Source of the DNA: Strigamia acuminata
Lineage: Eukaryota > Arthropoda > Chilopoda > Geophilomorpha > Linotaeniidae
Assembly: GCA_949358305.1 (NCBI GenBank)
Contig: OX442323.1
Coordinates: 1,922,001 to 1,986,000, forward strand
Direction of reading: 5' to 3'
DNA length: 64,000 bases
Position numbers and translations under genes: made by a program. The notes under the pieces were generated by a model. It made no database searches, had not been told where the DNA came from, and saw nothing but the letters and a program-made list of their open reading frames with translations. Position 1 is the stretch's first letter. Each line of letters starts with the position of its first letter. Below, one piece after another: positions 1 to 64,000 of this stretch.

Positions 1-289
1 TCTCATTTAACCTAGGACAATATTTTGGTACTACGCTGCAGATTACTTTTAATGATGAGTTTAATTTATTTTAGAATTATTAAGCCTAAAATTAGGCTTT
101 TGTGACAAAAATTGATCAAAATTGCTAATACCTTAAGAACACGGGCTTGGATCGTCAAAAAACTAAACACCAAACGAAAGATTTAAAAAAAACTGCGCCA
201 GAAACGTTAATGAAACAACACTAGCCACAACTAATTACCTCGCTTATTGCCACATGTCGGTATAGTGCAAGTATTACCGGCTTGTCGAT

Positions 290-850
290 AAACCCCGTTT
301 TTAACGGCATGCCGGTGTAAGTGAGTATGATTTTTTTTTAATTTTGAGCCCAAAACATGCTTAAAACGCATATTTAGATGTCCAAAATGTAGGAAATTGG
401 CCTAAATTTCTATAAATTTTCAAAAAAATACTCTGGTTCGACTCAAGAGTATGCCCTTCTAAGAGCCGCATTACTCCTAACTCAAGTTTGTATTACTACC
501 ACTAGGGAAAGTAGTTTTTATTTTTATTATGATTTGTGATTGTTATTACCTTTTAAGTTGATATAATTTTGACTATTTTTATACATAAATGTTACTTCCT
601 TGCAAGAAATAAAGTTCTATGAATAAAAAACTATTGTTTGTTATGGTGTTTGGGTCTACATTTATGGATCACTACACCAGTGATGCGGCTCTTAGAAGGG
701 CATATTCTTGAGTCGAACCAGAGTATAGTAATCTTCAGAATATCAAGAAAACTTTAATTTCAGGCCCAAATTTTAACATAATTTATCATCTGGGCTCTTT
801 TAAACAAAAAAACAAAAAAATGTTTTTTCACTTATACCGGCATGTTTCGC
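290..850. mobile_element. Diverged inverted-repeat (MITE-like) element hosting a nested MITE
   Basis: Imperfect inverted arms lie near 310-355 and 785-848. Each carries a CATGCCGGT(G/A)TAAGTGA-like stretch followed inward by a T-rich run and a GAGCCCA motif. No transposase is encoded. The exact ends and target-site duplication are unclear. A second, well-defined MITE (431-723) sits in its centre. The next ~300 bases to the left contain no gene I can recognise. Confidence 0.4.
431..723. mobile_element. TA-flanked MITE with ~40-bp terminal inverted repeats
   Basis: The left end (CTCTGGTTCGACTCAAGA...) is repeated in inverse at the right end (...TCTTGAGTCGAACCAGAG) and the match continues for about 40 bp through a CCTTCTAAGAGCCGCAT-type segment. 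A TA dinucleotide flanks both ends (429-430 and 724-725), as expected for Tc1/mariner-type transposition. There is no coding capacity, so it is non-autonomous. It shares its CTCTGG terminus with the elements at 5664 and 37829. Confidence 0.75.
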
Positions 851-1170
851 TCTATGCCATAGACTTTTTGGCGCAATTTGAAAACGGTCATAAACCCATG
901 ACCAACGGCATGCGGGGTAATACGGTACTTAATAAAGATTTAATTGAACAATACAACACACATTTTTTTTAGACATCTTTAGTGACCCTCCTTGCATTGT
1001 TGGGCTGGTTTAATGTGGACCACCCAGTATCTTGGCATTCTTTGGCACTAGCCAGCAAGGCCAAAGGTCAGGTATCATGTACAAATACGAGCTCGAGTAA
1101 ACAAAGGTGTTAACTGGCTGACGTGAGTCTCATCTTTTATTGCGTTTTCATCGCACCAACAACACCACTA

Positions 1171-1938
1171 TGTGCAAGTTCCTGTTCGTTTATTGTGTGT
1201 TCACCTGCCATTTAGTGTGGGCCAAACCTAATAGGAATAGGATAAAGTTCACAGTATCTAAACCTGGTGAAGATGATTTTATCGGCACTACTTTGGCAGA
1301 CTTGCAAGCATTATTTGGACCGACTGGGAAATTCTCAGTCTCGGACAATCCTGAGGTACCGTATTTTATCGATTAAGAGCCGCGGCTCTTATTCAAAACT
1401 GCCATTTTTGTCAGCAATTACAATTTCAGTTTTTCGTTTCTCACATTTGATTAATGTAACGTCACGAACAAAGCGTACTTTCATCGTTCGTGAGGTTAAA
1501 TACCGTACGATACCGTACTTCTGCAAAAATAAGGTATTCTTGGTGTCTCAGCCGTGGCTACTGTTCGAGGGCGGCTACAATTCGAGGGCGACTCTTAATC
1601 GCTAAAATACGGTATTCACATTTAAAAAAAAAAATAATATCCCAATAATAATCGGCATGGAATGAATAATAATGAATTTAATTTAAGTTTACAAAATGTT
1701 TTTTTTTTTCCAGTTATTAAAGGAAGAGATTAAACTGAACACTGAAATGTTCAAGGACGAACGTCTAGCGAATTATACCAAATACAGAATGTTGCCCATC
1801 CACGAACAAAGATCCATTTGCCGTATCATAGTGGAACATTTGGGGGATTTTTTAATTCGAGTTGTAAAATCATACGGGTACACTTTGACCTTTGAAGCTG
1901 TTGCGTCTTCCGACTCGCAATTCTCTATTATTATGTAA
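1171..1938 (+). CDS. Possible two-exon gene of unknown function
   Basis: I do not recognise this protein. A reading frame from about 1171 runs to a possible GT donor after Glu at ~1351. A second open stretch begins after a polypyrimidine tract and CAG at ~1714 and ends in TAA at 1938. Joining them keeps the frame and gives about 135 residues: a hydrophobic N-terminus that could be a signal peptide, then an acidic segment, then a charged helical segment containing EEIKLN, RSICRIIVEHLG and KSYGYTLTFE. The second part faintly recalls uncharacterised metazoan proteins that precede transposon-like domains, but this is only an impression. The donor is weak and the gene may be a pseudogene or an internal part of a longer one. 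Confidence 0.22.
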
Positions 1939-2390
1939 TTCATCACACTGTATCGCGAGTTGCTAACCTAAAACTGCCTAGCAACGTCGTTCTCTCTTTT
2001 TATATCATATTAAAACAGTCAACACACAACATTATGAAGTCAACACCTTATTTATTTAGTCCCTAAATTTAAGCCCAAGGAATTACAATGTGGCTGCTTT
2101 ACGAAGAACTGATCCCGAGACGTTCTGAACAGTAGTAAATCAAAACTCAAAAATCAAATAAAATATACCGGTAATTTTAAATTTTTGGACCTTGAACATT
2201 AATCACTCTTTACTTTCTCTACAGCCTGCAGAGGCTGCGTCTTTACTATTTACCCCAGGTAATCTGACAAAAACAGAAAACGCAAGGGGTACGGCATATG
2301 AGTGGAATTCCTAAGATTCCTCTTACGAATCAGCTGGAATAAAAACTCCGGGAATCTCCGGGAATCTCAGGATTTGGTAGAATTTGGCTA
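1939..2390. other. Non-coding spacer
   Basis: No gene, RNA or clear transposon end is visible. The right edge (2335-2390) contains short CCGGGAATCT repeats that grade into the 20-bp satellite. Confidence 0.5.
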
Positions 2391-2394
2391 GAAT

Positions 2395-2945
2395 CTTGCA
2401 AGATTTTACGAGATCTATTTGGATTTTACGAGATCTCGTTAGATTTTACGAGATCTCGTTAGATTTTACGAGATCTCGTTAGATTTTACGAGATCTCGTT
2501 AGATTTTACGAGATCTCGTTAGATTTTACGAGATCTCGTTAGATTTTACGAGATCTCGTTAGATTTTACGAGATCTCGTTAGATTTTACGAGATCTCGTT
2601 AGATTTTACGAGATCTCGTTAGATTTTACGAGATCTCGTTAGATTTTACGAGATCTCGTTAGATTTTACGAGATCTCGTTAGATTTTACGAGATCTCGTT
2701 AGATTTTACGAGATCTCGTTAGATTTTACGAGATCTCGTTAGATTTTACGAGATCTCGTTAGATTTTACGAGATCTCGTTAGATTTTACGAGATCTCGTT
2801 AGATTTTACGAGATCTCGTTAGATTTTACGAGATCTCGTTAGATTTTACGAGATCTCGTTAGATTTTACGAGATCTCGTTAGATTTTACGAGATTTCGTG
2901 AGATTTTACGCAATTTTACGAGATCTCGTAAGATTTTGCAAGATT
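2395..2945. repeat. 20-bp tandem satellite with an internal 12-bp palindrome
   Basis: The unit AGATTTTACGAGATCTCGTT is repeated in register about 24 times. Copies from 2421 to 2880 are essentially identical and the array degenerates at both edges (GGATTTTACGAGATC on the left, AGATTTCGTG and CAATTTTACG variants on the right). Each unit contains ACGAGATCTCGT, its own reverse complement. The near-perfect homogeneity points to recent amplification or gene conversion. Confidence 0.97.
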
Positions 2946-3359
2946 TCACGAGATTTGGGAAGATTCCCGAGACTGGGTTCTGTGGAACCCCGTAACTATT
3001 TTTCATCTATGCCGTACCCTCGAGTTTATGGCTGTTCTTCATCAAAGTGCAGAATTTCCAGGTTTTGACAATGACAACACTGTTACGTCTACAAAATGTC
3101 TACAGATCTTTAACGAGATGTCACATTTTTTTTTTCAGGCAAGTATATATATTTTCTAATTACAAATAAGAAAAACTATCGCTAATTTTAATTTCCGACG
3201 CAACAAACGAAAGAAATTGAGTTACTGCCGCAAAAATGAGCTGTCTCCGTCTTGGATGTCGTCGTCTAAGGGCTATTTGAGATTGCGACGTAAGACCTTG
3301 GCAATGGGCGATGCAACATCTATTTTGATGCATAACTTCTCCACACTGAAGTTAACACA

Positions 3360-4457
3360 TTGTTTGAACCAATTGTGAAAGAATATTTCACCAGAACAGT
3401 TCCAGCAATAAATCAACATTATGCCATTTACAATTTTAGCCATTATCAAAGCAAAACAGGATGCAAGTCTAAAACTGGGGGTAGTAGTAAATACGATACA
3501 AGTAGAATCTCACACACATTCGTAGTTAGTCGTGTAAACCGTATAAACAGATTCTTTAAATGCACCTACCGGTAATGTAAAAAAAAAGTTGGTCTGTACA
3601 AGCTTACAATAAATTCAATCCACCATTTGCTTCTGATTGGTTTGAGAGACAAAACCCAACACCAAATTGCAATACAACACACTTGGCTGCATGGAAATTG
3701 TACAGAAGAACCCAAAACAAACGCAGCACCTTCTGGCGTGATGAAGGGTCCAGCGGAAGCCTGCTGACACCTGGGTTTTCAAAAAGCTATTTTCCTTAAA
3801 TCAAAATACCGCCAAAAGCAGTTTCCCAAGTTGAAACTACCCCATGGTAAACAGTTGAGAAGTTTTAAAGGGAAAAAATTATAGATTGTTTTTAATATCG
3901 GAGCAAAGTAGCATGAAAGCTCCGGTTGTAACACCTGCATCTCACCAAAGCCGCTTAGTTTCGATTCGTTGATGAAAGTTTGCAGTGATCATCATCCCCT
4001 ACCAACCAAATGGTATGTCTTATATTCAAATCCCGAGCCTGGCTTTCGCTTTCAACTTATGTTTCTGCTTTTATTTTTTATCTCCATCTGTTTCCCCTTC
4101 CCTTACGTACTCAGGTTTAAATTTACTAGTATACATGAAGAAAAAGAAAAGAAATCCCATTCAACCATATTTTTCAAATACAAGACCTTGGCATTAAGAG
4201 CTAAGCTTCTACTGACTTAATGCCCTGCACCCAAGCAAACAGTGACAAAAAGAAGAGCATGCAGTTGGTTCGACTCTAAGGATTAGCTCTACTACAACTT
4301 GTAAAACAATACTTGACGAAACGACAGAATACCGTGTTTCAGAGCCAGTTGAAGGTTTTTTTTTTTGGCTCTAAAAAACCAACATCTGCCGTATTTCCTC
4401 TATTTGAAATTGTGCGTTGTCGATCATGACTACAATTTGTAAATAGCGTAAATCAGG
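3360..4457. repeat. Segmental duplication, copy A
   Basis: This block is repeated at 5528-7050 with the same order of landmarks: CCAATTGTGrAAGAAwATTTC at the left, a GGGTCCAGCGGAAGCCTGCTGACACC segment in the middle, and CATGACTACAATTTGTAAATAGCG at the right. Copies differ by point changes and small indels. Short open frames inside (for example 3969-4220) are shared by the copies but look like chance frames and I recognise no protein. Copy A lacks the MITE found in copy B. Confidence 0.75.
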
Positions 4458-4473
4458 GGTCTCACATGGTAAA

Positions 4474-4960
4474 CACTACCGTCTTCCCCCGAATATTACA
4501 CCATGGTGTTGTATTCGAGTTTTGTTCGAAATGGCAAGTTTGAAAACATTGACCGAAAATTCGAATATAACACCACTTCAGCTATAACACCATGGTGTTA
4601 TATTCGAATACAACACCATGGTGTTATATTCGAATTTTTTATTGTTTTCAAATACAACACCATGGTGTTTTATTCGAATTTTTAAAAAACTATGAAATAC
4701 GTACAGTGTACGCTTCCAAAACGCAAACGATACAGCACATGTACGTTTTTATTTAGTTTATTTTTATTGTTTTTTGTTTTTACTTTAAATAAAACACCAA
4801 AAATAAAAACATACAAGATATTGTTTGTTTTTTTAATCATAGTCATAAACACATATTAACAATTTTCCTTTTTTTGCAAACTTACATGTTTTTTTACGAA
4901 TACAACACCCTGGTGTTGTATTCGAATACAACACCATGGTGTGTTGTTTTTAAAAAATTT
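4474..4960. mobile_element. CACTACCG-ended repeat cluster with ACACCATGGTGT palindromes
   Basis: The left end CACTACCGTCTTCcCCCGAATA matches the start of the element at 46078. Inside are five exact copies of the 12-bp palindrome ACACCATGGTGT (4498, 4587, 4613, 4657, 4931), mostly embedded in longer palindromes ending in TTCGAATA(C/T)A. The right terminus was not located, so the outer limit is approximate. No protein is encoded. It is probably a decayed or rearranged copy of the 46-kb MITE family. Confidence 0.5.
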
Positions 4961-5040
4961 TAATATAATTAATTTTAATTTTTTAACATATATAAAATAA
5001 CAAACATTAACTTTACTGCTAAAATGAATAAAAAATAAAA

Positions 5041-5132
5041 GTAAAAAAATTTCACAGAAAACAGGGTTTGAACCTGGGTGGAAAGATTCCTGATTCAATG
5101 CCTTAACCACTGAGCCACCACAACACACTATT
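5041..5132 (-). ncRNA. tRNA-like Pol III unit (SINE head or tRNA pseudogene)
   Basis: On the minus strand an A box TGGCTCAGTGG (5117-5107) and a B box GGTTCAAACCC (5074-5064) match the Pol III consensus with exactly tRNA-like spacing. A T7 run follows near 5043 and could terminate Pol III. The flanking bases do not form a proper acceptor stem and the anticodon arm is degenerate, so it is unlikely to be a functional tRNA. A tRNA-derived SINE head is the best reading, but no second copy was seen in this window. Confidence 0.5.
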
Positions 5133-5286
5133 GTTGCTTCATGCAGGCAGTCATGTTGGTGAACAAAGTTGTGATGTCATATGTCATGTGATATCAAATT
5201 ACCTGGGTTCCAGAGTAAGGTTTGAACAGGCTAATCACCAAGTGTAGTACTACACTTGACCTTTTTACTCAAAAAATCAAAAAATG

Positions 5287-5480
5287 GTGTTTTAACACAC
5301 AGTAAGGAATCCTGTGTGTTGTAACTGTTTGTAACAATGTGTGAGAGAGGTGCATTTTAATATGAGAAAAATAGATTGTTTAGGTCATGTGAATGTTTTA
5401 TTTACAAACAATTTTAACAATTGTGGATTACACACTCTTGCGGTCTCCTTGTCAGACATAGCACCGTCTGGGCAGCTGTA
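5287..5480. repeat. Dispersed repeat, copy 1
   Basis: This stretch (a TTTTAACACACAGTAAgGAAT region, then GTTTGTAACAATGTG, then AATTGTGGATTACACA) recurs in inverse orientation at 39350-39500. There is no recognisable coding sequence. It is likely a fragment of an unidentified transposon family. Confidence 0.6.
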
Positions 5481-5527
5481 TGGTCTGGACAGGTTTGCAC
5501 AAACCCGGACCCAATCAGTACAGAGCA

Positions 5528-7050
5528 ACCAATTGTGGAAGAAAATTTCACTAGAACAGTTTCAGCAATAAATCAACATTATGCCATTTAGAATTTTAGC
5601 CATTATCAAAGCAAAAGAGAACGCAAGTCTAAAAGTGGGGGTAGTAGGAAATACGATAGTATACTCTGTCCATGTGTAACTTGGGCCTATTTCCGATTGG
5701 CTGAGCCTCATAACTCACTCTGTGCTGCCACCGGGAAAAATAGTTGAGAGTGGTTTTAAATTTGTTTGATGATTTTAATCGTTGAAATGATGTAATGTTG
5801 TTTGTATTTTCTAAGAAAATGTATCTTGAAGTCATAAAATCAAGATTTATGTTGGTTTATTTTAACATTCCTGTTTAATAAGTTTATTGCTTGCTTCTTC
5901 TAGGGAACGAAACAATTTTCAAATTTTTTTGTTAGTTGTTTTGTCTGGAAAGCAGTCAAAATGGCAACCATTGTTTTGATCTATTTTTGGTATCACTACA
6001 CAAGTGAAAAGGCTCAGCCAATCGAAAATAAGCCCAAGTTGGACAAAGTATAGTATAATCTCACACACATTCGTAGTTAGTCGTGTTTTAGAACCACCAA
6101 AAACCATATAAACAGAAACTTTGAAAGTACGTAATGTAAAAAAAAAAGTTGGTCTCTACAAGCTTATACATTCCCCCCCTATTGTTTCTTTTATTTTACA
6201 ATAAATTCAATCCACCATTTGCTTCTGATTGGTTTGAGAGAAAAAACCCAACACAAATAGTGCAACAAATTGCAATACAAGACACTTGGCTGCATAGAAA
6301 TTGTATAGAAGAACCCAAAACAAACGCAGCACCTTCTGGCTTAATGAAGGGTCCAGCGGAAGCCTGCTGACACCTGGGTTTTCAAAAAGCTATTTCCCTT
6401 ATATCAAAAAGCCAAAAGCAGTTTCCCAAGTTAATACTACCCCATGGTAAACAGTAGAGAAGTTTTAAAAAGAAAAATTATAGATTGTTTTTAATATCGG
6501 AGCAAAGTAGCATGAAAGCTCCGGTTGTAACACCTGCATCTCACCAAAGCCGCTTAGTTTCGATTCGTTGACGAAAGTTTGCAGTGATCATCATCCCCTA
6601 CCAACCAAATGGTATGTCCTATATTCAAATCCCAAGCCTGGCTTTCGCTTTCAACTTATGTTTCTGCTTTTATTTTTTATCTCCATCTGTTTCCCCTTCT
6701 CTTATGCACTCAGGTTTAAATTTATACAAAAAGAAAAAGAAAAAAAATCCCATTCAACCATATTTCTCAATGACAAGAACTTGGCATTAAGAGCTAAGCT
6801 TCTACTGACTTAATGCCCTGCACCCAAGCAAACAGTGACAAAAAGAGCAGCATGCAGTTGGTTCGACTCCAAGGATTAGCTATTCCACGACTTGTAAAAC
6901 AATACTTGACGAAATGACAGAATACCGTGTTTCAGAGCCAGTTAAAAGTTTTTTTTGGGGTTTTTTGTGTTTTAAAAAAAACAACATCTGGCATATTTCC
7001 TCTAATTGGCGTTCTCGATCATGACTACAATTTGTAAATAGCGTAAATCA
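5528..7050. repeat. Segmental duplication, copy B (interrupted by a MITE)
   Basis: This is the partner of 3360-4457. Sequence matches copy A from ACCAATTGTG to GCGTAAATCAGG, except that a 385-bp TA-flanked MITE (5664-6048) sits inside copy B where copy A is empty. Homology carries short matching open frames (6568-6813) that I do not consider genes. Confidence 0.75.
5664..6048. mobile_element. TA-flanked MITE (CTCTG family)
   Basis: Terminal inverted repeats of about 40 bp are visible. The left end begins CTCTGTCC and contains AACTTGGGCCTATTTCCGAT. The right end reads inversely as CTTTGTCCAACTTGGGCTTA. Both ends meet a GGCTGAGCC block, and TA flanks both sides. Copy A of the duplication provides an unoccupied version of the site. 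No coding capacity. Confidence 0.8.
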
Positions 7051-9631
7051 GGAGTGTCAATGTCAACATTCTGGCTTCTCCGAGCCACATCGAAAGAAGA
7101 GGAATATACTACAAATATACTGACACTAACGATAGCTGATGAGTAACAACAAAAAACCCTATATGGATTTACATAATAACAACTTTTGTTTCGTGTTAAG
7201 CTCCCTTAGCTGACCGACAGGTGACATTTTGGTTAAAAAGTTAAAAAGTTACAACTTGTAAACCTCTTATTAGATTAGATTGGACAAGCCCAACTTCCTA
7301 TCCGCCTGGCTAATTCGCATATACGTGTCTGTAATGGTTTAGATATAATATTTGGACCATCCCGTACAGAAAAATTTAAAAATTAAAAATTCCTGTCGCG
7401 TATGCTTTTCTAACTTAAGAATCGAAGCTCATGGACATCAATTTGAATTAAGGCCGTTAGAAGAAAAGAGAAAAAAAGACAAGAGGGTTGCAATGACGCT
7501 CGTGAGCTTTAATAGTGCTTCGAGGCAGAGGATTATGAAATTTTTCCATTGTCTGCCAGAAATGTAATCATGCGCCAGTTCTGACCCACCAAAGTGTTTT
7601 CATTTCACGTTGTCTGAAACAAACGAGAAAAACTAATAACCTCAATTTCCTTTGTTTACCGATTGCTTTCGAATTCGATTTCCATTATTTTTCTCGCACT
7701 CTCGCCGCAAACATCCAATTGGTTAAACTCCAACATAAATATGAAATACAGTAATCAAAAAGTAGAATCATTTTCATCAATTTTCTAAAAAAGATTTCTT
7801 TTAACCAGGTAGTGCTAGCTAGCAGTAGGTAAATAACTAAATACCCCTTGTTCCTTTAATAAATTACTTTTCTGAGCAACGAACCTGGCATGTTCTCATA
7901 TTTTGCAATTGATCGACAAGCAGTTAAATAACAACTTAACTTCCTCGTTGTTATTGGCGCGCTACAACTATCATGCGGATGAAACAACATTTTAATTTGC
8001 GAAATCCATTTGCATTCTCCAACAAATTGTGTTCAAATACTGTAGCAACGACTCTAAAAACTCTAAAAGCAGTTTTTATTGTTATTCAGACTAATATAAA
8101 AAAGCAAATAGATGTCTTTTCAATGTGACATGTCTGAACATGTTTATCTTTCACTGGAGAAGCATTCTTATCGATTTCAAAGCAAATGCTGCTTGTATGT
8201 GCACTTAGGTTGTCAAATGCACATTATTAGCCCAAAAGAAGAAAACGTCAAGTTGCATTCGAGTTTTTCCGTCTTACCCATCGTTAGGCGTTAATTACAT
8301 ATTTATTTCCAATATAAAAACCTCATTGCGCACATCGAAAACATTTTAATACTTGTAAAAACCTTGAAAATTCGAGATCACGTCATTTTCCTTTGTTTTG
8401 AAATTTGTTTAATTGTGTAAAATTAACTGACACGTTGCAAACACTTGTATAAATCACTTACGCGTGTTTACGGGTGCATCTGAATGCAATTTACGTTTGA
8501 AACACGTCAATGCCCCAATAAAAACACTTGCACTCAAAAAGTAACCAAAAAACACAACTTTAAAACAACAACATAAAAAGAAGACTTTTGAACCGTCTAT
8601 TTGAATGCAGCGAGTGTATCTCAACATTAGACCAACCATCGTATCATTTGTATGGAGATCGACTTTCGACTAGGCCGGTCTTGCGCAACCGTTTTCATAC
8701 TTAGGGCCACATTAGCAAATTGTCTGTGGGCTGCGAACCACATTACAAATCTGTGCGAAGAAGCAGCCGTTGATGATTCTTCCAGATTTCCTCGTTTGCA
8801 CCTTCCACACCTTCCACACCAACCAATCACGAGATCAATCTGTCACAAGAAACTATAAATTCGAACAACTACAAAATGGATGGAGGAAGAAACAAGATAA
8901 CACGACATTTATTCACACTGGCTGACTTAAATGTAACGGGGCCCAATGTGAACCATGTTAGAGGGGCCCCGGCGTCAATACAGGACCTTCCAAAAGCCAG
9001 GAAAAATTTAAATTCAGTTTGAATAAAGTGAATTCCTCGGTGTACACGTTCTCAATCTCAAAATAGCTTTCAAGCCTGTGCCAGACCATGAGACCATTTC
9101 CCCCTGACCACTAAGTACCTGACAGGTAATGGTCAGAGTGGCCTTAAGCCCTAACCGCTATTGGAAGATTTACGATAAACATCAATAAATTGGAACATCC
9201 TTAAAGGGTTCTGTTTAGACAGTCCTGCGCTGGACTATTTCAATAATAGTAATTTAAGTGTGGGAAAACAACCTGATGATGCTCAGAAGTATAATAATAA
9301 CAAACCACAAGCGACAGCTGATATTGATTTATGACTGTAGTAAACAGACAAACTACAGCTAAAATATTGTTCACTTTATAGAAAGATACAGTAAGCTTTC
9401 TTTTATCTCAGAGAGGATTGATGTGCATTTGTAGGAAAAAAGCCAAAGTCAAAAATGGTTTCTTTCATTTCTTCCGTAGTATCACTCGTCAATCTCAAGC
9501 AATGGCAAATACCAAGAGAGCACCCTCGAGAGAAAAATTCTCCCCATTATTGTTCTACACATCCTTGACAAAAAAATTTCATTCGTCTAGATCTAGGTAG
9601 TGTAGTGACAGTACTCTGACATTCATATTTC
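7051..9631. other. Intergenic or intronic DNA without a recognised gene
   Basis: Only short unconvincing open frames occur (for example 7352-7567, 8112-8294, 8652-8858). A G+C-richer patch with GGGGCCC motifs lies at 8938-8975. I see no conserved protein, tRNA or clear transposon end. Confidence 0.4.
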
Positions 9632-9635
9632 TTAA

Positions 9636-10048
9636 CCCTCGGAGGCGTAAGGGTAAAATGTGCCGTTTTGGTACAAGGCATTACGGATTTATGGACAATT
9701 TTCAGGTCCATTGGTCAAAGCGCAATTTAGTTTTTTTGTAGTTTTCTACTAATTTTATAGAGGATACAATATGTTAAGGCAATAATAATAATGAAATTTG
9801 AACCATCTGGTGGTGGTTTTAAACACTACCAGTAAATGCAAAAAGGCTGTTAACTGGAGCGCTCTTTACTAAAGCAGCAAAGCCAGCTTAAAAGTTATGC
9901 TGGAACTTTAAAGGGCAGAAAATTTCAATTCAGAATAAATAATTAAATGAACAACTAATACATACAAATTTCATCATACAAATTTCGTAACCTACGTATT
10001 GACGTAGGTAATTGTCCATAAATCCGTATAGCCTAATGCCTCAGAGGG
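9636..10048. mobile_element. piggyBac-type MITE with TTAA target duplication
   Basis: The element begins CCCTCGGAGGCGTAAGG and ends with the inverse of CCCTCTGAGGCATTAGGC. TTAA flanks it exactly on both sides (9632-9635 and 10049-10052). A second inverted block, ACGGATTTATGGACAATT, lies about 55 bp in from the left end and 27 bp in from the right. CCY termini with TTAA duplications are the hallmark of piggyBac-superfamily transposition. At 413 bp with no ORF, it depends on a transposase elsewhere. Confidence 0.85.
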
Positions 10049-10052
10049 TTAA

Positions 10053-10940
10053 GAATTAAACAAATACCGCAGCTTAGAACTGTAAACGCAATTTTTTTGC
10101 AACGACCTATAATCGAGGGCAACCTTTAATTCAAATCGCAGGTTCACAGTGCCAATGTGCCAATTTTGTCAACATATTGTTCAAAATTGCCACAGTTTTT
10201 GTTATCAATTTTTATTTTATTGTATTTATACATCTTAAATACCTACCGTTTTTCTTTGATTCTAAGACGCATCTTGGTGTACCCATATGAGTAAAGATGT
10301 GCGTCTTATAATCGCAGAAATACGATAGATAAACTTTGCTTTCATAAAAAATTACATAACTCAGTAATTTTTTTTGTGAATTTCTTTAAATATTGGTCAT
10401 GGCTTGCAATCAAAGGCGACTTTAATTCAAAAAAATACGGTAACTAAAGTTTGGATACATAAGCATTTGAATATCTTTTTATATATCCTTCATCTGATGT
10501 AAGAGAATTAATAATTTTCTGTTTAAAGCCTTTAGATAGCTTTTTACTTTTTACTATGTGCACCCCAAACATCAAAACTGATATGCCTCATACATTGTAT
10601 CCTTGTACAGCAGGAAATTCATGGTTCGACTCCCGGCTGTGTACTTTATGGAGTCCGAGCTGTTTCATTTTTTTCAACCCAAAATTTGTGAGCAGGAGTT
10701 AGACCATGAATTTTCTGGAAATATAAAAATGATGTTTCCTGCATTGGAGATCCTAAAGTTGTACACCAGAATGTTATAAACTCATTTATAAATGCATTCT
10801 GGTTTAAAATATTAAAATTTCTTGTATTTTTCTACTTTTTATCACAAAGTTGAAGTAATTCAAGGGTATGAATATTTTTGAATTGCGCTTTTTTAAATTT
10901 TGATCACCAAATTGAAAAAAAAAAATTATGGCTTCTAATT
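10053..10940. other. Non-coding spacer with small inverted repeats
   Basis: An imperfect inverted pair CAGGAAATTCATGGTTCGACTCC / GGAGTTAGACCATGAATTTTCTGG (about 10612-10720) and a short hairpin ACCAGAATG...CATTCTGGT (10761-10804) are visible. A lone B-box-like GGTTCGACTCC sits in the first arm with no A box. No gene is seen. Confidence 0.4.
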
Positions 10941-10944
10941 ATAC

Positions 10945-11260
10945 AACATTTGCAAATAAATGTTGTTAACTTATGGCTTGTCTAATTTTGAAATAAATAA
11001 ATAGTACCTTTAAATAAAAAACACCAGGCGTACAAAGAGAGCCAATCCCCAGTCTAATTTTTACTAGTCCACCACGCGATCGCCAAAAAAATTTTAGAGC
11101 CTTTTTCGCGTGTTTGTATAAGTTTTTCATCGTTTTTTTTGCATATTAATTCGCCTTTTATTATGACGAGAGTCGACTAACCCAAGAAATTGAACTTACG
11201 AGTTTCTAAAGTTTTTACTCTACTTGTAATGTTAATGAATAATTTTTATTGAAAATGAAA
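10945..11260 (+). repeat. Repeat resembling the 5' flank of the DIRS remnant at 22 kb
   Basis: The run AACATTTGCAAATAAATGTTGTT, TTATGGCTTnTCTAAT, CCAGTCTAATTTTTACTA and CGATCGCCAAAAAA recurs in the same order and orientation at 22030-22215. It is therefore a second fragment of the same element family. Coding parts are absent here. The gypsy element inserted about 100 bp further on. Confidence 0.5.
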
Positions 11261-11360
11261 AAATATAAGTATAGCCTTCAAAGACAGGAGCTGTAAGAAG
11301 AATTTTAATTAAAGGTTTTCACATCCAATTTGGTTGCCCACTGAGTCGTACGATCCATAT

Positions 11361-11858
11361 TGTTACGTGGCTAAATGGGGATTGATTTAGTCCTACGTGA
11401 CATGAAGTTAATCAAGAATGACACAGGGTTTTATATGTAAAATGCCTATTGGCTTTATTATTCAAAGTCGGACATTTACTCATGTAAATGTTCGGTCAAC
11501 AGCTCTTATTACATTTGTTCATTTATTGATCTTAAAATATAAATCATTCAAATAAGTAAATAACTAAATAAGGATGATGCTGTTGTCAATTCAATTCAAT
11601 TCAGGAAACCTAGTCCTGCCTGACCGTCAACCGGCTGGCAGTAGTAGGTGAAGGTAAAAGTTTGAGAATCAAAAGAGATCTGAGCTCTCTGGCTTAATCA
11701 ACTCACTAAGTAAACTCCTATTCCCCCTATCAACTAAGTTGAATGGTCTGTGCATCTAATTAGGTGCACAGCGCCGTCTAGTGAGAATTCATTGCATTAA
11801 ATGCCTAAACAGAGCGAGCAGAGCCAGCCGATACACGGTACGGCTCTACCGCGTAACA
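11361..11858 (-). repeat. 3' LTR of gypsy element 1
   Basis: A 498-bp repeat starts TGTTACG and ends CGTAACA (7-bp terminal inversion). It appears base-for-base identical to 19820-20317. The element reads on the minus strand, so this is the downstream LTR. Confidence 0.95.
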
Positions 11859-11870
11859 GCCCCCCCCTTT
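11859..11870 (-). other. Polypurine tract of gypsy element 1
   Basis: The minus-strand sequence AAAGGGGGGGGC abuts the 3' LTR and is the expected plus-strand DNA primer site. Confidence 0.85.
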
Positions 11871-12315
11871 AATTTTTTCGGTCTCTCGAAAAACAATGAA
11901 TTGTTCTAACTAACGCATCTCCTTTCACATTAAAAAATTCAAATCATAAACTCAATTTTACAATTTTGAGAATCTCTTTTCATCATCCTTATTTTTACAA
12001 AAATATGATATAACACACTTTTCAATGTTTATAAATGTCATAGTCACTTTTTATTACATTTTTTTTTTTTACATTGGAAACAATATTCAAAGTTTAAAAT
12101 TAAATAAAATTAACACTTTTCATCAATGATAACACTTTTTGGTTTTTTCTGTTTTATATTACTTTTTTTCTCCAGTTTTCAATTTTCTATAAAATAAAAA
12201 AAAAAACACACACAAAAAAAAATGTTCAAAGTTCGTGTTGATTTTACACTTATTCACTTAAAGAAGTTAAAGTTCACTTCACTCTCCTCCTTCCGCTTGA
12301 TCCTTCTTATCTTCT

Positions 12316-13584
12316 TCATGGCTCCCCAAACTGCATTAAGTCACGGTCTTCAACGTATCTTCCAATGAAGTAGAGTATGGTTGGGCCACAGCTGTCATTA
12401 TCCAATTGGTGCATACGTGGCGGGTCCCAACGTATGAATTTGTTTGGAAACTTTACTCCTGCATCCATCAACGAGTATCTTAAAGATTCCCACTTTGGAT
12501 ATGTGCGCTCTATTGGTCCGCTTGGGTCATAAAGCACGTATTGGGTTGGCTTTTTCCGCCAATCCACTATGAAAAGCTGCCAATGCTCTTCAATAGGAAC
12601 TGGAAACACCCAAATCTTCTTTTGAGCACTTGGAAGTCTCTTCATTAGCCAATAGATCGCTTCCTTTCGTTTAGCTGGGTCCACCATTTTGAAGACCCAC
12701 TCAGATTGAATTGGTGCCAATATGGGATATCGTTCTTCTAACAGTTGGAGGTAGTGATCAACGACGCTGTCATACGTCCAGCTCTGTCGTCCCGGCGTTA
12801 GGTCGCCTAATGCTGCCATCTGATAGTTCATGACTTTAATCGGCGGACAACCTACGGCGTCGAATGCTAAGTCATATTTTGGCGCATTACTATAATCTAA
12901 TGCAAGTCCGAGAGCCTGGACCTGTCGTGCAGCGTCCAACTCCACACGGTATACCCGTATAGGAGTGGGAAATACTACACTAGGGTCCTGGAAGGACTCT
13001 CTTCTCGCTAGGGCGATGGCTTTTAAAATGTTTTTTCTTATCTTCGCCTCCTGGATCAGCAAAGCATTCGCCCCTGTTCTCCACAACTGGTAGTCGGGCA
13101 ATCCCATCACTCCTTTTAATTTCCTGGCTCTAATGGCGTTGACCATATTCCGGTGCTCCATTCGCAAATCATTTAATCGGCGTTTGTTTCGATCAACGGT
13201 GTGACGCATTTCTTCTTCCCGGATTCTTTTCGATTGCTCGTCAAACACTTTCTTCTTTTGTGCTTTCTTATCTCGTTTCAATTGTCGATTCTTACGACGA
13301 CGACGCAATAAGCCTTCTTCACCCTTTGTTAATGGTCCTGCATATTTCTTTTTGTCTTCCTCCGCCTTTTGTTTTCCTTCTGTAAACGGGCGTGGGCAGT
13401 TAACCAATTCGTCCAAAGTTTTACTTGTGCTCGGCTTATTTGCTAAATAAATTTCCAAGTCATCGCCTTTCTTAAGTTGACGTTCCAAAAGATCGCCCAC
13501 TTGCATCGAGCAAACCGAATCCGCATCGCTGTCACTGTCACTACGCACATCCATCCGATCAAATTTGCTTGCCATTTCGTCCAT
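12316..13584 (-). CDS. Gypsy ORF3: Ulp1/SENP-like (C48-type) cysteine protease domain protein
   Basis: A 422-residue protein is encoded between pol and the 3' LTR. The N-terminus (1-70) is acidic and Ser-rich. Residues 75-160 are very Lys/Arg-rich and probably helical. The C-terminal third carries the Ulp1/adenain signature: His334 in EEHWQLFIVDW, Asp353 in LYDPSG, Gln393 and Cys399 in HQLDNDSCGPT. That is the H-D-Q-C order and spacing of SUMO-type proteases. There is no signal peptide, furin site or membrane anchor, so it is not an envelope protein. The start is the first ATG of the frame, 416 bp after pol, so expression probably needs a subgenomic RNA or reinitiation. The substrate is unknown; cleavage of SUMO/ubiquitin-like conjugates or of element proteins is possible. 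The motif match is strong, the function is inferred. Confidence 0.8.
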   Translation of the reverse strand: MDEMASKFDRMDVRSDSDSDADSVCSMQVGDLLERQLKKGDDLEIYLANKPSTSKTLDELVNCPRPFTEGKQKAEEDKKKYAGPLTKGEEGLLRRRRKNRQLKRDKKAQKKKVFDEQSKRIREEEMRHTVDRNKRRLNDLRMEHRNMVNAIRARKLKGVMGLPDYQLWRTGANALLIQEAKIRKNILKAIALARRESFQDPSVVFPTPIRVYRVELDAARQVQALGLALDYSNAPKYDLAFDAVGCPPIKVMNYQMAALGDLTPGRQSWTYDSVVDHYLQLLEERYPILAPIQSEWVFKMVDPAKRKEAIYWLMKRLPSAQKKIWVFPVPIEEHWQLFIVDWRKKPTQYVLYDPSGPIERTYPKWESLRYSLMDAGVKFPNKFIRWDPPRMHQLDNDSCGPTILYFIGRYVEDRDLMQFGEP

Positions 13585-13999
13585 TCGGATTCTAATATAT
13601 TGTTTGAAAAGAAAATAAAATAAATTAATTCATTGATTCAAAATTTTCACAAAATTATTCCAATTTCCATTCATTATTTCATTTAACATTTCATGTTACA
13701 CTAAATTACACTAAATTTAACAATTCTTCAACTAATTAGTCACTTGATAATATATGCACACACTAAAATTTCATTTCGAAGATTTAACACAATTATTTAA
13801 GCCTAAATTTCCATTTCGCGATGTTATTTTCTCACAAAATTCGCGATAGATTCGTTTCGTTTTTAAGCTATTTGTTCGCCAAATTCGTTCAAAATCCACT
13901 CTTTTCACTTACGGAATCACACACAAATCAACTGCTGCTGTTATTAATGCTTTAGGTTTCTTTGAGTCACACAGTAAACCCGGTTCGTCTCAGAAAACC

Positions 14000-16900
14000 T
14001 TAACACAATCCACTGTAGTCACGACGAGCCTGTTTGCGAAGGCGACGTGACCGGAAACTCTCGATTTCAGGTGGCGACGCGTCATCGACTGCGTCAGCGA
14101 CACCTGTCGGCGGTTTTCGCAATTGATTTTCTTCGTTTTTCCGTTCGTCTTCGTTTTGCCATCTTTCCATAATTTCTTTCGGTCCATAGAGCGCTTTTAA
14201 TCGCTCTTTTTCGCTTGGAATTGGGAAATTTGACACTTTTATTGTATTTTCTTCAGGTTCAAAGAGTGTTTTTAACGAAATTTGATCGTCATCGCTAATG
14301 AATCGTTCTTTAGCGATCGGAATTGGCGAAATTGACGTGTTTTCTTCAATTTCTTGTTGTTTTTCACTCTGTGTTGCAGTTTCATCAGCAAATGTGACTT
14401 TTTTAGCTGTCAATTCTTCTAATATCTCCGCTGGAATTTCTTCTCTGGGTTTATACGGTTTTAATCGTTCAATGTTAACAATATCTGTTTTCTTTCCATT
14501 TGAACTTCTAATTTCGTAGTCATTTGGCGCGGTTCTTCTTACTATTTCGAATGGGCCTGAGAATTGTGGTAGGAGTTTTTCACTTAACCCAACTTTTCTA
14601 TTGGGTGTTTTGAGATAAACTAATTCTCCTGGATCAAATTCCACATGAACTCGGCCTTGATCGAATCTTTTTCTGCTTTTTTCTCCTTGCCATTCCAACC
14701 TTTCATTTGCTATTTTCCTAGCTTCTCTGATGAATTTCGAGGTTCGCAAGGTGAATTCTTTCTGAGGTAAGTTGAGGTTTACGTCCACGTTCAAATCAAC
14801 TTCATATCCTTTCAAAAGATAATAAGGTGTATATCCTGTCGTTTCATGCACACCGGTATTATATGAGAAAAGCAAAAATGGCAAAAAATCATCCCAGTCC
14901 CTCTGGTCCTTATCAACATAAATCTGCAACATTTTTGCAAACGTCGCATTAAATCTTTCTGTAAGGCCATTGGTCCTTGGATGGTACCCTGAAGTGGTTT
15001 TGTGTAGGGCTTTAAACATATTTGATACTTCTTCCACCATTTTGTTTCTGTATTCTGTGCCTCTATCGCTCAGGATTTCTCTCGGACTGCCTTCCTTCAA
15101 CATTAACTCATAAAGTAAGGTTCTAGCTGCTTCCAATGCTGTTGATGCTGGAGCTGCTCTAGCAATCACTGTCCGCGACAAATAATCTGTCATTACGAAA
15201 ACATACTTGTTGCCCTTGTCGGAGGTCGGAAAACTTCCCAGTGTATCGATTCCAATCCTCTCGAAAGGCTTAGATATCGTAGACCACGGCTGCATTAAAC
15301 CTTTTGGCGCTGTCGTCATTGATTTCGAGCTCGCGCAATGTGGACAAGAAAGTACGTAATTTCTAACGTCTTTATATATCCGGGGCCAGAAGAATCTTGT
15401 TCTCATTCTCTTCCATGTTTTGTTTAGGCCCAAGTGAGCACCCGTCAGTCCGTCATGCATTTCCTGAAGTACGTCAGTTTTTAGATGCTGCGGAACATAT
15501 AACAGATTTACTTCCGTGTCTAGGGAATTCAAAGAATTTTTCTTCCTAAACAACACATTGTCGAGAAGGACGAACTGCTTTAGAGGACGTCTTCTCTTCT
15601 TCGGAAGTTGCTCTACTTGATTCATTGCGGTGATCAATTCCAGTAGCTTCTTGTCCTTACGCTGCTCAGCAGGAAGGTCGAGCTGTCCGAGTAAAAGTGA
15701 GGGAACTATTTCATTTTCTTCCTCGCTTAAATCTTCTGGAATTCTGCTCAAGGCGTCGGCATCTTTGTGCGCTTTTCCGCTCTTGTAGATCACATCGAAA
15801 TCAAAGTCTACTAGCTGTAGGCTCCATCTAGCTAGTCTGCCATTGGGATTTTTGACTGATTTTAGCCATTGGAGTGCCGAATGGTCTGTAATTATCTGGA
15901 ACTTCTTACCATACAGATAAGGTCGGTACTTTTCAATTCCAAACAGAATGGCCAGACATTCCCTTTCTGTGGCTGTGTAATTCTGTTCTGCTTGGCTGAG
16001 AAGTCTGCTGGCGTAAGCTATCACATGTTCTTGTTTGTTTATCTTCTGTTTCAACACTGCTCCAAGACCATATGCGCTCGCGTCTGTCGATACCATGAAG
16101 GGTTCTTCAAAATTAGGGTGCGCAAGCACTGGCACGGTGATAAGGGCGGTCCTCAATGTCTTGAAGGCCTTGTCATGAGGTGGGCCCCAATCGAATTTCT
16201 CGTCCTTCTTCGTCAAATTGACTAAGGGCTTGGATATGTCCGCAAAACCTGGAATGAACTTCCTGTAATACGAACAGAGCCCTATGAATCCTCGAAGAAG
16301 TTTGAGGTTAGTAGGAACTGGAAACTTAGCTACGGATTCCAGATTCCTAGGGTCTGGTGATATACCCTCAGAGTCCACGACATGTCCCAAATACTTGATG
16401 GTGTTCGTCCCAAATGTGCACTTGCTCAACTTCACCTTTAAGTTAGATTGTCTAAGCTTGTCGAAAACGTTGTCTAGATCTTTCAAATGCTGATCGAATG
16501 TTTTAGAGAAAATGATAAGGTCGTCAATGTACGCTATACAAACTTTGCCCAGGAGGTTGCCTAAAACTTTGTTCATTAGCTTTTGAAAAGCTGCTGGACT
16601 ATTGCATAATCCCATTCCTAGGACGTTAAACTCAAAATGTCCGCTTGAAGTGGTAAACGCTGTTTTTTCACGATCTTGTTCATCTATTTCGACTTGATAA
16701 TATCCTTGAATAAGATCCATCATGGAGAAGAACTGTGCACCTGCCAGCTGATCTAAAGTGTCATCTATTCTTGGCAACGGGTACACCATTTTCTTTGTTA
16801 TCGCATTCAAACGTCTCCAATCAACGCAAAATCTCCACTTACCATCTCTTTTCTTTATTAGCAATACAGGCGCGCTCCAGGGACTTTCTGATTCCCTTAT

Positions 16901-17944
16901 CACTCCCATATCAAGCAATTTCTTTGTTTCCTCTGCTTCGACTTCTTTTTCCTTCATAGAACGACGATACGGTTGCAAATGTATTGGTTCATGGTCTCCA
17001 GTATCGATTTTATGCTTATACTCTTGAACTCTTCCCAAATCCTTGTCAGAAACAGCAAATCTGTCTTGATTCTTTTGAAGAAGTTGTCGCATTTGCTCTT
17101 GTTGGTCTTTATTCATTTTGTCTTTTGCTATTGAGGAGTCAAAGTCAAAACAGTGTACCTGTTTTTCATCAAACACCCCAACATCAACCACATAATAAGC
17201 TTTTGCGATTGCTGACTTCTCCTTCAGAAAGACTGTCTTCTTGGTTGGGTTAGCCACTCGAATGATGCCTTTTCCGTTCTTGAAATCTGTTAAAGTTTTA
17301 CAACCTATCACAGCAAATCTATCAGTAACATTATGCAATGGTTGTACAAACATGTCCAATGTTATTGCTTTATTCAAATAGATGGGAACAATGCACTCAT
17401 GCATTGGTGGAATTGTGATGTTCTTCATTACCCTCGCAACATAATTCTGATCAACAAAAGTTTTATTCATTGGAAATGACACTTCCTTTCCACTAGTTCG
17501 GCCCACAAAGATTTTTTGTTTGTCGTAGTCTAATACGCACTTCGCGAACAGCATGAATGGGTCACTTAGCAGTAGTTCATAATGAAATCCTTTAACAATC
17601 AGGACCTCGATCCTGTATGTTAATTCACCAATTGTAATGTTCATCTTGGCTTTTCCTATTGGAGTCACAAGTTCTCCGCTTACCCCTTGTAATCGTATAT
17701 TTGGGCTTGGCGGGTATTTCAACTGTAAAGCTTCAGCAAGCTCTTCGCTGATAACATTGCGTTTTCCTCCAGTGTCCATAACTGCCTTGACTTCCATGTT
17801 GTTCACTATTACTGGAATTTCCAATAGAGATTCTGAAATGTTCATTTTGACTACGATTATCTTCTCTCTTCTATTCTTTCTTTTCTTCTTTGGATGACAA
17901 CATCTTCCTTGTTGATGGTGACATCTTCTTTGTGGCCGACCCAC
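14000..17944 (-). CDS. pol: Gypsy element 1 Pol polyprotein
   Basis: About 1314 codons with a complete Ty3/gypsy order. Numbering starts at the GTG at 17944: aspartic protease MDTGG (Asp57), reverse transcriptase with YIDD at 472-475, RNase H with Asp621 and TDHSALQWL, integrase zinc finger His830, His837, Cys867, Cys870, and integrase DD35E Asp900, Asp960, Glu996, followed by a GPF-type C-terminal module near 1130. No internal stop is present. The frame opens just after a TAA at 17984-17986 and lacks an ATG near the gag end; the first internal Met is residue 34. It overlaps the gag stop by one base and is shifted by -1, so translation probably uses frameshifting or reinitiation. Antisense open frames here are shadows. 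Confidence 0.95.
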   Translation of the reverse strand: MGRPQRRCHHQQGRCCHPKKKRKNRREKIIVVKMNISESLLEIPVIVNNMEVKAVMDTGGKRNVISEELAEALQLKYPPSPNIRLQGVSGELVTPIGKAKMNITIGELTYRIEVLIVKGFHYELLLSDPFMLFAKCVLDYDKQKIFVGRTSGKEVSFPMNKTFVDQNYVARVMKNITIPPMHECIVPIYLNKAITLDMFVQPLHNVTDRFAVIGCKTLTDFKNGKGIIRVANPTKKTVFLKEKSAIAKAYYVVDVGVFDEKQVHCFDFDSSIAKDKMNKDQQEQMRQLLQKNQDRFAVSDKDLGRVQEYKHKIDTGDHEPIHLQPYRRSMKEKEVEAEETKKLLDMGVIRESESPWSAPVLLIKKRDGKWRFCVDWRRLNAITKKMVYPLPRIDDTLDQLAGAQFFSMMDLIQGYYQVEIDEQDREKTAFTTSSGHFEFNVLGMGLCNSPAAFQKLMNKVLGNLLGKVCIAYIDDLIIFSKTFDQHLKDLDNVFDKLRQSNLKVKLSKCTFGTNTIKYLGHVVDSEGISPDPRNLESVAKFPVPTNLKLLRGFIGLCSYYRKFIPGFADISKPLVNLTKKDEKFDWGPPHDKAFKTLRTALITVPVLAHPNFEEPFMVSTDASAYGLGAVLKQKINKQEHVIAYASRLLSQAEQNYTATERECLAILFGIEKYRPYLYGKKFQIITDHSALQWLKSVKNPNGRLARWSLQLVDFDFDVIYKSGKAHKDADALSRIPEDLSEEENEIVPSLLLGQLDLPAEQRKDKKLLELITAMNQVEQLPKKRRRPLKQFVLLDNVLFRKKNSLNSLDTEVNLLYVPQHLKTDVLQEMHDGLTGAHLGLNKTWKRMRTRFFWPRIYKDVRNYVLSCPHCASSKSMTTAPKGLMQPWSTISKPFERIGIDTLGSFPTSDKGNKYVFVMTDYLSRTVIARAAPASTALEAARTLLYELMLKEGSPREILSDRGTEYRNKMVEEVSNMFKALHKTTSGYHPRTNGLTERFNATFAKMLQIYVDKDQRDWDDFLPFLLFSYNTGVHETTGYTPYYLLKGYEVDLNVDVNLNLPQKEFTLRTSKFIREARKIANERLEWQGEKSRKRFDQGRVHVEFDPGELVYLKTPNRKVGLSEKLLPQFSGPFEIVRRTAPNDYEIRSSNGKKTDIVNIERLKPYKPREEIPAEILEELTAKKVTFADETATQSEKQQEIEENTSISPIPIAKERFISDDDQISLKTLFEPEENTIKVSNFPIPSEKERLKALYGPKEIMERWQNEDERKNEENQLRKPPTGVADAVDDASPPEIESFRSRRLRKQARRDYSGLC

Positions 17945-19275
17945 TAGTTTTCCTCTTCTTGTTGACCTTGTTGTGGGTTCTGCTTAGGATTAGGGTTCGT
18001 TTTACCGCCCCCTTGTGTCCTTTTCTTCTTAAACCACCTTTTGTTGTTTGGGTTCCCTCTATTTTCTTGAGATTGTTGCTCCTGTGGCGCTGATGTGTTA
18101 TGCTCACAACCATAACGATGCCAACATCCACATGAACGCGTTGTTGTCGGACTGCTATTTGACCGCTGTCTACCTCTATTATATCTACCTCTAAAGTTCT
18201 GTCCGCGCTGCGATGCTGGAATATACCACTCGCCTTGTATGAATAATGGAACCGATTGTTGTGGCTCTACTGACTCACTCACGAGCTTTTGCTGTTTTAA
18301 TTTGATATTTTCAGCTAATAACTCGGCGTAGCTTACTGGGGATCCCCCTGTTCCAGACAGTATACCTGTTGTCGTAGGGTTCACCTTTTCATCTACAACT
18401 TTTTTGAACATTGTGAGCAGTAGATCCGCTGGTTCTTCTGTTTTGTGACTTTCATACAATTTAAGTCTCTGTTCCATTTCTTCTAACGTCGATGGAAATA
18501 CTGTTATCATCATCTTCTGCATTGCAGGCTTCAAACCTTGGTAAACATAATTTATTTTCTGAGTTTCAGTCATTTCTGGTAGAATAAACGCACATTCGGC
18601 CAAGACTTTCTTCATGAAGGCATCTGCTGTACCCTCTTTGTGTTTCATGAAGTGGAGAGTATTGTAAACATTTTCTTGGCTTCTTCTAAATTTTTTCTCG
18701 ATCTGTGGTTTCCAATCCGTCCATTTCCATGTCGGATTCTTCTTTAGTTGTTCCACAAACCATGCCAATCCATCAGTCTTTAAGGCTAATGCTAGATGTT
18801 TTACTCTCTCATCATCTGTTCCTATTGTAGCTTCATATGCCACTAGCCATTGGTCAATGTTGCCTTTTTCTGTATCGTAAGTGACGACTGGTCGCTTCTG
18901 CACTACCAAACTCTTCAGTAAGTCGGTCAATACGTCCGTTGGAGTCTGTGATGATGTCATTTTTGGAAAATTTGGTTCAATTGGTATTGGAACTGGTTTA
19001 GTCTTTACTGGTGTAAATGTCTTTATTATTTCTTCTAAACCTTTTTGTGGAATTAATTTTATTAACGGAGTAGCGAAATCCAACTTCTGTAGGATTGATT
19101 GAGGTTGAGATCGGACTTCTTTATCTTCCTTCTGAGGTTCAGTGTCAGATTCAGATCCAGTGTTCCTTTTCTTTCTAGTAGCGATAAATTTCAAATCCGG
19201 TTCGGGCAATTCCCAATTTTGCAAATCTTGAAGATTATCCGTATTGAACTGCGACAATTTTACTGGCTTATCCAC
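17944..19275 (-). CDS. gag: Gypsy element 1 Gag
   Basis: 443 residues starting at the first ATG after the leader. Residues ~140-280 look like a retrotransposon capsid domain (WFVEQLKKNPTWKW, FRRSQENVYNTLHFMKH, LKPAMQKM). The tail is Arg/Gln/Asn-rich with GRYNRGRQRS and a compact CGCWHRYGCEH cluster instead of a canonical CCHC zinc knuckle, so nucleic-acid binding may rely on this unusual Cys/His motif and basic residues. The stop TAG (17944-17946) is followed at -1 by the pol frame. It acts as the structural particle protein. Confidence 0.9.
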   Translation of the reverse strand: MDKPVKLSQFNTDNLQDLQNWELPEPDLKFIATRKKRNTGSESDTEPQKEDKEVRSQPQSILQKLDFATPLIKLIPQKGLEEIIKTFTPVKTKPVPIPIEPNFPKMTSSQTPTDVLTDLLKSLVVQKRPVVTYDTEKGNIDQWLVAYEATIGTDDERVKHLALALKTDGLAWFVEQLKKNPTWKWTDWKPQIEKKFRRSQENVYNTLHFMKHKEGTADAFMKKVLAECAFILPEMTETQKINYVYQGLKPAMQKMMITVFPSTLEEMEQRLKLYESHKTEEPADLLLTMFKKVVDEKVNPTTTGILSGTGGSPVSYAELLAENIKLKQQKLVSESVEPQQSVPLFIQGEWYIPASQRGQNFRGRYNRGRQRSNSSPTTTRSCGCWHRYGCEHNTSAPQEQQSQENRGNPNNKRWFKKKRTQGGGKTNPNPKQNPQQGQQEEEN

Positions 19276-19819
19276 ACTGAAGCCTTTATATTGCGCTTTT
19301 TATCACTTTCACTAGCACTGATTCGCTTTCTAAACACTGAATACACTAACACGAATTCATTACCTGAAAACTTAAAGTGTTATTAGCATATAATACATAA
19401 ATATTACACTCAAAAGTACAAAGAAAATAATCCATCAATAACATTTCAAAACAATTTTTCAATTCCTATAAATTCACAAAATTTCCTGTAAATAAATATC
19501 AAAATTAGTATTTATACACTATATATTTTATTTATTCTAAATATAACAATTGTAAATCAATTTATTAATCCCTAATAAACAATTAAACTCTATTTTTATT
19601 TCCAAAATGCAAATTATTTCACACAATGACATTAAATATTCAAGCTGTGACTTCACTTGTTTTTACCAACTCTGAGTCATTCAAGATAATTGCTATAAAA
19701 TCAGCAATTTTCAAGTTTTTATTTCTAGATTTTTATTAAATTATTTTGGCAATTTTAATCCAATTTTAATGGGATTTTAATTCTAAACGGGCTACAATCG
19801 AGACCGCATCTCCACCAGT
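19276..19819 (-). other. 5' leader and primer-binding site of gypsy element 1
   Basis: About 540 bp of AT-rich leader separates the 5' LTR from gag. Two bases inside the LTR edge the minus strand reads TGGTGGAGATGCGG (19817-19804), beginning TGG as expected for pairing with a tRNA 3' CCA end. I cannot assign the tRNA. Confidence 0.65.
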
Positions 19820-20317
19820 TGTTACGTGGCTAAATGGGGATTGATTTAGTCCTACGTGACATGAAGTTAATCAAGAATGACACAGGGTTTTATATGTAAA
19901 ATGCCTATTGGCTTTATTATTCAAAGTCGGACATTTACTCATGTAAATGTTCGGTCAACAGCTCTTATTACATTTGTTCATTTATTGATCTTAAAATATA
20001 AATCATTCAAATAAGTAAATAACTAAATAAGGATGATGCTGTTGTCAATTCAATTCAATTCAGGAAACCTAGTCCTGCCTGACCGTCAACCGGCTGGCAG
20101 TAGTAGGTGAAGGTAAAAGTTTGAGAATCAAAAGAGATCTGAGCTCTCTGGCTTAATCAACTCACTAAGTAAACTCCTATTCCCCCTATCAACTAAGTTG
20201 AATGGTCTGTGCATCTAATTAGGTGCACAGCGCCGTCTAGTGAGAATTCATTGCATTAAATGCCTAAACAGAGCGAGCAGAGCCAGCCGATACACGGTAC
20301 GGCTCTACCGCGTAACA
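19820..20317 (-). repeat. 5' LTR of gypsy element 1
   Basis: 498 bp, TGTTACG...CGTAACA, apparently identical to the LTR at 11361-11858. It should carry the promoter of the element on the minus strand. Confidence 0.95.
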
Positions 20318-20320
20318 ATA

Positions 20321-20590
20321 TTAACCGATTAAAGTGCTCGGAGCAACAAATTTGGTCACATTAAGGGTGTTATTTTTTATTACAAGCCTTCTAATGACTA
20401 GAGGATACTCGTTATTAAGGAGACAGTCGAGTGGTGATTGGTGGGAGTCTGGCAGAAAGGTTCCTGCAGCAGAAAATTTCAGAATAAACACAATCAACAC
20501 CAACAAATATGTAATTAACTTCAGATGAGGAGAGGTGGAGGCCATTTTGTATAAAAATAGTTTGAGCCACAGGTCGAGAGTCAAAGTCAC
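20321..20590 (-). CDS. Small ORF with a hydrophobic segment, unknown
   Basis: An 89-codon frame; from the internal Met at about residue 16 it reads like a signal peptide (a run of Leu/Ile/Val/Phe followed by Ala-Ala-Gly) and then 45 polar residues with one Cys and an N-glycosylation-like NNT. Its stop TAA lies exactly at the edge of the gypsy target site, so the insertion did not truncate it. I recognise no family and there is no second exon nearby. It could be a chance frame. Confidence 0.15.
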   Translation of the reverse strand: MTLTLDLWLKLFLYKMASTSPHLKLITYLLVLIVFILKFSAAGTFLPDSHQSPLDCLLNNEYPLVIRRLVIKNNTLNVTKFVAPSTLIG

Positions 20591-22000
20591 ATCATTTGAG
20601 CGGAGAGATTCCCGATTTCTGATTGACTTGTGGTATTTTCGGCAGCAGAAAAAATATAAATATACCGGTAGTCTATTTTTTTCTGCCGACTATTTTCTAC
20701 CAAAATAAGGTGATGTGACGACATAGCAGATTAAAACTGGGCAGAAAAAATGACAATAGAATCTGTTTCATAAAATCATTTAAACTTGTTTCATTTTACA
20801 TTTAGACTGGTTTAAAAAATATAAACAAGTTTAAATGACTTATGGATGTGTCTTCCGGCCTACTGCAACTGAGAAGAGACTAAATCGGCCGCCATTTTTG
20901 AAGTTAGATTGAGACAAGCAGTTGCTTCGCTATTGTTGCTATGCTACTGCAATGCTATTTGCCTGAAATTACTTTATGAAGTGGGAACCCACCGTAAAGC
21001 AGTTTTTGCTGTATTTTGGTTTTTTTTTTAAACTGAATTTACCGTAAGAGTTTTTCAATTTTTCAGTTACTAGCCAGTAAAAAATTCATTAGGTATACCG
21101 TACCAGGTTTAAATAATAGCTTGGTTCAAAAAGTCACATACAAACACGTGCAATTGAGTTACACATATTTACACCATAAATTGTGCGTAATTTTAGCACA
21201 AACACAACTTTAAAAATGTGTAAGTGATTTATACTTACAGATGACCATTTCAAACGTTGAAGTCAATGAAACTACTCTCACAATACAGCTTTAAGTTTGA
21301 ATGGAGGAACATTACATCCCTTCATCACCCTACAAAAATAAAGACTGTCCAGAAGTGCTGAACCAAACCGACTACTAACTCCAACCTTAATTTATATCTT
21401 ATCGTTTTCAAACTAACATCCACTGTATATTCAAAGGGACAATCAAGTTTCTACTTAACCACACTTTCCCAATCCAAAATGTTTTAAAGGTCAAGTGCAC
21501 TAAGTGAGTTTTCATCAAATTCTCAAAGAAAACAATATGAAAACCCAAAGTTAATTGATCAAAATCTAAATTATTTTAGTTATGATACTTGAATTTTTTC
21601 ATTTTTCAATAAAAACTACGGAGTATTCATTAATATCAGAGTAAGAATATTCGTCAGTAAAAACTTTAGATACTCGTTAAGTCCAATGTTAAAATTAGAA
21701 AGAAAATGGGTGCGCATAAATAATTAAAAATATGTGAAATAAATTACGAAGTACTTATTACACCGAATGCTCCTAACGACGCATCTGAATGATTGTTCAT
21801 TGTAATGTAAGATAAGTTAAGGAAAATAAGCGACACAAGCCCTTGCTTAAAGTCAAACAACCTAAATGGACTGACGTCATCTACTGAAGTGAAAACGAGG
21901 TTATCAATTTAATGCATTTAAATAGATTTATCTTAATCCAATTGGATTTTAAACCATTCACAGTTCACCACTCAATTGGCCCAGGACTAATCATTATGCA
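20591..22000. other. Non-coding AT-rich spacer
   Basis: This holds one clear inverted repeat (20776-20791 TCATTTAAACTTGTTT with its perfect inverse at 20823-20838) and a shorter TCACATCA/TGATGTGA pair around 20588-20720. No gene is seen. Confidence 0.4.
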
Positions 22001-22009
22001 ATTTAGCAG

Positions 22010-23890
22010 CCTAAAGGCTAATTATATAACATCAACAAATAAATGATGTTATTTATGGCTTTTCTAATATCTTATACCGAAATACAGTACTTTAAAGAAA
22101 AGTTTTGCCTTGGGGCGTCCACTATTATGGGTTTCCGGTTCCTGGCATAACCAGTCCAATTTTTACTAACCACAGGTCAGCATTTGTTTTGTAACGATCG
22201 CCAAAAAACACTAAGGTTTTTTCTTTCTTTTCCGATTGTTATTCCTCAATTTTTATCTTGTTCCAAATAGTGCAAGCTTACATTTCGTTAAACGCTAAAA
22301 ACAGCAAGGATAAAAGTATTAAAATGACCACAACGTCTTCGACGACACGTTGTAAATCGATTTCGACACGACCAGCTCTAATATCCGATCCAAACGTGTC
22401 TTTTCCGGACACAGACAATGAGGAGAATTTGATCACAATCGATCAAAGTGGAGAGAATTTACCGGAGATTCGAACAGATAACATTCCGATGACTAAAAAT
22501 ATGCTGGACGATATTATTCGTAGCGCAGTCGTTAGTGCGCCTTCGCAGGACCGTACCCAAAACCATCAACCCGTTTCGAGCGATTTACGAGGTCCTGCGG
22601 CCAAATTTTGGCCCGGACTCAACAAACTCGGCATTCTTCCTTTTGGTTTAGGTCCCGCTCCATTCGTCTTCACCAAACTTTGTCGCCTCATCGCAGCCTT
22701 GTTGCGATCAATGCAGATTTGGCTAGCAGTCTTCGTCAATGACTGGTTCTTCCGCAGTAAGAACAAGAAACTCCTGTGCACTCAATGCGATTTTTTCTTG
22801 AATCTAATTAGGAACTTAGGTTTCAACACAAACTTCAAGAAATCATTTCTGGAACCTTGTCAGCAAATCTCTTTTCTGGGTTTCGTGTTAATCAGAATTG
22901 ATAATACTTCGGCTATCGCTGCCATTAACAACTTAGGAAGCCCTCGCTCTCCTGAGCTTACAGCGGTGGTCCAAGATCTTTGAGCAATGGAACGAAATAT
23001 CACAGTAAATGCGGAACATATTCCAGGCACCGAGAACTGTCTTGCAGATGCTGCTTCTCGAGTGGCAGTGTTCAATTCGAGAGATTGGAAATTAGAACCT
23101 TTCTCGTTTTAATTGCTTTCATATGGGCTGCGCAGCCATGGTTCCCTATGTTATGGAAACTCTCGATCACGTATATGCTCTTCTTCTTTTGTCGGTTCCT
23201 CATCTCATTCAAAATGCTAGTCCTGAACAAATCCCTCCAACTTTCCGCTTGAAGGAGAACTTTCAACAAAAACTGTCAGATTATTGAGAACTTCCTGGAA
23301 ACAATCTTCTAACAAAACTTACGAATCTGCATGGCAGCGATGGCGTTCTTGGGCACAGGATCTAGATCTGGACCCTTTTAGTCCCTCTCCCGCTAATCTA
23401 GCAAATTTCTTGGCCTTCTTAAACTCTTCCGGTTTATCTTATAATTCTATTTGTTGTCATCGTTCTTCTGTTTCTCAGACTATCTGCCTAAACGGATCTG
23501 AACCTTTAGGTTCTCATCCTCTCCTTCGAAGAGTAATGAATCTCCCAGTACCAAACTACTCTCATATTTGGCACGTGGGCCTTGTTCTGCTTCTTCGCAA
23601 GGAAATTTCATTGTCCCTTCCTTCACCCAAATTATTAGTTAATCTGAAAACTGTGGAAATTCTAATTTTATGTTTAGCAGGGAGATCAGCTAATATCTGC
23701 CTCTTATCTCCTGAAATTGTCTTTTCCGACTTCTCTGGTATTATCCCACTCTTATCCTCGCGAAAATCAGGCTCTCTGGCCCCTTTCAAGCTCAATACAT
23801 TTTCAGACAAGGCCCTTTACTTCAAAAAACCTAAATATAAAAATGCATCTTCTGAACGAGTTAGAATTGCTTATTATTGTTTTTAGATCA
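22010..23890 (+). pseudogene. Decayed, internally deleted DIRS-type retrotransposon
   Basis: From ~22324 a gag-like N-terminus (acidic, Ser/Thr-rich) runs directly into a short piece of reverse transcriptase: LPFGLGPAPFVFTKL, LFVNDWF-like replacing the Y(L/V)DD core, and FLGFVL. Then come an RNase H fragment (IDNTSAIAAINNLG) with a stop at 22981, then AEHIPGTENCLADAASR in the next part. At 23284-23886 the N-terminal half of a tyrosine recombinase appears (NKTYESAWQRWRSWA). This domain order and these motifs are typical of DIRS elements, which integrate with a tyrosine recombinase rather than an integrase. The RT catalytic aspartates are broken, there are stops and deletions, and the recombinase catalytic half is missing. 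Confidence 0.8.
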
Positions 23891-25555
23891 AATGTTATTA
23901 ACTAGAATTTAAATTGCATTAAAACACTAAAATTGATTTACAGTATTTATTCAAAATGTTTTTTCCTTCAAATTATGGTCATAACTCATCGCAAATTGCT
24001 GTGTATTTCTCCTTAACTGCATCGGAATATCATCTAAAGGATTTACTCTTTTTCTAAATACTCCCAAGTCTTCTTCGTAACTCGATTTTCTTCCATTAAT
24101 ATTTTATCAACTATTAAAAGTTTAGTCATTTTTATTGCTTCAGTACTTAAGCTTTTCTTAAGTAACCTACTTAATTCACTTAAGAATAAAAAATGTCTTT
24201 TTTATTTTATGAATACAAAATTTCTTCGTATGATCTTTTATGCATACATCCCCGAGTTAAATTTGTGTTTGCTTTCCAAGCTATAATCTGTCAGAGCTGC
24301 CGTCACATATCTTAATTGCAGTGCGCATTGGTGATGAAACAACCATCCATCCTACTCTCTCCTTACAAATGCAAACATGAGTTTGACTGTCAATTAGTGG
24401 TATTTCATTGCTGTCTGCTGTAATTAGTAACAAGATTAACACTTCACCTTCAATGTCAAATAGAAATAGCAAGCACCGTAAACATTAACTACAAATAAAT
24501 TGGTTCAAGGAGCAAACCAAGTGGATGGAAGTGTTTTGAGCAGTGCTAAACTAACAGCAAACTTGGTCACGCAATGGATTTTATTACTTCTTGGTTCTTG
24601 TTCCTCCAGATATAGAGCGGGAGCGAATAACCGATCCGGTAGTTTACCGATATTTACGTCCTGCGACCGAAAAATAAATGGTGATGACCTCGGAACGACA
24701 CAATTGAATCCAATGTTTTCTCCACAAATGCATTTAAATTCCCACTAATACCGGTGACACGTTCACATAACCCCCAAGATTTAAGAATGCTTCAACACAG
24801 TTACAACATCCTTGGTTATCAGTATTGTTTCAGACTTATTCTTACACTCTGTTTCAGAAAACTTATGACATACTCCCATTGGTTGGGCGTATCGCAAGCT
24901 CCAGAATACATGTAACTTTATCACATGATCTTTCTCAACCAACAAGAACAAGCTCAATTTCCGTTAAATACTCACTAAAATATCAAAAGAATACATTATT
25001 AACCACTTACAAATTCAAATTAACATAAAATATACAATAAATGTAATGCTTAGCATATTTGAAGTGTACAGAACAGAGTTAGAAATTTGAGTGAAAACTG
25101 AGATTTAAACTCTGTCCGAAAGTGTACCCAGACCGAACTAACCGATTCACTTTGGTTCTAAAAATAACCACTAAGTCGCTATTTTCAATTAATGACCTCT
25201 TGTGGCAACATAGAACTATCAAAGAGCCTACTCTTTTGAGCCACCCTGTATGGTTTGTACAGAGAAGTGTCAAACAGAAAGTGTCCCAAAATCTCAGTCC
25301 TTAGGATTCTCAGTAGTGACACGAATTTTAGGGTCTGCCACTACACTCTGTCCCAATACAACGTTGTCCTAATTCAAGCCGTATCACTGGCACAAAAAAG
25401 CCCTTAACACCAGAATTGTATTCTAACTAGGCAAAACCACCAATAAAAAACTAAACCTTTGTTTACCTGCCAAAACCAACAAACTATGCTAACATCGTTT
25501 GATTGATTAAAAGAGGAATAATCTTATTTTAGCAAATAAAATAAATATTTTATTA
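23891..25555. other. Non-coding spacer left of gypsy element 2
   Basis: AT-rich, with short unconvincing frames only (24500-24748, 24825-25028, 25079-25273). I identify no exon, RNA or transposon terminus. Confidence 0.4.
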
Positions 25556-25782
25556 TGTTGTGTTTAGCGCAACTGATTAATTGTCAGTTAAGTTTGAGTG
25601 TAATAATTGATTATAAATTGCATACGAGTGATTGTTAAGACGGTTGTCTTTGGCAACCGTTGGAATAAAAAGGTTAGAACATGTTCAAGTGCAAATGAGA
25701 AAAGTCGCTTTATTTTGGTCTAATGAAGAGACACAAAAGTCATTAGTGTTAGTTTACATACTTGAAATCAGAAACACTAAAT
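25556..25782 (+). repeat. 5' LTR of gypsy element 2
   Basis: 227 bp starting TGTTGTGTTTAGC and ending AACACTAAAT. It appears identical to 36010-36236. The end is not the canonical CA. Confidence 0.93.
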
Positions 25783-25793
25783 TGGCGCAGTCG
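25783..25793 (+). other. Primer-binding site of gypsy element 2
   Basis: TGGCGCAGTCG starts directly after the LTR and is complementary to the 3' end of animal tRNA-Ser (CGACTGCGCCA). The same primer site is known from insect 17.6/297-type elements. Confidence 0.85.
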
Positions 25794-26016
25794 ACTTGCT
25801 GTCGAGCCAAGAAAGAAGGGAACACGACTACACAAGTATGTTGTATGAATTTCGAAGCGAAATTTCGAGTCGTATCGTGTGAAAAGGTTAAGAAGACATC
25901 GTTTTGTCATCGAACGTCGTACGTTCGTTTTATGCCGGAGATCGGTTGTGCCGTGTCGAGGAAACGTTTCCTCATCGTCGAACGTCGTACGTTCGTTTTT
26001 TGCTTTTTCCTTTTTC

Positions 26017-26210
26017 TGTTGTAAATAATTGTGACACCTAGTGTTAATCTTAAGTAACCATTATTATTGTATTAATGTATCGCCAGACGGCGCCACTTGT
26101 TTTTATTGTATCTCCATTGTATGTACGAGAATATAACACGCTATTCATTTTCACCATGTGTCCAGCCTATTTTTAATCAATCACACCACTGAAACGGACA
26201 ATAAGCAACA
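26017..26210 (+). repeat. 5' LTR of the copia element
   Basis: 194 bp, TGTTGTAAAT...ATAAGCAACA, beginning TG and ending CA. Apparently identical to 30604-30797. Confidence 0.95.
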
Positions 26211-26221
26211 GGTTATGGGCC
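26211..26221 (+). other. Primer-binding site of the copia element
   Basis: GGTTATGGGCC abuts the LTR and is complementary to the anticodon region of initiator tRNA-Met, the half-tRNA primer known for Drosophila copia. Confidence 0.85.
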
Positions 26222-26341
26222 ACAGCATCCATTCCACTGCGGTTTGTGTGATTTATGAAGAGAACTGTGTAGAAAATAGTGAACTGTGACTGAAGCTAAG
26301 TGAAAAATTGAGTACGACGCCATTTTGAAAAACATCGCGAC

Positions 26342-29300
26342 ATGGCCAAAATTGAATTTCCACGCTTTGAGAGGCTCTCCAGCGACAACTACCATGCATG
26401 GTCGAAGCGTGCACAGGGAGGTTTGGAAGAAAAGGACGTTTGGGAGGCCATTGACCCAGGTTTTGGACCAATATTAACTCCAGATCAGATGAAGAAGAAC
26501 AAGAAGGCCATTGCTTACCTGTTCATGATTGTAGAAGACAATTATCTGGATGATATTGGCGACCTAAACAGTGCAAAGGAAGCATGGGAGACGTTGAAAG
26601 CGGCGCATTCAAAATTTGGACTGTTGAACGTACTACAATTACTGCGTGATTTATTTACCATCAAAATGAAAAAGGAAGAGTGCATGAGAGATTATCTCGG
26701 ACGGTTGATGCAGATTCACAGGAAGCTTGCAAGCTGCGGTTACGCTTTAAGTGACAAGGAAGTCGCACTCGTGATGCTGATTGGTTTGCCTGAATCTTAT
26801 GAGTCTCTTATTTTGAATTTAGAGCAAAATGAAGATGATTTATCAACGACACTGGTGAAAGCTAGACTTTTGGTAGAAGAAAAGAGGAAACAACGCCGTG
26901 CTGAGGACAAAATAAAGGACGAAGAAGGAGAAGAAACGGCAAAAGTTTTTGCAGCCAAAAATTCGTTCAAAAATTATAAATCGAAAGCAAAATTCGAGAA
27001 AAAAGGCAAACAAACTGAAGGGAGTGAGGGAATAAATGCCAGCAAGCCGCATGAGCAGAAGAAGTGGATCAAATGTTACTGCTGCAATAAAATGGGCCAT
27101 ATTGCACGTAACTGTCCTGATGCGAAAGAAGCGGAAGACAGCAGCAAGAAGGAAGAACCTGCGAAATCCGCCAAGATTGTTCGACAGAAGGCGTTGCGTG
27201 TAACAGAAGTTGGTCACAATGCAGAGGAAATGATTTGGTATCTCGACAGCGGCGCGACCGATCACATGACGGCATCTAAAAACAAATTGTCAAATTTCAA
27301 GCCAAAACGATCTCGAGTAGATGTTGCTAATAAAGAAGCAATGACCGTGGAAGGAACCGGGACTACTGAATTTGCCCTTTCTGACGAAAATGGGGGTACA
27401 GAAGTAATTCTAAAGGATGTCCTGTTTATACCGGAACTTGACGGAAATTTGTTGTCGGTTGGACGTTTGGATGAACTAGGATACAAGATTGATTTTGGAA
27501 ATGGACTCGCCACGGTAAAGGATGAGGATGGAGAAGAAATTATCGTTGCGAAACGAGAAGGCCGTTTATACAAAATCATCGAAGGAAGACGTGCGGCAAA
27601 GAAGGCAAAAATGGAGGATGAAACACTTTGGCACAGACGTTTGGGCCACCTACATTTTGACGCTGTACAGAGTCTAAAGAAGAAAGAAGAAATCCAATTC
27701 GACGATAAAGATGAAACAGCAGGAAAGTGCGAAATTTGCATGAGAGCAAAAATCAAACGAAAACCATTTCCATCACAAAGTTTGTCGAAAACGAGCGCAC
27801 CATTGGAGCTAATACACACAGATGTCATGGGGAAAATCACACCAACCTCAATTGGAGGAACAAAGTACATTGTTACTTTTGTGGATGATTACACACGATA
27901 CACTGTTGCGTATTTTCTCAAGTCAAAAGACGAAGTACTTGAGAAGTTTGACCACTATCGACGAATGGCCGAAACACTCCACGGTACGAAGATTAAGAAA
28001 ATTAGAAGCGACAACGGAGGCGAATACGTGTCGAAGGTTTTTGACGAGTATCTGGCCAAACACGGAATCATGCGTCAGAAGACCATACCCGGGACCCCGC
28101 AACAAAATGGGATCGCCGAGCGTATGAATGAAACCCTGTTAGACATGGCAAGATGTTTCATGGTAGAATCAGGAATTCCGAAAGGATACTGGGCAGACGC
28201 CATCAACACCGCATGTTTCATACGAAACAAATGCACGTCACGATCCATAAATGGAGAAACACCGGAGCGTTTATGGACGTCAAAAGATGTTGATCGAAGT
28301 TTTTTGCGAGTATTCGGTTGCCTAGCATGGTCATCGGATCGAAGATTGGCGAAGAAAGGCAAACTTGACCCGAGAGGAGTCAAATGCGTTTTGTTAGGAT
28401 ACTCATTGGAAACGAAAGGGTATAAATTATGGAATGTTGACACGGGTGAAATTTTTCTAAGCAGAGACGTAATATTTGAAGAAGATGTGTTCCCATTGAA
28501 AAAGAACACGAATGCAGACGGTATTCAGCAAATAAACGTCGAAAGAGAGGAAATTTTTCCCCAGTTGGACCAGACAGAAGAAAAAATACCCGATCGAGAT
28601 GATTGTATCAAGGAAACAAACGAAGTCGGCAAAATAGACGAAGTCGGCGAAATAAACGAAGTCGGCGACATAAACGAAGTCGGTGAAGTAGACGAAGGGG
28701 AAAATGAACCCACATCACAAGTAGAAAGTGAAAGTTCATCAAACGAAGCAAACAGCAAAATTATACTGTCTGAAGAAGGTGAAAACACGTATGATGAAGC
28801 CGCACCTGAAAGAGAAATAAATTTGTTTCAAGACGGAGAGGAAAATTCGTTGGACGAAGACAGAACATTGTTGCCACTACCAGAAACTCAAACGACTATA
28901 AAGCGCTCAGACAGACAAGCAGCTAAACGAGACTACCAAATGAAAGACATTCCAACCAAGGTAGCAAAAGCTGATTGCCAAATGGTGTGTAGCGTCTGTA
29001 AAGCTGCAAAACTGGAGGATGTCCCCAAGACATGGACAGCTGCTTTAAAGTCACCGGAAGCAGAGATGTGGTCAACAGCAATGGATGAAGAAATGTTCAA
29101 CATGAAAGAAAATGAAACATGGACTCTCGTCCCAAAACCACCAGACAAAAAGACGATTGGTGCGAGATGGGTTTTCACGAAAAAGTACAAGGACGGAGAA
29201 TTTGAGAAGTATAAGGCGCGTTTAGTGGCGCAAGGTTTTACCCAAATCCCTGGCATCGACTATGGTGAAACGTACTCCCCGGTCGTGAAGATAAAATCCC

Positions 29301-30628
29301 TAAGGATTCTAATTGCACTCGCAGTAGAGAGAGGATGGAAAATACGCCAATTAGACTTCACAGCAGCTTACTTAAACGCAAAGTTAAAGGAAGAAATTTA
29401 TTTGAAGCAAGTTAAGCCGTACGTTGAAGAAGGGAAAGAGGACCACGTATGTAAGCTGGATAAAACTATATACGGACTCCACCAGAGTGGAAGGGAGTGG
29501 AACGAATGCCTCGAGGAATACTTCACGTCCATAGGATTGACAGGATGCAAATCAGAACCATGCGTGTACTACAACGAAGAGAAAAATCTGATTGTTGCTA
29601 TTTTTGTTGACGACAACTTTATTATCGGAAAGGACGACAAGATAATTGAAGATTTCGTAGACAAGACGAGCGGCAGATTCAAGACGAAGGATCTGGGTGA
29701 AGCAGAATTCATATTAGGAATGAAGATTGAATATCTTGCAGACGGTAGTATAAGCCTTGATCAAACTAAATACATCGAAGAGGTGATGGAGGTATTCAAC
29801 ATGGAAAAAGCAAAGAACGCATCCACACCGCTGGTACCTGGAGTGAAGTACAAAAAGATAGAAGATGACGAATGGTCCAAAGTGAAGAAAGAAAGCGAGT
29901 CATTGCCGTATCGCCAAGCAGTTGGAAGTCTGCTCTACATATCTGGCGGCACAAGACCAGATTTAGCGTACGCCACTGCATACATGAGCCAGTTCTGTGA
30001 GCGCCCAGGTCGAGAGCATTGGAATGGAATAAAGCAAATGCTACGATACGTCCAGAAAACGAAGAATTTGAAGTTAGTCTTTAAGAAGACAGGGAAGAAA
30101 ATGAAGGGCTACGCAGATGCAGACTGGGGAAGTGACGTGACAGACAGAAGATCATACAGCGGTTACATCTTCAAAATGGCAGACTCACCTGTAACCTGGA
30201 GTAGCAAGAAGCAACCGATGGTTGCTCTATCTTCAGTCGAGGCAGAATACATGGCGATGATACACTCATCGAAAGAAGCAAAATGGCTAAAATCTTTCTT
30301 GACGGAAATCGGGGCAGAGGAGTTCATCGGAGACCCACTCACCTGGAATTCAGATAGCCAAGGAGCGATGGCGTTATGTAGGAACAAAATAGTGAGCGAG
30401 AGAAACAAACACATCGATCTGAAGTATTTCTACCTGCGAGACGAAGTACGAGCCGGAAGAATAAATTTCGAATACATTGCCACAAACGAAAATCCTGCTG
30501 ACATGTTCACGAAGTCACTGCCGAGGGGAACACTACGAGATCATGTCAACAACGTTGGGATGTCATTGGGGGGGGCCAAGCCGGTGCCCCAATTAGGGGA
30601 AGGTGTTGTAAATAATTGTGACACCTAG
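26342..30628 (+). CDS. Copia Gag-Pol polyprotein
   Basis: 1428 residues in one frame. In order: a copia Gag domain from the N-terminus; a CCHC knuckle CYCCNKMGHIARNC near 245; aspartic protease WYLDSGATDHM (Asp near 301); the integrase HHCC finger and DD35E residues near 494, 555 and 591 (RSDNGGEY, QQNGIAER); reverse transcriptase with KARLVAQGFTQ and FVDDNF near 1090; and RNase H with ADADWGS and ALSSVEAEYMA. A short acidic tandem repeat of EVGxIx units lies at 28618-28690, in the linker between integrase and RT. The ORF passes through the polypurine tract and stops 25 bp inside the 3' LTR. FVDD replaces the usual YVDD. No stop or frameshift is seen, so it could be functional. Confidence 0.97.
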   Translation: MAKIEFPRFERLSSDNYHAWSKRAQGGLEEKDVWEAIDPGFGPILTPDQMKKNKKAIAYLFMIVEDNYLDDIGDLNSAKEAWETLKAAHSKFGLLNVLQLLRDLFTIKMKKEECMRDYLGRLMQIHRKLASCGYALSDKEVALVMLIGLPESYESLILNLEQNEDDLSTTLVKARLLVEEKRKQRRAEDKIKDEEGEETAKVFAAKNSFKNYKSKAKFEKKGKQTEGSEGINASKPHEQKKWIKCYCCNKMGHIARNCPDAKEAEDSSKKEEPAKSAKIVRQKALRVTEVGHNAEEMIWYLDSGATDHMTASKNKLSNFKPKRSRVDVANKEAMTVEGTGTTEFALSDENGGTEVILKDVLFIPELDGNLLSVGRLDELGYKIDFGNGLATVKDEDGEEIIVAKREGRLYKIIEGRRAAKKAKMEDETLWHRRLGHLHFDAVQSLKKKEEIQFDDKDETAGKCEICMRAKIKRKPFPSQSLSKTSAPLELIHTDVMGKITPTSIGGTKYIVTFVDDYTRYTVAYFLKSKDEVLEKFDHYRRMAETLHGTKIKKIRSDNGGEYVSKVFDEYLAKHGIMRQKTIPGTPQQNGIAERMNETLLDMARCFMVESGIPKGYWADAINTACFIRNKCTSRSINGETPERLWTSKDVDRSFLRVFGCLAWSSDRRLAKKGKLDPRGVKCVLLGYSLETKGYKLWNVDTGEIFLSRDVIFEEDVFPLKKNTNADGIQQINVEREEIFPQLDQTEEKIPDRDDCIKETNEVGKIDEVGEINEVGDINEVGEVDEGENEPTSQVESESSSNEANSKIILSEEGENTYDEAAPEREINLFQDGEENSLDEDRTLLPLPETQTTIKRSDRQAAKRDYQMKDIPTKVAKADCQMVCSVCKAAKLEDVPKTWTAALKSPEAEMWSTAMDEEMFNMKENETWTLVPKPPDKKTIGARWVFTKKYKDGEFEKYKARLVAQGFTQIPGIDYGETYSPVVKIKSLRILIALAVERGWKIRQLDFTAAYLNAKLKEEIYLKQVKPYVEEGKEDHVCKLDKTIYGLHQSGREWNECLEEYFTSIGLTGCKSEPCVYYNEEKNLIVAIFVDDNFIIGKDDKIIEDFVDKTSGRFKTKDLGEAEFILGMKIEYLADGSISLDQTKYIEEVMEVFNMEKAKNASTPLVPGVKYKKIEDDEWSKVKKESESLPYRQAVGSLLYISGGTRPDLAYATAYMSQFCERPGREHWNGIKQMLRYVQKTKNLKLVFKKTGKKMKGYADADWGSDVTDRRSYSGYIFKMADSPVTWSSKKQPMVALSSVEAEYMAMIHSSKEAKWLKSFLTEIGAEEFIGDPLTWNSDSQGAMALCRNKIVSERNKHIDLKYFYLRDEVRAGRINFEYIATNENPADMFTKSLPRGTLRDHVNNVGMSLGGAKPVPQLGEGVVNNCDT
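30595..30603 (+). other. Polypurine tract of the copia element
   Basis: AGGGGAAGG directly precedes the 3' LTR. It also encodes the last Gag-Pol residues before the LTR. Confidence 0.8.
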
Positions 30629-30797
30629 TGTTAATCTTAAGTAACCATTATTATTGTATTAATGTATCGCCAGACGGCGCCACTTGTTTTTATTGTATCT
30701 CCATTGTATGTACGAGAATATAACACGCTATTCATTTTCACCATGTGTCCAGCCTATTTTTAATCAATCACACCACTGAAACGGACAATAAGCAACA
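30604..30797 (+). repeat. 3' LTR of the copia element
   Basis: 194 bp, apparently identical to 26017-26210. Its first 25 bases include the Gag-Pol stop codon. Confidence 0.95.
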
Positions 30798-31236
30798 TTT
30801 TCGTTAGAAATTGGACTGTTGGTTTCGCCTGGATCGAGGAGACGTCTCATCATTGCCGAACGTCGAACGTTCGCCCGACGTCTGGAATCGACCGTGTGTT
30901 GTCAAAGTAAAGTCTTCTCATCACCGAACGTCGCGTGTGCGTTTTGCTTTCCTCGTTGGAAATTTGACAGTTGCCGTCGCAGGTATTTTGCAGTATTTAA
31001 TCTCGCGAGGAGCGGGATTATTTTGTCGAGCTGAGCTGGACTTTTGCGGTTGGTCTGCAATTCGTCGTGTTGGCCTGTCAACCTAGAGATTCTTCGTGTG
31101 ACGCCAGATGAGAGCAACAAGCTGTTGTGCATTATTTTGTACTTTTTATTTTTATTTTCTTTTCATTTTTCCCGAGAAGGGAACTTTTGATTTTGGAGCA
31201 AGCAGCCATATTTGGTCATCCGTGTTCGAATCGAAG

Positions 31237-34200
31237 ATGGCGGCACCCAAAATGATTCTTGGCCATCCTGGGCCTTTTGAGGGAAAGTACGCAGCAGACT
31301 GGGACCGCTATCTGGAGCGGGTGGCCGAGTTCCGTGCACTCAACGACATTCCGGATTTAAAGCAGAAGTCTTTGCTTTTATCCCTCATTGGCGCCAAAGC
31401 ATATGCTGAGCTTCAGAAAGCTGCTCATCCGGAGAAGTTGGCCACTAAAGATTATCAACAGGTGGTGGATTTGATGAGATTACATTTAGAGCCTGTTGCC
31501 CAACCACATGTCTGCAGACAGAGACTGGGCTTACGTATGCGCAAGAAGGAGGAGTCAGTGGAAGATTACCTGACCGTGTTGAAGGGTTTGGCCCAACCGT
31601 GTGGGTTCGCCACACCTGAAGAGACCGACACCGGCGTGCTCGACGCGTTCCTCCGTGGTATCAATGACTCTGGCATGCGCAAGTATATCATGTTATATGA
31701 GAATTTAACATTAAAACAAGCAGCAAAGCTTGCCACCTCTTATGAGTCGGCGATGGCGACACCGTCGGCTGCTGTGGATCCCGAAATTACTGCTGCAGTG
31801 CCACAGCATTTGATGGAGGCGTCGATCAACCAATTCAGGCAGGCCCGCTCGGGCAGACGTGGAGGAGCCCCGGGAGCGGGCACATCGAGTGCGGGTGTTT
31901 CCGGTGGCGTTTCTTTTGGTGCTCAGGCGGGCCAGAGTGGTCGTCAGGGCCGTGGTGGTTTTCCTGGCAGATGGCAACGAGGAGGACGACGAGGCGGTGC
32001 GAGTGGCGCCAGCGGTGTCGCTTGTTGGCACTGCGGCGGCCCGCACTTCCGCCACCAGTGCCCCGAGTGGACCAGCAAGAATGCAGGTGGATTGAACAAT
32101 GCAGTGCAGGGTAGCGACGCAAGCCCGAAACCAGAGTTTAGGCAGAAGACCGTACCGGTTAACACGCTGGGCTGGCAAGAACAGGAGGATGATGGCATTC
32201 CTCCGGACTCATGGGACATTTTTGGAGTTGAGGAAGGTAGTGAAAGGTATCCCCCGGTTTGGTTGAAGTTGAATGTGTGTGGCCATGAGTGGCAGTTCCA
32301 GGTGGACTCCGGGGCTGAGCGGTCATTAATAACTTGGGCCCAGTTTACATCGCTCACAGGGGTTGACAGTTGCTTTCCCGCGCTGCGCAAATTCGAAAGG
32401 AATCTTAGAACTTACACTGGTGCCCCAATTACAGTGTTTGGTCAAGTGGCCCTGCCGGTCACCTATTTGGATAGGTCTGAGACGGTGGATCTACTGGTGG
32501 TCAGTGGCTCTGGCCCTAACCTTTTGGGAAGGGACCTCATGCAGCGCTTAGGGATTAGGATCGAGCAGGACCCAAGTGCGGCGCAGGCAAGTGACCTGCC
32601 ACCATTGGAGGTTCATACAGCATCCAATGCCCCTGTGCAGGAGCAGTTGGCTGATCTTTTGCACAAATATGCAAAAGTTTTTGAGGTTGGCTTGGGTGCA
32701 TTCAACGGGCCTCCTATAGATTTAAAAATGAGGGAGAATATTACCCCCAGATTTTTTAGGCCCCGACCAGTGCCGATTCCGTTACGCCCTCTTGTTGAGG
32801 CAGAGATTGACCGCCTTGTGGTGGAGGGCATTTTCACGCCCATCACATTCTCTGAATGGGTGACGCCTCTTGTGGTCGTGCGGAAGAAGGATGGCGGCGT
32901 TCGCCTTTGCGGCGACTATAGGTCGACCATCAACGCCGCCATCCAACCCGACCCCTACCCGTTACCCGCCATTGCTGACATCTTCGCTCAGGTGGGGGAC
33001 GCAAAATTCTTTTCCAAGCTTGATTATCGGCATGCGTACCTCCAGCTGCCTCTGACCCCAAATTCGGCAAAGATCGCGGCGGTTAACACCATTAAGGGTT
33101 TAATGGCGGTTAACCGCCTGCCATTTGGGACCATTTCCAGCAGTGGAATATTTCAGAGGTGTGCCGAGCGAGTAATGGTGGGTATAAACAAGATATATAT
33201 TTACCAAGACGATATCTTGGTGGCAACTGCGACCATTGTTGACCATTTTGTCATTTTAACACAGGTGCTTCATAGATTGTTGAAGAAGGGATTGCGCCTG
33301 TGCAAAGGCAAGTGTGTTTTTTGCGTGACTTCAGTTGAGTTTTTGGGGTTTAGATTAGCGGACGGTGGGGTGTCCCCCCTACCGGAGAGAGTGAAGGCGA
33401 TTACACTCATTTCTCCCCCGACTAGTGTTACGGAAGTCAAGTCATTTTTGGGACTCGTTAATTTTTACGGGCAGTTTGTCGAGGGCTTGTCGACTTTGGC
33501 CGCGCCTTTGTACGCTTTGTTAGTTAAGGGGCAGCCTTGGGTGTGGTCATCTGCCCAGGTTGCCGCCTTTTCACAGATTAAGCGGGCGTTGGTCGGCGCG
33601 CCCGTCCTCAGGTTTTACGACCTTTCCCGTCCGGCTGTCGTTGTCGCCGATGCTTCGCCGGTTGGCGTCGGGGCTGTCCTTGCTCAGGTGGGCGAGGACG
33701 AGCGGGAGTGGCCGGTGGTATTCGCCTCGCGCTCCTTGTCGTCTGCGGAAAGAAATTATGCGCAGATCGACAAGGAGGCGCTCGCAATTATGTTCGCGGT
33801 GAAGCGATTTCATCAGTACGTGTGCGGCAGGCGTTTTACAATATATACGGACCACCGGCCCCTTTTGGGCATTCTTGGAAATGACCGTCCTATTGCTAAC
33901 ATCATTTCCCCCAGAATGCTGCGCTGGGCGTTGTCGCTCGCTTGTTATGATTACGAGTTGCGTTTTAGGAAGGGCGTGGATGTCTCGAACGCGGATGCGC
34001 TCAGCAGAGCCCCGGTGGACACCCCGTCACCTGCAGAGGAGGAGGTACATACATTTTTGACAGAGTTAGTTCGTGAGAGCTTGATTAGCAGGGACGAGTT
34101 GGTGTCGGCGACCGGTGGCGACGCCGTTTTGCATCAAGTGGTCCGGATGGTCGGGACGGGCGAGTGGTCCGACAGCGGTGACGTGGGCGCTATGGCCCCA

Positions 34201-35922
34201 TATAAGCAACGGTTTGTTGACCTTTCGCTGGACGCAGGGGTATTATTTTGGGGCGATAGATTTGTTGTCCCGGCCGCCTTGGTGTCGCGTGCCCTCTTGC
34301 TGTTGCATGATGGGCACGTGGGAGTCGTCTCCATGAAGGGGCGCGCGCGTGCTGCGCTGTGGTGGCCGGCGGTGAACTCGGACATTGTCGCGTATTGCGC
34401 GGCATGCCAGATTTGCAGGAAGCTTGACCCTTTGCCCCCTCGTGTCCAGCCGGTTAGTTGGCCGCGTGCTACGTCGCCATGGGAGCGTGTCCACCTGGAT
34501 TACGCGGGCCCCCTCTTAGGAAAGATGATCCTAATTGTGGTGGACGCGTTTTCCGGGTGGATAGAGGCGCAGGCTGTTACCTCTGCAACTAGTGGTGCCA
34601 CTATTGCCATTTTGAGGCGCCTATTTGCGGATTTTGGACTACCCACCACTGTCGTCTCGGACAACGCGACATGTTTTTCATCGCAAGCGTTTCGAGATTT
34701 CTTGTCAAATAACATGATCACGCAGTTGTGGTCACCCCCGTACCATCCCCAAAGTAATGGCCGGGCTGAGAGGGGGGTGCGCGAGTTTAAGGAACGCCTG
34801 GCCAAGATCGCCATTGGCGACCTCGATACACGCATCTCTCGAGTGTTGTTTGCCCTCCACTCGTCGGTGGGGGGAAGAGACGGGTTAACCCCGGCCCATC
34901 GCTTCCTTGCGCGGCCTCTGCGCACCCACATACAACTTCCAGCGGTCAGTCGGGTTGAAGAGTCCGCGGTTAACGCGGCAGGTGGGAGCGTTAGGAGTTT
35001 CAAAATTCACGACCCAGTATGGTATAAGGTTTTTCCGGCGATTGTTAAAGCTTGGAGGGCTGCCACCATTCTCATAAAGAAAGGTGTTGTGTCATACGAG
35101 ATAATTGACCAAGAAACTGGTCTGAGACATGTGCGCCATGTCAATCACTTGCGTCGGCGCGTGGTACCTGATGGATCCGCCCATGCAGCCCGAGACGTGG
35201 ATTTTCCAGAGAGCGGTGACCAAACTGAATCAGCCGTGCCTGAGATGCCCGTGCCAAACTTGTCATCAGAAGAATTGTGGATGTTTTCAGCGGCGCCCGC
35301 GGTTGTGCAGTCGTCATCTTCATCTTCGGCTGCATCCTTGGCGGAACCGGGTATACTTGACATTATTAATCAACCTCTTATTATAGATGATGTGTTGGCC
35401 CTTGACCATGTCCCAGCGGAGCGAGCAGTTCCCGCTGAGATTGTCGAGGGCGAGAAAGTGTTGGACAGGAGGCGACTCAGTGTTTGCTTGGAGCGAATTG
35501 ATGACTTGTTGCCGGATTTGATGCCCCTTGTGCCAACACTGGCTGACGTGCTTCCGGTGGTCGGTGTTCCGGCACCATTAGACGTCCCTACAGTGTCGGA
35601 GATTCCGATAGGTAGCCGGGTGCGCCTCACGCCAGACGGCTTGCTGCCTGTTGCTGATGATGCGACCCCCGGCCCAAGTGGTGAATTGTCGGATGCCCCT
35701 CTGCGCCTATCACCGGGCAGTAGCGGGTCCTCGAGTGAACGTGAGATGAGTGAGGGACCCGACGAGCCGGTTGGTGCCCCGGTCATTCCACGTCGGTATC
35801 CCACTCGAGAGAGGCGACCTCCGGAGCGGCTTAGAGACCCAAATTTTGTTCAAACCCCGGCCAAAAAGCGCAAGAAAAGATCGCGCAAGCACGATGAGTA
35901 CGAGCGGACCGATCCGAAGTAG
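31237..35922 (+). CDS. Gypsy element 2 fused Gag-Pol polyprotein
   Basis: The frame is open from 31108, but the likely start is the Met at 31237 (AAGATGG context), giving about 1561 residues. Gag shows a capsid-like region and a CX2CX3HX4C knuckle (CWHCGGPHFRHQC) near 262. Then come protease VDSGAERSL (Asp357), reverse transcriptase with YQDD at 656-659, RNase H (VADASPVGVGAV, YTDHRPLLG), integrase zinc finger, and a DD35E core of Asp1088, Asp1142 and Glu1178 (YHPQSNGRAER). A ~350-residue Ser/Pro-rich tail ends in a basic KKRKKRSRKH stretch that may be a nuclear signal. Gag and Pol share one frame, so no frameshift is needed. It makes all proteins for reverse transcription and integration. 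Numerous frames on both strands are shadows. Confidence 0.96.
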   Translation: MAAPKMILGHPGPFEGKYAADWDRYLERVAEFRALNDIPDLKQKSLLLSLIGAKAYAELQKAAHPEKLATKDYQQVVDLMRLHLEPVAQPHVCRQRLGLRMRKKEESVEDYLTVLKGLAQPCGFATPEETDTGVLDAFLRGINDSGMRKYIMLYENLTLKQAAKLATSYESAMATPSAAVDPEITAAVPQHLMEASINQFRQARSGRRGGAPGAGTSSAGVSGGVSFGAQAGQSGRQGRGGFPGRWQRGGRRGGASGASGVACWHCGGPHFRHQCPEWTSKNAGGLNNAVQGSDASPKPEFRQKTVPVNTLGWQEQEDDGIPPDSWDIFGVEEGSERYPPVWLKLNVCGHEWQFQVDSGAERSLITWAQFTSLTGVDSCFPALRKFERNLRTYTGAPITVFGQVALPVTYLDRSETVDLLVVSGSGPNLLGRDLMQRLGIRIEQDPSAAQASDLPPLEVHTASNAPVQEQLADLLHKYAKVFEVGLGAFNGPPIDLKMRENITPRFFRPRPVPIPLRPLVEAEIDRLVVEGIFTPITFSEWVTPLVVVRKKDGGVRLCGDYRSTINAAIQPDPYPLPAIADIFAQVGDAKFFSKLDYRHAYLQLPLTPNSAKIAAVNTIKGLMAVNRLPFGTISSSGIFQRCAERVMVGINKIYIYQDDILVATATIVDHFVILTQVLHRLLKKGLRLCKGKCVFCVTSVEFLGFRLADGGVSPLPERVKAITLISPPTSVTEVKSFLGLVNFYGQFVEGLSTLAAPLYALLVKGQPWVWSSAQVAAFSQIKRALVGAPVLRFYDLSRPAVVVADASPVGVGAVLAQVGEDEREWPVVFASRSLSSAERNYAQIDKEALAIMFAVKRFHQYVCGRRFTIYTDHRPLLGILGNDRPIANIISPRMLRWALSLACYDYELRFRKGVDVSNADALSRAPVDTPSPAEEEVHTFLTELVRESLISRDELVSATGGDAVLHQVVRMVGTGEWSDSGDVGAMAPYKQRFVDLSLDAGVLFWGDRFVVPAALVSRALLLLHDGHVGVVSMKGRARAALWWPAVNSDIVAYCAACQICRKLDPLPPRVQPVSWPRATSPWERVHLDYAGPLLGKMILIVVDAFSGWIEAQAVTSATSGATIAILRRLFADFGLPTTVVSDNATCFSSQAFRDFLSNNMITQLWSPPYHPQSNGRAERGVREFKERLAKIAIGDLDTRISRVLFALHSSVGGRDGLTPAHRFLARPLRTHIQLPAVSRVEESAVNAAGGSVRSFKIHDPVWYKVFPAIVKAWRAATILIKKGVVSYEIIDQETGLRHVRHVNHLRRRVVPDGSAHAARDVDFPESGDQTESAVPEMPVPNLSSEELWMFSAAPAVVQSSSSSSAASLAEPGILDIINQPLIIDDVLALDHVPAERAVPAEIVEGEKVLDRRRLSVCLERIDDLLPDLMPLVPTLADVLPVVGVPAPLDVPTVSEIPIGSRVRLTPDGLLPVADDATPGPSGELSDAPLRLSPGSSGSSSEREMSEGPDEPVGAPVIPRRYPTRERRPPERLRDPNFVQTPAKKRKKRSRKHDEYERTDPK

Positions 35923-35999
35923 TGTCGAGTTGGTTGAATTAATTTGTTGTTTCAATTATATTGTATTTCGGTAAATTTTCTTGTGACTCGCAAAAATCT

Positions 36000-36009
36000 G
36001 GGAGAGTGA
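36000..36009 (+). other. Polypurine tract of gypsy element 2
   Basis: GGGAGAGTGA lies directly before the 3' LTR. Confidence 0.75.
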
Positions 36010-36236
36010 TGTTGTGTTTAGCGCAACTGATTAATTGTCAGTTAAGTTTGAGTGTAATAATTGATTATAAATTGCATACGAGTGATTGTTAAGACGGTTG
36101 TCTTTGGCAACCGTTGGAATAAAAAGGTTAGAACATGTTCAAGTGCAAATGAGAAAAGTCGCTTTATTTTGGTCTAATGAAGAGACACAAAAGTCATTAG
36201 TGTTAGTTTACATACTTGAAATCAGAAACACTAAAT
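36010..36236 (+). repeat. 3' LTR of gypsy element 2
   Basis: 227 bp, apparently identical to the 5' LTR, followed by the ATTA target duplication. Confidence 0.93.
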
Positions 36237-36240
36237 ATTA

Positions 36241-37826
36241 CCAAATAAATAAAGTCCATCATTCTAATCACTTTTTACACTAAAATTCATTGAAAATAAA
36301 CAGAACTGCTTTTCCACGTAGCAGAACACAGTACACAATTAGGCGTAATCCGGATCAACCAATTGGGAAATAGGACAACATTGTATCGAGGCAGAGTATA
36401 AATGAAAAATTGGCATATTTTAGAACCACTTCTTAACCTGTGCTGCACACACCCCTTGGAGACGCAAGATAGGTTTTCTGGGGATGCAATACTACTTCAA
36501 AAAATGTTTAATAAAGTTAAAGTGGTCAAGTGACACCAGTAAAAAATTAATTGAAAAAAAGATTTTCCTTTGTTAAGGGCGAGCGCGGATTTTAAAAGTC
36601 AATAGGGTTCAGACTGCTACAAAGGTTAAAAACCAGGGTTTTAGAAAAAAGATAAAAAGCTTCAGGTCATCGTTGTCACAATGGATTTACAAGCAAGATA
36701 GAAAAAAAGAGCATCAATTCACAAGTGGTGCGTCAGACTTGCACCGAGTAGATGAGTCCGAGTGCAACCAGAGAAACTATTGCAGACTTATTTATTCCAA
36801 TTTTGTTTTCTCTTCAAATCCTGGTCATATCGAGGGAAGGTCCTCTGGGCTAATCCTGGGCACTTTGCCAAAGATGAAGAAAACGAATCACAAGAAAATA
36901 TGTTCAAACAACTGAATGGAACTGCTGTATTGTGGCCAACCAAAGAACTAATATCCAGGATTTACTACCCAATTTTCAAAAAAGAATCCAAACAAACAAT
37001 ATACCAGAGGTTTAGATGCAATGAAACCGCTTAAATAAAAGATATGAAACAAACCAAGTCTGGCCCCATTGGTTTGCTGCAATTCTTCTTCTTGTAATGA
37101 AACCTCATGTGACAAAAAAACAAGTCACACTCAGCTTACTTTGGCCTTTCTCCGTCGAACGAACAATGGCGGCGAAATTAGTATTTTAATGCTCTTTTAG
37201 AACAATTTGCACACACATTTTAAAAATCCTAAAAATAATAAAACTTTAAACTTGAAACTGCCGTCTGAGCTTTCTCTTTATCAACTTAATGAAGATTTTT
37301 TTTTTTCTAAAGAAATTTCTTACCAGCCTGCAGATCCTTCGGTCAATAATGCCAGGCAACGCAAGCTCATTCATGTAAGAAATCCCTCAAGTAACTTATC
37401 AAAAAATATGACAGCAGGTGTACAGAATCTGCACCGCCAAAAGTGAATTCTACCTTTTGTGTGCAATTCAGCCGACAGACAAGCTAACAATATAGTTTAG
37501 GTGAACATTTATTATACATGTTGCACGTGTGTTTCTAATTTGGAATCATATGCCTTTAAGTGATGCGACTGGCTTAAAGAAATTACATCGACAAAATGTC
37601 TCGCTTCATTATACCGTTTAAATTCTGATTATTAAATTATAAAATAATATGATTCCTTCGTTAGTTTATTATTCAAAATAAACTTTGAATTCGTTAGAAT
37701 TAAATTAACATTCTCATATTTAACGTATACATAAATGTGAGAACGTTTTGTTCCGATAACCTCTCAAAATCAAAACTAACAACAATAATATCAATATCAA
37801 TACCATTCCTAAAACTCAACGTTCCA
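36241..37826. other. Non-coding spacer
   Basis: Only short frames without recognisable content (36673-36915, 36762-37034, 37207-37446). A CGAACAATGGCGGCG patch at 37160 resembles a promoter-type YY1 site but has no gene beside it. Confidence 0.4.
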
Positions 37827-37828
37827 TA

Positions 37829-38389
37829 CTCTGGCTCACTATAAGTTGGGCCTATTACCCATTGGCTGAGCTTAATTACTCACTACCAGGAAAAGTAGTT
37901 CAGTTTTGTTTTAATTTGCTTGATTACAGTCGAAACTATTTATAAAGAATCATAAGGAACCCGAAAAATCAATTCGTTATAATGAGAATTCGTTATATCG
38001 ATTTTTTTTTAACATGGTGTCTGTGGCTAGCCAGCCAAACCAGCCATTTTTAGGTATTCGTTATATCGATAATTCCGTTATATCGCGATTAGTTATAAAG
38101 AGTTTTGACTGTATTTAAATAATTGAAATGATGTAATGTTAGAAATAAGAAAATGTTTCTTCAATTCATAAAATAAAGATTTGTGCTGTTTTTATTTCAA
38201 TATTTATGTTTATTCAGTTTATTGCTTGCTTTGTCAGGAAAGCAAACAATTTTCTAATTTTTTTATCGGTTGTTTTACCTGGAAAGCATTTAAAATGTCA
38301 GCCAGTGTTTTAATCTATTTTTTTGTATCACTACACAAGTGAAAAGGCTCAGCCAATGGGTAATAGGCCTAACTTAAAGTGAGCCAGAG
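37829..38389. mobile_element. TA-flanked MITE (CTCTG family) carrying a nested MITE
   Basis: The ends CTCTGGCTCACTATAAGTTGGGCC and its inverse match, with TA on both sides (827-828 and 390-391 of the respective kilobases). The sub-terminal GGCTGAGC blocks and the interior match the element at 5664-6048. The extra length is explained by a 185-bp MITE at 37927-38111. Confidence 0.8.
37927..38111. mobile_element. mariner-type MITE nested in the CTCTG-family MITE
   Basis: The ends CAGTCGAAACTATTTATAA and the inverse of CAGTCAAAACTCTTTATAA are flanked by TA on both sides. The interior has repeated ATTCGTTATATCGAT motifs. This is the form of Tc1/mariner-derived MITEs. Removing it leaves a host MITE close in length to its relative at 5664. 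Confidence 0.7.
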
Positions 38390-38391
38390 TA

Positions 38392-39700
38392 TAATCGTTG
38401 ATTAAAAGATTTTAATTATTAAAATCAACAATCTTATATTAAATTCAAATAGCCCATAACATCGGAATCGTATTTCATTAGAATACAATAACCAGTGTTG
38501 ATGGTGGCCTGGTGGGCTCCCGCACCTTTATAATGCTTTCGCGCCATTTGTAGACCACAACTACAAATGGTGACAAGAGGTCGGGATGTTCCATTTCACA
38601 AACATCCTCATGACTGACCGTATGTACCGAGAGCCCTCAGTACCAATGCTAGAGTTTAAGAACAGCAATGTTCTTCACTCCATACAATCCAATCACCAAA
38701 CAAGCTACACAACAAAAGGACCAAAGGCTAAAACAAGTCACCCGGTTCGAAAATAGCAGGTGGTGCGTTTCAAAACATTTGTTTTAGAAAAAAAATTTAA
38801 CCTAAAATAAAGTAAATAAACAACAAGAAACTCTTCATTAAAAGTAATTTACACCCTATAACCAAAATATTGTTGTTTATTTACATTATTTTAGCATTAT
38901 TAGGCCTAATAATAGGCTTGATACTGCTAAATAACAACTGGAATTAGAAAATCGTCTGTAGAGAATGAGATGCACGGTACGAATTTAGCATCAAGCTACC
39001 GGGCGCGAACTGTACTTGTAGGTGCAAACTTGTGCTGTCAGACTGTCTACCCCTAAAGTGACATCGTTAAAGAAAAAACCAATGCAAATGTTGCTACAAC
39101 TTGAACCACTAAAGGTTATCTAACATTTCCACGCGAAGGCACCATTCACACACCAAGTCCCAATGGAAATGCAAAGCCAGGAAGTGAGTGTAGTTTAGAG
39201 CTTGGCAGCGCGAGCACTTCATGGACAAACCAAATGGAAGAAGCAATTTTAATTTTAGTTTTGCCCAGTTTAAAAGCGCTGAAAGAATATTTCATTTGCA
39301 GATTATTACACTGGAGGATCACCCCAGAAAACTCGCGCTTAGCACGGACGGATCCAGTGAACGTACGAGGGGGAGGCCGTCTCACAAGAAGTCCGCAGGA
39401 CTGTGTAATCCACAATTGTTTGTTTATTTAAATGCACCTCTCTCTCACATTGTTACAAACAGTTACAACACAGAATTCTTTACTGTGTGTTGTAACACCA
39501 GCACTACGTCAGACATTTTTTTGATTAATTTGTCACCAATTTGATAGATTTCTCTTATTGTTTCTAATCATCTGAATGGATCTGATTGTCATTATTCACA
39601 GCAAAAAGATAACTAGGATAATAAATTGTGGTACACACTTGTCCGTGGCAACGCCCTGGTGGGAGTCTCCGAAATCCATTGCAAGTAAATCTTTGCTTAC
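38392..39700. other. Non-coding, probable neurobeachin intron 2 sequence
   Basis: It contains a perfect hairpin CCATTTGTAG/CTACAAATGG (about 38549-38575), an inverted-repeat region with TTAGGCCTAATAATAGGCTT near 38900 that resembles 60-110, and the inverted copy of the 5287 repeat at 39350-39500. No exon is recognised. Confidence 0.4.
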
Positions 39701-42700
39701 CTGTAAACTGGGAGGACAATGATCGAGCAGTTCTAGCATATGTTTGATGTTTTGAGCATCTTTTATGACGAAGTTTAATTCCATATCAAATTCACCACCA
39801 ACCAACTGAAATAGAAATTGCATGACATTAATAAAATTAAATAAATTGGCTTGAATGCTGTCTATTTTATTTGTAGATTTGGCACCTGCCAACTAGTGTA
39901 ATGAACCATTTATCACCTGGCAAAGTTTACTTGTGGATTTGTATGGGTTTTTACCTGCATAATAGCACAGATCCCTCCGCACTCAATATTTGGAATTCCA
40001 AACAAATCCAATAAAAATTCAACAAATCTCAAGTAAATCCACCCAAAATTCCAAGAAATTCAAACGACACTACAAATGCATTTAAATTCAATGTAAATTC
40101 AATGTAAATCTATGTAAATTCAATGTAAATATATGTAAATTCAATGTAAATCTACGTAAATTCAATGCAAATCCATTTAAATTCAATGCACATGTAGGTA
40201 TGTAAACTCAATGTAAAATTATGTGTATACAGTTAAATTTATGTGTATACAGTGTAAATTTATGTGTATATAGTAGGTGCATTCGAAAAGTCATTTGCAC
40301 TAAACGACCAGTGCAACTGGTAGTGTAAATGTCAAGTTAAACAACCCAATTTTAGAGTTTAAAAATAAATTTCTGCATAATTTCAGTGTAAATTTCAGTG
40401 TAAATAAATTAGCCCAAATAATAACCATACTGATGATCATTATTGTTGTTTACTCTAAAAAAAAATTGTTCTTACGATCGAAATCGTTGCGACCGATCTA
40501 ACGAAAATCCAAGATGGCTGCCAGCAAGACCTGATTTCAACGAGAAAACTCGTTGAACGGAGATTTAAATGTGGTGTGCAGGTCTTTTCCGTTTAACCAG
40601 TTTACACGACATTTTCACGAATGTGTCCTGTGAAAACGAGTGTAAACACATTTACAACCGTTTTGGTGACTTTTCGAATGCACCTAGTGTAATGTAAATT
40701 CATGTGTATACAGTAGGTGCATTCAAAAAATCATTTAGACAAAATAGCATTTTTAAACAAACCATTTTATTAAAGTTAGATCAACAAAGCAGTTTACACA
40801 TCCTCTTTAAAAATTCCGTTTAATCTAAATGACTTTGTGAATGCGCCTACATATTAATTTGTGTTTACTCACAGGGTGATTTTGTGTGTGCACGAGGTAA
40901 ATTTATGCAAATACAAAGCAAATACATGTAAGTACAGTGTAAACACAGTATCAATCCATACGCTTACGTACAAACAAACAAATCCATGTAAATCCAACAA
41001 GCCTTCATTAAATTTAACAAATGCACGAGAAATTGAAGTACTTCCAATGCAAACCCAATTAAGAAATCTGGAATGCTTGGAAATCTTCACACTTCCTCAA
41101 GCTTTAACGTTTCTACAATTGGAGTTTGATCATTCACATGTTCAAACAAACGTTCAATGGTTGGCATTTCAAACGAACAAAATTTAGCCAAACTAACTTC
41201 CCACAAAAGTAAAATTGTTACAAAAAATAAGTTAAAGAAAATAAGTGACCCAACTCCTTGCCTAAAGTTCAGCAAAATCAATGGGGTCACTCCAAATGAT
41301 GACTTATCAATAAGCCACTTATTGGAATTAAATTATCATTTCAGTGATGTAAATTACATCATTTCCTGTGGCTGGTAAAACATTTCAGCCACATCAGCCA
41401 ATGACTTGCATGAATTGTTGATAATTCAGATTATGATAAGTCAAATAATTCATTTGACTTTGAATGCACCCAATGTGATCAAATACATGACGTGAAAAAA
41501 CTTCCAAAAATATTAAATTCTTTCCACTCGGTTTACTTCCACGATCAATCGGCGATTTAATATTGCCGTCACATCAATACAAATTAATTTCTTTAAAAGT
41601 TTTAACAAGGCCCGCCATGTTTGTCCCTCCCCAAAAAAAATCTAAGACAACTAACTTTTGTTACACAACTAATTTTTGTATATATATATTTTTTCAATTT
41701 CTGTATACGCTTAATTAACTATTAATTAACTCGTCAGGAGTTTTCAAGCACAAATTCCCAATTTTAATTACAGAGGAGAGAGAGCTTTGGCTTATCAATT
41801 TCCATGACTTACAACATATAATGTACCTTTAAAAACTGAGCTAGCTTGATTCACTGCGATAGATCACATTTCTAGTGCACCGCGGCAAACAAAAACCCAC
41901 AACAGTAGATGAGTTATTGATTTACAGTGAGAGATTAATCCAGATAACCTTTAAACTAGACAATATAGACTTAAATGTCAAATTAGTTTCGTTATCACAC
42001 AAATTTATGAAATTTCATCGTAACAAGGAGGAGGAAAAAAATGTGTGTGCACAGCTGTGCCCAGTGTTGCACCTCCAACTCGAGATAAACACTTCAATAG
42101 CTGATTGTTGGTTCATGAATATACAAGAAATGAGCAAAATGCATCAGTTTTGCATAGTCGAGCGGTTCCCTTTTCCCGCTCTGCTCTCTCATAGCCTCCG
42201 ATCGGCCATAAATCTTTTACAAGTGATTCTGCCTTATCAACTGTCAATGGTAAGTTTCGCACTTACCGACGTCGTAATGGGAAATCAAGAGTCTGCGATT
42301 CAAGATAATCCAAACCAACAGTATACGAAAAACCCCCGAATCACTCGACTGAACCGCTTTTATTTAAGAGTGATTCTGTTTACATGCCAACCTTAAACCA
42401 TAAATCAACACGCCCTTGAGAAATTTTTATTCTTTATTTATTTATTTATTTAAATTTTTTTTCCCAGTACAAAAGTTCCAATAAGCGAACAAGCGTCTAG
42501 TACTAATCAGATTCAAATTTGATCGATTCTATTATTAATTTCATAACCTAGCAGTAATCGATCGTCTTTAGTTTGCATCCAATACCTCGAAGTTAAATTC
42601 AAACTGTTATACGCTTCTTCCTTATAGGAACTCCTCGGGGTGGCAGCTATCATGACTGAAGACTACACTGTATACTTCCTGAAACACGACATACAATCCG

Positions 42701-45700
42701 CGTCTCGTATCTCGATGCCAAATGCAAACACTATTTTTTTGCACACAAAAACACAAAAGTCTAAAATTGTTTATTGTGCACGAGTGAATAGTGCCGCGGC
42801 GCCACCTGTTATTATTTCTAAAAATCGTGTATTTGCTGCGTTAGTGTGTTCACAGATAGGGATTTTTCTGTTTGATTTTGGCATCAAGATACAGGGCGCA
42901 GACCATAGCCGGTAGGTTAAGGATCAACGAGATTTACTAAAGAAAATTCAAACTGCAAATTTTATTTTGTGGGTACAATAAGAAAAAAGAATTGCCCGTT
43001 TTATTTAAGAGTGCTATTGCCAAAAGATTTCATCATTTGTTGGTATTGCGTGCAAGGAAAGATAGAAGCCTTCAACGTTCAGTTTGAATATGGCGTAGTT
43101 TGGCAAAGATTTTCCTGCAGCTTTTTTTCTTTTTCTTTTTCAATAAAATGATTGTTTGTAATGAATTGTGAGGCTTAAAAATGTTGGATTCAGGGTTGAA
43201 CTAATCAAATTTAAACTGGCTGGATTCATTCCTCTTCGCTCCAGTTAAACCATTGTTGCGGAATGAATTGATATTCAAATCATTCTCAATTTCAATCCTA
43301 TCGCTTTAGAGATTTGCATAACAAAAATAAGTGAGTGTTATTTATTATTGCAAATTATTACAAACCAGCCAAACAACAATTAAAGAGAAAATTAATTAAC
43401 CACATAAAATATAATTGAGCATTTCAAGTAAAAACAATTTAAACTCCACAAATCTACTTCAAAATTTAAACAGTATTTTCTGAAGCGCTCTTAGACTACT
43501 TCTTCCTTATCATCATTATTTGTCTTCAAGAAAACAACCTGCACAATGCCCTAGCAACAGCACTCGGGATCCAGTGATTGTTATCTCACAGCTCTCACAC
43601 TTCAATATTAATGTCAGCAGTCCTTTTGATCCAAGCAAATGTTGCACAACAACAATGTAACAACATACAAATTACATCCTAAGTGTGACGGGATGACAAA
43701 TGTCAATAAACCTCATTAGATTGGCACTGTGAGTCATTAAAAGACATTTAGAACAAGCACACATTTCATGCTTCGTTAAGGCCGAGCAAAAGAGCTCTTA
43801 TTGTGAAATAAACACACGTTTGGTGGATAAAAGTAACACACCACTTTTACTCCATTGCGATATACGTCAACAAGTACAGTTGAAAAACAACTAATTGCTG
43901 CTTATTCTTTATCAACTTTCAAATTGTTTGCGCCTTAAACCTACTTTACATCATGTCAAATACACTAAATGAACTTCTTACAATAAAACTCAGTGCTTAT
44001 AATAACAGCTTTCATTTTTCTTTAAATGCACATCATTCATTAAACAGAAAAATTAAAACTGCAACAACCATGCATCAGCCCTTGCAAACTTCCTCAATTT
44101 TTCCCCCAACACTGGTTTGGTTAATGAGTCTGCCATCAAGTCGTCTGTGGATACGAAGTCGTATATTGCACACCTCAACCTCATCCTTGACGAACATGTA
44201 CGTTCTTAAAATATGCTTCGTCCAATCGCTCAGCTGGACATTCTCAGAAAAATTGATCGCTGATTTACTGTCACAAAACATGTCCAGTCTTGCCTGCACG
44301 TTTTCCATCTTCAATTCTGCAACTAATCCTCGTAGCTATTTGAGTTTCTTAACCCCTTCCAATGATGCTACTATATCCGCTTCGCACAAAGATAATGTCA
44401 CGAGCCGCTGCTTCCGGGTCTTCCAGCTTATCAAGAGGCCACCGTACATCACAATGTATCCGCTATACAACTTGGCGTCTGCTCTAACGCGCGTCAGACA
44501 TCAACTCAAGCGGCTTGCGGATTCCGTCTAAAAAAATTCCGTAAGGACTCATCCTCTTTACATATTGAACCACTCTTCTCAAAGCGTTTAAGTGCATCTC
44601 AGTTGGTCTGGTGGATTATGTCGACAGCCGACTCATAACATAAGCCAAATCTGGTCTTGAACCCAGCATCAGGTACATCAGGCAGCCAATCATCTCTTGA
44701 TAAATAACCTTGTCCACTTGCAGTAATGATCGGTTAACAAAGGGCTTTTCTTAACTGCACATTTTTCCATTCCGTACTTCTTGACTATCTTCATCGCTTA
44801 ATCCTCTTATGTGAGTACAATTCCCTTCTCATGGAAGCACATCCGCATGCCCAGTACGTGGCTTGGTGTCCTCATGTCTACCAACTTGAACAACTTTTGC
44901 AACGTGTCCATTTTCGCATCTATAACGCAGTCTGTTGACCCGACCGCCACAATGTCGTCAACAAAAATCCCTATTGTGAAGTAAGAGTTCTCGTCAATGC
45001 ATGTGTATATGAATGGCTCTCTCTTTAATCGTTGTAATCCAATGGTCTTCAAGCCCTTATCCAATTCTTTGTTCCAGCATCTGCCAGATTGACGTAGTCC
45101 ATATAAACTCTTTTTTGTAAAAGGCATATTTGGTCTTCCCCTCCTGCTTTTACAAAACCTCCCAGTTGTAACAACTTCCTCAAGATGGCCATATAAGTAT
45201 GCAGTCTCCATCTCGTACTGCTTTAGCCAGAGTCTCTTCTTGGCTACAATCGCCAGTAACAGTCGCAATGATTGGAGTTTCATTACGCGAACATCCTGTC
45301 GAAATCTTCTCCCGACTTCTGACTGCATCCCATTGCCACTAATCTCGTCTTATATTTGTTAATACTCCCATCTAAATGTAATTTAATTCGATATATCCAT
45401 TTACTCTTGATCGGTTTCTCCAGGTGAGTATGGGCTCCCAATCTCCACACCTTGTGGAACTTCGTCAATTTCATTTCCTTTTCCATCGCTTTGATCCATT
45501 TGTCATGATCCTTGCATCCCATCGCCTCCGCGTATGTTGCAGGCCTTTGCTGGGTGCTTCTCCACTCTCACTGCACCCTTGTTAGCAATACATTCCAATC
45601 TTCGCACTTCTCGTTTCAGTCATATTCTCTCCTGTTGGCGTATCATGCCACTGCACCGCGCACCACCTCGTCCAGACTGTCCTCTTCCTTGTCCCCGACC

Positions 45701-47794
45701 TTTGCTCCAACAGTCTCTCGCCCGATGGCCTTGTTTCCTGCATTCGTAGCATGCACCGTCATTTGCTTTAGAAAATCTTGTGTTCACACTTCTTCTAGTT
45801 TTCTACAATTCAGAACAAAAGGGCCTTCCAAAAATTCTATAACAGCAAAAAGATCAGCTTGTGTATTCATTTGTATTTATACGTCACAGCATTTCTTCAC
45901 CATTTCTCAAAACCAGGTTTAGTCTTACTCAACAAACCTATTGAATTTTAGAAAAAAAAAAAGAAAAAAAGTAACACTTGTTTGTAGAGTAGCAGTTTTT
46001 AGCTGCTACATGCAAAATTAGCGGTTTATAAATTATTTTTCAGGAGTGGTAGCATAGCATGCTGCTTTTCAGTTGAACACTACCGTCTTCACCCGAATAT
46101 AACAGAGTCGCGTTGTATTCGAATATAACACCATGGTGTTATATTACAACCAAAACCAACAACTTAAATTTTTCGATTGAACGTTGTAGTAACATAACGT
46201 TTTTTGATCAAATTTTGTAGTAACATAATGTTTCTTAGCTGTATATGTGTATCTGAAATATTTTTAAAAGATTTTACAACTTCTCAGCAACCCAACAAGT
46301 CGTTTAACCTTTGATTTTTTGAAATTTCAACCTTTGAATTTGTATACAAAATCTGAATATAACACCTCGTGTTATATTCTAATACAACAGGAGTCCTGTT
46401 ATATTCGAATTTTTTGACCACGTTTACAAATTCTTGGTTTTTTGACAAACTCGAATATAACACCATCCTGTACTATTCGGGTAGAAAGTAGCGTTGGCAC
46501 CGGCGACAAATAACAAACTAGTAAACAAGCAACAGAAAATATTAATAGAATTTTATATAACGGTGTGTGGAGTTATATTGGCCATTGTGAATACTTAATC
46601 ACCTTATCTTATCTTGCCACAGATGGCAAGCAACCTTTAGAGTACAACTGAACTCTAGATTGTCAATGTTACACCCATTTTCCCAGTAGGATTTATATTT
46701 CGTCAAATAAATCATCCAATAAATAATAACGACCTTACAAAATTGTCAGATTTTCCATATTAAATTCAGACAGGAAGTAAATTTTTGAAAAAAATTTCAT
46801 AATTTCTAGTTTTATTGGGAGTTAAATGGCACCAGCTGGTCACCCTCACACCGGGAAATATTAAAAACAATCCCACTGGAAGTCAGTGGTCCATTTCAAC
46901 CCTCCATCTTGGATTTCTCCAACAATGGCTGACGAAATAAAGATCCCTGGTGGCCAATGCATTAAACTATCCAAATTCACAACTCTGGAATTCGTTATCG
47001 TTTAAAAATAAATAAAAAAAATAAATAAAAAAAATATAAAATAATAAAAATAATAAAAATATAAAAAAGGAGGATTTCTGGTTTGGCTTGATCCATTCAT
47101 ACAATCCTCAACAAACAAACTTCCCGTTGAGATAACATTTTTATTTTAATTCCACATCTGCCTACTCGCAACCCTTCGATATCCACTCACCTGAAAAATT
47201 CATTTATCATTCACTTTCCACTCGATTCCGTTCCCGAGGTATTTTTCAACCTTGTTTATTTCGTCTTCTCATCGATTCATAATAAACTGCAGCCAAATTC
47301 CTCCAAAATCATTAAAATTCCAAATTTTTTCAAGTAAAATTAGAAGAAATATAAAACAAATTCATATTTTCCTCAATTATCGACCGCTTGAAAGCCATGG
47401 AAACTTTATTTGGTCAAATAGATCGTGGGAGTTTAATAGAAATATTTAATTTGTGTGAATTCAAATATTAAATGGGAAAATTGAGGCGTGGGTTTAAAAT
47501 TATGGATTTTTTGAGAGAGAAAAAAAAATAAAAAATGAAATGTTGTTTTTGGTTGTTGTTTTATTTTGTGTTTGTATTTTTGTGTATTTTTGTGTTTTTG
47601 GTACTTACTAGATGAAGTACGGTATTGACAATTTCCTTATTGGACACCTGGCCAACTTCGATTAGTCCGATTAACACGGCGAATTTCAGTTTATCGTTCA
47701 TTGGCATTTTGACCACGTCTTCGGGACGTTTCACGTCGCCAACATCGGTCGCACTCGATTCGGTCATTGTCGAGCTCGTTGTTTCACTTGTCAA
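39701..47794 (-). CDS. Nbea: Neurobeachin/LRBA/rugose, N-terminal exons (partial)
   Basis: Exon 1 (47794-47609) begins with ATG and encodes 62 residues: a Ser/Thr-rich start, then [18 protein letters not shown]. It ends at a CTA|gtaagt donor. Exon 2 (39805-39701) follows a ttcag acceptor and encodes 35 residues with [20 protein letters not shown], ending CAG|gtaagc. Both exons are whole codons and join as ...VLHL-LVGGEF..., the order seen in vertebrate neurobeachin and LRBA. These BEACH-domain proteins of about 3000 residues scaffold membrane traffic and anchor protein kinase A; only the start is present. Later exons (AEIWS... would be next) are not found to the left and are presumably beyond the window edge. 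Intron 1 is 7.8 kb and holds a decayed copia copy and MITEs. Assignment is strong because the block is highly conserved. Confidence 0.88.
39926..40273. repeat. Degenerate ATGTAAATTCA-type tandem repeat region
   Basis: From about 40075 the phrases ATGTAAATTCA, ATGTAAATCTA and TGTGTATACAGT recur with periods near 21 bp. The pattern resumes at 40687-40713 and 40850-40950 between and after two MITEs, so one array has been split by insertions. It lies in neurobeachin intron 1. Confidence 0.6.
40274..40686. mobile_element. MITE with TAGGTGCATTCGAAAAGTCA terminal inverted repeats
   Basis: Perfect 20-bp inverted ends (right end TGACTTTTCGAATGCACCTA) enclose 413 bp with no ORF. A clear target duplication was not found. 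The right half contains GTGTAAACACATTTACA. Related ends occur at 40714-40849 and degenerate ends (TTTGAATGCACCCA) near 41458 and 52305. Confidence 0.7.
40714..40849. mobile_element. Short MITE of the TAGGTGCATTC family
   Basis: TAGGTGCATTC at the left and GAATGCGCCTA at the right, with inner TCATTTAGA / TCTAAATGA arms, enclose 136 bp. It inserted into the same array as its larger relative. Confidence 0.65.
40850..44055. other. Neurobeachin intron 1 sequence without a recognised gene
   Basis: The longest frame, 41875-42396 (+, 173 residues), is open in AT-rich DNA but shows no motif I know. A second, 42640-42915, is similar. Degenerate TIR-like ends (TTTGAATGCACCCA near 41458) point to old MITEs. 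Confidence 0.4.
44060..45900 (-). pseudogene. Decayed, internally deleted copia element
   Basis: On the minus strand, in order: a Gag CCHC knuckle [14 protein letters not shown] (45751-45710) followed by Gly/Arg-rich sequence; then, with the protease and integrase missing, the RT start [11 protein letters not shown] (~45500), [14 protein letters not shown], a frame break near 45300, [16 protein letters not shown] and [12 protein letters not shown] (~44960); then an RNase H remnant CDSKSAINF...KHI near 44280. Stops and frameshifts interrupt it and no LTRs were found. It lies in neurobeachin intron 1 in the same transcriptional orientation. Open frames on the opposite strand are shadows. Confidence 0.85.
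46078..46493. mobile_element. CACTACCG-type MITE with ACACCATGGTGT palindromes
   Basis: The left end CACTACCGTCTTCACCCGAATA pairs with the inverse of the right end (CGCTACTTTCTACCCGAATA). Inside lie several TTCGAATATAACACC arms and one exact ACACCATGGTGT (46128). About 415 bp, no ORF, no clear target duplication. It is related to the cluster at 4474-4960. Confidence 0.65.
46494..47608. other. Neurobeachin intron 1, splice-donor side
   Basis: Low-complexity AAATAAAAAA runs at 47005-47070 and no recognisable gene. The donor of exon 1 (minus strand gtaagt) is at 47608-47603. Confidence 0.45.
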
Positions 47795-48391
47795 AAAATT
47801 CTATTCACTTCGATTGCCCGCCGACAGTTAGAAAATTAACCAAACACAAACACGGAGCCGACGCCACCGACAGTCGCCATCTTTAAACATGAAGTCGTTG
47901 ATTGATACCGATTATTGACGCTTCTAATGTTTGGCGCTCGTATTTTTGTCTCAATTACGACAAAATATATTTGAAATAAATAAAACTCAATTAAAAAAGC
48001 CAATTCTCATTTCTGGATTTCAATTAATAAACCAAAAACACACATTTTAAATATGTCTAAAACACAACCGACTTATAAATAAATTACTTTTTATTTTTAT
48101 TCGTCCGAATTTATTTTGTTTTGATAAAATAGACATATAAATAAATAAAAATACATCTCCTGGATTTAAATTTCATAATATAACTATATTATTTTTTAAA
48201 TGAACGAAAAGTCGGACAGATGCGAGATGTGATGACGCGGTAACGAGAGTATTTGGAAACCGTCACCATCACTCATCGCGGCTTTTCCTGTCCCGTTTCC
48301 CATTACAATTAACCTCAGTTTTAAAAAAATCATTTTATATCATTTGAAAATAATTGTTTCGCATCGGTAACTCGACACCACGACACACAAA
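47795..48391. promoter_or_regulatory. Divergent promoter between neurobeachin and septin
   Basis: 597 bp separate the neurobeachin start codon (minus) from the septin start codon (plus), with no other gene. A YY1-like AAGATGGCG motif (minus strand, about 47873-47881) lies in the probable neurobeachin 5' UTR. No TATA box stands out. A shared bidirectional promoter is inferred from the geometry only. Confidence 0.5.
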
Positions 48392-50936
48392 ATGGCTGCA
48401 GTGGATGTTCAACGTCCGACTGTAAGTTGAAATGTAGCATTTCTGAATATTAAGGAGTGGCTCGATCACTAGATAAAAATACATAGGAAATGCTGTGTCT
48501 GTGTTGCTCGAACGTTTTTGTTTGACATTTCAGAACCCTGAGCAGATTCGTGCGTTGAAATTGACTGGACACGTTGGTTTCGACAGTCTTCCCGACCAAT
48601 TGGTAAACAAATCCGTACAGGGGGGTTTTACGTTCAACATACTTTGCATCGGTAAAGAAATATACGAAAAATATTACAGTTTTTTTTTTTTTTTTTACAT
48701 AAAATTTTTATTTATATATTTTTATTTTTTATTTTAGGTGAAACTGGAGTGGGAAAGTCAACTCTGATTGATTCTTTATTCAATACGAGCTTCGAATCGA
48801 CTGCTAGCCCGCACAATCTTCCTGGAGTGAAATTAAAAGCTCACACTTATGGTATCAAATGATTGGAATTCGTATTAAATTTAAGCCTAGCGCCGTGTTT
48901 GCGGGGCAAAAAAAGGCAATTTTTTTTTACCAAAAATTGCTTATTTATGTACAAAAGTGATTATTTTAGATCAAAAATTGCATTTTCCAGAACAAAAGTG
49001 ATGATTTTTGATGAAAAATTGCATTTTTCAGAACAAAAGTGATTTTTTGATGAAAAATTGCATTTTTCAGAACAAAAGTGATGATTTCTGAACAAAAGTA
49101 AAAATTTTTGATGAAAAATTGCATTTTTCAGAACAAGAGTGATGAGTTTTTACGATAAAAGCGCATTTTTTGTTGCTTAAATAAGGGTTTTTGAAGAAGA
49201 ATTGCATTTTTATGCACAAAAATGCTGGAGTTTTTTTTTAAATAGTGTATTTTGAGGTGCATAACTGAGAGTTTGCATGAAAAATTGCGTATTTATGTTA
49301 AAAAAAATTATTTTTTTGCAAAACTGCGATTTTGTGTGCATAAAATGAAGGTTTTGATTTGATTTTAAAAAATGTTAAATTTGATTGAAAACGATTTGTT
49401 TTTATTTTTCAAAATAGAATTGCAGGAAAGCAACGTTCGTTTGAAGCTGACGATCGTCGATACCGTCGGATATGGAGACCAAATCAATAAAGAGGACAGT
49501 TTTAAGTCTATCGTGGATTACATCGATTTCAAGTTCGAAGCTTACTTGCAGGAAGAGTTGAAAATTAAACGATCCTTTTCAACTTACCACGATACCCGCA
49601 TTCATTTATGCCTCTATTTCATCTGCCCGACAGGACACGGGTAATTTAATTTAATTTAATGTAATTAAAGTTAATTAAGCTTACTAAAACCGATTTTTCA
49701 CATTATTTTAGGTTGAAAGCAATTGATTTAGTTTGCATGAAGAAACTCGACAGCAAAGTGAATATCATTCCGATTATCGCCAAAGCCGACACGATTACCA
49801 AAACCGAACTGCAAAAATTCAAAATAAAAGTAAAATCAATTTAAATGAGAATATTTTTTTTATTTGGTTTAATTTAATTTTTTTTGTTAAATTTTTAGAT
49901 AATGAGCGAGTTGGTGAGTAACGGCGTGCAGATTTACCAATTTCCAACTGATGACGAAACTGTGAGCGAAGTCAATTCCAGCATGAACGGCCACTTGCCG
50001 TTCGCGGTCGTCGGTAGCACCGATTTCGTTCGAGCTGGAAATAAGATGGTGCGCGCGCGCCAGTATCCGTGGGGCATCGTTCAAGGTGCGCTTTATTTGA
50101 TGAGGTTTTGTTTTTGGAATAATATTTTACATTTTTTTAGTGGAGAACGAGACCCATTGCGATTATGTGAAACTTCGGGAGATGCTCATTCGGACCAATA
50201 TGGAGGATATGCGCGAACAAACTCATACGCGACATTACGAATTGTATCGACGGGTGCATCTCGAGCAGATGGGCTTTTCCGACGTCGATGCTGATAATAA
50301 GCCGATAAGCTTCCAGGAAACTTACGAACAAAAGCGACAGGAGCATTTGCAAGTGAGAAAAATTTGTTTATTATATAAATTGATATGGGTTGTATAAAAT
50401 TAGATTTTTTCAGGCGTGTTTCACATACTTAACATTTATTTTCTGGTAGTTTTCATTATGTTTGGATCAATTTTCGTGAAAATTTTGACTGTTTTAACCA
50501 ATTTGATTAGTTTTTGATCAATTTTTGTTGAAATATTTCCCTTTTTTGATCAATTTTGTCTGTTGTTTTTTTAAATTGAAATATTCTGTTTTTACAGGCA
50601 TTACAACGTAAGGAAGATGAAATGCGACAATTATTTGTTGCTCGCGTCAGAGATAAGGAAGCCGAGTTGAAAGAAGCTGAGAAAGAGGTTTTTCTTTTTA
50701 ATCTTTAAAAATTCGAATTTTCCAATTAATTAATTTTTTTTTTAAATTTAAATTAAAAACAGCTCCACGGCAAGTTCGATAATTTGAAGCGACAACACGC
50801 TGACGAGAAGAAGAAACTGGAAGACGCGAAAAAGCAACTCGAAGACGAAATCAACACGTTCAACAAACTCAAAGTCACCCTAGCTCAATCGCAACAATCC
50901 CTCACTTTAACTCTGGGCAAAAACAAGAAAAAGTAG
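48392..50936 (+). CDS. Septin, SEPT6/8/10/11 group
   Basis: Nine exons: 48392-48421, 48534-48651, 48738-48851, 49418-49640, 49712-49829, 49899-50085, 50141-50352, 50598-50687, 50763-50936. All have GT-AG borders and sum to 422 codons (421 residues). GTPase motifs: G1 GETGVGKS (50-57), G3 DTVGYGD (102-108), G4 AKAD (185-188), then the septin unique element ([23 protein letters not shown]) and a C-terminal coiled coil from about 315 to 410 ending in KKNKKKK-like Lys. [13 protein letters not shown] and [16 protein letters not shown] place it with SEPT6/8/10/11 and fly Sep2/Sep5. Such septins bind GTP without hydrolysing it and build hetero-oligomeric filaments at the cortex and cleavage furrow. 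AATAAA follows at 51092. Start chosen because it is the first ATG, with frame kept through all exons. Confidence 0.96.
48930..49180. repeat. Tandem repeats in septin intron 3
   Basis: About five imperfect copies of a ~40-bp unit built from GATGAAAAATTGCATTTTTCAGAACAAAAGT-like phrases lie in the largest septin intron. Confidence 0.75.
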
Positions 50937-51291
50937 CGAAATTCCTCGACAGTATTTCTATTTAAACGCTTTTCGTACCCATTTATCAATGCCAAATGTA
51001 GCACAACCACCGTCTTCCCTTTTAAGGATTTCATAACGACTATTTATAATGTATTTCAATTGTATAATTTTTTTTTTTTTACTCGAATTTCAATAAATAA
51101 CTAGAAAATTGAAATATCGTATTAATCAAAATGCATATTTTTAATGTCTTCAATTTAATACTAAATTCTGAATATTAAATTACCTGAAAAAAGCAAAATT
51201 GATAATTTAACCATTCCGATTGAATCTTGCAGATTTCGTACTTATTGAGTTAATTATCTATAGAAATGTATGAAACTCGAACGAAGAAAAA

Positions 51292-52850
51292 TCACTGCGC
51301 GACGGTAGGCGGCTCCAGACGACTGATCATTTCGATCGCCCTGTAGGCCAGGTTCCTCACCACGGCCGGAAAGCCCGGTCTGTCGATGTGATATTGAATG
51401 AACACCCTCAAATCGTGGAACATTTCCCTGTCACAAAAGAAACGAAATTAATTTCAAACTCGTCGTAAATTGAAGGGAAAATTCACTTGGTGTATGGATT
51501 TCGTCTTGACGAATACCGTAACGTGATAAATCGGTAGTAAACAAATGGAATTATGAAGCTCATTTTACCACTAGATTTTTAGAAAAAGAAAATATAAAAA
51601 AAAAAAATCAAAATTAGTTATTCATTTTGGTTGAATTTGGTTGTAGTGGCGTACGAGAAGATTAAACAGATCGAAAAGAACATGAGAGAAATCTCGGTGA
51701 ATGCAACGAGACGTAAGATGTGGCGTTGTTGCAGCACGACCGAGTTTAACGATCTGTAGCCCCACCAATCAACGTATTGGACAATCTGAAAGAAAATTTA
51801 AAATCAAGAGGTTTCAATTTGCTTTTATCGATTTTAATTCAACTCACGTTTAATAGTGTTATCAAATAACTCGAAGCGTGAAGAAGTGCGAACAAGGCAA
51901 CGGGTAACAACACGACTCGTTTAAGTTAAGAAATGTAAAGCAATTTTGAACTGTAAAAATTAAATATTGCAAGTTAAACCGATTAATCCGAAGTAATACG
52001 ACGGAGTATTCAAATTTTACTTCTCAATTTGTCAATATTATGCGCTAAATACGACTTATTTCTTACAAATTCTAGCAAATATGAGGTGTTATCGCTTTCC
52101 AAGATGTATTTCATTGCAATTGATCAATATGATAACGAATGTGATGCTTTTACATCATATTTTGTGCCAAACCAATCGATTTCGAGTGAAATACTCATTT
52201 AACATCCTCAATTATGATTTTGAACTGATATCACAATTATATTCAAGTTCATTGATCTTTAAAAAGCGTTTATCTATCGGATTGATCTAATTTAGCTTTG
52301 AATGCACCCACGTGTTGTATTCGAAACGTTCACTCAAGGATACGGGTCATTGGATACGCGTTGAGAAATATAATGGAATAGAACAAATAATGACAGCTAT
52401 CTTCGACTAAAAGCTGCGCGAGAAATTCGCGCGTCAATCGTACGTCCGGCAACCGCTGATGTAGTCGTAACGCGCTCGTTGCTGCATTGCTCATGAGCGC
52501 CCTTTGATAACACGTGTATGGATTGACGCTAATCCAAAGAGAAATAACGAACGAGTTAGTATTTAACATTTTTAAACAATTGTTCAAACATTTCGTACTT
52601 GAAAAGTGGTAATAGGTAAAGTAATGTGAAAATTACTGTTCCGAGACGAGTACAAACTAATGCGAAATCGATTTTGTGCTGGGATAAATGCAGCTGCAAC
52701 AGAAAAGATCAAATACGGATTAATTATTCGTGGATTTCCGGGCGTTAATTCGGCAAATGTCACCGATAGTGCGGCGAAACCTCGCGGTTGTGATTGACGT
52801 TCTTGCGAGTCATCGTGTGAATTACTTTCGTCTTCTCGGTTCGAACTCAT
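51292..52850 (-). CDS. Tmem33: TMEM33 / Krueppel homolog 2 (ER membrane protein)
   Basis: Seven exons on the minus strand: 52850-52764, 52693-52599, 52528-52344, 51915-51848, 51785-51655, 51570-51487, 51427-51292; 262 codons, 261 residues (human about 247). Diagnostic blocks: YQRALMSNAATSALRLHQRL, LVEDSCHYLFYSIIFLNAYP, VLLPVALFALLHASSYLITL and ITLRYSSRRNPYTK. Hydrophobic segments near 40-60, 100-125 and 170-190 would span the ER membrane. The family (Pom33/Kr-h2/TMEM33) shapes ER tubules and interacts with reticulons and ER stress sensors. The N-terminus is variable and polar. Introns are mostly 56-70 bp; intron 3 (about 430 bp) carries a degenerate MITE end near 52305. The start is the only in-frame ATG upstream of the first donor. 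Confidence 0.93.
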
Positions 52851-52860
52851 TTTCTGAGTT

Positions 52861-54420
52861 TATAACTATAAAAAAGTAATATCATGTAGTAAATAATTAA
52901 ATGGAAAATGATTCGGTTTTTTCAAACAGTAGATTATTTTACTTTGGGTTCGTTATGTGCGTGAATTTGTTCGGTGTTTCCTCGATGTTTCTGTGAGAAC
53001 GAAATAGATTTTCCTGCATAGCGTCATCTATTGATGTCTGACGAAACCTGAAAACAACGACCAATCAGTTGCTGCCGCGGTTGTTAGCGAGATATTTCGA
53101 GTATTTCTTTCTGTTTCGTCACATGGCTCAAGGTTGATTATCTCATTTATTCTGTAAATTTTGCAGATATTTTTCAGGTTTGGAATTTTAATTTATAGGT
53201 GATTTTTTTTGCCACCATCATCCAAAATTCACCATTCGTCCATTGTTCTTTAAACAATGTTGAGATTATTCTCGGATGGGGATATTTGCATCAAGATGTG
53301 GTTGCATTTGCATGTTTCACAGGAAGCGAGATTTATTTTTTTATTACTTACATATACATTTAAATACGTTTGTACGCCATCTGATGGTGACGCACCGAAC
53401 AATATCACCAACACTATACTACTGTTTGGTGTGTTTTGTGAGTCCCATCTGCGTGATGCATCTAATATGTTTTTCGTGAAAACATCACTTATCATTTGTT
53501 CTCAGTTACGGTCTTTTCTATCATGGTCGTAATTCGTTGTTGTTCAGTGTTGTTTCCCTTTAACGCAAGAAAAGGAACACACAATTCTTGTTGCACGCCC
53601 GAATCTTGAAGCACTTGAAGCCCTCAACCATGTCGTTTAGGCGCTTCATTCCGCTATAACTTAGATTCGTTTGTGTAACAGTTCTTGCGATGGTTTTGAA
53701 ATTTGAATGGAATTTGTCCATTCTTGTACAATGTCCAATCGATAGGGTCTGTCTGAACCCGTTGGTTGAGTGGTTACAATTAAAGCATTCGATTTGTCTC
53801 GTTCCGTGCACAGTGCACACATCATTTTCAAAAATCAGCTTTGGCCATTTCTGCAAGCATGCACAAAAAAACTGACAATCCCCACACCGATCGCTTTCAA
53901 TTTCCCTCCGTCTGTGGTGTTAACATTTATTTCTGGGCACAATCGTGAACAATCCATGACATGGTGTCATTTAGTATTTTTTGCCAACATGTTTTAATAT
54001 CACATGGAAACATTTGTTAACATAGATAAAAACACATGTCCTGTATTAAAATGACATAAAATATTTGTTTTATGTAATTAATCTAACTTCTTTAGAATTC
54101 AGTCAAATCTTCCACCATAATGTGCAGTAGCAAACACTGGTGGTAATATTGACATTTTTTTACATGCCGTCACCATCACAGTCTCGTTCTAGATTAATAA
54201 ATCTGGAGCACTTCTACTTTGTTTGAAAACAGATGGCGCGAGCGGAGTTGTATTCCCTGAGAAAATCACTGACACACAAAACGCTTCTTATTGCCGCGAG
54301 AGGGCTCGAATTAAAACTTCAAATCATGGTGCTGCCACCGCCCGACAGTTCTTGGCAGCAACATTCGCTAGCATGCGCCCGTACTTCCTCGTACCATTAT
54401 TTCAACACATCTAAGTTGAC
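52861..54420. other. Intergenic region TMEM33-NUBP1 with a Cys-rich unidentified frame
   Basis: This is the shared upstream region of two divergent genes. On the minus strand 53856-53560 there is a 98-codon Cys-rich frame (ECFNCNHSTNGFRQT, GFKCFKIRACNKNC) whose frame is open further upstream with more Cys pairs. It may be a transposon or zinc-finger remnant, and I recognise no family. Plus-strand frames at 53257 and 54223 are probably chance. Confidence 0.35.
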
Positions 54421-55869
54421 ATGACTTCTATGAGCGAAATACCCGAACGTATGTTTACATAAAATATTTTATCAGTGTCTGTGGCATACAAACGTCTTTT
54501 TCTCTCTCATAGATTGCCCAGGAACGCAGAGTGAAGAAGCCGGAAAATCAACTGCGTGTCAGGGATGCCCGAATCAATCGTTGTGCGCATCGGGGAAAAC
54601 CAAACAAGAAGACCCCGGTTAATTAAATAAATCAACCAATAAGTGTAATAATTATTTATACCTACTTCATTTAGACATACCGTTGATAACGGAGAAATTA
54701 TCGTCGGTTAAACACAAAATCCTCGTGTTGTCCGGTAAAGGCGGCGTCGGAAAAAGCACTTTTACTGCGAATTTGAGTCGTGGAATTGCAATCGATGAAA
54801 ACAAAAAGGTATATCAGGTGTGAAGTTTAATTTGAATGTTAGTTTTTAATTTTTTTCTAGGTCGGGATACTCGATATCGACATTTGTGGACCTTCGATTC
54901 CACTTTTGCTCGGCGTTGACGGCTATCAAGTGCACAACAGTGGCTCGGGATGGTCGCCAATTGTAATTTTAATCATTTGAAAACTCGAAATTGTTAAAAA
55001 GAAATTTTATTTTATTTTAGTACGTTGAGGATAATTTGCTCGTGATGTCGATCGGGTTTTTATTGCAACCGGAAGAAGCCGTGATCTGGAGAGGACCGAA
55101 GAAAAATGGTGAAGAAGTTTGTTGTTTTTTGATGTTTTCATTCGATTTTATGCGTTGAATCGTGATTGCAGGCATGATTAAGCATTTTCTACGTGACGTC
55201 GACTGGGAGAGTTTGGATTATTTAATCATCGACACGCCGCCCGGGACTTCGGACGAGCATTTGTCCATTACTAGTTATTTAAAGACGGCCGGGATTAACG
55301 GCGCCATTGTCGTGACGACGCCGCAAGAAATTTCTCTTCTGGATGTGAGGAAAGAAATCGACTTTTGCAAGAAAGTTGGTGTGCCGATAATCGGCGTCGT
55401 CGAAAATATGAGCGGATTTGTGTGTCCAAATTGCAAAGTTCGTTTTTCATTTGTTTTGCTCGAAATGGAATTAAATTTGAAATTTTTCTTTTTCAGACGG
55501 AAACTCAAATTTTCCCACCCACGACCGGCGGAGGCAAAAAAATGGCTCAGGATTTCGACGTTCCATTTTTAGGCCGAATACCACTCGATCCTAAAATAGG
55601 TAAATCGTCAAATTTCCATTTGTTTGTTCGGGTTTTTCATTATTTTACGTTGTAGGAATGACCAGCGACAAAGGGAACAATTTTTTGCTCGAGTTCCCCG
55701 AATCTCCCGCAGTGGACGCTTACGCCAAGATAATTTCACGTGAGAAACGAATTCAATATTTCAATCCAAAATGAAAATCAATTTAATTCTAATTCGTCCG
55801 TTTGTATACACGTTTTCAGAAATTCTAGAGTTTTGCGAGCGGAAATCCGTAGAAGGCAGCGAAAAATAA
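54421..55869 (+). CDS. Nubp1: NUBP1, cytosolic Fe-S cluster assembly P-loop ATPase
   Basis: Nine exons: 54421-54448, 54513-54617, 54675-54808, 54861-54962, 55021-55108, 55172-55437, 55497-55599, 55656-55739, 55820-55869. Together they encode 319 residues (human 320). NUBP1 with NUBP2 scaffolds [4Fe-4S] clusters for the cytosolic assembly pathway. N-terminal cluster cysteines Cys11, Cys25, Cys28, Cys34 distinguish it from NUBP2. The MRP/Nbp35 deviant P-loop SGKGGVGKS is at 64-72, then [20 protein letters not shown] and the bridging Cys237-x2-Cys240 pair. All key residues are present. The AATAAA at 55865-55870 overlaps the TAA stop. It is tail to tail with the OXLD1-like gene, 91 bp away, so the transcripts probably overlap or end very close together. 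Confidence 0.96.
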
Positions 55870-55960
55870 AATATTTTGAGAAAATGTACATAAATTGATA
55901 TTTTCTATACAAATTAAATTTTTTAAACGTCTACGAAACATTCCTCGACTAGTGTGATTT

Positions 55961-56373
55961 TCAGCCGAATTTGTTTTTCATCTCCATCTTGAGAAAAGCT
56001 TTCAACGATTCGTCCTCGATCGCGTCGATGGCTTTGGCCGCGGCAGCGCCGCCATCTTTGTAATATACAATTAACTCCTCGGCGTATTTAATCCACACGC
56101 AATTATCGCATCCTTTTTGACAACATTTTTTTGGAGGTTGCGGGGGTCCCTCGGACACTTTTCGCACACGTTTTCGGAGTACTGGCGGCACGTTGAACTC
56201 GGTTGACGGTTTTCTAGGCGGTTTGTCACTGAAATGCGCCGATAATAAATTCTGGGAAAAAAAAAGTGTTTTATTTTTATTTTTATATTTTGATTTAATA
56301 TACACACCTTTGCGTTTGATTTCTGGTAACTGAAACATTGTTTTCCGAAATTTGCGAATTTAGATGTCTGCAT
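55961..56373 (-). CDS. Oxidoreductase-like domain protein (OXLD1-like)
   Basis: Two exons, 56373-56308 and 56251-55961, split by a 56-bp intron; 118 residues. Basic, Ser/Gln-containing N-terminus of about 22 residues encoded by exon 1 could be a mitochondrial targeting signal. The core PPQPPKKCCQKGCDNCVWIKYAEEL (split here as PPQPPKKCC, then GCDNCVW) carries Cys65, Cys66, Cys70 and Cys73, the signature of the oxidoreductase-like domain family. The C-terminal helix is Ala/Glu/Lys-rich. The molecular role of the family is not established; human OXLD1 is reported as mitochondrial. It shares the region upstream of its start with the CCDC137-like gene (divergent, about 355 bp). Confidence 0.85.
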
Positions 56374-56728
56374 TTACAATGGATTTTGATTAAATTTGGG
56401 CGTGTTTTTTAATTATATAAATTTTTTTAAATTGTTTTCATTTAGAAATCAATCATGGCCGCTCAATTTCGATACCTGTGCAGTTGGTTGCACATTTTCA
56501 ATGCACGAAAGGTGAAGAAAACGACCTTTACGTAATTAATTTTCTCGGAGAGTTGTTTTCGTGAAATATCCCAACTTAAAAATGAGACCGATCGCGACCG
56601 GACGTCGAAATAAGAAGGGTATGATGCGGGTGCTAGTTTTAGTACAAATTAGGTTTTGAGTTTAATCGCTAGATGTCGCGATCGAATAATTTAATGGCCG
56701 CTTGCAGGCAATAAACAGCGTGGTAAAC
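56374..56728. promoter_or_regulatory. Divergent intergenic region OXLD1-like / CCDC137-like
   Basis: 355 bp between two start codons. It contains a short plus-strand frame from 56456 (ATGGCCGCTCAATTTCG) followed by a GTGAAG that could be a donor, so a 5' non-coding exon or uORF is possible. No TATA box is evident. Confidence 0.35.
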
Positions 56729-57962
56729 ATGGGGAGAAAAATTCCGAAAAGTAAACGACATAAGAAGATCAAGGCGGTTGATCCGTATTATAACGGTGAA
56801 CGAAAGAAATTGCTATATAAGTAAATATGTTAAACACTTGTTTTGATTTTAAATTTTAACTGATGAATATTTTAATTTTTTAGAAATGCCGACAAATTCG
56901 ATGTCCCTCCGAAAGATATCGACTTTCAAGAAATACCCAAGAAGTTGCGCGATTGGATGGAACTGAAAGAGAAGATGAAAAACAATCCGGTCGATGAGAA
57001 AACGAAGAAGAAACGGAATAAAGCAAGAAAGAAACGTAGACATTTTTTTAAAAAATTGTTTTTATTGCGTTCAATGAATTATAACGTGAAATTTGATGTT
57101 TTAGAAATCGATATGATATATAAAAACGATGAATTTGGTGAGAAACAACCCGGCATGAAACGGCCGTTAAAAAAGATGCCGAAATTCGTGATGAAAGCTG
57201 GTGAAACCGACGAAAGTTTTGTTTCCCGCGTGGGAAGAAGCGCGCAAGTAATTTTGAATTATATTAATTAATTAATAAATCGGGTGGATTAAATGTAATT
57301 TTTGTTTATTTTCCTTTATTTGTAGGAAATTTTAGAGGCGTCGAAACTGGAAAATAAGCACGACGTGGATTTCATCGACGATGAAATGGGTGGAATCGAA
57401 GTTCGAAAACGGAAAAGCCTCGATCTCGAGTACGAAGTGCGGAAGAAGACGAGAGGCATGAACGCGGATAGACCGAAAAAAACTGCTTCGGAGTAGGATT
57501 TTTGTTTTTTGAAAATGTTTTAATAATTAACTTTTGGTTGGTTTGACTTTAGGAAATCTCTAAAGCGTAAAATTAAATTAAAAGAGAAGAAATTGAGGAT
57601 CAAAGAAGCCAATATTGATGAATTTAAGCTCATGAAAGGTATAGAAGTTGAGTTTTGATTTGGGTATATTTAGCGAATGATTGCTTCGTTTGTTTGCAGA
57701 CGATGTGGCGTTTGGGGAAGTGGTGAATCAACCACCGAATATCAAATTCTATCCATCCAAACCACTCAAAATCGATAAAAAAGGGAAATCTCTATTATTG
57801 CAAAAGATGATGACGCCTGGTGATGATTTGGTCGCTGCTGGAAAGAAGTTGTTGACGCCGATACAAGCGCTGCATTTGGAGTCGGAACGGAATAGGGCCA
57901 TCGATGAATACCGGAGACGGAAATCACAACATTCGAATCATGCGCAGAATAATCCAACTTGA
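56729..57962 (+). CDS. Ccdc137: CCDC137-like (RaRF) nuclear coiled-coil protein
   Basis: Six exons: 56729-56820, 56884-57035, 57105-57247, 57326-57492, 57553-57638, 57700-57962; 300 residues, nearly a third Lys/Arg. Landmarks: MGRKIPKSKRHKKIK start, IPKKLRDWMELKEKMKN, a KxxPGMKRPLKKMPKF block followed by GETDESFVSRVGR, a KRKIKLKEKKLRIKE coiled coil, and DDVAFGEVVNQPPNI near the C-terminus, which is the most conserved block of CCDC137. The family is nucleolar and chromosome-periphery associated and binds retinoic acid receptor in mammals. The 69-bp intron 2 is itself open in frame, so a longer isoform is possible. AATAAA at 57966 follows the stop by 4 bp. Identification rests on the blocks and overall composition. 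Confidence 0.75.
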
Positions 57963-58630
57963 TAAAATAAAATGTTATTCATAAACTTCAGCATTTATAT
58001 TAATTTTAACTCGCATAATTCAAACATGATCATTATGCAAATTGTAGAGTTATCATGACAGTGTACACAGATATGTCAAATTACATTCAATCGGATCCAA
58101 CATGCTTAAAGCCGAACGAATAACTGCGTGTTATATCCGTGTATATCCTGCACTTACAACACTGTACTTGTAAAGCTGAAGGTTTACTGCATTTACCAGC
58201 ATACACCCCCCACTTCAGCACATAGTTTCTGATACATGATTTGAGGTTTAAACTAAAATAACAATCCAGCTAGTTTGCAAATATGAAAATCCACATTTCT
58301 GAGCCGCGCAGTTGCAAATAAAAACTAAAATTCCATTCCTGCATTTTAGTCGTCACTGGATACCGTTGTGGTAAAAAGTTTACGGAGTCACCTCAATGCC
58401 GGAAGAATTATCTGCTATCTAAACAAATTTTTGATCAATCTGTAACTGAAACTCTATTTGCCCTCTAATTATCCTTGGTTGGCTGCTTTCTCCACCCATT
58501 GATACAACACGCTAGAAATAATGAGTTCAGAGTTAATGGGCAACAGACATTCCAAGACTTTTTTTCTGATTTTCACGCTCAAATCCTTGGCTCAAATCAC
58601 ATCGGACTTTTATCACAATAATGTGGTGGC
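57963..58630. other. Non-coding 3' flank
   Basis: Nothing recognised beyond the poly(A) signal of the CCDC137-like gene. Confidence 0.4.
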
Positions 58631-58633
58631 CCT

Positions 58634-61039
58634 GATGCGCCACCTACAAATTGAAAATTGAATTCATAGATTGGTGGCCCTGAGCCGCCACCAGAAAAAT
58701 GAAATTTGAATTTGAATTTTCAATTTTTAATTTTCAAAATTAAAATTGGAAAAATTAAAATAAAATTGAAAAATTGAAAAGTAAAACTAAAATTGTTTTG
58801 GTCGTATTCCTGAGATTTTATGACGATGCTATAAACAATACGATACGCTAAACAATAATCTGTCACGTATCGTCTCGATCGGCACGAGGCGAGGTGAACA
58901 GCAAGATTTTGCTGTTCGACACGTTATTTAATTCGGGTTCGATTTCCAAAAGGTTGATTGGTTTCATAAATACGGTAATCCGCAAATTTCTCAGTAAGGT
59001 TGAATTCACATTTCGTTGAAAAATGATCCATTTATTTTCTTACATAAGTTCTTTTGCTGTTGTTTGGTGCCATTTTAGGTCTAGTATAGGCCTAGTTTAA
59101 ATTTTTCATTTGAAATTGAAGAAATTGAATTTGTCTTGTGAGATTTCGTGATTGGTAATGGCATTTGCCATTTTTCGTGACATCAAGTGTTTAGTTAGGG
59201 ATTTGATTTCTGAAACCTGGTTTTTATTTTCAAAGTGGTCAGAGGATGGTCATTAACTTCAAAAATGACATTTTCAAGCCAAAAAATGTATTTTTAAATG
59301 AAAAAAATGCATTTACAGATGAAAAATGTATTTACAGATGGAAAAAATGCATTTACAGATGGAAAAAATGCATTTACAGATGGAAAAAATGTCTTTAAAG
59401 ATGAAAAAAATGCATTTACAGATGGAAAAAATGCATTTACAGATGGAAAAAATGCATTTAGAGATGGAAAAAAAGCATTTACAGATGGAAAAAATGCATT
59501 TGCGGATGGCTTTTGCAGGTGTCCCAAAATTTCATCAAATTTTTGTGTTTGGATTCTCTTATTTCTGTATAGGAATTTCGATTTTTCTATTTCTTGAGTA
59601 GTAGTATGAAGAATTTTAAGGCAAAAATTGGGGTGTAGTTCTTAATCTCTGCCTTCCATTTTCCTGCAGTGATGCATATTTTTTCTATCTCACAATTTTC
59701 ATTCCTCTTTTTTCAATTGTGTGCATGCAGAACCGGATTATGATTGGATTTTAGGTTAGGTACTGGTTTGATATGATATTAGTTAGTATTTCTTGATTTT
59801 GTCATGTCTAGAAAGATGTTCAAAGTTTGGATTCTATTTAAGGCATAATCTTGGTTTAAATTGAAATGAATCTCTTCGTAGAATGGCTTTGACTGCACAT
59901 CATAAATTGTTACTGGTTAGAAGAGTGTTCAACTGCATAGAGTTGTTCATTCATTTTTTCCAGGAAGATGGTGACAAATCATTTTATGTTGTAAGACTGC
60001 ATTCCAATGAATAGAAGTGTGGCATTCACTAATTTGATTATGGTTGACAAAACAATTTAACATACAATTTATTTTGGTCACTCACAATTAATCTTCTTCG
60101 GCAAAACAATGCATTTGAGCATTTTAGATTTTCATATGTAAATTTCAGAAGGTAACTACGTGTTCTTCTATTCTATTTTTGTCTAAATGGTACCTTTTTT
60201 CTTTAAATTCCACAATTTTTTGTTCGTCAAAATTATGTCATTTAGTTAGGTTAATTTGACATTTTCAAGCGACCAGTTCTATTGGAAAAGGTGAACACCC
60301 TACTGTTTTAAAGTTGAACTCTAAAACGGTTCTCAGTAAAGCCTCGAGTTCTTTCTGTGATTCTGTCTGTCCCACAGTCAAGAACATCAATGTCTTATAG
60401 CCAAAGTATTTCCTTTTTTGTGTAGCTTGAATCCCACCTCTTTGGCGGCTTTATCGCAGTCTTGCTTTCTGGAATAATCAAATTAGGTGAAAAAATTATG
60501 AATAATTAAATTAAGTTTTAAGAATACTTTAAGACAAAAATTGGGGTGTAGTTCTTAATCTCTTTCATGCTGTATAAAAGTGACTTATCTCTTCTGCTTC
60601 TACATTTCTTCAACCTGTATTTTCCTGTTTATGCACTTGTGGTTTATTTCCTCAGCCTAATCTAGCTTAAAGGTTGCAACTTGTTGGCCACATGGTTACG
60701 ATGATCCCTACTTTTGTAGTTTTTTTTGTTACTGTGTAGTTTTAACCTTTCTTCTGGCAATTGCCACTATTCCTGGTCTTAATGACACGCTTTAAGAGTG
60801 TCAGACGATTTGAAATATAAGCTTAGAAAACATATTGCTGTATTGCAGAATACAGAATGTAATGAAAAGCCCAGCCAAAGACCCAGCTTTTTACCAAAGT
60901 CAAAGTTAGAAAGTAGACTGCTTGTAGTGAATTATTATTTTGTAATTACTGTACAGTTCTATCAAACACTTGAACTGTAAATTTGATTAGTATGTGGATT
61001 AAATGAATTAAATTCTCAATTGGTAGGTGGCGCATCAGC
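58634..61039. mobile_element. Possible 2.4-kb non-autonomous element bounded by inverted repeats
   Basis: CTGATGCGCCACCTAC (58634-58649) and its exact inverse (61024-61039) face each other, and the match continues inward for about 20 more bases with few differences. Inside are a 21-bp minisatellite and a 40-bp direct repeat (59611-59650 and 60523-60564, core AAAAATTGGGGTGTAGTTCT). There is no coding region. It could be a large MITE-like element or two related insertions. Confidence 0.35.
59285..59515. repeat. 21-bp minisatellite
   Basis: About eleven copies of a unit like ATGCATTTACAGATGGAAAAA. Because the unit is 21 bp and stop-free in several frames, long repetitive frames appear on both strands; these are artefacts of the repeat and not genes. 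Confidence 0.93.
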
Positions 61040-62320
61040 TTTAATTCTGGCTGAAAGCATGGCATTCTAAACTGCTAAGCTTACATAAGAGACAAATCAA
61101 AGAGCTAAAAGATATAAGCACTTGTTTAATCAAAATTCGAGAGCAGTGAGGAAAATTCCTCCTTTGAATAAAATTGTGACGCGCGCAATACATTAGAAAA
61201 AACAATCCTCAAAACAAACAACTTTAGGCTTCAGCTAACACAAATGGGTGCAAATCATGCACCAATATAGTAAACAATTGCAAACTTTATTACACTGCAA
61301 AAAAAACCCACAAACTTTCCTAGAATACAATAAAACATCTAAAAAGTTAAGCGCTGGGATACTGCCCAGCTTCGATCCGCAAGTCACAACCACGTAGATT
61401 ACCAACACAATAAGTATGAGGAACAGGAACAGGAACATTTTGACCACGCTCTAAAAATTAAAAATAGATTTAATTTTATGTGAGTGTGTGTAAAGAAATA
61501 ATTCATACGAATGGCCATTCTTCTTTAGAAATTATCACACTCAAATTAAGAATTATCATGTTTTTTGAAATGCATAATTCACATCCTCGAATGCAAAAAT
61601 TATTCAACCAGACTACCGTAGGCTAAAAGTCTTATTAACTCGGAGGTAGAGTTAACTATTAGACATTGTCAAACACTAAATGACAAGTTTATTTTAGAAC
61701 TAGGTGAATTGCATGCAGTTAAACGTGTGATATTTATTTCGTGCCCCTCAATTAATCAGAGCATGATAATCAATTTACTAAAAACAAAAAATTCAATGGA
61801 GTGTTTATTAATACTAGGATGTTTGAATATATGTAGGCCAGTTTATGAAGAAATTGCCACTTGTATTAAATCTAAGAACTTGAGTTTGTCACTTCATTGG
61901 TATTGGTACTCATAGTAAAAACTCCGAATATTGACATCCAATTCCATTTCTGGTTCGCATTTTTCTTCTGCTTGCTGCTGTTGTTGTAGTGGCTGTTCAA
62001 ATTCGTCTTGTGAATTTTGGAAACAATAGCCAAATAATTCGCCTGCAAGATGGCCTACGCCTTGCCCAGCCATATCCGCAGCCACCATAACAGTTATTTC
62101 TCTTAAAAGCCAGTGTTGGTGTCAAGTAATATGTAATTGAATTTTTTAGAAGTGAGAATAAAGTGTTCAATGATGTGGCAAAAATTAACATTTTTCTGTA
62201 ATAATTTCAGTTTGTAATGAGCCTGAATTATTACTCTAAATTAATAAAGCAATAACTCCAAGCTTATCAATTGCCGTGACAGGACCATTCAAAATAATTA
62301 CTTACTAACTCAATATTAAC
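61040..62320. other. Spacer with an unidentified Gln-rich frame
   Basis: On the minus strand 62088-61894 a 64-codon frame (MAGQGVGHLAGELFGY, a QQQQQ run, then KCEPEMELDV) is open. A second frame follows a TTTTTAG acceptor-like site at ~61452. The Gly-rich start and Gln linker faintly recall CHCHD2/CHCHD10, but the paired CX9C motifs are absent. Possibly a pseudogene or chance frame. Confidence 0.25.
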
Positions 62321-62951
62321 TTAAAGGTCATAGGAAGAGAAAAATAAAAATTGAGGAGAAGATTGTTTGTGTCATTATTAGACCAAATCCATTGTTGAAA
62401 CGTGTTCAATTGTTTCGAGATTGTTATATCGTTCGTTTGAAAATTGTCAAATGTCCTCCATTTTTAGTTTTTGAAAGTTTCCAAAAGTTGCCGTTGGTGG
62501 CGCTATTTATGACGTCATCGGCGACAAACAAGCAGCTTTTTAGCATGGGCTTGGCTTCATTTAAGAGCTACAAAATTTTTTTTCCAAATTTGACAACACT
62601 GTTAGGTTATTGAGATTTTAATATTCAGTAAATATTCCAATTTGCTATTTGTTGCAAGTGTATAGGTTCAAAAGAACTAATAATAAATTTTCGTAGCTCT
62701 TAAATGAAGTCAAGCCCATGCTAAAAAGCTGCTTGTTTGTCGCCGATGACGTCATAAATAGCGCCACCAACGGCAACTTTTGGAAACTTTCGAAAACTAA
62801 AAATGGAGGACATTTGAGAATTTTCAAACGTTTAAACGAACGATATAACAATCTCGAAACAATTGAACACGTTTCAACAATGGATTTGGTCTAATAATGA
62901 CACAAACAATCTTCTCCTCAATTTTTATTTTTCTCTTCCCATGACCTTTAA
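62321..62951. mobile_element. 631-bp foldback element with ~255-bp inverted arms
   Basis: The arms 62321-62578 and 62686-62951 are inverse copies with only scattered differences; the loop is about 107 bp. The outer ends read TTAAAGGTCAT / ATGACCTTTAA. Each arm holds a perfect TGACGTCA palindrome (62510-62517 and 62747-62754). The two arms encode mirror versions of the same short peptide frame, which I take as a by-product. A read-through transcript would fold into a long double-stranded hairpin. Confidence 0.9.
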
Positions 62952-63246
62952 TCTTAAGCTAAATAGTGGGAGAAATAATAGTACAATTCATTCTCAAATC
63001 AAATGGGCGTTTATTCAAACTTAGAATAACTGCTAAAATACACTGTTTAATAAAGAAAGATTACTTTGTATTAAATGTTATGTTATACAAGTTCTAATAC
63101 AAATGGCAAATTAAACACTCAATAAAATATTTCACTAACAGTGAAATAAGAAAGAAGAACGGAAAATTATAAAACAAAACGGACTCAATTCCGACTCTTC
63201 AAATCCCTCTTTCGGCTCCGTCTTCTCCAGATCGCAACTCGGTCAT
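62952..63246. other. AT-rich spacer
   Basis: No feature recognised. Confidence 0.4.
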
Positions 63247-63758
63247 TGTGACGACGTCGTTGCGGCTAATTCCGCTAACTTCTCACACAGAAATCGCAAC
63301 TCGATGGCTGCGACGAATACGCTCGGTCCCTCCGCTGTGGTCCCACGGCGGCAAGACGAAATCCCACTCCAGCGCTGGTCGCTGAGCAAGAAATATCCCA
63401 CTGCTAAATCGCTTAGCAGCAAGACTACTCTCAAGTTACTCCTTGAATAACTCAAGAATCCAAATACCTCGCTTGATAACTCAAAACTACTTGGTTTTTC
63501 CAGTGGTGAATTTTAAGTTGTTTCTCAAAGCAGGGTGAATCTCAGACTGAGAAGAAAATCTCCTCTCAGGACGTATTTCCTGTCTCAAACAGCTGATAGG
63601 CTGGTTGCCCTGGCAACCACCCACATGTTTCCTCCCACTGTCTCCAACTTCCTTGTTGAGACAAAAAATCATAAAATTCCAAATAAACATAAAGTAAAAT
63701 AAAATGACATTCCAGACTCATTTTTGTTTCTTCACTAGTGACCACTAGGGTCACTACA
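63247..63758 (+). repeat. Possible solo LTR
   Basis: This G+C-richer block begins TGTGACG and ends GTCACTACA (inverted TGT-GAC / GTC-ACA ends) and has AATAAA signals about 60-80 bp before its right end, as in an LTR read on the plus strand. No target duplication and no second copy are present, so the call is tentative. Confidence 0.28.
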
Positions 63759-64000
63759 AGTTTTGTGTTTAATTTATTTTAATTGTTGTTTTTATGTGTG
63801 TATTTTCCAACTCTGTTGCAGGTATCAACAGCAGAAAATTTTATGAACAGACTAGAAGTTGCTTAACCTTTTGATTTTCATATAGAAAACTGATTTTGTG
63901 GTACTTTTAAATTTCTTCTTCATTTGCAAGAAATGCTCCGATTATTACGAAATGACTTGCAATACTCGTTGATTGATTCTATGTCTGTGACGATGACGAC

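What the first reader, a model, noticed from the sequence alone, without database searches (positions are those of the whole stretch)
12316..13584. A Ulp1/SENP-type cysteine protease in the envelope position of an intact gypsy retrotransposon
The third ORF shows His334 (EEHWQLF), Asp353 (LYDPSG), Gln393 and Cys399 (LDNDSCGP), the complete catalytic set of C48/adenain-type proteases, on a Lys/Arg-rich N-terminal region. The sequence shows the motifs; knowledge of the family says such proteases cut SUMO or related conjugates or viral precursors. It is inference that the element uses it to strip SUMO-based host silencing, to mature its particle or to alter integration. Ulp1 domains are well known in some plant and animal DNA transposons and in large viruses; I do not know of it as a standard gypsy gene. 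The intact frame in an element with identical LTRs implies it is under use or very recent.
Basis: partly seen in the sequence, partly recalled or inferred. Interest (0 to 1): 0.88.

Follow-up and report, generated by a model that had tools for sequence, protein, structure and literature searches.

The report
SUMO-protease-like gene in gypsy retrotransposons
A group of gypsy-type jumping genes in an unnamed animal genome carries, in the place where retroviruses keep their envelope gene, a gene for a protein that looks like a SUMO-removing enzyme and is kept by selection; the copy in this window has lost the end of it.

Summary
Correction: the window copy is not intact. A 68-base deletion, found at 2 of 39 scored loci, removes the last helix of the protease domain.
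Best mechanism (inferred): a nuclear deSUMOylase, made from a spliced mRNA, that relieves SUMO-dependent repression of the element. For: SENP1/2-like fold, conserved tunnel tryptophans, basic helical N-terminus, no transmembrane stretch, an aspartic protease already in pol. Activity is untested.
Ulp1 domains are already known in Mutator, Ginger1 and NeSL/Utopia elements. Eight literature searches aimed at it showed none as a separate third ORF of a gypsy LTR element. New variant of a known kind.

The parts
12316..13584 (-). ORF3, 422 aa as it stands: basic helical N-terminal region (about 1-205) plus Ulp1/SENP-type domain (about 212-422, truncated)
   Evidence: frame; PDB sequence matches; fold, on the longer copy L003
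12583..12585 (-). codon of catalytic His334 (HW motif; Trp335 beside it)
   Evidence: sequence; column H in 27 of 28 distinct ORF3s, W335 in 28 of 28
12526..12528 (-). codon of catalytic Asp353
   Evidence: 28 of 28
12406..12408 (-). codon of oxyanion-hole Gln393
   Evidence: 28 of 28
12388..12390 (-). codon of catalytic Cys399
   Evidence: 28 of 28
12316..12318 (-). site of a 68-nt deletion relative to the family; stop codon follows, last helix of the protease domain lost
13592..13624 (-). candidate 3' splice site: pyrimidine-rich tract and AG 7 nt before the ORF3 ATG; comparable tracts in the 14 loci printed
   Evidence: read by eye, no control; inferred function
14000..17983 (-). pol: aspartic protease, reverse transcriptase, RNase H, integrase
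   Evidence: Pfam
17944..19299 (-). gag, open frame overlaps that of pol by 40 nt in another frame
   Evidence: weak Ty3_capsid match E 7.8e-4, below the curated cut-off
11361..11858 (-). 3' LTR, 498 nt, TG...CA
19820..20317 (-). 5' LTR, 498 nt, identical to the 3' LTR
11357..11360 (.). target-site duplication ATAT (3' side of the element)
20318..20321 (.). target-site duplication ATAT (5' side of the element)
11859..11870 (-). polypurine tract AAAGGGGGGGGC before the 3' LTR
19804..19817 (-). primer-binding-site candidate TGGTGGAGATGCGG after the 5' LTR
   Evidence: sequence; partner tRNA not identified

Best explanation
ORF3 is a gene of a group of errantivirus-like Ty3/gypsy elements and encodes a SENP1/2-Ulp1-type cysteine protease fused to a basic helical N-terminal region. 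It is probably translated from a spliced subgenomic mRNA, enters the nucleus and removes SUMO from host chromatin or transcription proteins. This would lift SUMO-dependent repression of the element, or otherwise favour its transcription and integration. Shown here: protease family, predicted fold, conservation of the active site, linkage to pol, purifying selection. Inferred: splicing, nuclear location, SUMO as substrate, anti-repression role. In the window copy the protein is truncated and may be inactive. Its twin at another site means the truncated version was copied at least once, perhaps helped in trans by longer copies.
Against: No activity, expression or localisation data. No canonical SUMO gene was pinned down in the host. 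Ulp1-type domains also cut NEDD8 and ubiquitin; the NEDD8 protease is only 4.5 Z units lower. A SUMO-contact Asp of SENP1 (role recalled; ORF3 position 272) is Asp in 17 of 27 rows with a letter there. One copy (L038) has Ser for His. The window's truncated version exists at two sites, so a complete ORF3 was not strictly needed in cis. The copies used for dN/dS were chosen without stops, which favours functional ones.
Confidence: 0.5

Rival explanations
1. ORF3 is a Ulp1-fold protease for another modifier (NEDD8, ubiquitin) and protects element proteins from degradation or lifts another restriction.
Against: The best matches by sequence and fold are SENP1/SENP2/Ulp1. No NEDD8 protease appears among the 17 rows of the profile search at E<=1.
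Confidence: 0.2
2. ORF3 matures the element's particle, as adenain, poxvirus and ASFV proteases do.
Against: Pol has its own aspartic protease. No Gly-Gly is shared between lineages in what was read: one other gag, one N-terminal pol part (L063) and 13 C-terminal pol parts; L025 and L031, whose pols are near identical, share one. The fold is nearer SENP than the viral proteases.
Confidence: 0.12
3. The domain mainly binds SUMO-marked chromatin or pre-integration partners and acts as a tether; catalysis is secondary.
For: Basic N-terminal region; one open copy lacks the catalytic His (L038).
Against: Cys, Asp and Gln in 28 of 28, His in 27 of 28, across lineages only 31-42% identical to L003. 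L038 has no pol upstream and its upstream is single-copy, so it may be decaying.
Confidence: 0.08
4. ORF3 is a passenger: a captured host gene with no role for the element.
For: The deletion copy is found at two sites; internally deleted copies exist (L024, L036); L024/L025 has dN/dS 0.39 on 12 changes.
Against: Low dN/dS in 14 of 15 pairs, linkage with pol over at least four lineages, 39 full-length stop-free rows of 45 that are at least 90% identical to the window copy (my count of the table).
Confidence: 0.05

Closest known systems
Ulp1/SENP (peptidase C48), human SENP1/SENP2
   Same: Catalytic order His-Asp-Gln-Cys, predicted fold, full-domain profile match.
   Different: About 20% identity; Pfam C48 reaches 11.8 bits on L003, below its 20.7 cut-off; encoded by a retroelement; different N-terminal region.
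Ginger1 and Mutator DNA transposons with Ulp1 domains
   Same: Mobile elements with a Ulp1 domain (PMC2836005, passages); a Mutator-like ORF with a clear C48 match is in this genome (L046).
   Different: Ginger1: fused to the C-terminus of a transposase. L046: C48 in one frame with Mutator and PHD matches that stay below Pfam's cut-offs. DNA transposons. Here a separate ORF in an LTR element.
NeSL and Utopia-1_TSP non-LTR retrotransposons of nematodes
   Same: Retrotransposons with a Ulp1-like cysteine protease (PMC4640811, passages).
   Different: N-terminal domain of the protein of a non-LTR element; not an LTR element, not ORF3.
Errantiviruses (gypsy, ZAM, Idefix)
   Same: gag, pol, third ORF; palindromic target, ATAT being one of the three preferred in flies (PMC5408687, passages; here 18 of 20 flanks).
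   Different: ORF3 is a protease-like protein, not an envelope glycoprotein.
Adenain and CE-clan proteases of large DNA viruses
   Same: Same clan fold.
   Different: Lower similarity than SENP; another protease already present in pol.

Membership tests
Ulp1/SENP protease (C48) | Catalytic His-Asp-Gln-Cys in order and spacing | tested here: met
   Window copy has all four (protein printed); 27-28 of 28 distinct ORF3s; aligned with SENP1
Ulp1/SENP protease (C48) | Ulp1 fold | tested here: met
Ulp1/SENP protease (C48) | Profile similarity over the domain | tested here: met
   E 1.9e-10 with SENP1
Ulp1/SENP protease (C48) | Pfam C48 curated score | tested here: inconclusive
   L003 11.8 bits against 20.7; 16 of 20 members match at E<=1, best E 1.2e-4, their bits not shown; window's own ORF3 no match at E<=1
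Ulp1/SENP protease (C48) | Complete catalytic domain in the window's own copy | tested here: not met
   Ends at residue 422; last helix lost by a 68-nt deletion
Ulp1/SENP protease (C48) | Cleaves SUMO precursors or conjugates | not testable with these tools
   Needs an enzyme assay
Ty3/gypsy LTR retrotransposon | Protease-RT-RNase H-integrase order, LTRs, short target duplication | tested here: met
Errantivirus | Palindromic target preference | tested here: met
   ATAT after the 3' LTR at 18 of 20 loci, two of which (L015, L016) share one flank; the others ATAG and GTAT
Errantivirus | Third ORF is an envelope fusion protein | tested here: not met
   No Pfam family in ORF3 at E<=1, no transmembrane-like stretch in 7 sequences, SENP fold instead
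Adenain-type viral maturase | Cuts (M/I/L)XGG-X sites in capsid precursors (recalled) | tested here: inconclusive
   No Gly-Gly shared between lineages in one other gag and the pol parts read; cleavage not tested

The most novel reading that the evidence does not exclude
A lineage of errantivirus-like gypsy elements has a nuclear deSUMOylase instead of an envelope gene and uses it as an anti-silencing factor against SUMO-dependent (for example piRNA-guided) repression. The gene is passed between element lineages as a module: L025 and L031 are 94-98% identical in most of the pol part read but only 62-74% identical in ORF3 at the DNA level.
Probability: 0.35. Interest if true: 0.82.

Novelty: new variant of a known kind. 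Interest (0 to 1): 0.63.

Why it matters
SUMO ligase activity takes part in piRNA-guided transposon silencing in flies (PMC7272611, passages), and lowering SUMOylation sharply raises Ty1 transposition in yeast (PMC8585004, passages). An LTR retrotransposon that keeps its own SENP-like gene under selection would be a natural experiment in counter-silencing, testable with one purified protein and one active-site mutant. It would also mean that the third ORF of gypsy elements is a slot for functions other than cell entry, and that Ulp1 domains entered DNA, non-LTR and LTR elements.

Tried and rejected
Relatives outside this genome: none found. Single ORF3 against about 5.8 billion proteins, 7997 candidates scored, none at E<=1e-3. 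The 20-sequence alignment, 7995 scored, none. IMG/VR contigs: 4 stretches matched a pattern, none confirmed. Of the 120 listed pol relatives (1038 at E<=0.001), none shows the ORF3 domain; best E 0.37. These searches need shared words and cover animals unevenly, so absence is weak evidence.

Non-autonomous families keeping only ORF3: looked for behind L026, L036 and L038 and not found. L026's upstream is a repeat (40 of 40 scored places match, 827 candidates). The L036 deletion junction is matched whole at 1 of 40 scored places (287 candidates). L038's upstream is matched whole only by itself; 8 other matches are partial.

SUMO in the host by PF11976 (23 matches): the four repeated copies that I read (L056, L057, L058, L060) are ubiquitin-like, L059 holds several ubiquitin-like repeats, and C9:7980929 reads like a Rad60-type domain (names by eye). 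One tandem array at C3:25597924-25599048 has the 228-nt spacing of polyubiquitin. The SUMO gene itself was not found this way; zf-MIZ matches were (2).

Literature: 10 answered searches. Eight were aimed at Ulp1-type proteases in retroelements, two at background. I saw no Ulp1 ORF in a gypsy LTR element in the listings or in the passages read. Only open-licence PMC papers are held; Repbase Reports are not. Troyka (PMC12440569, passages) encodes no envelope, and 'ulp' occurs 0 times in it.

Full report
Anatomy. The element lies on the minus strand of the window. Two LTRs of 498 nt, 11361-11858 and 19820-20317, are identical, and each outer side is flanked by ATAT. A purine run AAAGGGGGGGGC precedes the 3' LTR and a candidate primer-binding site follows the 5' LTR. 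The open frames of gag (17944-19299) and pol (14000-17983) overlap by 40 nt in different frames. [quoted passage not shown] gag has only a weak Ty3_capsid match. ORF3 (12316-13584) starts 415 nt after the pol stop.

The copy in the window is truncated. Close copies encode 457 aa; the window and L001 encode 422. From the ATG to a marker beyond the junction the window and L001 are 68 nt shorter than each of 12 other copies measured. A 151-nt probe across the junction matches whole at 2 places, in two pieces at 37, and in one downstream piece only at 1, of 40 scored candidates (51 seen). The model puts the last long helix at 422-435, so the domain is incomplete here. The window and C8 copies are identical over 2643 nt and then diverge at the LTR end, so they sit at different sites. 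The C8 copy has ATAT before and ATAG after it, an imperfect duplication. A version with truncated ORF3 has therefore been copied at least once. Whether longer copies helped is unknown.

The family. One search lists 100 matches (99 of 426 candidates scored, so a lower bound). By my count of its table, 45 rows are at least 90% identical to the window copy, and 39 of these are full length without a stop. Further groups at about 39-43%, 35-36% and 31-35% identity are mostly long and open as well; rows at 62% and 69-77% have stops. I took 40 loci: the 20 best that the tool returned and 20 that I chose for diversity among stop-free rows, passing over rows with stops. In 36 of 40, an ORF with at least part of pol lies upstream. 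By tblastn, L036 and L040 have short pol remnants, and L026 and L038 none. In the 28 distinct ORF3 sequences, Cys399, Asp353, Gln393 and Trp335 are invariant, His334 is kept in 27 (Ser in L038), and Trp269 in all 27 that cover it. In SENP1 these two Trp positions form the tunnel for the Gly-Gly tail (recalled).

Selection. Nei-Gojobori estimates on 26 chosen pairs: 11 are saturated at synonymous sites. Of 15 measurable pairs, 14 have dN/dS 0.02-0.15. The exception is L024/L025 (0.39, with 5 synonymous and 7 non-synonymous changes), where L024 has lost most of pol. Pol fragments of 12 pairs give 0.04-0.25 in the 11 measurable. ORF3 is thus constrained about as strongly as pol. Stop-free copies were chosen, so decaying copies are under-represented.

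Trees and exchange. In 20 loci with both parts, ORF3 and pol trees share the main groups, but L035 and L025/L031 are placed differently. Along the sequence, L025/L031 are 94-98% identical through most of the pol part read and 62-74% in ORF3. L035/L032 are 82-97% in most of pol and 60-71% in ORF3. The drop comes about 400-800 nt before ORF3. For L025/L031 synonymous sites in ORF3 are saturated but dS in pol is 0.145. Recombination that swaps the 3' module explains this best. It is an inference.

Expression and cell biology. Before the ORF3 ATG, the 14 loci printed show a pyrimidine-rich or T-rich stretch ending in AG, a candidate acceptor for a subgenomic mRNA as errantivirus env genes use (recalled). 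It was read by eye without a shuffle control. Residues 80-200 have net charge +15 to +22, and no transmembrane-like stretch is seen in 7 sequences examined. The N-terminal region folds as long helices without a clear match.

Mechanism. Maturation of the particle is less likely. Pol has its own aspartic protease. The window's Gag has three Gly-Gly positions and its Pol one (residue 72); none is kept in the one other lineage whose gag and N-terminal pol were read (L063), and the 13 C-terminal pol parts have none but one shared by the near-identical pols of L025 and L031. SUMO is the likeliest substrate class, because the SENP1/SENP2/Ulp1 branch stands above the others in sequence and fold. But a SUMO-contact position (272, role recalled) is Asp in 17 of 27 rows only, so NEDD8 or ubiquitin cannot be excluded. 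The host has two zf-MIZ matches. In yeast, an inactive Ubc9, loss of Siz1 and Siz2, or untethered Ulp1 raise Ty1 RNA. The authors attribute this to decreased SUMOylation, and transposition rises 86- to 89-fold in two of the mutants (PMC8585004, passages). [quoted passage not shown] An element-encoded deSUMOylase that lifts repression is therefore my best explanation. Everything after 'SENP-type protein under selection' is inference.

Known relatives. Ulp1 domains occur in Ginger1 and Mutator DNA transposons (PMC2836005, passages) and at the N-terminus of nematode NeSL and Utopia-1_TSP non-LTR elements (PMC4640811, passages). This genome also has a Mutator-like ORF with a C48 domain, six places of which score alike; its PHD and Mutator matches stay under Pfam's cut-offs. 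A Ulp1-type third ORF in a gypsy LTR element did not turn up in eight searches aimed at it. ATAT (18 of 20 flanks, of which two are one duplicated site) is one of the three palindromic targets of fly errantiviruses (PMC5408687, passages). Pol's best named relative is from the pseudoscorpion Cordylochernes (44% identity over 65% of the query), and many further named rows are from Cordylochernes and spiders; the host species is not identified.

Noticed in passing
L062, L063, L064 (G000 C5:11209000, C3:1896700, C13:1381200; 9 kb each): Repeated multi-kb stretches, about 95-98% identical, with a ubiquitin-like ORF, a tyrosine recombinase (Phage_integrase E 2.9e-14 in L062), a CBM_14 protein (L063) and a Cys-rich protein with a C-terminal hydrophobic end. 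They look like copies of an endogenous large DNA virus; likeness to baculovirus-type PIF proteins is recalled only.
   Followed up: partly
L063:6362-9000: gag and part of pol of a related gypsy element lie next to the virus-like stretch.
   Followed up: no
L038 (G000 C5:11346795-11348111): Solitary 465-codon ORF3 relative without pol upstream, with the catalytic His replaced by Ser, yet open: decaying relic or domesticated gene.
   Followed up: partly
L046 and five like places (C1, C4, C6, C9, C56): Mutator-like ORF with a C48 (Ulp1) domain in a frame of 1075 aa; PHD and Mutator matches below cut-off.
   Followed up: partly
window 17944-19299 and L063:6362-7741: gag is alike well upstream of its first ATG, so translation may start after splicing or at a non-AUG codon.
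   Followed up: no
L015, L016: Two copies share the same 14 bases after the 3' LTR, so they are probably one insertion in a duplicated segment.
   Followed up: no
window 26312-30628 and 31102-35922 (+): Long open frames that read as a copia-type polyprotein and a second gypsy-type polyprotein (type judged by eye).
   Followed up: no
window 22195-23886 (+): Frames that look like pieces of a DIRS-type element with a recombinase (judged by eye).
   Followed up: no
window 4000-4363 and 6599-6956: Direct repeat pair, 90-93% identical, about 2.6 kb apart.
   Followed up: no
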